Shown one piece after another: positions 1 to 36,305 of a DNA stretch of 36,305 nt. The stretch's first letter is position 1, and each line of letters starts with the position of its first letter. The position numbers were made by a program, and so were the translations under genes. Below the pieces are notes generated by a model, which worked only from the letters and a program-made list of their open reading frames with translations, ran no database searches and had not been told where the DNA came from. Origin of the DNA: an uncultured Lachnospiraceae bacterium (GTDB lineage Bacteria > Bacillota > Clostridia > Lachnospirales > Lachnospiraceae); contig CANOEC010000040.1 of NCBI GenBank assembly GCA_947564735.1, forward strand, positions 1 to 36,305, in the 5' to 3' direction.

Positions 1-53
1 AGGGGCTGGTTTTCAGCATGATTTGTGCGAATTATTTTTTCCTTTCAAAGCTG

Positions 54-332
54 ATGATGATGCAGTTGGATTATAGAAAAGAAAAATTTACGAAGGTAAG
101 GATATGCGGAACTATATGTGATTTCAGCGATATGCGGATAGACAGAAGTACAGTGCCGGAGGGGCGATATCAGTATGAAGTCGCAGATGATGATGAGAGT
201 CAGGGTGATCCGGTGAGGGTCGCACGGGGTATCATGGTTAATTTCTTTGGAACATTGATCAGCGATATGCCGTTTTCACTTGTGGATAATGATGTATTGT
301 GGCTACAAGAAGGGGATTTTGAATGGTTGTAA
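54..332 (+). CDS. LPD28-like domain protein of a mobile element
   Basis: A small acidic soluble protein of about 92 residues. The core (TKVRICGTICDFSDMRIDR, then a VPEG..Y.YEV turn, a GDP segment and MVNFFGTLIS) resembles the LPD28 domain, a large-polyvalent-protein-associated domain common in Firmicutes integrative elements and plasmids; its biochemical role is unknown. An ATG exists at 18, but the similarity begins around the MMMQLDY triplet of ATGs at 54-62, so the later start is preferred. It is first in a run of + strand accessory genes. The family call is from recalled resemblance, not a search. Confidence 0.6.
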   Translation: MMMQLDYRKEKFTKVRICGTICDFSDMRIDRSTVPEGRYQYEVADDDESQGDPVRVARGIMVNFFGTLISDMPFSLVDNDVLWLQEGDFEWL

Positions 333-389
333 ATCGCCAAATTATGAGAAGAGAACTTTTTGTGGGGTGGTTTGCCGAAAAAAGGAACA

Positions 390-413
390 TATAAAGGTGC
401 TTATAAAGGTACT
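390..413. repeat. 12-bp tandem duplication
   Basis: TATAAAGGTGCT is followed directly by TATAAAGGTACT, two copies with one mismatch. They lie in the 169-bp gap between the LPD28-like gene and the Mor-like gene. No gene or clear promoter is seen in this gap. Confidence 0.6.
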
Positions 414-501
414 TTATATTCTCCGTCAAAAGTTTTTTTATATGACTGGATTTTGGGGAGGAATGACTGATAAAATCTCATGAGCAGGAGGTGGTGCTAG
501 G

Positions 502-831
502 ATGAATATTGATTTGGAAAATATCAATGAAGAAATGGTCTATCAAGCGTTTGGCGTTGATGGAAACGAAGCGGAGGCTTTGAATGATAGTTATTTAGAA
601 CTTTTTGAGTTGATCGGTCGAGATGCCATGCTTAAGCTGTTTAAATATTTCAAGGGTGATAAGATTGACTGCCCAATGAGGCTGTATCGTCCTGAATATA
701 TAGCAGACTTAGCGAAACAGGAGACGGATAGACGTGAACGAGCCAAAATTGCAAGGGCTGGTGGATATACCGTGAAGTTTATTGAAGGTGTATTGAGTAA
801 ACGAAGAAAGGAAAATGAAGCGGAATCATGA
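502..831 (+). CDS. Mor-like helix-turn-helix protein
   Basis: A 109-residue protein. The middle (LFELIGRDAMLKLFKYFKG, then IDCP and LYRPEYIADLA) resembles the Mor/C transcription-activator family first known from phage Mu, which binds DNA through a C-terminal helix-turn-helix. The C-terminus (RAKIARAGGYTVKFIEGVLSK) would be that DNA-reading part. A good ribosome site (GGAGGTGG) stands just before the ATG. Mor-like proteins are frequent near the replication and mobility genes of Firmicutes elements; here it could regulate the downstream block, which is inference. Confidence 0.6.
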   Translation: MNIDLENINEEMVYQAFGVDGNEAEALNDSYLELFELIGRDAMLKLFKYFKGDKIDCPMRLYRPEYIADLAKQETDRRERAKIARAGGYTVKFIEGVLSKRRKENEAES

Positions 832-904
832 AGGAGAAGTATTCATAGGTTTTAATGAAATTATCTTTACAAATAAAATATTATGATATACGGAGGATAA
901 AATT

Positions 905-1399
905 ATGGATGGAATTAAAACAATAGTAGCAGGAATACTATTGGCATTAATTGGTATTTTTTGTATTAATGCATTTTCGCCAATTTCTGATGGTGAAGTA
1001 ATGAATGCAACTTTTATTAGTAAAAATGATAGAAAAGTTAAATTAGAGATAACGAAGAAAACTGATGAAGTAACGCAGCAATATCGTAATTCTGACGGAG
1101 AAATTATAAGCGAATGGAAAGAAGAATCTTTACCTATTGCTTATCTTCATGTGGGAAAAAATGAATATAAAGGGACTTATCAAAAGTCGTCTAAGGGTTT
1201 TAAAACATACATTATTTTTTATATATCCGATGAGAATGCCGAAATACATGAGGCGTCTAGCGAGTATGATACTTTAGTGTGGATAAAGTACAAAAAAGAA
1301 GGCAATAAACTAAAATTAGTTGATGGTTGGGGTGATAAAAGTATTTTTGAAGATAATAAGACATTTTATAAAAAAACATGGTGGAATACATGGGGCTAA
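905..1399 (+). CDS. membrane-anchored hypothetical protein
   Basis: A 164-residue protein with one N-terminal hydrophobic segment (residues 5-25) and no obvious signal-peptidase site, so probably a membrane anchor with a charged, beta-rich outer or inner domain. I do not recognise the family. The ribosome site GGAGG lies eight bases before the ATG. The reading frame is AT-rich, more so than the DUF932-recombination block that follows, which suggests a different origin. Its end overlaps the next gene by 22 bp, so the two are probably co-translated and may act together at the membrane. Confidence 0.65.
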   Translation: MDGIKTIVAGILLALIGIFCINAFSPISDGEVMNATFISKNDRKVKLEITKKTDEVTQQYRNSDGEIISEWKEESLPIAYLHVGKNEYKGTYQKSSKGFKTYIIFYISDENAEIHEASSEYDTLVWIKYKKEGNKLKLVDGWGDKSIFEDNKTFYKKTWWNTWG

Positions 1400-1707
1400 A
1401 ATTATGTATTATTCTTATAGTTGCTTTTGTGATTTGGCTGTTAAGAGTTCCCGAATTTATAATGAATAAGAAATTTCGGCAAGAGAGCATAAACGATTTT
1501 AAAGAATCAAAAAGAGAATATGATAAAGAAAAAGAGAAAATGCAAAAGGATTATGAAGAAGAAATTTCAGAATATACAGACTTAATGAAAGAAGGGATTA
1601 ATGACTTCAAAGATGAAATGAAGAATGTAAAAGAGGGAGTTAATGAAATGAAAGATAGTATTAAAAAAGGTTTTGAAGAATATAAAAAAAATAGAAAGAA
1701 AGATTAA
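1378..1707 (+). CDS. small membrane protein with long coiled coil
   Basis: A 109-residue protein with one transmembrane segment near the N-terminus (LCIILIVAFVIWLLRV), followed by about 80 residues of Lys/Glu-rich heptad-like sequence that should form a coiled coil. The start is uncertain: the ATG at 1390 has a better-placed GGTGG ribosome site than the ATG at 1378. It overlaps the end of the preceding membrane-anchored gene. No family was recognised; a membrane-tethered spacer or partner of the upstream protein is only a guess. Confidence 0.6.
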   Translation: MVEYMGLKLCIILIVAFVIWLLRVPEFIMNKKFRQESINDFKESKREYDKEKEKMQKDYEEEISEYTDLMKEGINDFKDEMKNVKEGVNEMKDSIKKGFEEYKKNRKKD

Positions 1708-1795
1708 TGCTAATGTATTCGGAAAAGGTAGCTTCCTGAAAGAACATAAGAAACAAATATTTGCATCTATATAAATTAACATAAGGCTTTGATAT

Positions 1796-1832
1796 AAAGT
1801 AACGTTCTCTAAATTGGGGCGTTACTTTTATA
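1796..1832 (+). terminator. intrinsic terminator after the coiled-coil gene
   Basis: AAAGTAACG (1796-1804) pairs perfectly with CGTTACTTT (1820-1828) across a 15-nt loop and runs into a T-rich tail. It lies about 90 bp after the last stop codon, consistent with the end of the 905-1707 transcript. Confidence 0.65.
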
Positions 1833-1945
1833 TTGTTTTATGGGAAAGAATCATATATGTATGATATATACTGATATATTCTTTTAATAGCATTAAGCAG
1901 ATCGCTCCAGACATATCACAAGAAAAGTAGAGAAAGGAGATTGGT

Positions 1946-2056
1946 GTGAACATATTGAAATTATTTGAAAGTATCTTAAAAGCAGTTACAGCATTGGTCG
2001 CTGCGGTTATATCTGTTGTCAAGATCATTGACCACATGGAAACAAAAGGGGCATAG
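1946..2056 (+). CDS. 36-residue hydrophobic peptide
   Basis: GTG start with a strong AAAGGAG ribosome site seven bases upstream. The peptide is NILKLFESILKAV, then a hydrophobic stretch TALVAAVISVVKII, ending DHMETKGA. Its size and single hydrophobic helix are those of small membrane peptides, including some type I toxins, but no family was recognised and no antisense RNA is evident. The promoter is not clear. It stands alone between two terminators. Confidence 0.45.
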   Translation: MNILKLFESILKAVTALVAAVISVVKIIDHMETKGA

Positions 2057-2166
2057 CCTTAGTTGGGGTATTTTGTAAGGAAAGTATATGTAAGAGTATC
2101 CGCAGGATACGGACTGGACAAAATTATGCTTATCAGCGGGATAATATTGTAATAAGGGTATAGACG

Positions 2167-2192
2167 GGGCTTCCTAAAGGGAGTCCTTTTTT
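2167..2192 (+). terminator. hairpin with T-run just upstream of DUF932
   Basis: GGGCTTCC and GGGAGTCC form an eight-pair stem with G-U wobbles around a TAAA loop, followed by six T. It ends only about 48 bp before the DUF932 start and leaves little room for a promoter, so it may be a leader attenuator rather than a simple end of transcription. Confidence 0.5.
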
Positions 2193-2239
2193 ATGCCCAC
2201 AGACACATGGAAGGAAAACAGAGAAAAGGAGATGAATTT

Positions 2240-3172
2240 ATGGCAGCAAATGTAGAGACCATGTTTTCCGTAAGGGAAAAACCGTGGCATGGATTAGGGA
2301 CGATCGTTATGGAAGCGCCCACATCAGCAGATGCGCTTAGGCTTGCCGGGCTTGACTGGGAGGTGGTACAGGAACCCGTCTATACAGGTTCTGACGAAGT
2401 GGTGCAGGGCTATAAGGCAAATGTACGCACTTCCGACAGAAAGGTGCTGGGTGTGGTATCCGACCGCTATAAGGTGGTACAGAACGTGGATGCTTTCAGT
2501 TTCACGGATGAACTGCTGGGAAGAGGTGTGTGTTATGAGACGGCAGGATCATTACAGGAGGGAAAGAAGGTGTGGCTGTTAGCAAGGCTTCCGAGGGAGT
2601 ATATCGTAGCAGGGGAGCGGATCAACTCTTATCTGGTGTTTTCCAACACACATGACGGCTCCGGTTCTGTGAAAGTAGCGGTGACGCCTGTGAGGGTGGT
2701 ATGCAACAATACCCTGAACCTTGCGCTTGATATGGCAAAGAGGAGTTTTTCTATGATCCATACGGGAAATATCCATGACAAGATACAGGAGGCGAGGGAT
2801 ACGCTCTTCATGGCAGAGAAATACATGGAGAGTCTCGGCATCGAGTTTGAGCAGCAACGCAGGCAGAAGATGACGGATGCGCAGGTGAAGGAATATATTG
2901 AACTGCTTCTGCCGATGGATGAGGATGCCACACCGACCCAGAGAAATAACATTATCAAGCTCCGCAGGGATATGGAGCAGAGGTATTATGATGCGCCCGA
3001 TCTGCAGAAGGTGGGGAACAATGCTTACCGCTTCATCAATGCGGTGTCCGATTTTGCAACGCACAGCAATCCTTTGCGCAGGACTGCGAACTACAATGAG
3101 AACCTGTTTGCCCGGACCATTGACGGGAATCCGCTGATCGACAGGGCTTATCAGCTTGTAAAGGCTGCGTAG
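2240..3172 (+). CDS. DUF932 phage/plasmid-related protein
   Basis: A 310-residue protein of the DUF932 family (phage/plasmid-like TIGR03299 type), abundant on conjugative elements and phages; its molecular role is not established. Typical features are the N-terminal FSVREKPWHGLG motif, the VLGVVSDRYKVVQN block and the VVCNNTLNLAL block. An in-frame ATG exists at 2207, but AAAGGAGAT seven bases before the ATG at 2240 and the usual family start favour 2240. It is directly followed by the exonuclease/annealing pair, an arrangement common in Firmicutes elements and suggesting a link to DNA replication or recombination. Confidence 0.85.
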   Translation: MAANVETMFSVREKPWHGLGTIVMEAPTSADALRLAGLDWEVVQEPVYTGSDEVVQGYKANVRTSDRKVLGVVSDRYKVVQNVDAFSFTDELLGRGVCYETAGSLQEGKKVWLLARLPREYIVAGERINSYLVFSNTHDGSGSVKVAVTPVRVVCNNTLNLALDMAKRSFSMIHTGNIHDKIQEARDTLFMAEKYMESLGIEFEQQRRQKMTDAQVKEYIELLLPMDEDATPTQRNNIIKLRRDMEQRYYDAPDLQKVGNNAYRFINAVSDFATHSNPLRRTANYNENLFARTIDGNPLIDRAYQLVKAA

Positions 3173-3424
3173 ACCTGAACTGTTGGCAGTATGGCTGATC
3201 AGGTGCAGGGAGGTGGGCATGTATGATAAGGCTTTCCATTTGAGGTTTTCTGTGGATGTGGTATAGATATCAGAGGATCGAAATATCCTTCTGGTCGTAG
3301 GAATGGATGAGAAAAAGAGTATATCACGGAACGGGTCTAAGAATATATCAGTGCCATAGCGCAGGAAATCCCGGAATGGGGAGCAATTAATTATAGAAGA
3401 AACAGAAACGAGGAGGACACTATC

Positions 3425-4354
3425 ATGTTTGAGAAGATATCATTAGCAGGAGTAAATAATCTGGACTGGCTCAGATTAAGGAAATCAGGTATTGGTGGTT
3501 CTGACGCAGGAGCGATCTGCGGGGTGAATCCTTACAGCAGCGCCATGAAGGTATTTCAGGATAAAACGAGTGAGGCAGTGGAGGAAGGGAACAGCGAAGC
3601 GGTACGGATTGGGCATGACCTTGAAGATTATGTGGCACAGAGATTCATGGAGGCAACAGGGTTAAAGGTAAGAAAATCAAACTATATGTACCGCAGTGTG
3701 GAACATCCCTTTATGATCGCAGATGTTGACCGTCTGGTAGCAGGTGAAGATGCAGGACTGGAATGTAAGACAACGAGTGCTTTTAATGCCGATAAGTGGG
3801 CGGATGGTGGTATACCTTTGCATTATGTCCTGCAGTGCTACCACTATATGGCAGTTACAGGGAAAAGAGTGTGGTATATCGCGGCTGTTATCTTAGGCAG
3901 GGAATTTACATACAGAAGATTAGAATGGGATGATGAACTCATAGAACGCCTCATAGGGATAGAGGATAATTTCTGGAATAATCATGTGGCACAGGGTATC
4001 ATGCCGCCGCCGGATGGGAGTAAAGCTTGTGACGAGGTGCTTGAACAGTATTTCCATACGGCAAAGAAAGCCAGTGCGATCGAACTTACCGGGTTTGATG
4101 AAAAACTTAAGAGGCGTGAGGAGATTCTGGGCTTTATTGCCGAACTGCAGAAAGAGCAGAAGCAGATCGAACAGGAAGTGAAGCTGTTCATGCAGGATAA
4201 TGAGTTTGCAAGCAGTGAGGCTTTCCGTGTCTCGTGGAAGAATATTGATTCCACGAAGTTAGATACAAAGCGCATCAAAGAGGAGAAACCTGAGCTGTAT
4301 GCAGACTATGGAAAGGTTTCCCATTCCAGACGGTTTGAAGTGAAAGCGGCGTAA
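3425..4354 (+). CDS. YqaJ-type viral recombinase (lambda exonuclease fold)
   Basis: A 309-residue nuclease of the YqaJ family (PD-(D/E)XK fold, lambda Exo-like), expected to degrade one strand of duplex ends and load a single-strand annealing protein. Visible motifs are GIGGSDAGAI (22-31), GHDLED with Glu67, the acidic IADVD (Asp100/Asp102) and the catalytic LECKTTS with Glu113 and Lys115. A Lys/Glu-rich helical segment around 210-255 follows the nuclease core. The start has a GAGGAGG ribosome site. It lies 18-27 bp upstream of a Rad52-like gene, so together they form a Red-like recombination pair. All catalytic residues seem intact. Confidence 0.88.
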   Translation: MFEKISLAGVNNLDWLRLRKSGIGGSDAGAICGVNPYSSAMKVFQDKTSEAVEEGNSEAVRIGHDLEDYVAQRFMEATGLKVRKSNYMYRSVEHPFMIADVDRLVAGEDAGLECKTTSAFNADKWADGGIPLHYVLQCYHYMAVTGKRVWYIAAVILGREFTYRRLEWDDELIERLIGIEDNFWNNHVAQGIMPPPDGSKACDEVLEQYFHTAKKASAIELTGFDEKLKRREEILGFIAELQKEQKQIEQEVKLFMQDNEFASSEAFRVSWKNIDSTKLDTKRIKEEKPELYADYGKVSHSRRFEVKAA

Positions 4355-4381
4355 GATGCGGATAGAGAGGGGATGATGAAG

Positions 4382-5140
4382 ATGGAAAAAAATCTGATCA
4401 GGCTGCTTAAGGCGGATGAGATCGAGTGCAGGGTGTCCGTTATCAATGAAAAAGGACTGAGCCTGTTACTCTATAAAGATGCAAGGGTTGACCAGAAGAT
4501 ATTGGATGAGACTTTCGGCGCTTTTGGATGGAAGCGGAGTCATCAGTGCATTGAAGGAAATTTGTATTGCACAGTGGAGATCCTTGATAAAGAAACGGGG
4601 CAGTGGGTAGGAAAACAGGATGTGGGGACAATGAATTATTCGGAAAAAGAAAAATCACAGGCTTCCGACAGCTTTAAGAGGGCTTGCTTTAACTGGGGGA
4701 TTGGGAGGGAACTTTATACAGCCCCGTTTATCTGGATACCGGCGGGGAAAACGGAGATCAAGAGTAAGGAGGAACGCTATTACTGTAATGATCGTTTTAC
4801 TGTTTCTTCCATAAGTTACAATGAGGACAGGGAGATCAGCGCACTTATGATCGTAAATGAAAAAGGACAGAAAGTGTATGAACTGAGGGCAGGAGGCACT
4901 GTCGGGGAGAAGAAAACCAGTAGTAAAATAACAAAAAAAGAACCGCAGAAAAAGGCGCAGGGCGATTCCATTAGTAAAGACCAGATGGAATCTTTACGGT
5001 CAGAACTTAACAGAACCGGCGTGAGCATGGAGGCTGTACAGAGCAGATATAAGATTCAGGAGCCGGAAACAATGAATGAAGAAGTATATATAAAAGTGAT
5101 GAATGCATTGAAACGTACAAAGTCGGTTGAGGCAGCATAG
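4382..5140 (+). CDS. Rad52/22-like single-strand annealing protein
   Basis: About 252 residues. The N-terminal domain carries the hallmark of the phage/plasmid Rad52-22 family, KSQASDSFKRACFNWGIGREL, followed by APFIWIP, with a Lys/Gln-rich linker and a C-terminal helical tail. Such proteins form rings that anneal complementary single strands. Three in-frame ATGs (4373, 4376, 4382) follow the GAGAGGGG ribosome site; the spacing best suits 4382. It pairs with the YqaJ-type exonuclease just upstream. The C-terminal part is variable in the family and may bind SSB or the exonuclease, which is inference. Confidence 0.8.
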   Translation: MEKNLIRLLKADEIECRVSVINEKGLSLLLYKDARVDQKILDETFGAFGWKRSHQCIEGNLYCTVEILDKETGQWVGKQDVGTMNYSEKEKSQASDSFKRACFNWGIGRELYTAPFIWIPAGKTEIKSKEERYYCNDRFTVSSISYNEDREISALMIVNEKGQKVYELRAGGTVGEKKTSSKITKKEPQKKAQGDSISKDQMESLRSELNRTGVSMEAVQSRYKIQEPETMNEEVYIKVMNALKRTKSVEAA

Positions 5141-5180
5141 GTCTTGATGACCGGATCAAAGAATGGAGGATGGATGACAT

Positions 5181-6095
5181 ATGATGAGTTTAGAGGAATT
5201 TGCGGAAAACGTAATAAGGGAGATACGTGAGAGGGCAGGCAGCGCATTCCGGATCAAAGAACAGAATGTGACGAAAAATAATAATGTGAAGAAAACTGGA
5301 TTTTTTGTCATGAAAGAAGGAGCAGATATCGGGCAGTGTGTATATCTGGATGAGTTTTACCGGGAATATGAATCGGACGGAATGGAGTTTGATGAGATTG
5401 TGGATGAGGTCTACAGGATGATCCTTGGATATGAGAAGGAAGCACCGGATGTTGATATATCGGGATTCCGCGAGTGGGAAACTGTCCATGGGGATATTTA
5501 TCCGAAGCTCATTAACGCAGGCGAGAATAAGGAACTGCTTGAAAAGATACCGCACAGGATGTTCATGGATCTGGCGGTGGTCTATTATGCCGTTGCCAGA
5601 AACCGTACACAGGAGAAGATAGGGACGATCCTTATCTATAATGAACATATGGAGAGATGGGGGCAGGATGAAGAGAACCTTTACCAGACGGCGCTTAATA
5701 ATATGCACGCTGATGGGGAACCATATTTTGAAAATATAGAGACTGTCGTAAATGATATCCTGCCGGAAAATATCAGCCTGTGGGATGAGACACTGCCCCA
5801 CCCGCGTATAGAGATGTATATCCTCACCAACCACCATAAATGTTATGGGGCGGCTGAGGTTCTTGATAAGGATATCCTGAGAGTGATCGCTGATAAGATG
5901 GGAGATGGTTTTATTATGTTGCCAAGTTCTGTACATGAAGTCATCATACTGTCTTCCTGAGTTGAACCGGAATATGTGAAACTGGCGGATATGGTACGGG
6001 AAGTAAATGATACACAGTTAGATATCGAAGAACGGTTATCCTATCATGTGTATGTGTACAGCAGAAATGAGGAAACATTAAAAATAGCGGCATAG
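5181..6095 (+). pseudogene. DUF5688 protein interrupted by an in-frame TGA
   Basis: The first 259 codons match the DUF5688 family, a protein of unknown role common on Lachnospiraceae elements (N-terminal FAENVIREIRER, YLDEFYREYE, central HGDIYPKLIN, then LPSSVHEVIIL). A TGA at 5958-5960 stops the frame, yet the same frame stays open for 44 more codons to TAG at 6093-6095. That tail (VEPEYVKLADMVREVN, then LSYHVYVYSRN) looks like the family's usual C-terminus. The simplest reading is one nonsense mutation. The ribosome site GGAGGA stands ten bases before the ATG. A shortened protein may still be made. Confidence 0.75.
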
Positions 6096-6201
6096 ACCAT
6101 TGTTTATAACAGTAGGAAAGCGAGGCGTAAAATCTTTGCTTTTCTGCTGTTTATCTTTTAAAGGCAGTAATCCTTTATATAAAAAGTGGAGGGCAGATGG
6201 C

Positions 6202-6584
6202 ATGATTACAGTGAGGATGATTCAATATTGGAATGATTATCACAAAAAAGAGCTGAGGGAAAATTTTGGGAACCTGAAAGGACTCGAAGACTGGATATTG
6301 ACCAGATGCGGGTGAACTATGCGGATGAACAGGGCAGGGATTTTCTTTCATTTCCTAAGTGTGACACAAACGACCGTATCTATGAGATATCAGCAAGACC
6401 AGAACGGGGCGGATATGTATTCTGGATAAAACTGATAGAGGATGAGGAGTCAGGTATTATATTTTCTGATGGAACATTCACAGCAGGACAAAGGCATTGC
6501 ACGAATGCTGTTCGTGAGTGGCTGGCAGAATGTGAAGTCAGGAAGAAAAATCCAGTATTTCATTTCGCAGCAGATTATATATGA
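6202..6584 (+). pseudogene. small accessory protein split by a -1 frameshift
   Basis: Two overlapping frames read as one protein. The first (6202-6315) ends KGLEDWILTRCG and stops; the second opens at QMRVNYADEQGRDFLSFPKC and continues through GTFTAGQRHCTNAVREWLAEC to 6584. One extra base near 6296-6300 (GACTGGATATTGACC) would join them in frame as DWI-IDQMRVNYADEQG. The joined product of about 128 residues resembles a hypothetical protein often found beside DUF5688 in these elements; its function is unknown. The start at 6202 has a GGAGGG site. The join was inferred by eye. Confidence 0.65.
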
Positions 6585-6742
6585 TGATGAAATGGGTGCT
6601 CTTATTTCACAATTTGTTTCAGTAGCAGATTCCTATGAGTTATATATCATTGCATTATAAATATGTAGAGATATATTAAAAAGAGTTATAGGTTACATAT
6701 ATGAAACATGGAGCAGATCAGATCGGTAATGAGAAGAGGTGA

Positions 6743-7036
6743 ATGGAATTGAAGAAAGATGGATTATCGGAAATCATAGCAGAGCATAGAATGGGAAAAA
6801 AGCTTGATGAAGCTGTGAGAACTGATAATGACTATCAGGAAGCATTGGTGCAGCAACAGGAGGTTTTTGATAAACTGGATGTATTTGAACTTACTGTGAA
6901 CCAGAAAAAGGTGGTTGATCAAGTGATATCAGTAAATAATCATGTAGGGGCAATGTATGGTGAGGCAGCATACCGTGTTGGCATGGAGGATGGGATCAGA
7001 TTGCAGTCAGAGTTGCAGGAGATCATGGGATTTTGA
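6743..7036 (+). CDS. DUF6809-like small helical protein
   Basis: A 97-residue all-helical protein. The arrangement (DNDYQEALVQQQEVFDKLDVFELT, then a long helix and NNHVGAMYGEAAYRVGMEDG) matches small accessory proteins annotated as DUF6809-like on Firmicutes elements, of unknown role. An AGAGGTGA ribosome site precedes the ATG. A truncated relative lies on the opposite strand at 13480-13779, with the same DxxYQE...LD...L...GYV..QN.L..xYG pattern, showing that the window holds material from at least two related elements. Confidence 0.55.
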   Translation: MELKKDGLSEIIAEHRMGKKLDEAVRTDNDYQEALVQQQEVFDKLDVFELTVNQKKVVDQVISVNNHVGAMYGEAAYRVGMEDGIRLQSELQEIMGF

Positions 7037-7083
7037 GGTGGCGGTATGGAGAACGGTCGTTACGCTATACCATGCATAAGTGT

Positions 7084-7159
7084 GCGGGTGTTGGAGAGGT
7101 GGTATGGCGGTGAAAATACCACTCGTACCACTCGTACCACTTGATACCACCCGCTTTTT
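7084..7159 (+). terminator. long-stem terminator containing 9-bp tandem repeats
   Basis: GCGGGTG (7084-7090) pairs with CACCCGC (7148-7154) and is followed by five T. Inside, GGTGGTAT can pair with the ATACCAC copies. The loop carries tandem ACCACTCGT, ACCACTCGT, then the variant ACCACTTGAT (7119-7146). It ends the DUF6809-like transcript and precedes the PIN gene. The several ACCAC copies allow alternative pairings with the single GGTGG arm. Confidence 0.5.
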
Positions 7160-7266
7160 AATATAATAAATGAATGTGTATACTATCTTATGAAATGGAA
7201 TGATTGAATAAATGTCTGAAATAAAGTACAATGATAAAAGAAGGGAGCGGGAGGTGGATGTCATAG

Positions 7267-7704
7267 ATGATAATTTATCTGGATAACTGCTGTTATAACA
7301 GACCGTTTGATGACCAGACACAGGAGCGTATCCATTTGGAGAGTGAAGTCATTTTGACAGTCCTAAAAATGGGGCAGATGAAACAGGTGGTCATTGCCGG
7401 GAGTGAAATACTGAAACTGGAAATGAGTCGTATGCAGGATAATGATAAGAAGCAGAAGGTAATTGACTTATATCGTGTAGCAAGTATGCATATACCATAT
7501 ACTGAAAAGATCAAAAAGCGTTCTGAAGATATCATGTCAGTATCAAAGATACGGGCATTTGACAGTCTGCATATTGCATCGGCAGAAGAGGCTGGCGCAG
7601 ACATATTTTTGACAACTGATGACAGACTTGAAAAGATGGCGGAGAAATTAGAATTAGGAACAAGGGTTGTCAACCCGCTTCGGTTTGCATGGGAGGTGAT
7701 CTGA
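7267..7704 (+). CDS. PIN-domain ribonuclease (VapC-like toxin candidate)
   Basis: A 145-residue single-domain PIN protein, a metal-dependent RNase fold used by VapC-type toxins. The acidic residues are present: Asp6 in IYLDNCCYNRPFDD, Glu47 or Glu52 in SEILKLE, Asp99 in AFDSLHIASA and Asp118/119 in TTDDRL. The start is set by GGGAGGTGG nine bases before the ATG. The next gene begins immediately after its TGA within the same AGGAGG-like context, so the two are translationally coupled. Likely a toxin-antitoxin module with the toxin first; the target RNA cannot be told from sequence. Confidence 0.78.
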   Translation: MIIYLDNCCYNRPFDDQTQERIHLESEVILTVLKMGQMKQVVIAGSEILKLEMSRMQDNDKKQKVIDLYRVASMHIPYTEKIKKRSEDIMSVSKIRAFDSLHIASAEEAGADIFLTTDDRLEKMAEKLELGTRVVNPLRFAWEVI

Positions 7705-7908
7705 ATGTTGGACGTTAATCTGAGCAGTCCGATAGATGTGAGAAATGCAGGAATGAAAGCATTGCAGGAGGCGCTGGGACCTGTTGGAATGGTAAAATTT
7801 ATGCAGCAGTATGATATGGGATATGGGGATTATACCAAGGAAAAACAGGAACAGCCGGATATGAGTCTGGAAGAGATAGATATGCTGTTAAGAGATAAGA
7901 AACACTGA
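7705..7908 (+). CDS. small acidic partner of the PIN protein (antitoxin candidate)
   Basis: A 67-residue protein (NLSSPIDVRNAGMKALQEAL, then GPVGMVKFMQQYDMGYGDY and a C-terminal acidic helix MSLEEIDMLLRD). Small proteins of this type accompany PIN genes in clostridial genomes and are plausible antitoxins; no ribbon-helix-helix or AbrB fold is obvious. Its ATG abuts the PIN stop codon (TGAATG), with GGAGGTGAT just upstream inside the PIN gene. The order toxin-then-antitoxin is the reverse of classical vapBC. Confidence 0.55.
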   Translation: MLDVNLSSPIDVRNAGMKALQEALGPVGMVKFMQQYDMGYGDYTKEKQEQPDMSLEEIDMLLRDKKH

Positions 7909-8077
7909 TATAAAAAATTGATGTATAGTTGTAACTCTATGAAGGCAGTGGGATAACAACTTTATTGATGTTGACTGAAAAAGTGAAGGACAGAGCGATT
8001 CTGTTCTTCTTTTTTTGCATATTTTTTTTGCAATCAACTCCTACAGGAAAATAAAAAACTGTAAGGGAGTTGAAAAT

Positions 8078-10672
8078 ATGGATGCGATAAGAATAAGTTT
8101 AGACAAAAAAGAGTACCGTTCAAAACCGACCAACATGGATGCGGCTAAAATAAACAGCCGAATCGCGAAATGCATTGAAGAAATGGAAGATCCTGATGCT
8201 ATAAAAAGATTTGTGGAGAATGTTAGACAGCATGGATGTACGTTTGCCCCGGCAACATTCCGGAATGGGTCTAAAAAAACGGATGATTTCGAGCAGATGC
8301 AGATGCTCGTGCTGGATTTTGACGGTGACATATCCTATAAGGATGTGCGTGACAGGGCAGAGAAGTATGGACTGCCAGTTCTTTCTGTGTATGATACGTT
8401 ATCCAGTAAGGAACATGACAGGTTCAGGATCATGTTCCTAAATGATGTACCTATTACTGATAAAAGGGCAGCGAAGATATATAAAAACGCTTTAATGGAG
8501 ATATTTCCTGAAGCAGATCGTACTGACAGTGATATCTCTAAAATGTATTATGGTGGAAAAGAATTATTATATTTTGATCAATCTTTACCTACGATAGACA
8601 TGGAATCAGCAATAAGGAATATGACCTATTATTTGATGGACAAAGATGGTGCTACACATTATAAGAGAACTATAAGGAGATTTGCAAGGAAACATGGTAT
8701 CAGGCTGAATAGGAAAGGATTACTAGATATTTCTTCCATTGATGATGCAACAGAATCTATGAGTACATCTGATGATGGTAAAAACTCGCAAAAACCTATT
8801 ATCTTTTATAAAAGCAATGGTGATTTTTTACCAAGATCATGTTATCAGATTCATCTTGAAGATGAGTGTACCATAAGTTCTGTTGGGTTAAAACATTCTA
8901 ATGGACATAAATATGGTAATGCTAAAGTGTTAGAAAATATCCATTCCAAATGTCAGTTATATAGAGAATTTGAATCAGGAGCCAGAAGGTTACATCATGG
9001 AGAATTGTTTGGATTGTCAACAAATATCATTTATGTAGAGACAGGGATAAGAACATTTGAAGATATTTTGCTTAGGTATCCTGAATATTATGATACTTCA
9101 AAACGGAAACAATGGAATTTTTATTTAAAATACAATAGAGACAGTGATTATCATCCAAAATGGTGTAATAGATTCTGTCCCTATCGTGATAAATGTAATC
9201 ACGGGGACAATATCATATTGACTGTAAAGCCTGAACGCGGGACGATAGAGAAGGTGGCTAATTACAATGAAATATATTACCCGATAGAAGAAGTCCAGAA
9301 GAATCTGACTACAAATCTTGTGTCTGCTATAAATGCAGATGATACCAGATGGCACATAATCAAGGCGCAGACAGCCGCTGGAAAGACAGAGACATTCCTC
9401 AACCTCATGGAAAATTCTGGATTAAAATTTCTCATTGCCGTGCCGACAAACAAATTGAAACGGGATGTTGAGAGCAGGGCGGAAGAAAAAGGAATTGAGT
9501 TAATGGTAACGCCATCACTGGATGAGATCAAAGATGAGATACCCGATGATATCTGGGATGAAATAGAATTTTTACGGGAGATCGGACAGCACAAAAGAGT
9601 TCATTCCCTTATAAGAAGGATGGCAGAGGAAGAAAGGATAACATGTCTTAAAGAGTATCTGGATAAACAGAAAGAGTTTGAGGAGTATGAAGGGCATACG
9701 GTCACAACACATCGTAAGCTTCTGAATATGGATAAGAGGACACTGGAGAAATATGATGTAGTTATCATAGATGAGGATATCATTCTCAGCAGTATCATCC
9801 CGAACCAATGTGAGATATCCCTTTCAGTTCTTAAAAAAATAAGAAAGAAGGCTGGAAAGAAAAATGATTCAAACCATAAACTGTTAGTAAAAAAAATAAA
9901 GCAGTTGTTCCAAAAGATTGAAGAGGATACATTGTTTGAATTATCAGGGTTTGAATGGGAGGATGATGAAGACGAAGATCAAGAAAATCGAAATGAAGAT
10001 GTTGACGGTATATCAGCCCTCACTGACATACCGTCTTTTTGTCTGGCAGAACATTTCGTATATAGGAAAGCTGCCGAGGAGGAACATCTTCCAGAAGACA
10101 GTATTGTTTTTTTGAAACCCTATAGATTTAAGAATATCAAACATATCATGGTCTCGGCGACTGTCGATAAGGATATCTGTGAATACTGTTTTGAAAAACA
10201 GAATGTGAAATTCTATGAATGTAAACAGGCGCGGTACACAGGTACGCTTAACCAATACTATGATAAACCTATGAGCCGGAGCTTTATAGATAAAAATCCG
10301 GGCATTTTGGGGAAAATTTCAAAATGGTCTGGATTTGACAATATGATCACTTTCAAAAAATATGGCATTGGGGATATGTATTTCGGCAATGCTATTGGGT
10401 GCGATCATCTAAAGGGACAGAATATTGATGTGGTTGGCACGCCGTATCAGGTAGATTTTTTATATAAGCTGTTCCCGTTTTCGCTTGGGCTGGAGGTTGA
10501 TGGAGATGCGGTTATGAAGCCCTGTTTGATTACTCATAATGGCTATATCTTCAGATTCACTACTTATGATGACAAGGACGATGTGTTGAGGAAATTTCAT
10601 CTTTGGAAGATCGAAAGCGAACTGGAGCAGGCAGTAGGAAGGGGCAAGATGGGCATTCGCCCTAGGGGATAA
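8078..10672 (+). CDS. primase-helicase of a mobile element, C-terminus disrupted
   Basis: About 864 residues. The N-terminal part looks like an archaeo-eukaryotic-type primase: LVLDFDGD gives the acidic DxD, KEHDRFRIMFL the His-containing motif, and YYGGKELLYFD follows. A Cys-rich patch (WCNRFCPYRDKCNHG) comes next. The C-terminal half is a P-loop helicase with AQTAAGKTET (Lys436) and VVIIDED (Asp565-Asp567). It ends at ELEQAVGR followed by GKMGIRPRG, where helicases usually continue from a VGRAR-type motif VI, so the last segment seems lost or shifted at a run of four G near 10642. The ATG at 8078 has a GGGAG site; an upstream ATG at 8015 lacks one. Activity is doubtful. Confidence 0.72.
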   Translation: MDAIRISLDKKEYRSKPTNMDAAKINSRIAKCIEEMEDPDAIKRFVENVRQHGCTFAPATFRNGSKKTDDFEQMQMLVLDFDGDISYKDVRDRAEKYGLPVLSVYDTLSSKEHDRFRIMFLNDVPITDKRAAKIYKNALMEIFPEADRTDSDISKMYYGGKELLYFDQSLPTIDMESAIRNMTYYLMDKDGATHYKRTIRRFARKHGIRLNRKGLLDISSIDDATESMSTSDDGKNSQKPIIFYKSNGDFLPRSCYQIHLEDECTISSVGLKHSNGHKYGNAKVLENIHSKCQLYREFESGARRLHHGELFGLSTNIIYVETGIRTFEDILLRYPEYYDTSKRKQWNFYLKYNRDSDYHPKWCNRFCPYRDKCNHGDNIILTVKPERGTIEKVANYNEIYYPIEEVQKNLTTNLVSAINADDTRWHIIKAQTAAGKTETFLNLMENSGLKFLIAVPTNKLKRDVESRAEEKGIELMVTPSLDEIKDEIPDDIWDEIEFLREIGQHKRVHSLIRRMAEEERITCLKEYLDKQKEFEEYEGHTVTTHRKLLNMDKRTLEKYDVVIIDEDIILSSIIPNQCEISLSVLKKIRKKAGKKNDSNHKLLVKKIKQLFQKIEEDTLFELSGFEWEDDEDEDQENRNEDVDGISALTDIPSFCLAEHFVYRKAAEEEHLPEDSIVFLKPYRFKNIKHIMVSATVDKDICEYCFEKQNVKFYECKQARYTGTLNQYYDKPMSRSFIDKNPGILGKISKWSGFDNMITFKKYGIGDMYFGNAIGCDHLKGQNIDVVGTPYQVDFLYKLFPFSLGLEVDGDAVMKPCLITHNGYIFRFTTYDDKDDVLRKFHLWKIESELEQAVGRGKMGIRPRG

Positions 10673-10810
10673 AGAAAAGTGCCCTATATAGAATAAATTT
10701 TCGTGCCCTACGACATTTCGTACTATTCTTGCAAAACATCTTTTTGCTGATTGCAGATTTTAATTTTTGCTGAAGGCATCAGAAATAACTGAATAATAAT
10801 GATAAGTTTT

Positions 10811-10850
10811 GGACCTTGTGGGATTTCTCTCATAAGGTCCTCTTCTTTTC
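10811..10850 (+). terminator. hairpin terminator after the primase-helicase
   Basis: GGACCTTGTG (10811-10820) pairs with CATAAGGTCC (10831-10840) with one wobble, followed by TCTTCTTTTCTTT. It lies about 140 bp past the stop codon. Confidence 0.55.
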
Positions 10851-11965
10851 TTTCCATTCCCCAATCCCTTTCCTTATAAAAGAAACAAACTCTGGGTTCG
10901 ACATCGAACCAAGCCAAAAATCCTCTTCCTTTCCCTCTATTTTCCCCATCTTCTCTAATCCCTTGAAAACAGCGAAACCCCTAGCATTTTTGGCATATTT
11001 GAAAAGAAAAGCATTGCTGCTGCGTGCTTACGCTTACCGATGTATCTTTACCTAAAATACTCTTCCTTTTCCTTCTTTTCTCCATATATCTTCTAATCCT
11101 CCGAACCCTCTAAAACCCTTGATTTTTCCTATGTTTTAAGAGAAAAGTAGCGTTGATGGTTACAGGATTTTACATATATTCCTTTGTCATTGAGCATCTT
11201 CCTTTTCTTTCCTTTTTCATTAGATTTTCTTTTGTCTGGCGATACCTACACCAATAGTATCTCCCATAATAGGGCATTCACTTTGAAGCATATTTTCTTG
11301 TTTTTTTCTTTGGAAAAGAAAGGGAAAGGAAGAGGGTAGATGGCTCTAATACACTGAAAACAGTGGGTTTCATGTGTTAGTATCCTCTTCTTTTCCTTCT
11401 TTTTCTGTCTTAAAAGAAGGCTGTGGGAGTATTCACTTTATAGGGAAAGTATGGGGGAGAAGAGGGTAAAGAGGGGGATTGTATCGTCCTAGATGCTTTA
11501 TAGGCTGTATATAGAGATAATAGCACAATAGCATATTTCTCTTAGAAAAGTCCTGTATAGGGCTATATAGGACTATATAGGACAGAATAAGAGGATATAC
11601 AGGTATTATAGTAAGGGATGATATATTCACTTCATAACAGGGATTAGAATGAGTAGTTATGATTATAGAGAGAGATAAAGGATTAACTGATTATATAGTG
11701 CTTATATAGTACTTAGTATAGAGTGTTATATCAAAGAAATTAAGCAGGAGTAAGGGGTTCTGGCGGATCGTGTATGCTGATCTGTCACTGTTTATGCGGG
11801 TGGCGGCTTTGATGGTATGTGAGGTGGAGTAGAGAGGGGGATTTTTTCTTCCTCTTTTCTCTTTTCGGAAGAGGGTGGATGTGGTTGGAGCGATGGGAGA
11901 AAAGCGTGGTGTTTCGATAGGATTTGCTTTTTATTTGGGAAAAAGAGGGGAAAGGAAGAGGAAAA
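10836..11965. repeat. non-coding region with dispersed pyrimidine-rich tracts
   Basis: No convincing gene is seen here. A degenerate motif close to CTCTTCCTTTTCCTTCTTTT recurs at about 10838, 10921, 11059, 11197, 11381 and 11848, and as its complement near 11306-11338 and 11941-11965. The copies at 10921, 11059 and 11197 are spaced about 138 bp apart, and the first two are followed by similar sequence (TCTAATCC, then GAAAAGAAAAG or similar about 80 bp on). A nested dyad sits at 11346-11380 (CTAATACA with TGTGTTAG around CACTG-CAGTG). The region may be decayed repeat DNA or contain structured RNA. Confidence 0.5.
11553..11582. repeat. three tandem 10-bp repeats
   Basis: CTGTATAGGG, CTATATAGGA and CTATATAGGA follow each other without spacing. 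The 10-bp period equals about one helical turn. They lie in an AT-rich gene-free stretch where TATAG words are frequent. Confidence 0.65.
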
Positions 11966-12039
11966 ATTAAAATCTGCCAACAGCGAAAAGGAGGTTCTGC
12001 AAGAACAGAGCCTTGCGCAGACAGAGGGATAAAGGCGGC

Positions 12040-12055
12040 GGTGAGCAGGCTCACC
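12040..12055. other. perfect hairpin GGTGAGC-AG-GCTCACC
   Basis: Seven-base arms around AG, in a GC-richer island (11990-12150) unlike its AT-rich surroundings. The island precedes iteron locus 1 and has open frames on both strands, none recognised; it may be a fragment of an imported gene. Confidence 0.4.
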
Positions 12056-12117
12056 GAAGTATTTATCCTGATGGATGCATCCGGCGAATATCGCGACAAC
12101 GAGGCGATAGCCGAGTG

Positions 12118-12220
12118 GCGTTTTCGGATACCGCTGTGAGCGTGGCGACTGGAGACGGAAGCATACTATCACGCAAAACTGCCGACTTTTGCGTGATAGT
12201 ATAGGGTTTTGCGTGTTTGT
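12118..12220. repeat. iteron locus 1 (copy of locus 2)
   Basis: The 85 bp at 12118-12202 resemble 14502-14586, with 46 bp identical (12157-12202). The core is a perfect 16-bp inverted repeat: ATACTATCACGCAAAA (12163-12178), eight-base spacer, TTTTGCGTGATAGTAT (12187-12202). A further direct copy, TTTTGCGTGTTTGT, starts 20 bp on at 12207. Regular 20-bp spacing of a 14-mer is the form of replication-initiator binding sites (iterons). No initiator gene lies next to it, so this is probably an origin remnant or recombination scar. Confidence 0.7.
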
Positions 12221-12274
12221 ATGCAAATGCTGTTGAACTTTGGCAATATTTTTGAATTTTATTAAAGTGTTTAG

Positions 12275-12433
12275 ATGAATTTCCTTTTTAGATATACATA
12301 TCGTTTTGAAGGGATTGCGCAACCGTTTCCGAGCCATTTCCACGACAAACTATCCAACTTGAAGTTGAATGAAATGCGAACGCATCAAACTGATGCGTCA
12401 TTGTTTTTGGAGTTACTTATCAGTAAAATATAA
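12275..12433 (+). pseudogene. relic of an AraC-type regulator N-terminus
   Basis: A 52-codon frame contains YRFEGIAQPFPSHFHD, nearly the same as YRFEGIVQPFPSHFHE in the intact AraC-family gene at 24623. The match covers only the start of the cupin sensor domain; the rest of the gene is missing and the frame continues into unrelated sequence. It sits directly after iteron locus 1, so the fragment was probably left by an insertion or deletion there. No ribosome site is evident. Confidence 0.65.
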
Positions 12434-12434
12434 T
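12380..12434 (+). promoter_or_regulatory. promoter and palindrome upstream of the XRE gene
   Basis: A -10 box TATAAT (12429-12434) lies 16 bp after a weak -35 TTGGAG (12407-12412). Just upstream is the palindrome ACGCATCA-AAC-TGATGCGT (12380-12398), suited to binding the dimeric XRE protein encoded 40 bp downstream; this suggests autoregulation. The following CATTGTTTTT tail means a terminator is also possible. Confidence 0.45.
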
Positions 12435-12471
12435 TGTAGTTACGAAAATAAAAATCAGGAGGTACTTTGAA

Positions 12472-13239
12472 ATGACTACGATTAAGATTAACGAACAAAT
12501 TGCCTTTCTCCGAAAGCAGAAAGGTCTTACGCAAGAAGAACTCGCAAATATGCTCGGTGTAACTAATCAGGCGGTTTCTAAGTGGGAATCTGCGCAATGT
12601 TGCCCGGATGTTCAACTTCTTCCCAATCTTGCAAAAATCTTTGATGTTTCGATTGATGAGTTGATAGGATATAAGTCAACTGAAGGACTGGGAGATATTT
12701 GCCTCAAAATGAAAGAACATTTTTCGGCATTGCCGGAAAAGAAAGCGTTTGAGAACGCATACCGTATTGCTGCTTTACTGCATGAAATAGCTTCGACGGA
12801 CGGATACAAGAAAAGCGTTCCGTGGAAAGAAAAGAATTACGTTACCGATGAAGTTTCCTCTTGGGGATTATCTATCTGTTCTGAACCGGAAGGTTGCACA
12901 GGCAGAAAAAATAATAGCATCTTCTTTTCTTTAGGGGAAGGCTATGTGTCGCCAAACATAGCACAAATGCGTGATCTAAAAATAACAATGGAACAGTTTT
13001 CAAATCTGAATGTTTTGAAAGTGTTGTTTGCGTTGCATGGATTGACTGTTTCAGATTTCGATCTTTTTGTTTCCGCAGATCAGATAGCAACCGCTGCATA
13101 TCTCAAAGTTGATGAAGTTGAAAGTATATTAAGGGAACTTCCCTTGACGGTCAAAGATAAAGAGGGCGTATTTTTGTATCGGCTGGACGGTTCGTTCTCA
13201 TATATCCCGTCCCTGTTATCTTTCTTGCATAAATTATAA
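12472..13239 (+). CDS. XRE-family transcriptional regulator
   Basis: A 255-residue protein. Residues 7-65 are a classic XRE/Cro helix-turn-helix (IAFLRKQKGLTQEELANMLG, VTNQAVSKWESAQCCPDV, ending FDVSIDELIGY). The remaining 190 residues are not a domain I recognise; the C-terminus (SADQIATAAYLKVDEVESILRELPL) looks like a winged helix. A CAGGAGG site precedes the ATG. It stands between the AraC relic and a pair of terminators with no clear partner gene, so its targets are unknown apart from possible self-control. Confidence 0.85.
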   Translation: MTTIKINEQIAFLRKQKGLTQEELANMLGVTNQAVSKWESAQCCPDVQLLPNLAKIFDVSIDELIGYKSTEGLGDICLKMKEHFSALPEKKAFENAYRIAALLHEIASTDGYKKSVPWKEKNYVTDEVSSWGLSICSEPEGCTGRKNNSIFFSLGEGYVSPNIAQMRDLKITMEQFSNLNVLKVLFALHGLTVSDFDLFVSADQIATAAYLKVDEVESILRELPLTVKDKEGVFLYRLDGSFSYIPSLLSFLHKL

Positions 13240-13470
13240 AAAGGCAATAAAACTGCATATTTACACCTGATTCTGTTTGGAGATATTTTCCGGACAGTAA
13301 ATGGAGGGAAACAGATTTTAAAACCAGAAAGGAGCGTTGAACCTATCAGACCTTGACCCAAAACTTTCTATTTCTGATACAATTATCGTTAAGCTCGCAC
13401 ATACTTGCAATAAAGGGGTAATTTTTCCTAAAAGAGAATTGTATAAACCTAATATAGAGCAGACTGTCAC

Positions 13471-13496
13471 AAGGCATGCTCAGAATTGCCTTTTTT
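13471..13496 (+). terminator. terminator after the XRE gene
   Basis: AAGGCA (13471-13476) pairs with TGCCTT (13487-13492), followed by a T-run. A second terminator follows 16 bp later. Between the XRE stop and this point (13240-13470) I see no supported gene. Confidence 0.6.
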
Positions 13497-13779
13497 CTTT
13501 ATTTTTTTTAGGGAGCCTTAACCGGCTCCTTTTTTCGTGGGGAAGAAAGGTGAGGGGGAGTGGCATCCCATATCGGGAACTGAGTGCGTTCTGTTCGCTG
13601 ACGTAGCCGTCAATCAGCCGCCGGACTTCCTCCGATAGTTCCATCTGGTCGAGCCTGTCGGAATACACGTCCGATTTCCGTATGATCTCTTGATATTCCC
13701 CGTCACTGTTTGTGATGCTGTTCATGACGCCGTTCATGCGGACACTCATGAGCTGGTATAATGCAGAATCCTTTGCCAT
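13480..13779 (-). pseudogene. truncated DUF6809-like protein
   Basis: On the - strand a good AAAGGAGGG site precedes ATG at 13779. The product begins AKDSALYQLMSVRMNGVMNS and runs through RLIDGYVSEQNALSSRYGM, the pattern seen in the intact relative at 6743-7036. After SRYGM the expected final helix is absent; the frame instead reads PLPLTFLPHEKRSRLRLPKK through two + strand terminators. The gene was therefore cut near 13570 and fused to foreign sequence. The family role is unknown. Confidence 0.6.
13512..13535 (+). terminator. second terminator, GGAGCC/GGCTCC stem
   Basis: GGAGCC (13512-13517), six-base loop, GGCTCC (13524-13529), six T. It works for + strand transcription and overlaps the 3' end of the truncated - strand gene. 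Confidence 0.75.
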
Positions 13780-13862
13780 GCAAACCCTCCTTTCGTGGTG
13801 TCGTATCTTAGCTCTGAAATTTGGGGGTGGCAAGTAGAAAAATAAAAAAGCCGGAATCGCTC

Positions 13863-13891
13863 TTGTAGCGTCCGACATTTTTTGATAAAAT
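13863..13891 (+). promoter_or_regulatory. candidate promoter of the Hol_Tox-like toxin
   Basis: -35 TTGTAG (13863-13868), 17-bp spacer, -10 TAAAAT (13886-13891). Transcription from about 13898 would give a leader of about 95 nt with a hairpin (AGTCC...GGACT) before the toxin ribosome site, as in other small type I toxins with structured leaders. Confidence 0.4.
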
Positions 13892-13993
13892 ATATCTATG
13901 GGGTACTGCCATAACGGGATAGGCGGTCAGTCCTTCTTCGCAGAGGGACTATCCCTCTGACAACGGGTAAAACCGGGAAAGGAGGGATTGCTT

Positions 13994-14083
13994 ATGAGTG
14001 ACTATGAAATGCTGACGGTTGTTCTGATGATTCTTGGAATCATCGTGTCGATTCTGATAGCGTACATAAACACAAAAAAGTAA
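13994..14083 (+). CDS. 29-residue Hol_Tox-like hydrophobic toxin
   Basis: Peptide MSDYEMLTVVLMILGIIVSI followed by LIAYINTKK: a short polar start, one membrane helix and a basic end. This matches the putative holin-like toxin group (TxpA/Hol_Tox-like) of Firmicutes, which damage the membrane when unchecked. AAAGGAGGG stands ten bases before the ATG. A terminator directly follows the stop, and a convergent promoter lies 90 bp downstream on the other strand, giving the layout of an antisense-RNA-controlled type I system. The peptide is too short for most gene finders. Confidence 0.75.
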   Translation: MSDYEMLTVVLMILGIIVSILIAYINTKK

Positions 14084-14166
14084 CCGCCCCAGCCAAGGAT
14101 ACGGTTACTTTTGTTTAGTAATTAATTCTTAGGACTTACCGTCTATCGGCAGTATTCCCTTTTGTG
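14072..14166 (-). ncRNA. antisense RNA antitoxin candidate (RatA/SR4-type)
   Basis: A - strand promoter at 14172-14200 should start transcription near 14165. The RNA would run toward the toxin and end at the shared inverted repeat (AGTAACCG with CGGTTACT), which on this strand is followed by TTTTTTG. The resulting RNA of about 95 nt overlaps the 3' end of the toxin message by some 40 nt, as in TxpA/RatA and BsrG/SR4. It is inferred from promoter, terminator and toxin geometry; no transcript data. Confidence 0.6.
14078..14115. terminator. bidirectional terminator shared by toxin and antisense RNA
   Basis: AAGTAACCG (14078-14086) and CGGTTACTT (14102-14110) form a strong stem. T-rich tracts lie on both sides (TTTTGTTT on +, TTTTTTGTG on -), so it can end both transcripts. 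Confidence 0.75.
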
Positions 14167-14171
14167 CCTTT

Positions 14172-14200
14172 ATTGTAGCAGATTTCCCTGCTCCTGTCAA
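14172..14200 (-). promoter_or_regulatory. strong promoter for the antisense RNA
   Basis: Reading the - strand: perfect -35 TTGACA (14200-14195), 17-bp spacer, -10 TACAAT (14177-14172). It is the strongest sigma-A-type match noted in the window, which fits an antitoxin RNA that must exceed its toxin message. Confidence 0.7.
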
Positions 14201-14290
14201 ACGCTGCGGAGCAATCCACTGAAATCATTCTATACCGGATTCCGCATAAAATCAAGCGGAAAGCGCAATTTGTCGAATGTCGAATCAGGT

Positions 14291-14347
14291 GGGGTAAACT
14301 CGCCGCAGGGGGTAAAAGGGGGTAAGCATTTTTACCCCGGGGTAAAA
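14291..14347. repeat. GGGGTAAA repeat cluster
   Basis: GGGGTAAA or a close form occurs at 14291, 14308, 14318 and 14339, and inverted at 14329-14338, within 57 bp. The GGGGGTAAGCATTTTTACCCC dyad lies inside. Such clusters occur in plasmid origins and transfer origins; here the function is unknown. The stretch 14116-14540 otherwise holds no supported gene. Confidence 0.5.
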
Positions 14348-14462
14348 GTCATCATAGTAACGCGGCGGCACAGGCGGCTATCAATAATTGATGCCATAGG
14401 AATTTTCGTACTCGCAGGCAAAAGTAAAGAGAAATGGCTTGAAATCAAGGGATTTTGAGCGT

Positions 14463-14501
14463 GGAGGGGTTCACCGGAAAGGATGGTGGGCCTCTTTTTT
14501 T
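14463..14501 (+). terminator. terminator before iteron locus 2
   Basis: GGAGG plus CACC pair with GGTG plus CCTC around an internal mismatch, followed by seven T (14495-14501). The gene it serves is not identifiable. Confidence 0.5.
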
Positions 14502-14644
14502 GCGTTTTGAGATAGGGCTGTGAGTGTGGCGATTGGGGTTGGAAGCATACTATCACGCAAAACTGCCGACTTTTGCGTGATAGTATGAGTTTTGCGTGAA
14601 AGTACAGGGTTTTGCGTGATAGTTTAAAAGTTTTGCCTGATAGT
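14502..14644. repeat. iteron locus 2
   Basis: One inverted (14549-14562) and four direct copies of TTTTGCGTGATAGT. The direct copies start at 14571, 14590, 14610 and 14631, so 19-21 bp apart: two helical turns. The third letter changes are minor (GAAAGT in copy 2, GCCTGA in copy 4). The first 85 bp duplicate locus 1. This is the best-preserved origin-like array here. Confidence 0.72.
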
Positions 14645-14710
14645 GTGAATTTTGTCGAATGGCATATGCGATAAAAGAAAAATAAGATAATGATAAAACA
14701 AAAATATTAT

Positions 14711-15283
14711 TTATTCTATCAACCGTCCGTTATCATTCCATTCTCCATACATAACGCCTTTTCTGGTATTTTCAATTAGCTTTTGCAGCCTGCTTTGGAA
14801 CAGTTCTGGCTGTTTCTTTTTAATCTGGATAGTGTCAATCCGCACCCTCTGGTATAAGGGTGGGAACTTCTGAAAATTATCCCAGACAACAGAGTCGGCT
14901 TTCAGGGCTTTTTCGATATCAGCATCAATGACAAATCCCTTTGGCGTCATGTCGGGAAGAACGGCTCTCCCGGCATCCGTCATACGCCCAAGGCGTTCCA
15001 TCCTCCGGCAGCGTTCTTTGTTTAACTCAGACCATAAGCTGCCTTTTCGTCTCGGTGCCAGTTTTTGGGCGGTGACGCCATTATCCATTTTCTTTGTAGT
15101 GCTGTCTATCCAGCCGAAGCACATTGCCTCCTCAACTGCATCTATGTACCAGAATGTGCCATCGTCAACCGGGCGTCCGCGTTTTACGATCACCCAGCAT
15201 TCTTTTTCCTTATCGTGGTTGTTGGTGAGCCATTCCCGCAGTTCATCCCGGTTTTTGGCTGTAAGCAGATTTGCGAATTCCAT
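14711..15283 (-). CDS. YdeI/OmpD-associated family protein
   Basis: A 190-residue cytoplasmic protein of the YdeI/OmpD-associated family (older bacteriocin-protection label). The family core is visible: REWLTNNHDKEKECWVIVKRG, WYIDAVEEAMCFGWIDST, LAPRRKGSLWSELNKERC, then the C-terminal helix KFPPLYQRVRIDTIQ. The biochemical role is unsettled. The start at 15283 is set by a GGGGGA site; the frame is open further upstream. It is divergent from an HxlR regulator 242 bp away and shares its promoter style, so it may be under that regulator. Confidence 0.85.
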   Translation of the reverse strand: MEFANLLTAKNRDELREWLTNNHDKEKECWVIVKRGRPVDDGTFWYIDAVEEAMCFGWIDSTTKKMDNGVTAQKLAPRRKGSLWSELNKERCRRMERLGRMTDAGRAVLPDMTPKGFVIDADIEKALKADSVVWDNFQKFPPLYQRVRIDTIQIKKKQPELFQSRLQKLIENTRKGVMYGEWNDNGRLIE

Positions 15284-15314
15284 GTTTTCCCCCAATCTTT
15301 CGTTGTTAAGGTGG

Positions 15315-15325
15315 ATTATACCATA
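15315..15325 (-). promoter_or_regulatory. extended -10 of the YdeI-family gene
   Basis: TATGGTATAAT read on the - strand, the same 11-mer as the HxlR promoter on the + strand (15434-15444). It lies about 32 bp before the start codon. Confidence 0.5.
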
Positions 15326-15433
15326 TTTGCATTGGTAAATCCATAAGGGTATTAACCGTGGTATGGTAGATTGGCGCTTTTTGTTCCCGAAAAATAGCCG
15401 TTTCATGCCATCCGATAAAAACAGAAGATTTTC

Positions 15434-15444
15434 TATGGTATAAT
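15434..15444 (+). promoter_or_regulatory. extended -10 of the HxlR gene
   Basis: TATGGTATAAT, with TG-type extension and a perfect TATAAT at 15439-15444. No good -35 is seen 17 bp upstream, as expected for an extended -10 or a regulated promoter. Confidence 0.5.
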
Positions 15445-15525
15445 TCAGTGGGTGCTTTTACTTTAGCCGGAACGGTATTCTGCCGAAGTAATAGGAAACA
15501 GCAGAAAGCGAAGGAGGCTCCGCTT

Positions 15526-15891
15526 ATGAAAATGCGTACAGAATATACCTGCCCTTTGGAGCTGGTGCATGACATGGTCAAAGGGAAATGGAAGCCGATC
15601 ATTTTATGGAGGCTGCGTTTAGGGGCTACATCTTTGGCGAAGCTGGAACGGGACATAGATGGCATCACACAGAAGATGCTGTTGGAGCAATTAAAGGAAC
15701 TGATGGACTATGGATTTGTGGAAAAGAAATCCTATGAGGGATATCCGCTCCGGGTGGAATATTCCCTAACAAATGATATGGGAATGAAGATACTGGAAGC
15801 GTTAAGGATCATGCAGCATATCGGGATCGACTATCTGAAAGCAAACGGCATGGAACATATATTGGAGGAAAAGGGAGTAGTCCCGGATTAG
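15526..15891 (+). CDS. HxlR-family transcriptional regulator
   Basis: A 121-residue winged-helix regulator: CPLELVHDMVKGKWKPIILW, then RLGATSLAKLERDIDGITQKML, then the wing GYPLRVEYSLT. The Cys near the N-terminus (residue 8) is the position used for redox or electrophile sensing in some HxlR members. GAAGGAGG precedes the ATG; the frame is open further upstream but lacks a site. A palindrome just after its stop and a PEBP remnant follow, so its likely targets are that lost gene and perhaps the divergent YdeI gene. Confidence 0.88.
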   Translation: MKMRTEYTCPLELVHDMVKGKWKPIILWRLRLGATSLAKLERDIDGITQKMLLEQLKELMDYGFVEKKSYEGYPLRVEYSLTNDMGMKILEALRIMQHIGIDYLKANGMEHILEEKGVVPD

Positions 15892-15911
15892 TACCCACGA
15901 AAAAGTGGGTA
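15892..15911. promoter_or_regulatory. palindrome, candidate HxlR operator
   Basis: TACCCAC-GAAAAA-GTGGGTA, seven-base perfect arms, starting at the base after the HxlR stop codon and 64 bp before the PEBP remnant. No T-run follows, which argues against a terminator. An operator for the adjacent regulator is the likely role. Confidence 0.5.
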
Positions 15912-15974
15912 ATTTACTGTCGGGGAGCCGTCGCATATAATATCATCAGAAAATAAAGATGGAGGTTATCAAAG

Positions 15975-16327
15975 ATGAATGTTACAAGCAGCGGTATCAT
16001 AGACGGGGTGATCCAGCCCAACTATGGCGGTCAGGGGACGCAGTTCAATGAAAACGGAATCCCTACTTGTTCCCTGCCGTTCACGGTGGAGGATGCACCA
16101 AAAGGAACGGTTAGACGAGCATACAAGGCGGGGAGCAGTCTGCGGAGCTTTCCTGCTATTACGGCGGGATGACCCCGCCCGATAAGCCGCACATATATGA
16201 ACTTCATGTGTATGCATTGGATAAGATGCTGGACTTGGATAAGGGCTTTTTGCTGAACGAGCTTTACCGTGAAATGGATGGGCATATCTTGGCGCAACAT
16301 ACACTGAAAGGAATTTATGAAAGTTAG
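15975..16327 (+). pseudogene. YbhB/YbcL-family (PEBP) gene with internal deletion
   Basis: The N-terminus (NVTSSGIIDGVIQPNYG, then NENGIPTCSLPFTVEDAPKG) is that of a bacterial Raf-kinase-inhibitor-like PEBP protein. After TV the frame becomes unrelated. A second frame then resumes the family C-terminus from about 16119: GGEQSAELSCYYGGMTPPD, IYELHVYALDKMLDLDKGF, ending HTLKGIYES. The middle, with the ligand-pocket segment of about 60 residues, is gone. The start has a GGAGG site. It is therefore a deletion-plus-frameshift remnant of the gene probably controlled by the adjacent HxlR protein. Confidence 0.8.
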
Positions 16328-16458
16328 CTGCCTGAAAGTCGGCGGGCGTACAATAAAAAAAATTTGATGTATTCATGTTCACTGATGACTTAAAACTGTT
16401 TATTATCGCATGATATTTTTCGATGAAGAGCCAAAAAAGAAACGAAATAAAATATGAT

Positions 16459-16485
16459 AAAAGGGCTGCTCGATGCAGCCCTTTT
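16459..16485. terminator. strong terminator before the van cluster
   Basis: AAAAGGGCTGC (16459-16469), five-base loop, GCAGCCCTTTT (16475-16485). A-tract and T-tract flank the stem, so it can work in both directions and insulates the van cluster from the PEBP remnant. Between 16328 and 16458 no gene is seen. Confidence 0.8.
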
Positions 16486-16531
16486 ATGCTTTCCATTTCC
16501 GAAGAAATAACTGTTTTGTGCCAGACCGAGA

Positions 16532-16560
16532 TTGCTTTTGCTGATTTTGCGTGATATAGT
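16532..16560 (+). promoter_or_regulatory. candidate vanRS promoter inside an iteron copy
   Basis: -35 TTGCTT (16532-16537), 17-bp spacer, -10 TATAGT (16555-16560). The sequence TTTTGCGTGATA-TAGT (16545-16560) is the iteron word of loci 1 and 2 with a two-base insertion, and this insertion creates the -10. No VanR box is seen, suggesting constitutive low expression of the sensor pair. Confidence 0.5.
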
Positions 16561-16630
16561 AAAACGCGGTGGGCGTACCCCGCCAGTGCCGGAAACAATG
16601 AATTTTGACAGTAGGGATGCAGGTGCTGAT

Positions 16631-17332
16631 ATGAAAGAGAAGATTTTGATTGTTGATGATGAAAAAGAAATAGCTGACTTGATAGAAATGTACCTTAAAA
16701 ATGACGGCTATTCGGTATATAAATGTTATAATGGCATGGATGCCTTGAAATGTATAGAAGAAACGGAGCTTGATCTGGCTATCATAGATATCATGCTGCC
16801 CGATATTGACGGGTTTCACATCTGCCAGAAGATCAGGGAAAAGTTCTACTATCCTGTGATCATGCTTACAGCGAAGGTGGCGGACGGGGACAAGATCATG
16901 GGTCTGACCATCGGTGCGGATGATTATATCACAAAGCCGTTTAACCCCTTAGAGGTAGCGGCAAGGGTGAAAACGCAGCTAAGACGGTATGTGCGCTACA
17001 ACAGCCTTGCAGGGAAAAAAGCGGATGAGGTCAGCGAATATGACATCAGGGGACTTCAGGTCAACAGGGATACCCACAAGTGCTATCTCTATGGAAAGGA
17101 ATTGAAGCTGACGCCGATTGAATTTGGGATTCTCTGGTATTTATGCGAACACCAGGGAATGGTTGTCCCGTCAGAGGAATTGTTTGAGGCGGTGTGGGGA
17201 GAAAAATACCTTGACAATAACAATACCGTCATGGCACATATAGGACGCCTGCGGGAGAAACTGAACGAATCTGCAAAGAAACCAAAATTTATCGTAAATG
17301 TGTGGGGAGTTGGATATACCATTGAAAAATAA
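16631..17332 (+). CDS. vanR: VanR-type response regulator
   Basis: A 233-residue OmpR-family regulator. The receiver domain has the acidic pair DDE (9-11), phosphoacceptor Asp53 in IIDIMLPDIDG, and Lys102 in YITKPFNP. The C-terminal winged helix includes LKLTPIEFGILWYLCEHQG and VWGEKYLDNNNTVMAHIGRLREKL. Sequence and context place it with VanG-type VanR proteins. It would bind the boxes at 18461-18484 once phosphorylated by VanS. The start at 16631 gives the usual length; upstream in-frame ATGs would add residues not found in the family. Its end overlaps vanS. Confidence 0.9.
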   Translation: MKEKILIVDDEKEIADLIEMYLKNDGYSVYKCYNGMDALKCIEETELDLAIIDIMLPDIDGFHICQKIREKFYYPVIMLTAKVADGDKIMGLTIGADDYITKPFNPLEVAARVKTQLRRYVRYNSLAGKKADEVSEYDIRGLQVNRDTHKCYLYGKELKLTPIEFGILWYLCEHQGMVVPSEELFEAVWGEKYLDNNNTVMAHIGRLREKLNESAKKPKFIVNVWGVGYTIEK

Positions 17333-18455
17333 AACACTTAACAGGACAGACAATTTCAGGCAGCTTAAAGCAAAGATTTTTTTACGCACCGTATGGATCG
17401 TCACGATTGCGGCCGGATGTATTTACCTGCTGTATTCCCTTCTTTTGAAAGGGCGGTTTGCGGACTGGGTCGTGGCGGCAAATCAAAAGCTCTTTGGACT
17501 GGATTATGCTCCCGCAAGGACTTTGTACCAGTGGACGTTCCGTAACCATATGGAACTGGTATTTGTGGCAGGGATGGTGCTGGTGTTTCTTATTGTGTTC
17601 CGCATCTATCTGAACTGGTTTGCACGGTATTTTATAGAGATCAACAGAGGGATTGATGAGATAGGGATGGAGGATTCGGGGGAGGTATCACTGCCGTCGG
17701 AACTTTCAGCTACCGAAAAGAAGATTAATGCAATAAAGCATAAAATTGAAAAACAGAAATTTGATATGAAGCTGGCGGAGCAGCAGAAAAATGATATGGT
17801 GATGTATCTGGCGCATGATCTGAAAACTCCCCTTGCCTCTGTGATTGGCTACCTGAACCTGCTGCGTGACGAGGGGCAGGTCTCAGAGGAACTTAGGCAG
17901 AAGTATCTTTCCGTTTCGCTGGATAAAGCAGAGCGTCTGGAAGACTTGATTAACGAGTTTTTTGAAATCGCAAAATTCAACCTATCGAATATTACACTCC
18001 AGTACAGCAGGATAAGCCTGACAAGGCTGCTTGAAATGCTCCTGTATGAATTCCAGCCAATACTGCATGAGAAGAATCTGAACTGTAACCTCGCAGTCCC
18101 GGAGGATATCATGTTAAGGTGCGATGCAGATAAAATCCAGCGTGTGTTTGACAACCTTCTGAAAAATGCGGTCATTTATAGTTATGAGGGCACGGAAATA
18201 GACATTGCTGTTACAAGGCAGGGGGAAAATGCCCGGATTACATTTACGAATCATGGGGATACCATTCCGGAGGAAAAACTGGAACGGATATTTGAGCAGT
18301 TCTACAGGCTTGATGCTTCCAGAAGCACAGAAAACGGCGGCGCCGGTCTGGGTCTTGCCATAGCAAAACAGATTGTTGAGCTTCATAAGGGGACGATCAC
18401 GGCAGCCAGTGAAAATGAGACGGTCACATTTACAGTCATATTACCGGTTTTGTAG
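17298..18455 (+). CDS. vanS: VanS-type sensor histidine kinase
   Basis: A 385-residue membrane kinase. Transmembrane segments at about 30-50 and 85-107 enclose a short outer loop; a linker leads to the HisKA motif LAHDLKTPLASVIGYLNLL with His173. The ATP-binding part has the N-box DNLLKNAVIYS and the G-box GGAGLGLAIAKQI. It should sense glycopeptide or cell-wall stress and phosphorylate VanR. The ATG at 17298 overlaps vanR by 35 bp; a TTG at 17322, reading LKNKTLNRT, is an alternative start nearer to what VanS proteins usually show. All catalytic motifs look intact. Confidence 0.9.
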   Translation: MCGELDIPLKNKTLNRTDNFRQLKAKIFLRTVWIVTIAAGCIYLLYSLLLKGRFADWVVAANQKLFGLDYAPARTLYQWTFRNHMELVFVAGMVLVFLIVFRIYLNWFARYFIEINRGIDEIGMEDSGEVSLPSELSATEKKINAIKHKIEKQKFDMKLAEQQKNDMVMYLAHDLKTPLASVIGYLNLLRDEGQVSEELRQKYLSVSLDKAERLEDLINEFFEIAKFNLSNITLQYSRISLTRLLEMLLYEFQPILHEKNLNCNLAVPEDIMLRCDADKIQRVFDNLLKNAVIYSYEGTEIDIAVTRQGENARITFTNHGDTIPEEKLERIFEQFYRLDASRSTENGGAGLGLAIAKQIVELHKGTITAASENETVTFTVILPVL

Positions 18456-18460
18456 GTAAA

Positions 18461-18492
18461 TCGTAAGAAATTCCGTATAAAATCAATAGAAT
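18461..18492 (+). promoter_or_regulatory. VanR-activated promoter with tandem 12-mer boxes
   Basis: TCGTAAGAAATT (18461-18472) is an exact match to the VanR-binding consensus TCGTANGAAATT known from enterococcal van systems. The adjoining 12-mer CCGTATAAAATC (18473-18484) matches it at most positions. A -10 box TAGAAT follows at 18487-18492, and there is no separate -35. This is the layout of a promoter driven by phosphorylated VanR, firing the vanW-to-racemase operon from about 18499. Confidence 0.78.
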
Positions 18493-18517
18493 CATTTATG
18501 TGGAAACAAATAAACGG

Positions 18518-18566
18518 CACTCCCGTTGTTGGTACAATCATAATGCCAATAACGGGAGTGTTTTTT
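18518..18566 (+). terminator. attenuator-like terminator in the vanW leader
   Basis: CACTCCCGTTGTTGG (18518-18532) pairs with CCAATAACGGGAGTG (18546-18560) through 15 positions with one G-U, and six T follow. It lies downstream of the VanR promoter and only 36 bp before the vanW start, so the operon transcript must pass through it. It may limit basal or readthrough expression. Confidence 0.8.
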
Positions 18567-18601
18567 GTTTGGTAAAAAAAGAGGACGGAGGGATCAACCG
18601 T

Positions 18602-19435
18602 ATGCCAAGGAAAAGAGTAACACAGGTATTTCCTTTTCTGCTTCCGCTCCGCAGATGGCAGAGAAAGAAATTTTTTTATTATAAAATGCGGAAAGACGGA
18701 TGCCGCTATGCGGCAAGGACAGATGGCAGCTTACTGCCGAACCTGGTATTTGAAACCTCAATACAAATGCTGAATGAAAACAGTGGATTTGACATGAAAT
18801 ACCAGAGGAACAAAGTACACAATCTTAAGCTGGCAGCCAGGACGTTAAACAGGGTTGTCATAGAGCATGGGGAAACCTTTTCTTTCTGGCAGCTTGTCCG
18901 GAGGGCAGACCGACGGGAAAAGTATAAGGACGGGCTGAACCTTGTGGATGGGAAGCCCGTGGCATCCTACGGTGGCGGACTGTGTATGCTGAGCGATATG
19001 CTGTTCTGGATGTTTCTGCATACGCCCCTGACCATAACGGAACGACACGGGCACGCAGTCAAAGCATTTCCGGGGGCGGATGAAGGACTGCCCTGCGGAA
19101 CGGATGCAACAGTGAGTGAAGGCTGGCTGGATCTGAAAGCCCGCAATGAAACGGACAATGTTTTCCAGATAGAGATCAGCTTTGATGATAAATATATGCA
19201 TGGGCGTATTTTCTCACAAAGCGCCGTGGAGCTTGCGTATTCCGTATTCAACCAGTCGGTCTCCTACAGGAAGCAGAGTGGAAAAATTTATCAGGCTGCA
19301 TCCGTCTGCCGGATGGAAACAGATAAAAATACCGGCAGGCAGACAGAAAGGGAGTTGTATATCAATCAGTGCGAGATAACATACAGGCTTCCGGAAGGAA
19401 CCAAAATAGAGGAAGGCGGTGTACAGGATGGATAA
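18602..19435 (+). CDS. vanW: VanW-family protein
   Basis: A 277-residue protein of the VanW family, found in vanB and vanG clusters; its role is not established. Family marks include KRVTQVFPFLLPLRRWQRK at the start, FDMKYQRNKVHNLKLAARTL, GETFSFWQLVRRADR, and the highly conserved GGGLCMLSDMLFWMFLHTPL with ERHGHAVK. A GGAGGG site precedes ATG 18602; the frame is open upstream into the terminator. It overlaps vanG by eight bases (ATGGATAA), which implies coupled translation. Confidence 0.9.
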   Translation: MPRKRVTQVFPFLLPLRRWQRKKFFYYKMRKDGCRYAARTDGSLLPNLVFETSIQMLNENSGFDMKYQRNKVHNLKLAARTLNRVVIEHGETFSFWQLVRRADRREKYKDGLNLVDGKPVASYGGGLCMLSDMLFWMFLHTPLTITERHGHAVKAFPGADEGLPCGTDATVSEGWLDLKARNETDNVFQIEISFDDKYMHGRIFSQSAVELAYSVFNQSVSYRKQSGKIYQAASVCRMETDKNTGRQTERELYINQCEITYRLPEGTKIEEGGVQDG

Positions 19436-20477
19436 GAAAAAGATAGCGGTTATTTTCGGGGGAAATTCCACGGAATATGAGGTGTCGCTGCAGTCGGCAT
19501 ACTCTGTCCTTAAAAATATCAATACAGAAAAATTTGATATTATCCCCATTGGGATCACCAGAGATGGGGACTGGTATCACTATACGGGAGAAACGGAGAA
19601 GATCTGTGAAGGCACATGGACTGAGGACAGTAAGAACCTGTTCCCCGTTGTGGTTTCACCAAGCCGTTCCGGGAAAGGGTTTTTAGAACTTGCCGAATAC
19701 AGCTACCGCACCATAAAAACAGACCTTGTATTTCCCGTACTGCACGGTAAGAACGGTGAGGACGGCACCCTGCAGGGATTGTTTGAACTGGCGGGTATCC
19801 CTGTTGTCGGCTGCGGCACGCTTTCGTCAGCGGTCTGCATGGATAAGGACAGGGCGCATAAGCTGGTCAGCCTTACGGGGATTGCTGTCCCGAGAACGGT
19901 AACCTTCCGGTATTCCGGCAGGGAGGCGGCTGTGGAGGAGATAGAAGCCGGGCTGGCGTATCCGCTTTTTGTAAAGCCGGTCCGTGCCGGTTCGTCTTTC
20001 GGGATAACAAGGATTACGGAAAAGGAGCAGCTTCATGCAGCCATAGAGCTGGCTTTTCAGTATGACGCGGAAGTTATCGTTGAGGAGGAAGTATGCGGGT
20101 TTGAAGTGGGCTGCGCCGTGCTTGGCAATGAGGCGCTGACTGTCGGAAGGGTAGATGAGATAGAACTGTCAGGGGGATTTTTTGATTACACAGAGAAGTA
20201 TACGCTGAAATCCTCAAAAATTTATATGCCCGCAAGGATCGATTCCGGAACAGAGAAGCGGATACAGGACGCAGCCGTGACGATATACCGGGCTTTGGGG
20301 TGTTCCGGCTTTGCGAGGGTGGACATGTTTTATACGCCATCCGGGGAAATCGTATTTAATGAGGTGAACACGATCCCCGGATTTACCTCCCACAGCAGGT
20401 ATCCCAATATGATGAAAGGGATCGGTCTGTCTTTCCCGGAAATGCTGGACAAACTGACAGGACTGTACATGGAGTGA
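19428..20477 (+). CDS. vanG: VanG-type D-alanine--D-serine ligase
   Basis: A 349-residue ATP-grasp ligase, the same length as enterococcal VanG and very close to it by recall (KIAVIFGGNSTEYEVSLQSA, FPVLHGKNGEDGTLQG, KPVRAGSSFGIT). It would make D-Ala-D-Ser for peptidoglycan ends with low vancomycin affinity. The omega-loop FFDYTEKYTLKSSKIYMPA and the ATP/Mg site FNEVNTIPGFTSHSRYP are intact. An upstream GTG at 19419 is in frame, but the ATG at 19428 fits the family. Nothing indicates decay, so the ligase is probably active; substrate choice is inferred from family. Confidence 0.92.
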   Translation: MDKKKIAVIFGGNSTEYEVSLQSAYSVLKNINTEKFDIIPIGITRDGDWYHYTGETEKICEGTWTEDSKNLFPVVVSPSRSGKGFLELAEYSYRTIKTDLVFPVLHGKNGEDGTLQGLFELAGIPVVGCGTLSSAVCMDKDRAHKLVSLTGIAVPRTVTFRYSGREAAVEEIEAGLAYPLFVKPVRAGSSFGITRITEKEQLHAAIELAFQYDAEVIVEEEVCGFEVGCAVLGNEALTVGRVDEIELSGGFFDYTEKYTLKSSKIYMPARIDSGTEKRIQDAAVTIYRALGCSGFARVDMFYTPSGEIVFNEVNTIPGFTSHSRYPNMMKGIGLSFPEMLDKLTGLYME

Positions 20478-20490
20478 TAAGGAGATTATT

Positions 20491-20964
20491 ATGAGCATCA
20501 GAAGAAGGATCATTGACTATTCAAGGGGGAACAACCTGCGCCATTTCTGGCGGCTTTTCAGACTGCAGCAAAGGAAAAAGGAAGGGCTTTTCCGGGATTT
20601 TTTTGCATTTATAATGAGCCGGTGCGCCCACCGGCACGGGGGATATATCGGTCCTGACGCGGTAATAAAGGACAATCCGACGCTTCCCCACGGTCTGCAT
20701 GGGATATTCATATCGCGGTATGCCAAGATTGGGGAAAACTGCTGGATATACCAGAACGTGACGATTGGCGAGGTGAACAGGAAAGCTCCTGCCATAGGAG
20801 ATAACTGCCTGATCGGGGCGGGCGCTGTCCTCATTGGGGGCATAAGGATTGGAAACAATGTGAAGATTGGAGCGGGGGCAGTGGTCAGCACAGATATTCC
20901 TGACGGCTGTACGGTTGTATCACAGCCGGCACGCATCATAGGGGAAAAGCAGGAAAATGGATAA
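20491..20964 (+). CDS. serine O-acetyltransferase-like hexapeptide protein
   Basis: A 157-residue left-handed beta-helix acyltransferase resembling short CysE-like serine acetyltransferases. Hexapeptide repeats run from about residue 70 (RYAKIGENCWIYQNVTIG, then AIGDNCLIGAGAVLIGGIRI, then VKIGAGAVVSTDIP). Two histidines lie just before the repeats (LPHGLHGIFIS), where the acceptor-activating His is expected. AAGGAG stands eight bases before the ATG, 14 bp after vanG, and its end overlaps the racemase gene, so it is firmly inside the operon. It is not a standard van gene. The acceptor could be serine, but other small acyl acceptors are possible. Confidence 0.75.
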   Translation: MSIRRRIIDYSRGNNLRHFWRLFRLQQRKKEGLFRDFFAFIMSRCAHRHGGYIGPDAVIKDNPTLPHGLHGIFISRYAKIGENCWIYQNVTIGEVNRKAPAIGDNCLIGAGAVLIGGIRIGNNVKIGAGAVVSTDIPDGCTVVSQPARIIGEKQENG

Positions 20965-22090
20965 AACAGTATTTTGGACAGACCGGGCATGGATTGAAAT
21001 AAATGTGGGGAACCTGCGCCATAACGTGGATGTTTTGAGAGAAGAGGTGCCGTCTGGATGCGAGCTGATGGCTGTCGTAAAGGCGCAGGCTTATGGTCAT
21101 GGGGCGGTTTTGACTGCCACACAGTTAAACCAGATGGGCGTGAGGGCGTTTGCCGTTGCCACGATTGAGGAAGGGATAGAATTGAGGGAAGGGGGCGTCA
21201 GCGGTGAGATACTTATTTTGGGATATACCGGCGTCAGCCGGGCCTTGGAACTGAAAGAATATGATTTGATGCAGACGCTGATCAGCCATGAATATGCAGA
21301 AGACTTAAATAGTCAGGGCATTGCAGTAAAAACGCATATTAAAGTGGATACAGGTATGCACAGGCTTGGAATTTCTGCCGGAGACCTTTCCGGGGTTCGG
21401 GATATCTTCTTAATGGAAAATCTGGAAGTCTGCGGGATGTTTACCCATCTGTGCTGTGCGGACAGCAGGCAGCCGGAGGATGTCAGGTATACCAAGGGCC
21501 AGATTGGCAGCTTTTATAAATTGGTGGATGATTTGAGAAACAGCGGTGTCGGCATACCAAAACTGCATATCCAGAGCAGTTACGGCCTTTTGAATTATCC
21601 CGGTCTCGCCTGCGATTATGTGCGGGCAGGCATAGCCCTGTATGGGGTTCCCAGCGCCCCGGAAGACGATTGTCTGCTAAAACCCGACCTGCGTCCAGTG
21701 CTTTCCCTGAAAAGCCGGATCGTGCTGATAAGGTCAGTAAAGAAAGGGGACAGCGTTGGATATGGCAGGAGCTTTACAGCAAGCCGGGATACCCGGATTG
21801 CCATACTGCCTGTGGGATATGGGGATGGCTTTCCAAGGAGCCTGTCAGACGGGAAAGGACATGTACTGGTTGGGCGGTACGTTGTCCCCGTTGCCGGGCG
21901 CATCTGTATGGATCAGCTTGCTGTGGATGTCACAGATGTGGAAGATGTGTCCGTGGGGGATATTGCAACACTTATAGGCGCTGAAGGATACCATGAACTT
22001 TCCGCACCGTCTGTAGCGGACAGTTCCGGCAGCATCAGCAATGAACTGCTGTGCAGGATGGGGGCAAGGCTGCCGGTTATTGCGAAATGA
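20957..22090 (+). CDS. vanT: VanT-like serine/alanine racemase, catalytic domain only
   Basis: A 377-residue PLP racemase of the alanine racemase fold, equal to the C-terminal half of VanT. Lys42 in AVVKAQAYGHG should bind PLP; HIKVDTGMHRLG, CDYVRAGIALYG and the C-terminal GRICMDQLAVDV are conserved. Near the end, ISNELLCRM carries Asn362 where Geobacillus alanine racemase has Tyr354; the same Asn replacement marks VanT serine racemases, so D-Ser supply is likely. The usual VanT N-terminal membrane (acyltransferase-like) domain is absent. It overlaps the preceding gene by eight bases. No vanXY follows. Confidence 0.85.
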   Translation: MDKTVFWTDRAWIEINVGNLRHNVDVLREEVPSGCELMAVVKAQAYGHGAVLTATQLNQMGVRAFAVATIEEGIELREGGVSGEILILGYTGVSRALELKEYDLMQTLISHEYAEDLNSQGIAVKTHIKVDTGMHRLGISAGDLSGVRDIFLMENLEVCGMFTHLCCADSRQPEDVRYTKGQIGSFYKLVDDLRNSGVGIPKLHIQSSYGLLNYPGLACDYVRAGIALYGVPSAPEDDCLLKPDLRPVLSLKSRIVLIRSVKKGDSVGYGRSFTASRDTRIAILPVGYGDGFPRSLSDGKGHVLVGRYVVPVAGRICMDQLAVDVTDVEDVSVGDIATLIGAEGYHELSAPSVADSSGSISNELLCRMGARLPVIAK

Positions 22091-22137
22091 ACCGCTGGGA
22101 ACATGGTAAATGTGTATTTTTATGTTTGCGCCGGGAG

Positions 22138-22503
22138 CTATTCCTTATACGGATTCACATAATCCGGGCAGAGGTATGTCTCGCTCCACGCCATCATCGT
22201 CTGCAGGACGGGGAGGAAGCTCTCCCCCAATTCGGTCAGCGAATACTCCACCTTTGGCGGGATTTCCTTGTAGATTTCCCGGTGGAGGAACCCATCGCTT
22301 TCCAGTTCCCGGAGCTGTTTTGTCAGCGTGGACTGCGTGATGCCGTCAAGGCGGCGCATCAGTTCCCCAAAACGCTGGACTTTGTAAAAGGACACATACC
22401 ATAAGATCAGGATTTTCCATTTGCCGCCAATCACGGACTGCAGCCTGCTCATGGGTTCGCAGCGGGCAATCACTTTTTTGTCATTGAATTTGCTTTCAGC
22501 CAT
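22138..22503 (-). CDS. HxlR-family regulator divergent from radical-SAM genes
   Basis: A 121-residue winged-helix regulator with ARCEPMSRLQSVIGGKWKIL, then FGELMRRLDGITQSTLTKQL and wing PPKVEYSLTELG. The Cys (residue 15) just before helix 1 is the usual sensing position of redox-type HxlR/YodB members. It converges on the racemase gene and diverges from the radical-SAM pair; the 178-bp gap holds a palindrome likely to be its operator. It is a different protein from the HxlR at 15526. Confidence 0.88.
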   Translation of the reverse strand: MAESKFNDKKVIARCEPMSRLQSVIGGKWKILILWYVSFYKVQRFGELMRRLDGITQSTLTKQLRELESDGFLHREIYKEIPPKVEYSLTELGESFLPVLQTMMAWSETYLCPDYVNPYKE

Positions 22504-22576
22504 TTCATTCCACTTCTTTCCCCATCAGTATATTCCAGTGGCGAGGGAAAATCAAGATACGGTTATTTTTGATAGA

Positions 22577-22596
22577 TAGTATGAAAAACAATACTA
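22577..22596. promoter_or_regulatory. candidate HxlR operator between divergent genes
   Basis: TAGTAT-GAAAAACA-ATACTA, six-base perfect arms with an eight-base spacer, 74 bp from the HxlR start and 86 bp from the radical-SAM start. It could control both directions. Confidence 0.45.
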
Positions 22597-22681
22597 CCAA
22601 CATAAAAAGACAGCACTTGATTTTATGGAGCATCGGAGGTAACTTAGTGCGAAAGAGGAAAGACGCAAGGAGGAATAAACG

Positions 22682-23581
22682 ATGCACTATACAGGAACTA
22701 TATGGAGACCGCCCTATGAGGCGTCTTCCCTGCTGCTGGAAGTTACGGCGGGCTGTACGCACCACAGATGCAAATTCTGTACGCTCTATGCTGACCTGCC
22801 ATTCCGGTTCAGGATGTCCCCGCTGGAGGACATAGAGGCTGATCTGAAGGAGGCGCAGGAGATGTACCGCCGCTTTACGGGGAGGGCGCCGTCCCGGACT
22901 TTCCTGACCGGGGCAAACCCGTTTGTTTTGAAGTATGACAGGCTGATGGAGATTGCGAGGCTGATACATAAATATTTTCCGGGGATGGAGACCATCGGCG
23001 GCTTTGCAAGGGTAACGGATATCACCTTGAAATCGGACAAAGAGCTGGAAGCCCTGCATGGAGCCGGATATGACGGGCTGACCATCGGCATGGAGACGGC
23101 GGATGATAAGGCGCTGCGATTCATGGAGAAAGGCTATCTTGCGGCTGATATTCTGGAGCAGTGCAGAAGGCTGGAACAGGCGGGCATACGTTACAGTTTT
23201 TTCTATCTGACGGGAATATCCGGCGCAGGGAACGGGGAGGCAGGCGCGGAGGCAACCGCCAATCTGTGCAACCGGCTCCATCCCATGCTGATTGGTGCCA
23301 ATATGCTGACGGTCTACCCGGATTCCAAGCTGTATGATGAAATCTGGAAAGGAAACTGGAAAGAGGAAAGCGAAACTGAGAAATACAGGGAAGTCCGGGC
23401 GTTAGTGGAGTATCTGGAAATCCCCACGGTTTTTGCGGCGCTTGGGGCATCCAATGCGTTTCAGATGCAGGGTGTGTTGCCGGAGGATAAGGGGAAACTG
23501 CTGGCTTTCCTTGATGACGTCATAAAAAATGTGGGCGAGGATGAACTGCGGCGTTACCGTGAGGGCGTCCATCATTTGTAG
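22682..23581 (+). CDS. radical SAM protein 1 (tandem pair)
   Basis: A 299-residue radical SAM enzyme. The cluster motif is CTHHRCKFC (Cys25, Cys30, Cys33), spaced C-x4-C-x2-C rather than the common C-x3-C-x2-C. The TIM-barrel is visible in TGANPFVL, IGGFARVTDI, GLTIGMETADDKAL and YSFFYLTGISG. The N-terminus HYTGTIWRPPYEA is shared with the next gene. No second cluster or B12 domain is seen. AAGGAGG lies before the ATG. Substrate unknown; regulation by the divergent HxlR protein is likely. Confidence 0.85.
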   Translation: MHYTGTIWRPPYEASSLLLEVTAGCTHHRCKFCTLYADLPFRFRMSPLEDIEADLKEAQEMYRRFTGRAPSRTFLTGANPFVLKYDRLMEIARLIHKYFPGMETIGGFARVTDITLKSDKELEALHGAGYDGLTIGMETADDKALRFMEKGYLAADILEQCRRLEQAGIRYSFFYLTGISGAGNGEAGAEATANLCNRLHPMLIGANMLTVYPDSKLYDEIWKGNWKEESETEKYREVRALVEYLEIPTVFAALGASNAFQMQGVLPEDKGKLLAFLDDVIKNVGEDELRRYREGVHHL

Positions 23582-23595
23582 GGAGGTGGCTTAAG

Positions 23596-24477
23596 ATGCA
23601 TTTTACTGGAAGAACATGGAGACCGCCTTATGAGGCGCATTCCGTCATCATTCAGGCAACCTCCGGCTGCACTTACCGCAAATGCCGTTTCTGCAGCCTT
23701 TATAAAGACGAGTGTTTCCGTATGTCTCCGATGGAGGAGTTCGAGGAAGACTTAGCCGAGATCAAGACTTACCAGCCCTATGCAAGGCGCATTTTCTGGA
23801 CGGGGGCGAACCCTTTCGCCATGAGCTATGAGAACCTGAAACTGCGGGCGCTCACGGTGAGGGATTACCTTATCAAGTGCCAGAGCATGGCCATGTTTGC
23901 AAGCATACGGGACATCAGGGACAAGGAAGTGTGGCAGCTTAAGAAGCTCCGGGCAATGGGGATAAACGGTCTGAGCATCGGGACGGAGAGCGGGGATGAT
24001 GATGTGCTTGCGCTGGCAGGCAAGGGATATACTGCTGATGACATTTTAGAACAGTGCCGGAAACTGGACGAGGCGGGAATCGAGTATTATTTCGTCTATA
24101 TGACCGGGCTTGCGGGGAAGGGCGGCGGATACCAGAATGCAGTAAACAGCGCAAAGCTGTTTGGCAGGTTAAATCCCTATTTTATTTCGGTGGACTCCCT
24201 TACGCTGTTCCCGGACACGGAGTTGTACCGCATGGAGCAGGAAGGGCGGTTCATCCCCGCCGGGGAGAAGGAGCGCCTGCAGGAGCTTCAGGTATTTATC
24301 AGAAATTTACAGATACGGACCCATCTGTTTGCCAACTCCTGTTCCAACTTCTATCCTGTCACGGCTTACCTGCCAAAGGAGAGAGATGCAGTGGTCAGTG
24401 AACTGCAGTTCGTCTGCGATACGGTGAGCGAGGAGGAGATGGCAGAATACCGCAGGAACCTGAAATCTTTGGGATAA
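23596..24477 (+). CDS. radical SAM protein 2 (paralogue of gene 1)
   Basis: A 293-residue radical SAM enzyme, 14 bp downstream of its paralogue. HFTGRTWRPPYEAHSVIIQ opens it and CTYRKCRFC gives Cys25, Cys30 and Cys33 at the same positions as in gene 1. Shared blocks include TGANPFAMSYENL, GLSIGTESGDDDVL, ADDILEQCRKLDEAGIEYYF and YMTGLAGKG. The two probably arose by duplication and may act as a pair or on related substrates. GGGAGG precedes the ATG. The substrate is not known. Confidence 0.85.
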   Translation: MHFTGRTWRPPYEAHSVIIQATSGCTYRKCRFCSLYKDECFRMSPMEEFEEDLAEIKTYQPYARRIFWTGANPFAMSYENLKLRALTVRDYLIKCQSMAMFASIRDIRDKEVWQLKKLRAMGINGLSIGTESGDDDVLALAGKGYTADDILEQCRKLDEAGIEYYFVYMTGLAGKGGGYQNAVNSAKLFGRLNPYFISVDSLTLFPDTELYRMEQEGRFIPAGEKERLQELQVFIRNLQIRTHLFANSCSNFYPVTAYLPKERDAVVSELQFVCDTVSEEEMAEYRRNLKSLG

Positions 24478-24622
24478 GGATAACCATGACAAAAGCAGCA
24501 AACGCTTCCTTTTCGTTCTGTTTTCAAGGAAATAAAACCGATGAATCTGAAAAATGAAGATATTTTACAAGACGCAGGAAAAAATAAGAGGTAAAATGGC
24601 TTTCGACAAGGAGGCAATCCAC

Positions 24623-25453
24623 ATGAAGAAGGAAATAAGGACAGTGATATATGACGAAGAAATCAGGATGGAGGCATACCGCTTTGAGGGGATCGTGCAG
24701 CCCTTTCCAAGCCATTTCCATGAGCATTATGTCATAGGGTTTGTGGAAAAGGGGGAGCGTATACTGTCCTGCCGTGACAGGGAGTATGCCATAGAGGAAG
24801 GAAGCATCTTACTTTTCAATCCGGGAGACAGCCATGCTTGTGTGCAGAGCGATGAAGGGACGTTTGATTACCGCGGTTTTAACATTTCAAAAGAGATTAT
24901 GCTCGATCTGGCAGAGGAAGTCACCGGAAAACGGGAGCTGCCGGGGTTTTCAAAAAATGTTATCTGTGATGAAGAAGCAGCCTGCCACCTGCGCCCGTTG
25001 CATGAGATGGTCATGAAGGGAACAGGGGAGTTCAAGAAAGAAGAAACTTTGCTGTTCCTGCTTTCGTATCTCATCCAGAATTATGGAAAGCCTTTTGCAA
25101 GTTGCATTCCGGAATGCAGGCAGGAGATTGAAAAAGCCTGTGAATACATGGGGAAACATTTCACGGAGCACATTTATTTAGACCAGATATGCCGCCATGC
25201 GGGACTCAGCAAGTCAACGCTGTTGCGTGCCTTTACAAAGGAAAAAGGGGTTACGCCGTATCGTTATCTTGAGACTATCCGCATCAACGAGGCAAAAAGG
25301 CTATTATCGGAAGGGGTGCCGCCCGTGGATGCAGCCATAAGGACAGGGTTTTCAGACCAGAGTCATTTTACGAACTATTTCAACTTATTTTTGGGGTTGG
25401 CGCCGGGTACTTACCATGAGATATTTTCAGAAAAAGACGGGCATGGGTTTTAA
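24623..25453 (+). CDS. AraC-family regulator with cupin sensor
   Basis: A 276-residue regulator. The N-terminal cupin (YRFEGIVQPFPSHFHEHYVI, then EEGSILLFNPGDSHAC) is an effector-binding domain; the C-terminal 100 residues have the double helix-turn-helix (LDQICRHAGLSKSTLLRAFT, then TPYRYLETIRINEAKRLL and IRTGFSDQSHFTNYF). AAGGAGG sets the start at 24623. Located after the radical-SAM pair and before a DUF2000 gene, it may control either. A relic of a near-identical gene lies at 12275. Confidence 0.9.
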   Translation: MKKEIRTVIYDEEIRMEAYRFEGIVQPFPSHFHEHYVIGFVEKGERILSCRDREYAIEEGSILLFNPGDSHACVQSDEGTFDYRGFNISKEIMLDLAEEVTGKRELPGFSKNVICDEEAACHLRPLHEMVMKGTGEFKKEETLLFLLSYLIQNYGKPFASCIPECRQEIEKACEYMGKHFTEHIYLDQICRHAGLSKSTLLRAFTKEKGVTPYRYLETIRINEAKRLLSEGVPPVDAAIRTGFSDQSHFTNYFNLFLGLAPGTYHEIFSEKDGHGF

Positions 25454-25517
25454 GGAAATTTATCTTTACCGCTATTATCAGAAGGGGGAGAAATCCTCCG
25501 GAAAAGAGGATTAGAAA

Positions 25518-25940
25518 ATGGATTTACAGAATGAAAAATGTGTCATGGTGATTGACGAGAACCTGCCGCTTGGCATCATAGCGAACACGGCGGCAATTAT
25601 GGGAATAACAATTGGAAAACAGATGCCGGAAGTTGTAGGTGCTGATGTGTACGACAGGACGGGCAACGGACATTTGGGAATCATAGAGTTTCCTGTGCCG
25701 ATTTTGAGGGGGAATGTGGGAGCAATCAAGTCCATCCGTGAAAAGCTGTATGAGCCGGAGTTTTCAGATTTGACGGTGGTCGATTTCTCAGACCTTGCAC
25801 AAGGGTGCAAGACCTATGACGAGTTTATCGGGAAGATGAAGGATGTTTCAGAAAGGTCACTGAATTATTATGGCATTGCGATTTGTGGCGCGAAAAAGAA
25901 GGTTAACAAACTGACGGGAAGTATGGCGCTGCTACGATAA
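25518..25940 (+). CDS. DUF2000 family protein
   Basis: A 140-residue protein matching DUF2000: KCVMVIDENLPLGIIANTAA, GITIGKQMPEVVG, then GIIEFPVPILRG and the C-terminal YYGIAICGAKKKVNKLTGSM. The family adopts a peptidyl-tRNA-hydrolase-2-like fold, with no agreed function. The start lies some 20 bases after an AGGGGGAG tract. DUF2000 genes often stand next to AraC regulators, as here, which suggests co-regulation. Confidence 0.8.
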   Translation: MDLQNEKCVMVIDENLPLGIIANTAAIMGITIGKQMPEVVGADVYDRTGNGHLGIIEFPVPILRGNVGAIKSIREKLYEPEFSDLTVVDFSDLAQGCKTYDEFIGKMKDVSERSLNYYGIAICGAKKKVNKLTGSMALLR

Positions 25941-25982
25941 TGGAGACAACGACCATGACAAAAATAAAAGATATTGGAGGAT

Positions 25983-26354
25983 ATGCCGGTATATTTTATC
26001 ACGCCTAAGGATGAAAAAATAAGAAATGTTATATTCTATATTCATGGAGCGGGCTGGGTATTCGGGAGTTTTCATACACATGAAAAGTTAGTCAGAGAAC
26101 TTTCCGCAAGGACAAATTCACTGGTCGTATTTCCCGAATATAGTCTTTCGCAGGCTGTTGATGCTGTACTCATGGTTGCGGGAGATAGTGTGGGCGGCAA
26201 CATGGCAATCGCCGTAACGCTGATGTCAGTAATGCGTCACGGTCCAAGTATTCAAAAGCTGCTGCTGTATTATCCTGTAACAAATGCCTGCCGTATCGCT
26301 ATGGATGCGTCAACGGAGTGGATTAACCGTCAGGATTGTAATGCCAATTCTTAG
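25983..26354 (+). pseudogene. alpha/beta hydrolase (HSL-type) remnant
   Basis: The oxyanion motif YIHGAGWVFGS (HGG-like, here HGA) and the nucleophile elbow AGDSVGGNMA are present, so this was an acetyl-esterase/HSL-type hydrolase. Only about 20 residues separate PEYSLS from VLMVAGDS where the family has 50-60, which marks an in-frame deletion, and the part with the catalytic Asp and His is absent. TTGGAGG precedes ATG 25983. A functional product is unlikely. Confidence 0.72.
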
Positions 26355-26425
26355 GATAGGTGAAAAGTATGGCTGCACTGGTTCTAAGTCAATTGAAGGA
26401 AGCAGCATGGTGTCAATATTGCTCA

Positions 26426-26454
26426 TTGCTTTTAGCAAGTAAGTATAATATAAT
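26426..26454 (+). promoter_or_regulatory. promoter of the MFS leader transcript
   Basis: -35 TTGCTT (26426-26431), 17-bp spacer, -10 TATAAT (26449-26454). Transcription from about 26461 gives a leader of about 230 nt before the MFS gene. An overlapping second TATAAT lies at 26444-26449. Confidence 0.6.
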
Positions 26455-26534
26455 TTTTTTCAATACAGAGCGATAAATAGCAATTTATGAAATGTCACTG
26501 TATTATTTTTGGAAATGAAAGAGGTGAAATAAAA

Positions 26535-26615
26535 ATGCTTTGTCATATGTTCGTTGATTTAAGCTCTTATCTCTGTGCAAGGTCTGATAGTGGGACGATG
26601 ATTGCGCAGAGATAA
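26535..26615 (+). CDS. 26-residue leader peptide upstream of MFS gene
   Basis: MLCHMFVDLSSYLCARSDSG, then TMIAQR and TAA. AGAGGTGA stands just before the ATG. Codons 11-15 (SYLCA) coincide with RNA segment 1 of the attenuator, so a ribosome paused there would cover that segment. The MLC start recalls leader peptides before tetM-type genes. The peptide itself probably matters only through its translation. Confidence 0.6.
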   Translation: MLCHMFVDLSSYLCARSDSGTMIAQR

Positions 26616-26681
26616 GGGATAATCGTCCTAAATCGGATTTTGCACTTATCAGAAGCGGAAATATATCTAAATGATAAGGAG
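26566..26681 (+). promoter_or_regulatory. ermC-like translational attenuator
   Basis: Four pairing segments: 1, CTTATCTCTGTGCAA (26566-26580); 2, TTGCGCAGAGATAAG (26602-26616), which pairs with 1 over 15 positions with one G-U; 3, CTTATCA (26645-26651); 4, TGATAAG (26672-26678), which pairs with 3 and overlaps the AAGGAG ribosome site (26676-26681). Segment 2 can pair with 3 through GATAAG/CTTATC. A further stem, GGACGAT/ATCGTCC (26593-26599/26622-26628), crosses 1:2 and excludes it. With 1:2 and 3:4 formed, the MFS start is masked; a stalled leader ribosome would free it. Confidence 0.6.
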
Positions 26682-26692
26682 AGTAAAATTCG

Positions 26693-27985
26693 ATGAAACA
26701 ATTTAGAAAATACATCTTATTATGGGCAACGCAGAGCGTTTCTCAGCTGGGCAGCGCTATGACAGGTTTTGCCCTTACCCTGTGGGCATACACGCAGACT
26801 CATTCAGCGATGACTGTTTCTCTGATGGCGTTCTGTAATTATGTCCCGTACATTATAGTCAGTTTGTTTGCGGGAGCTTTTGTGGACAGGCACAGCAAAA
26901 AGGCTATCATGCTGATTTCAGACAGCCTCGCTGCTGTCTGCACGTTGGCGGTGTTTGTTCTTTCGGCAACGGATAATCTGCATATTTGGCATATATATGC
27001 GGTGAACGCTGTGATTGGTTTTATGAATGCCTTTCAACAGCCTGCCTCCTCTGTCGCGGTAAGCAAACTTGTTCCAAAAGAAAAATTGTCCAATGTAAGC
27101 GGGATGAACTCCTTTTCCGCAAATCTTGTGACAGTGCTAAATCCGATTTTAGCTTCTTCTATTTTTTCAATAGGTGGATTGGGAATAATTTTGCTGATTG
27201 ACCTACTGAGTTTTTTGGGAGCATTTCTGGTGCTGCTGATTGTCATTCGCATTCCCGATGAACCGTCCTTCGCTGTGCAGAAAGAGAAACGGCAATCTGC
27301 GTTTTCGGGTACAAGAGAAGGATTTACATTTTTAAGGAAGCAAAGAGGACTTCTTGCAATCATGCTGACAATGGCGCTCATAAATTTCTGTTCAAGGCTG
27401 ACTTACGAAAATGTGCTGTCACCTATGATACTTGCACGAAGCGGAGATAACAGTTTTGTTCTTGGCATGGTAAATGCGGTTATGGGTGCAGGCGGCATTA
27501 TTGGCGGGATTATCGTTTCTGTAAAAAAGCCCTCAAAACGCAATGCTCGTATGATGTATGTTTCGGCAGCATTGTCTTTTCTGCTGGGTGATTTGCTGAT
27601 GGCTGTGGGAAGAAACGTATATGTATGGTGCGCGGCAGGGATTGCTGCAAGTCTGCCGATCCCTTTTATCATCGCAGGAAACAATGTCATCATGTACAAC
27701 CGTGTGCCGGAGGAAATGCAAGGACGGGTGTTTGCTGTCCGAAATGCAATACAGTTCGGGACGGTTCCCTTTGGCATACTTTTGGGAGGGCTGTTAGCCG
27801 ATTATGTTTTTGAACCGTTTATGGCATCGGAAAGTGCTTTCGCTTTCGTTTTGCGCAGCTTTGTGGGAACAGGAGCAGGCAGCGGAATGGCATTGATGTT
27901 CCTGTGTACGGGTGTAACGGGTTTTCTTGTGAGCTGCGTTTCCTATGGCAATAAAAATATCAAATCATTAGATAGCGAAGAATAA
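26693..27985 (+). CDS. MFS efflux transporter (Mef-like)
   Basis: A 430-residue major-facilitator protein with about 12 transmembrane segments. Motif A between helices 2 and 3 is clear (LFAGAFVDRHSKKAIMLISD), and the family start QSVSQLGSAMTGFALTLWAY resembles macrolide/drug exporters of the Mef group. It is likely a proton-driven exporter at the membrane; the substrate is unknown. AAGGAG lies 11 bases before the ATG and is part of attenuator segment 4. Inducible antibiotic efflux is the best inference from its leader. Confidence 0.85.
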   Translation: MKQFRKYILLWATQSVSQLGSAMTGFALTLWAYTQTHSAMTVSLMAFCNYVPYIIVSLFAGAFVDRHSKKAIMLISDSLAAVCTLAVFVLSATDNLHIWHIYAVNAVIGFMNAFQQPASSVAVSKLVPKEKLSNVSGMNSFSANLVTVLNPILASSIFSIGGLGIILLIDLLSFLGAFLVLLIVIRIPDEPSFAVQKEKRQSAFSGTREGFTFLRKQRGLLAIMLTMALINFCSRLTYENVLSPMILARSGDNSFVLGMVNAVMGAGGIIGGIIVSVKKPSKRNARMMYVSAALSFLLGDLLMAVGRNVYVWCAAGIAASLPIPFIIAGNNVIMYNRVPEEMQGRVFAVRNAIQFGTVPFGILLGGLLADYVFEPFMASESAFAFVLRSFVGTGAGSGMALMFLCTGVTGFLVSCVSYGNKNIKSLDSEE

Positions 27986-28050
27986 ATACAGATATGTCCT
28001 ATCGCAAAGTGGACTGCTAAAAGCGTTAGCAGCTCTAATGGAATTACTGC

Positions 28051-28085
28051 AAAAATGGCTATGTGGAAACGCATAGCCATTTTTT
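28051..28085 (+). terminator. terminator after the MFS gene
   Basis: AAAATGGCTATG pairs with CATAGCCATTTT (12 bp) around an eight-base loop and a T-run follows. It lies 66 bp after the MFS stop and 13 bp before the ToxN-like fragment. A small hairpin TGCTAA-TTAGCA lies upstream at about 28017-28033. Confidence 0.85.
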
Positions 28086-28097
28086 ACGAGGAGTAAT

Positions 28098-28232
28098 ATG
28101 CAGACAGATTTTAAATTGTACAAGGTGGATATGAAATATATCCGTCAAAGGTTGTTACATCAAAATGACCGTTTGTGGCATAAACAAAATTTGGTCAGTG
28201 TTTATGTCGATAAATACGATATACTCATATAA
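28098..28232 (+). pseudogene. fragment resembling a ToxN/AbiQ-family toxin
   Basis: A 44-codon frame opens MQTDFKLYKVDMKYIR, which resembles the start of clostridial ToxN/AbiQ-type III toxins; the following residues do not continue the family and the frame ends by 28232. A GAGGAG site precedes the ATG. The upstream terminator hairpin would suit a toxI-toxN layout, but tandem toxI repeats are not present. Probably a remnant; recognition rests on about 16 residues. Confidence 0.4.
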
Positions 28233-28246
28233 GGCAGGTGATTAGG

Positions 28247-28963
28247 ATGCTGTCGGTAGCAGTATGTGATGATGAAGTCATAGAATGCTGTAATATGGCT
28301 AGAAAAATCAAAGACATTCTGGAAGAAATGAAAATACCATGCATTGTCCGGCAGTTTTGTAACGGAAAGGAATTGCTGAAGGCATCTGAAAGTTTTGACA
28401 TTGTTTTCCTTGATATTATCATGCAGGACATGGATGGAATGAAAACAGCACAGATTTTGCGCGAAAGGGCGTCTGATAAAATACTTATTTTTGTATCTTC
28501 CAGCAGGGAGTATGTTTTTGAAGCATATGATGTAGAGGCTTTCCAATATCTGTTAAAGCCGGTGGATGGCAGAAAATTGAGGAATGTACTGCAAAAAGCC
28601 GTGTTCAAAACGGAAAGCCGTTCACAGGAATTTATCATTGTCAGCAGGGAACGGCAGAAAAAGAAACTATTTCTTGATGACATATACTATTTTGAGATAA
28701 AAGGCAGAGTCGTTGAAGTTCATGGCAAAGAGGGGATTTTTACTTATTACGGGCAGATAGGAAAACTGGAAAATCAACTGCAGGGCAAAGGTTTTTTCAG
28801 ATGCCATAAGAGTTATCTGGTTAATCTGAAACACGCTGACGGGTATAGCAGGCAGGAAGTGATTCTGGATAACGGGGAAAATATCGTAATTGCCAAAAGA
28901 AGATATGAGGAATTTTGTCAGGAGGTGCGTAAGGTTATGCGTGGAAATGGAGGAGGGTTATGA
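28247..28963 (+). CDS. LytTR response regulator (AgrA-like)
   Basis: A 238-residue regulator. The receiver has VCDDE (7-10), phosphoacceptor Asp56 in VFLDIIMQDMDG and Lys in YLLKPVDG. The C-terminal LytTR DNA-binding domain is shown by LDDIYYFEIKGRVVEVHG and FFRCHKSYLVNLKHA. A GTG at 28238 is an alternative start, but the ATG at 28247 fits the fold. It overlaps the kinase by four bases (ATGA). It probably controls the lipoprotein gene downstream or cell-surface genes; no peptide-signal gene is seen. Confidence 0.88.
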   Translation: MLSVAVCDDEVIECCNMARKIKDILEEMKIPCIVRQFCNGKELLKASESFDIVFLDIIMQDMDGMKTAQILRERASDKILIFVSSSREYVFEAYDVEAFQYLLKPVDGRKLRNVLQKAVFKTESRSQEFIIVSRERQKKKLFLDDIYYFEIKGRVVEVHGKEGIFTYYGQIGKLENQLQGKGFFRCHKSYLVNLKHADGYSRQEVILDNGENIVIAKRRYEEFCQEVRKVMRGNGGGL

Positions 28964-30339
28964 GCCGGATTTCAGATTATGCAGATATTTTGATTATGGC
29001 TCCATGTCATCTGGGATATTTATGGACGGCGGATAAATTCTGCAAAAAATTTTTAGTAGCCTCCAAAGGCAGGGAACTGTTTTTTGTGCTTTTTTCCTTT
29101 TGCGGCTGGCTGTTTTGGAATATTGCGGTTCCGCTGTATACCATTCCTTATATTTTTTGTGTGGCAGTTTATTCTATATTTTTTGTTGGACTGGTACTGT
29201 TTTGTTTTAAGGCAGAATGGGAGAAACGGATTCTTGCCGCCGTTATGCTGCTGATGGCTGTAATGATGTCAGCAGATTTTGTTGTCTCGTTTTTATCATG
29301 TATGGTATTATTCTTCCGGCGCACAGTAGGCGGGATTCCGGAACCGCTTGTGGGTGATTTGGAAGGCGGAATGATTGGCGGCGTCGGTTATTGTTCTGCC
29401 ATAGTATTGGTATGCTGGATGTCGAGACATCTTGAGACAGTTTTTAGCGGTAAGCGGAGGAAGTGGTATTGTCTCTTGGCTGTCCCCATGCTTATACTGA
29501 TAGCAGTGTTCGGCATTGTGGGGTGGGGTGAAAGCAATGGCATTATGGTCAGAAGCGGGGGCAATATGGGGCTGTATTATGACCAGATATTCAGTTATAT
29601 CGGGAACTGTGTGCTGAAAGGATTGTCCTTTTTTGCAATAGGATTTTATGTGTTTGGAATGAACCGGATTTATCTGGAACAAGAAAAAAGTTGTCAGTAT
29701 CATTTTCAGATTGCGGTTTACAAGATGCTGGCAGAACAGTACAGACAGTCGGAGCGGCTGCGGCATGACATGAAAAACCATATCATTGCATTGGCGGGAC
29801 TGTTTCATGGCAGGGAATGGGAGAAGATGGGAGACTATCTGAAACAGTTGGAGGAAAACGGTCTGGAGGACGATGGGGATATGACGGGGAGTAAGGCTGT
29901 GGATGCCCTCCTGTACCAGAATCGGAAACAGGCAAAAAAAGAAGGAGTCAGATGGGAATGTGACATAAATATGTCAAAAGTGTGCTGTATCAACGAGTTT
30001 GACCTGTGTGTGCTGTTTGGTAACATTCTGGATAATGCGCTGGAGGCATGTGGGAGAATAGGGTCTGAGGAATGCCGTTTTATCAATATTTCGGCAAAAA
30101 CCGTAAAGAAATGTTTCCTGCTTGAAGTAAAAAACAGCATGGACAGGAGAGAAAAGTATACAGATGGATTTACAAACAAAGTGGATTCGCAGGAACATGG
30201 AATCGGGCTGCTAAATGTAGGCGATGTGGTAAATAGGTATAATGGGGCGGTGCATATAGAAGCCGAAGAAGGCATCTTCGTAATATCCGTTTTAATACCA
30301 CTGAATGATGCCGCACATGACATCAAAACGGCTCTATGA
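28960..30339 (+). CDS. GHKL sensor histidine kinase (AgrC-like)
   Basis: A 459-residue kinase with about six N-terminal membrane segments (residues 10-240), then a dimer/phosphoacceptor helix LRHDMKNHIIALAG with His269. The GHKL ATPase domain has the N-box LFGNILDNALEACG and the G-box HGIGLLNVGDVVNRYNG. It couples to the LytTR regulator. All motifs look intact, in contrast to the decayed kinase at 30979-32425. The signal is unknown. Confidence 0.88.
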   Translation: MSRISDYADILIMAPCHLGYLWTADKFCKKFLVASKGRELFFVLFSFCGWLFWNIAVPLYTIPYIFCVAVYSIFFVGLVLFCFKAEWEKRILAAVMLLMAVMMSADFVVSFLSCMVLFFRRTVGGIPEPLVGDLEGGMIGGVGYCSAIVLVCWMSRHLETVFSGKRRKWYCLLAVPMLILIAVFGIVGWGESNGIMVRSGGNMGLYYDQIFSYIGNCVLKGLSFFAIGFYVFGMNRIYLEQEKSCQYHFQIAVYKMLAEQYRQSERLRHDMKNHIIALAGLFHGREWEKMGDYLKQLEENGLEDDGDMTGSKAVDALLYQNRKQAKKEGVRWECDINMSKVCCINEFDLCVLFGNILDNALEACGRIGSEECRFINISAKTVKKCFLLEVKNSMDRREKYTDGFTNKVDSQEHGIGLLNVGDVVNRYNGAVHIEAEEGIFVISVLIPLNDAAHDIKTAL

Positions 30340-30540
30340 CATCACCTATATGATATAGTATGCGATAGAGAAAGAAGAAAATATAGTTCCAAAAAGACAA
30401 GAAAAATGTCGTTTCATGCACAAAGGGTTGCAAATATATTTGACAGGAAGATAATAAGAACGGTTGGAGTACAGAACTCAAAAATATTGCAAGGAGGAAA
30501 GGTTGACAAGTTAAATTTGCAATCGCAAAAAGGTAAATTT

Positions 30541-30963
30541 ATGGCAAGTATGAAGCAGGGAAAATGTATTTTAGGGATTTTGACGGCGGTTACAGTGTTG
30601 TGCAGTGGATGTGGGAACGGGGAGGCGGTGAGTGAGACCGGGCAGCCCGGAGAAGACCTTGATGTGGTGGGGCAGGGCGCAGGGGATAATCAATGGTATA
30701 TGTCGGATAATGTCTATACGGATGATGCGGGGCGCAGATTGGAAGTGTCTTTTGATGATTACGGGATGCTGGATTTTTCCGTAGACGGTCTTTCTTTATA
30801 TTATACGAACGCGGCTGATTTTCAGCAGGAAAATAACTGGCAGATTTATACCTGCGACGACGGAACGGTTATTGTTTATTATCCGGGCGAACCCGCGCAT
30901 CTTGAGATTTCTGATGGAGAGTATGCAGGGGTATATGAGGAAGGCGGCGACAAAGTAAAATAG
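30541..30963 (+). CDS. small lipoprotein
   Basis: A 140-residue secreted lipoprotein. A hydrophobic signal segment ends in the lipobox LCSGC (about residues 20-24), followed by an acidic, Gly-rich linker and a beta-rich domain (RRLEVSFDDYGMLDFSVDGL, YTCDDGTVIVYYPG). I do not recognise the domain. The start at 30541 follows AAAGGTAA; longer in-frame starts exist but spoil the signal peptide. It lies about 200 bp after the kinase and may be its regulated product. It converges on the decayed kinase. Confidence 0.75.
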   Translation: MASMKQGKCILGILTAVTVLCSGCGNGEAVSETGQPGEDLDVVGQGAGDNQWYMSDNVYTDDAGRRLEVSFDDYGMLDFSVDGLSLYYTNAADFQQENNWQIYTCDDGTVIVYYPGEPAHLEISDGEYAGVYEEGGDKVK

Positions 30964-30978
30964 GCGTCTGCGGTGGTT

Positions 30979-32425
30979 TCAGACAAAATCCACCCCAAAC
31001 GCCACATCCAATATAAAATACCCGTCCTGCACGCGGTATTCCATGGAGCAGCCTCGGCGTTCGGCTGCCTGTCTGATATTGGACAGACCGTAGCCGTGTT
31101 CCTCCCCGTCCTTCGTGGAAACAGGCAGACCGTTTGCGGTGGTCAGTTGTCCGTCAAAGCGGTTGCTTACACGGAGCAGGAACAGATTCTGGCGGACAGT
31201 TCATGTCCGTCGGTTCCGATATGACAGATTAATTCAATATGCGATTCCAGACACTTTGCGGTATAGTTTTGCAGCACCGCATTGATGTATGGGTTTGTGC
31301 TGAAGCATTTCGCGGTCTGTTCTTTGTGGCAGTTTGTGAGACCGTTTAAGTATGCTAATGCCTCTGCAGACTGATTGGCGCTAAGCAGTGCGGCTAACGT
31401 GTTCAGGTGTCCAGCCATGTCGTGGCGCAGAGAGCGGAGGGCGTCCTCATGGGCAACTTTTGCCTCATAGAAATCTTTCTGTGCCGCGAGGCGGTTGTCA
31501 AGCAGCCTTGCGTGTTCTGCCTGTAAAGCTAAGTCTGTGTGCAGTCCTGCGATATGTCGTATGAGCTGGTACAGGGCAAGGATGGTCGAGAGCACAAACA
31601 GAATCATGGCATACCAATTGAAAAAGTAGCCGGTGTCCTAGCGCCTTAAACTGTCGAACACATTTGTAATCTGATTTGCATAGTATCCTTCGCCGCATAG
31701 TGAACCAATATATAGGGTAGCAATCAGGCAGGCAGTCATACCCAGACCGGATAACAGCAGGATATAAATAGGATTTCTTTTGTGGACTGATTCCCGAACG
31801 GCGAAGAGCAGCAGCGCGGCAAGAAGGCAGTAGAATATCTGATTGCTGTCAAGGAAGGAATTGTAAAAAGTGAAAACGCCAAATAACGCCTCAACGGGTA
31901 AAATCAGTGAGAAAGCGGCACATAGACTGAGAATGCTGCCGAAAATCAGACGATTACGGCGGTCTTCCATCTGCATAAGCAGCCAGATATGGGGGGAGCA
32001 GAACTTCGGCTGCGGGGACAAATAAGGTGAGCGGACTATCCATGGCATAGGAGGAAGGGGAGAAAAATTCAAACCGCCGCAGATGGGACAACATCTGAAT
32101 CAGTGCGGCAAGAATCAACAGCAGAGAGGAATAGTCACGGATTCCCTGAAAAAGTGCAAAAAGCCAGATACCGGACAGGAGCAGTACAAGTACGGCAAAT
32201 CCGGCGGCTGCCATGTTCCATCGTATAAAGTTCCCAGCCGTTTGCGTCGGTTATAAGCGGCGTGAGAAAAAGATCTTCTGTTTTCGTCCGGGTAACGGCG
32301 CCAAGCAGCCCAAGAATCCAGACGGCAAGCAGGACGAACAGAAGAACCGCCGCATATTTTAATCCAAGTTGTTTTTTCAGAGGAACCGTTTTTGTCATAT
32401 GAATGTCCATGCCTTTCTCTTTCAT
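30979..32425 (-). pseudogene. decayed GHKL histidine kinase
   Basis: Fragments of a LytTR-partner kinase lie in several frames of the - strand. It starts MKEKGMDIHMTKTVPL (32425) with membrane segments, shifts frame near 32220 and again near 31990, meets an in-frame TAG at about 31650, then continues with the His motif SLRHDMAGHLNTLAALL. Near 31180 a deletion removes the N-box; the C-terminus resumes in another frame (LRVSNRFDGQL, then EEHGYGLSNIRQAAERRG). At least four lesions make activity impossible. It lies six bases after its regulator's stop. Confidence 0.85.
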
Positions 32426-32430
32426 TCCCT

Positions 32431-33147
32431 TTAATGCTCCTGAAAAAAAATACCGAACAGACGCTTGCGATAGCTTTCCTTTGCATCCGCTGCGTAAGTG
32501 CGGGAGATGGGAATCAGGGTGTCGCCGATATGGAACCCTTCCCGCGTCAGTTTGTCCACATGAATGAGATTGATGAGAAAACTTTTATGACAGCGCACAA
32601 ACAGTTCGGAGGAAAGCCGTGTCTGGATTTCGTCAAGTCTGCCGTAGGAAGTATATTTCCGACCGTCCTGCATATGAAAGTACAGGGCATGGTTGGCGCT
32701 GTCAATATAGGTAATATCTGCGTGGCGCAGCAGGATATTCTGTCTGCGGAAAGTGATTTGCAGTTTCTGCTCCGGGGCGGAAATCTGGTCGGCAGCTTTG
32801 GTCAGGACGGCTGACAGATGCTCAGGACATACCGGCTTGATCAGGTAATGGAACGCGTAGAGGTCAAATGCTTCTCTGTAGAAATCTTCACTGACCGTCA
32901 GAAAGATGAAAACCGCCTTTTCGTCCGCTTCACGGATACGGCGGGCGGTCTCCACACCGTTTAGTCCGGGCAGGAAAATATCTAACAGAAACAAATCAAA
33001 ATGCTTCCTGTCGGTTTCCATATCGAGTAACAGCGGTTCGGCGCTGGTATATTCCGTGAAATCACAGAGGATTTTGCTCTGGCACAGCATACTGCGCAGG
33101 TGCGCAAGGTCTTCTTCCTTGTCTTCACATATGGCAATATGAATCAT
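32431..33147 (-). CDS. LytTR response regulator with broken partner kinase
   Basis: A 238-residue regulator: receiver with CEDKEED, phosphoacceptor Asp56 in LFLLDIFLPGLNG and YLIKPVC, then a LytTR domain (ADITYIDSANHALYFH, LFVRCHKSFLINLIHVDKL). It is intact although its kinase is decayed, so it is an orphan or is served by the second GHKL kinase at 28960. The start at 33147 (IHIAICEDK) matches the usual fold; an ATG at 33165 is possible. It is divergent from the surface-protein pseudogene. Confidence 0.88.
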   Translation of the reverse strand: MIHIAICEDKEEDLAHLRSMLCQSKILCDFTEYTSAEPLLLDMETDRKHFDLFLLDIFLPGLNGVETARRIREADEKAVFIFLTVSEDFYREAFDLYAFHYLIKPVCPEHLSAVLTKAADQISAPEQKLQITFRRQNILLRHADITYIDSANHALYFHMQDGRKYTSYGRLDEIQTRLSSELFVRCHKSFLINLIHVDKLTREGFHIGDTLIPISRTYAADAKESYRKRLFGIFFQEH

Positions 33148-33503
33148 AGAATTTTTCCCTTTCATAAAAAATAATCTGTAAACGGTGATTTTGTCGTTTA
33201 CGTTTCCGATAAATCTCAAAATCATTATCCATCATATCATAAAACAAAGGCTTTTCCAATTGCGGCGGGCGGCATTTCAGCTTTTGACGGTGTTATTTTC
33301 GACACAAAATGAGTCGTTTTTGCAATTTGGGGTTTGGGGAAGTCTTTTTGTGTTACATATAAAGCAATATCATGCGGAAGGCTGCCGTACATATGCGTTA
33401 CCACGGCGGGTATTTTCTGCCGGATGTGATAGTCAGTATATCAGGCTGGCAGAAAGATGGTCAGGAAAAGTAAGAAACATAGGAACAGGAGGAGAGTCTA
33501 CAT
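33148..33503. other. intergenic region between divergent genes
   Basis: No gene. A possible -10 TATAAA lies at 33358-33363 for the surface-protein gene, without a clear -35, as expected for an activator-dependent promoter. GTCGTTT words occur near 33190 and 33313 and could belong to LytTR sites, but spacing is not convincing. Confidence 0.35.
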
Positions 33504-35187
33504 ATGAAAAGGAGAAGGAATGGAAGTCTGTTACAGAGAATGATGGCGGTGCTGCTTTCCGTGGTACTGGTCGCAGGAATGGTATCGCAGGCGGCTCCGC
33601 TTAATGTATTTGCCAAAGAAGGCGCCGGAATGCCGGGGAGCGTCAGCGAAAATACGGTGAATCCGCCAGAGAAAGAAATAGAAACGAAACCAGATGGAGC
33701 CGGGACGGAGATAATAGGAACGCAAACCAAATCGGTGACAGAAACAGTGGAGAGTGATTCGGAAGATATGCTCATCATAGGGGACGGTGCGGAAACCCTG
33801 ACGACGCAGCTGGTGACGGCAGCGCGGGATAGCGGTTACACATTTAGAAATATTTATCAAGTGCAAGTGTATGGATATAGGAATGACTATCCATTTCCGG
33901 AAGAAAATCTTCCCGAAGTAAAAGTAAAAGAGATGGATGGGAATAGGGAAATTGTGGCAGAATATGAAAAGTCCACAATGAACGATGAGTACGGACAAAG
34001 AATGACCTATAGCTATCGCGTAGAAGTTCCGAGAGGAATCTATGACATGTATGTAGGGGAAAGGAGGATAATGGGGCTTTATCTTATTTAGACGGTGGTA
34101 TCGGCTACCTTCCCGATTTGGATCCAGAGGCATATTACGCCGTCCGTTTCTTTGATGGAACCGAGTTAAAGAATGTAATATATGTTAAGGACAAAACGCA
34201 GGCGAAAGAGCCGGAAGCATTGACAAAGGATGGCTACAGCTTTGCAGGCTGGGTAACGGAGGATGGCGGCGGAACGAAATTTGATTTTAGCCAGAACATT
34301 CATCATATAACAGATGTCTATGCCTCATGGACAGCAGCGCATGTTCATAACTGGTCAACGGCATGGACGGGCAGCGCAACCCATCACTGGCATGAATGTA
34401 CGGCACAGGGATGTGAGATAACGGAGGACGCCGGCAAGAACGGCTATGAAGCGCACGCGTATGACGGTGCAGACGGGCGCAAATGTAATGTCTGCGGTTA
34501 TCTGAACACAGGTACGATTACCGGTAACGACTGGTCGCTTGATGCGAATGGGAAGCTGATAATCGAATCTGATGCGGGTATGATAAGTTGGAGCAACGAG
34601 GGACGAAGTAAATATAGAATGAACGTCGTACATGCAGAACTAGGAAGCAGCGTGACCAGCATAGGGGAGGATGCGTTTAAATTCTGTGGTGCATTGCAAA
34701 GTGTAACGCTGAAGGGCAGCAATCCGCCAGAGCTTGGATGGGATGCTTTTGCGCAATGTGGATTTGTCGGAGGTAGCAATCAGGCTATCCATGTTCCTGC
34801 TGGTGTAGGGAAGACTTCACTCTGGATGTGAAGCAGGCAGTAAATACTTCCGGAATCAACATTTCTACACCCATCACAGAACTGGAAAATATGCTTCTGA
34901 CAGAGCAGGAAAAGCAGCAGGCGCGAAACGGATTCAAGATTAAGATTGTCCTTGACGTGAAAGATGACGGGAACGCCGTGAGCGCTTCGGATAAAGCGGC
35001 GATACAGCAGGTCTTGAACGGTTTCACGGTTGGACAGTATCTTAAGATTGACCTCTATAAGATTATAGGAGAGCGCAGTACGGAGATAACCGAGACGCCG
35101 GAGAAGATAAGGATAGTCATAGACGTTCCTGCCAGTCTGAGAAATGCCGGCAGCAACAAGACAAGGACATTTGCTCATGTGAGATAA
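33504..35187 (+). pseudogene. secreted surface protein with InlB B-repeat, frameshifted
   Basis: The start is a clear signal peptide (MKRRRNGSLLQRMMAVLLSV, cleavage after NVFA). The first frame ends at 34091; a shift in the purine run near 34056-34070 leads into a frame with an InlB B-repeat-like unit (DGYSFAGWVTEDGG, DVYASWT), a HWHECTAQGCEIT Cys/His unit and a BspA-like leucine-rich stretch (SIGEDAFKFCGALQSVTL). Another break near 34815 joins DFTLDVKQAVNTSGINIS in a third frame. The end (NKTRTFAHVR) stops early with no anchor. Such proteins act in adhesion. Confidence 0.75.
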
Positions 35188-35253
35188 AGAAGTAAAAGAA
35201 GTGTAAAAAATTTTGCCGTTCCCTATCCGGCTGACTGCCGGACAGGTCGGGCT

Positions 35254-36305
35254 TTAGTCGGGCAACTCTACCTTGCCGACAAAAGAGTAATAGATTTCGA
35301 TTTCCTGTCTGCGGAGCTTCCCCCGGCGTTTCCCGTCAAGGGCTTCCGATTCGTGGATTACGATTTTCTCCACAAACTCCCGTAACAGGGTAGGGGTGAG
35401 TTCCTCAAAGCTGGTGTACTTGCGTACCACTTTCATAAACTTTTCAGCGTTTGCCGTGGCTTCCAGTGTCCTTGAAAGCTCGCCCTGCAGAACGGCGGCA
35501 CGCTCTTTCAGTTCCTTTTGCTCGGCTTCATAGTCTGCCGAAAGCTCCGTGAAACGCTCGTCCGATATGCGCCCGGTCACGCTGTCCTCATACAGCCGCT
35601 TGAAGATAGCGGAGAGTTCCGCAATCCTTTTTTCTGCCGCTTCCAGCTCTTTCTTCTTGGCGGCGTTCCGGCGTTTGCTCCCGTCCTCGGTCTGCTCGGT
35701 CAACAGCTTCATAAACCGGGCTTCGTGCCTGGCGGCATAGCTGGTGACTTTCCGTAGGTTCTCGGTCACTCCCTCGGTCAACAGGTCGGTGCGGATAAAG
35801 TGCGCCGTACAGTCTGCCGTGCGCTTCTTGTAGCTGCCGCATATGTAGCAGTCCTGCCGCCGTTTGTCCGTCTGATACCTCTGCTGGTACATGACGCTGC
35901 CGCAGTCGGCACAAAAGAGTATGCCGGAGAACAAGCCCACTTCGTCATAGCGGTTGGGGCGTTTGCGCTGCTTGCGCAGCTCCTGCACACGCTCCCATGT
36001 GTCCTTGTCGATTATCTGCTCATGGTGGTTCTCAAAGATTGCCTGTTTGTCCTCGCTGTTGTAGATAATCTTGCTGCACTTGTAGGATTGGGTGGTGGTC
36101 TTGAAGTTCACAAGGCAGCCCGTGTATTCCCGGTTTTCAAGGATATGCACCACGGTGTTCGCCGCCCACTTGCACTCATAGCCGGGGTGGTAGCGGCGGG
36201 TTCTCCCTGTCCGGCGGTATTCCAGCGTTCCCGGCGTGGGGATTTCCTGTTCCGTGAGCATACGGGCTATCTTGGTCGGTCCGTTCCCGGCAAGGCAAAG
36301 GCTGT
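35254..36305 (-). CDS. large serine recombinase, C-terminal part (runs off window)
   Basis: About 350 residues of the C-terminal part of a large serine site-specific recombinase. Visible are the Recombinase domain (ANTVVHILENREYTGCLVN), a zinc ribbon (CADCGSVMYQQ, CYICGSYKK), a long coiled coil (KKKELEAAEKRIAELSAIFK) and the C-terminal FVEKIVIHESEA segment typical of TnpX/Tn4451-like and ICE integrases. The frame is open to the right edge, so the catalytic resolvase domain lies outside. Its stop lies 67 bp from the broken surface gene, so an element end is probably close by. Confidence 0.9.
   Translation of the reverse strand, partial: SLCLAGNGPTKIARMLTEQEIPTPGTLEYRRTGRTRRYHPGYECKWAANTVVHILENREYTGCLVNFKTTTQSYKCSKIIYNSEDKQAIFENHHEQIIDKDTWERVQELRKQRKRPNRYDEVGLFSGILFCADCGSVMYQQRYQTDKRRQDCYICGSYKKRTADCTAHFIRTDLLTEGVTENLRKVTSYAARHEARFMKLLTEQTEDGSKRRNAAKKKELEAAEKRIAELSAIFKRLYEDSVTGRISDERFTELSADYEAEQKELKERAAVLQGELSRTLEATANAEKFMKVVRKYTSFEELTPTLLREFVEKIVIHESEALDGKRRGKLRRQEIEIYYSFVGKVELPD

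What the first reader, a model, noticed from the sequence alone, without database searches (positions are those of the whole stretch)
16631..22090. VanG-type cluster with a non-standard gene set
The order is vanR-vanS-vanW-vanG-acetyltransferase-racemase. Known VanG clusters also carry vanXY (removal of D-Ala-D-Ala) and a membrane-bound VanT, and often vanY. Here no D,D-peptidase or carboxypeptidase is found, yet every remaining frame is intact and tightly coupled. Either resistance is partial or cryptic, or the hydrolase is supplied from elsewhere, or the operon serves another cell-wall purpose.
Basis: partly seen in the sequence, partly recalled or inferred. Interest (0 to 1): 0.72.

Follow-up and report, generated by a model that had tools for sequence, protein, structure and literature searches.

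The report
vanG cluster with swapped acyltransferase
A gut bacterium carries a vancomycin-response gene cluster that makes an altered cell-wall building block but lacks the usual enzyme that destroys the normal one, and in place of the usual membrane acyltransferase it carries an unrelated soluble one, which makes the puzzling role of that step testable.

Summary
Window 16631-22090 encodes intact vanR-vanS-vanW-vanG, a hexapeptide acetyltransferase (AcT) and a soluble serine racemase, behind a VanR-box/TACAAT promoter like P_YG of E. faecalis vanG. No VanX is in the assembly. Its only VanY/VanXY-family protein is VanY-like, of a family matched in 76 of 78 congeners.

The layout is not a one-off. 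AcT sits between vanG and a soluble racemase in 13 of 87 VanG loci compared, and 13 of 13 lack vanXY. Lack of adjacent vanXY is common: 44 of 84 scorable loci.

The new point is the slot: most relatives carry an AT3 membrane acyltransferase there (VanT's N-terminal half), and this subtype has a non-homologous acyltransferase instead. AcT keeps only the catalytic His of the serine-acetyltransferase active site, so acetylation of free serine is unlikely. Four AcT copies without the van racemase behind them weaken a van-only role.

Best reading: an inducible, selectively maintained D-Ala-D-Ser operon without precursor clean-up, giving weak or conditional protection. The tempting "VanG is the sole ligase" idea is not safe, because MurF is missing from the assembly too, which points to a gap.

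The parts
16457..16487 (+). intrinsic terminator-like hairpin upstream of vanR (probable left boundary of the transcription unit)
   Evidence: 13-pair stem in the terminator scan, which found 11 sites against 6.7 in shuffles
16631..17332 (+). vanR response regulator
   Evidence: NF033117 397 bits over cut-off 350; PF00072+PF00486
17298..18455 (+). vanS sensor kinase (start codon uncertain)
   Evidence: NF033091 405 bits over cut-off 400
18461..18472 (+). VanR box TCGTAAGAAATT; fits the VanRG motif (T/C)CGTANGAAA(T/A)T printed in PMC4405338
   Evidence: sequence; exact pattern in 25 of 59 loci with vanS; paper passage
18517..18561 (+). covarying terminator hairpin (T-run 18562-18567) that contains the -10 TACAAT (18533-18538) of the resistance promoter
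   Evidence: 35-locus alignment: 14 of 18 pairs with changes on both sides, 0 of 500 shuffles as high; TACAAT = P_YG -10 in PMC4405338
18602..19435 (+). vanW accessory gene (longest ORF from 18500)
   Evidence: NF033128 427 bits over cut-off 365, from residue 37 of the 18500 ORF
19428..20477 (+). vanG D-Ala-D-Ser ligase
   Evidence: NF000091 560 bits over cut-off 495; 628.6 bits over 347 aa to PDB 4fu0
20491..20964 (+). AcT, soluble hexapeptide acetyltransferase in the slot of VanT's AT3 domain
   Evidence: PF00132; nearest solved relatives are serine acetyltransferases, 68 bits; 12 further van-linked copies 70-95% identical to it
20957..22090 (+). vanTc, soluble serine racemase (catalytic half of VanT only)
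   Evidence: NF033131 543 bits over cut-off 460; 487 bits to PDB 4ecl serine racemase; Asn in SISNEL, where the own housekeeping Alr has Tyr

Best explanation
This is a VanR/VanS-controlled D-Ala-D-Ser operon of the VanG kind in a distinct, recurring layout, without a precursor-destroying VanXY. Vancomycin or wall stress is sensed by VanS. VanR activates a P_YG-like promoter between vanS and vanW. The soluble racemase makes D-Ser and VanG makes D-Ala-D-Ser, which competes with D-Ala-D-Ala for MurF. Because nothing in the operon destroys D-Ala-D-Ala, the wall should carry a mixture of termini, giving weak, conditional or cryptic protection rather than full resistance. AcT stands where the membrane AT3 acyltransferase half of VanT stands in most relatives, and probably does an acyl-transfer job for the operon; its acceptor is unknown. 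Shown by sequence: gene identities, order, promoter elements, absence of VanXY from the assembly, recurrence. Inferred: enzyme activities, induction, mixed termini, weak phenotype, the role of AcT.
For: Family models and PDB matches. The racemase has Asn where 71 of 71 VanT rows with a letter have Asn and the own Alr has Tyr (aligned by eye). VanR box and TACAAT fit the P_YG motif in print. Six of six congeneric genomes with this layout have only one PF02557 match over the cut-off, in a frame of 354-369 aa, while the vanXY genes of G029 and G036 were found by the same search. 13 of 13 AcT loci lack vanXY, and 18 fused-VanT loci lack it too. AcT differences to the four loci compared fall mostly at third codon positions, e.g. 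16/14/57 to L021, so the gene is under purifying selection. Human R. bromii strains, two of them with an 8-gene vanG cluster, were all inhibited by 1 ug/ml vancomycin (PMC5814915), and C. bolteae strains with incomplete vanG operons were susceptible (PMC5073890). PMC4405338 says vanG, vanXY and vanT are strictly required for resistance in E. faecalis.
Against: No phenotype, expression or precursor data. The assembly lacks MurF and Ddl, so a gene in a gap cannot be excluded. A VanY-like carboxypeptidase is present and could do part of the clean-up. AcT copies without the van racemase behind them in four genomes show that AcT is not tied to this pathway. The link AcT = no vanXY cannot be separated from shared ancestry: 1 independent pair on starred branches, 4 on all branches. 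The vanG-carrying susceptible strains in print have other gene sets (C. bolteae lacks the racemase), so they are only analogies.
Confidence: 0.55

Rival explanations
1. The clean-up is done from elsewhere: the VanY-like, probably membrane-anchored D,D-carboxypeptidase at C7 trims D-Ala from exposed pentapeptides, so the operon needs no VanXY.
For: One intact PF02557 protein of 354 aa with a hydrophobic N-terminal stretch, seen by eye; nearest NCBIfam model VanY-B/VanY-G, 151 bits, below its cut-off of 400. In C. difficile a non-operon D,D-carboxypeptidase (DacJ) acts synergistically with vanG expression (PMC11326576, passages).
Against: A PF02557 match occurs in 76 of 78 congeneric genomes, while only 15 of the 78 show a VanG-grade ligase hit over 200 bits, so it looks like a general wall enzyme. 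A surface enzyme would not hydrolyse the cytoplasmic dipeptide.
Confidence: 0.2
2. The operon is a decaying, non-functional remnant.
For: vanXY and the AT3 domain are missing; vanW is deleted in the nearest relative L019 and only a 110-aa vanW frame is left in L038; incomplete van operons in susceptible gut clostridia are in print.
Against: All six frames are intact here; vanR, vanS and a vanW frame are all present in 8 of 13 AcT loci, with two of the other five (L020, L030) cut by the contig end within 1 kb before vanG; AcT differences are concentrated at third codon positions; the promoter/terminator module is conserved.
Confidence: 0.13
3. VanG is the only D-Ala-D-X ligase of this organism, so there is no D-Ala-D-Ala to destroy and vanXY is superfluous.
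For: No other Ddl is in the assembly, with a VanG query or with a congeneric Ddl query, although 73 of 78 congeneric genomes show the housekeeping Ddl at about 159-176 bits.
Against: In congeners Ddl sits in a hydrolase-MurF-Ddl operon, and MurF, which is essential, is missing from the assembly too: the MurF query finds only MurD and MurE (the two named by eye). The pair is also missing together in G033, G056 and G080, so an assembly gap is likelier. Of the 11 AcT-layout genomes searched through loci, 10 have a second ligase-like match.
Confidence: 0.05
4. The operon mainly serves another wall function, with D-Ser incorporation or AcT-dependent acylation as its purpose and glycopeptide tolerance as a by-product.
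For: AcT and AT3 are both acyltransferases at the same place in the operon; one more distant AcT relative (L166, 41%) lies beside an AT3 gene and genes that look like glycosyltransferases by eye.
Against: VanR/VanS and the VanR box tie expression to the glycopeptide response as in E. faecalis vanG.
Confidence: 0.07

Closest known systems
vanG operon of Enterococcus faecalis BM4518 (vanURS, then vanY-W-G-XY-T; PMC4405338, passages)
   Same: VanR, VanS, VanW, VanG and a serine racemase; resistance promoter with VanR motif and -10 TACAAT
   Different: Here no vanU, vanY or vanXY in the cluster; the racemase is soluble and its AT3 half is replaced by AcT
vanG cluster of Clostridioides difficile (vanRS-G-XY-T)
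   Same: VanG ligase after vanR and vanS, 65-66% identical to the window VanG (loci L076, L084, L087)
   Different: C. difficile loci have vanXY and an AT3 domain, fused to the racemase in L076 and as a separate frame in L084 and L087 (PF01757 tested for L084)
NCBIfam NF033131, 'serine racemase VanT catalytic subunit'
   Same: The racemase scores 543 bits, cut-off 460: a catalytic VanT-G subunit is already a named family
   Different: The model covers the racemase only and says nothing of AcT or of the missing AT3 and VanXY partners
Serine O-acetyltransferase CysE/EpsC
   Same: Hexapeptide-repeat family; catalytic His kept
   Different: Of the seven NgSAT active-site residues named in PMC8786284 only the catalytic His is kept; N-terminal domain absent

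Membership tests
VanG-type D-Ala-D-Ser glycopeptide resistance cluster | VanG-type ligase | tested here: met
   NF000091 560 bits, cut-off 495; 4fu0 628.6 bits
VanG-type D-Ala-D-Ser glycopeptide resistance cluster | VanR/VanS with a VanR-type promoter before the resistance genes | tested here: met
   VanR box and TACAAT. Binding and induction themselves not tested
VanG-type D-Ala-D-Ser glycopeptide resistance cluster | VanXY (D,D-dipeptidase/carboxypeptidase) | tested here: not met
   none in the window; in the assembly PF01427 none, PF02557 only the VanY-like protein at C7. The assembly has at least one gap (MurF)
VanG-type D-Ala-D-Ser glycopeptide resistance cluster | membrane-bound VanT (AT3 domain plus racemase) | tested here: not met
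   racemase half only, 377 aa; AT3 slot filled by AcT
VanG-type D-Ala-D-Ser glycopeptide resistance cluster | resistance by D-Ala-D-Ser precursors | not testable with these tools
   needs culture and precursor analysis
VanT serine racemase, catalytic subunit | passes NF033131 | tested here: met
   543 bits, cut-off 460; the own Alr scores 341, below it
VanT serine racemase, catalytic subunit | Asn where alanine racemases have another residue | tested here: met
   Asn in window and in 71 of 71 VanT rows, Tyr in own Alr (by eye), Gln in alanine racemase 4y2w. That this decides serine against alanine (Asn696 of VanTG, Tyr354 of Alr) is recalled
Serine O-acetyltransferase (CysE) | active-site residues Asp96, Asp147, Asp161, His162, Glu170, Arg196, His197 (NgSAT numbering) | tested here: not met
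   Asp147, Asp161, Glu170, Arg196 and His197 align with Tyr52, Pro66, Arg76, Lys98 and Ala99; only His162 is kept (His67); Asp96 lies in the N-terminal domain that AcT lacks (alignment to 6wye, read by eye; residues from PMC8786284, passages)
Serine O-acetyltransferase (CysE) | passes the curated cut-off | tested here: not met
   EpsC 95 bits, cut-off 150; cysE 79, cut-off 211

The most novel reading that the evidence does not exclude
The AT3 membrane domain of VanT and the soluble AcT are non-homologous replacements for each other: both provide an acyl-transfer step that D-Ala-D-Ser operons use and that the usual model of VanG resistance leaves out (for instance acylation of a serine-bearing precursor or of the sugar backbone). 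The AT3 half of VanT would then be an acyltransferase in its own right and not merely a membrane anchor or serine transporter.
Probability: 0.25. Interest if true: 0.78.

Novelty: new variant of a known kind. Interest (0 to 1): 0.5.

Why it matters
The function of VanT's AT3 domain is an open question: PMC12423673 (passages) says it has not been considered, although vancomycin-resistance mutations in C. difficile fall in it. A natural lineage that has exchanged this membrane acyltransferase for an unrelated soluble one gives a direct way in: if AcT and AT3 modify the same thing, the missing step can be found with a small soluble enzyme. It also shows that vanG hits in gut Clostridia often lack the adjacent hydrolase that E. 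faecalis needs for resistance, so gene calls alone may overstate resistance.

Tried and rejected
Sole-ligase idea: pursued because no second Ddl appeared in the assembly, then dropped because MurF is missing with it and because 10 of 11 AcT-layout genomes searched through loci have another ligase-like match.

AcT as a van-only enzyme: rejected. Nine of 397 family genomes have a match at E 1e-25 or better; five, the window's included, are at 71% or more. In the other four no van racemase follows AcT; in L161, L162 and L163 no vanG is within the few kb read on either side, while L164 begins only 540 bases before AcT, so its upstream side is unknown. Whether these genomes have vanG elsewhere was not searched. 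The AcT tree mixes linked and stand-alone copies with little support.

AcT as serine acetyltransferase: rejected on active-site residues. Statistical link AcT = no vanXY: Fisher p = 9e-5 on 83 rows, but not testable once ancestry is allowed for.

AlphaFold model of AcT: mean pLDDT 52.8, pTM 0.47, too poor, so no fold search was made. Mobile copies: AcT in 51 plasmid records, all under 60% identity, and three distant viral contigs; the cassette in 5 phage records, at most 14% of the query. Rfam: no match over gathering score in the window.

The first hairpin scan found a box in 25 and a hairpin in 27 of 59 loci with vanS; a looser scan found 39 of 59; one search aligned 35 of those 39 (L061, L067, L089 and L109 dropped by eye as badly anchored). 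One search covered 49 of 50 loci sent (L038 not held), and those 50 of 80 were picked by hand. In one search the row meant as the own Alr was a wrong frame; the right one was read.
Full report
What is there. Window 16631-22090 holds six intact frames in one direction: vanR, vanS, vanW, vanG, a small hexapeptide acetyltransferase (AcT) and a soluble racemase. VanR, VanS, VanW, VanG and the racemase pass curated NCBIfam cut-offs. VanG matches the structure 4fu0 with 628.6 bits, twice the next chain, a VanA. The racemase matches the serine racemase structure 4ecl with 487 bits, against 234 for the best alanine racemase. At the C-terminal SISNEL motif it has Asn, as have 71 of 71 VanT rows with a letter there; the organism's own Alr has Tyr (FNYEF, aligned by eye) and the alanine racemase 4y2w has Gln. 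That this is the serine-versus-alanine position (Asn696 of VanTG, Tyr354 of Alr) is recalled, not read here.

No hydrolase. The assembly (4.52 Mb, 102 contigs, 99.49% complete) has no PF01427 (VanX) match and one PF02557 (VanY) match, a 354-aa protein with a hydrophobic stretch near its N-terminus, beside a gene that looks like queuine tRNA-ribosyltransferase (both by eye). It is closest to VanY-B/VanY-G at 151 bits, below the cut-off of 400. A PF02557 match occurs in 76 of 78 congeneric genomes. The six with AcT next to vanG (G000, G043, G047, G051, G062, G064) have only one over the cut-off each, in frames of 354-369 aa; G043 has a second one of 21.8 bits, below it. The vanXY genes of G029 and G036 were found by the same search.

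A limit worth stating. The assembly also lacks any Ddl besides VanG, while 73 of 78 congeneric genomes show the housekeeping Ddl at about 159-176 bits; the other four are G013 (104.9 bits), G033, G056 and G064. That looked like an elegant reason for having no VanXY. But in the ten congeneric loci read, Ddl was found, and in the two mapped (L099, L102) it follows a hydrolase-like gene and MurF. MurF is missing from this assembly as well: the query finds only MurD and MurE (named by eye). MurF is essential, so a gap is the likelier cause. G033, G056 and G080 show the same joint absence. Of 11 AcT-layout genomes searched through loci, 10 have another ligase-like match besides VanG; the exception, G080, is apparently the same genome as G064, which is 67% complete. 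I therefore do not claim a D-Ala-D-Ala-free organism.

The layout recurs. In 87 distinct loci scored, vanXY follows vanG in 40, is absent in 44 and cannot be scored in 3. The next slot: 50 fused AT3-racemase; 4 AT3 and racemase as separate frames; 3 AT3 cut by the contig end; 13 AcT before a soluble racemase; 6 a soluble racemase with neither; 7 no racemase within 3 kb; 4 not scorable. All 13 AcT loci lack vanXY. Of the 13, 8 have vanR, vanS and vanW (one, L038, with only a 110-aa vanW frame), L019 lacks vanW, L020 and L030 are cut by the contig end, and L077 and L090 show no vanR or vanS frame within 5.5 kb or the shorter stretch held. On the quick VanG tree (36 of 84 inner branches weak) the AcT label needs 4 changes and the vanXY label 17, so vanXY seems to be gained or lost often. 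The association of AcT with lack of vanXY (Fisher p = 9e-5, 83 rows) cannot be separated from ancestry: only 1 independent pair on starred branches.

The slot. In separate-gene relatives the gene before the racemase is an AT3 acyltransferase (PF01757; L109, L116, L084), and it is the N-terminal half of fused VanT (L086). In this subtype AcT has that place. AcT belongs to a different family, the hexapeptide acyltransferases. Thus one acyltransferase family stands in for another at the same operon position. PMC12423673 (passages) argues that the AT3 domain of VanT is a transmembrane acyltransferase whose function has not been considered, and notes that vancomycin-resistance mutations fall in it, citing PMC11326576 (passages of that paper). 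The exchange seen here fits that view. It does not prove it: six loci do without either, and AcT has no membrane part while AT3 acts across the membrane.

What AcT is. Its nearest solved relatives are serine acetyltransferases (68 bits). Aligned to N. gonorrhoeae SAT (6wye, read by eye), whose active-site residues are listed in PMC8786284 (passages), AcT keeps the catalytic His (His67) but has Tyr52, Pro66, Arg76, Lys98 and Ala99 for Asp147, Asp161, Glu170, Arg196 and His197, and it lacks the N-terminal domain with Asp96. The 12 other van-linked copies are 70-95% identical to the window copy, and all 13 keep His67. Differences to the four compared are mostly at third codon positions. The genome has a separate, CysE-sized hexapeptide protein (C8:40657, 38% identical). 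In the genus, copies at 73% or more occur only in the six AcT-layout genomes; the next-best match by score is 42% identical. In the wider family, four genomes of 397 besides the window's carry AcT at 71-77%: L161 behind a two-component system, L164 overlapping a MATE pump gene, L162 and L163 alone; none is followed by the racemase, and L164 is cut 540 bases before AcT. Linked and stand-alone copies mix on a weakly supported tree. So AcT is a small enzyme family that is sometimes part of vanG operons, not a gene confined to them. An AlphaFold model was too poor to use.

Control region. Between vanS and vanW lies a VanR box, TCGTAAGAAATT at 18461-18472, and TACAAT at 18533-18538. Both fit the P_YG promoter of E. 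faecalis vanG, for which PMC4405338 (passages) gives the motif (T/C)CGTANGAAA(T/A)T and the -10 TACAAT. In the window and many relatives TACAAT, or a near match, lies in a strong hairpin followed by a T-run (18517-18561 and 18562-18567). An exact box is found in 25 of 59 loci with vanS and a hairpin in 27, or 39 with a looser scan. On 35 of these loci the 18-pair hairpin forms in 96.5% of cells, with changes on both sides at 14 of 18 pairs, 0 of 500 shuffles as high; sliding the partners gives 37-54%. Relatedness can inflate the shuffle test; the sliding control argues against that. A plausible design is that the vanRS transcript ends at this terminator while the resistance transcript starts inside it and so escapes it. 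The start site here is inferred.

Surroundings. With L021, L024, L026 and L034 the DNA similarity (hits over 200 bases, E up to 1e-10) covers about 16.53-22.09 kb and stops there, except for one stretch at 393-826 with L021 and one at 15450-16322 with L026; in L040 the right limit is the contig end. L019, from a genome whose Ddl-MurF locus differs from this genus, shares 16588-24501 at 90-92% but lacks vanW. The window's left side carries LPD28, DUF932, YqaJ-recombinase, Rad52-like and DUF5688 genes and its right end a serine recombinase. This is consistent with lateral movement; mis-binning of the metagenome assembly L019 is possible.

How it works. Best reading: vancomycin sensed by VanS, VanR drives vanW-vanG-AcT-vanTc, D-Ser and D-Ala-D-Ser are made, and the wall becomes mixed because D-Ala-D-Ala is not destroyed. 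In E. faecalis VanG, VanXY and VanT are all strictly required for resistance (PMC4405338, passages). All four human R. bromii strains, two of them with an 8-gene vanG cluster, were fully inhibited by 1 ug/ml vancomycin (PMC5814915, passages), and C. bolteae strains with incomplete vanG operons, lacking the racemase, were susceptible (PMC5073890, passages). On the other side, C. acidurici with vanW, vanG, vanXY and vanT is credited with moderate or weak resistance (PMC3519856, passages). So weak, conditional or cryptic protection is the most likely phenotype, with possible help from the VanY-like carboxypeptidase.

Is it known. Searches: vanG with vanXY and serine acetyltransferase (0 papers); vanG, Lachnospiraceae, vanXY, D-Ala-D-Ser (1 listed); vanG/vanXY/acetyltransferase/Clostridiales/vanW/gene cluster (12 of 48 listed); phrases for missing vanXY or vanG-like operons (20 of 201 listed, none with the phrases for missing vanXY); further vanG searches. 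No description of this layout appears in the listings or in the passages I read; no paper was read whole. The library holds only open-licence papers, so another paper could describe it; one on C. difficile VanG that I sought is not held. Incomplete vanG operons as such are known. I rate it a new variant of a known kind.

Noticed in passing
window 18517-18567, and 34 other vanG loci (alignment A2): The -10 box TACAAT of the vanG resistance promoter lies inside a strongly covarying terminator hairpin at the end of vanRS, so terminator and promoter overlap. PMC4405338 describes the promoter; 'stem-loop' and 'hairpin' do not occur in its main text.
   Followed up: partly
L019 9799-9846 versus window 18568-19280: The nearest relative (90% DNA identity) lacks vanW, apparently by a deletion of about 0.7 kb, while the rest of the cluster is kept, so vanW seems dispensable there.
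   Followed up: partly
G000, G033, G056, G080 (whole assemblies): murF and the housekeeping ddl are missing together from four assemblies, one of them rated 99.5% complete: likely a shared assembly blind spot of the murF-ddl operon.
   Followed up: partly
window 35254-36261 (-), and 18-10672 (+): Serine recombinase at the right end (PF07508, DUF4368), and LPD28, DUF932, YqaJ recombinase, Rad52-like and DUF5688 genes on the left: the cluster lies between mobile-element-type genes.
   Followed up: no
window 22682-23581 and 23596-24477: Two neighbouring radical SAM genes of about 295 aa downstream of the cluster, shared with L019 at 92% DNA identity.
   Followed up: no
L164:541-2410: An AcT relative without van genes downstream overlaps a MATE efflux gene.
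   Followed up: no
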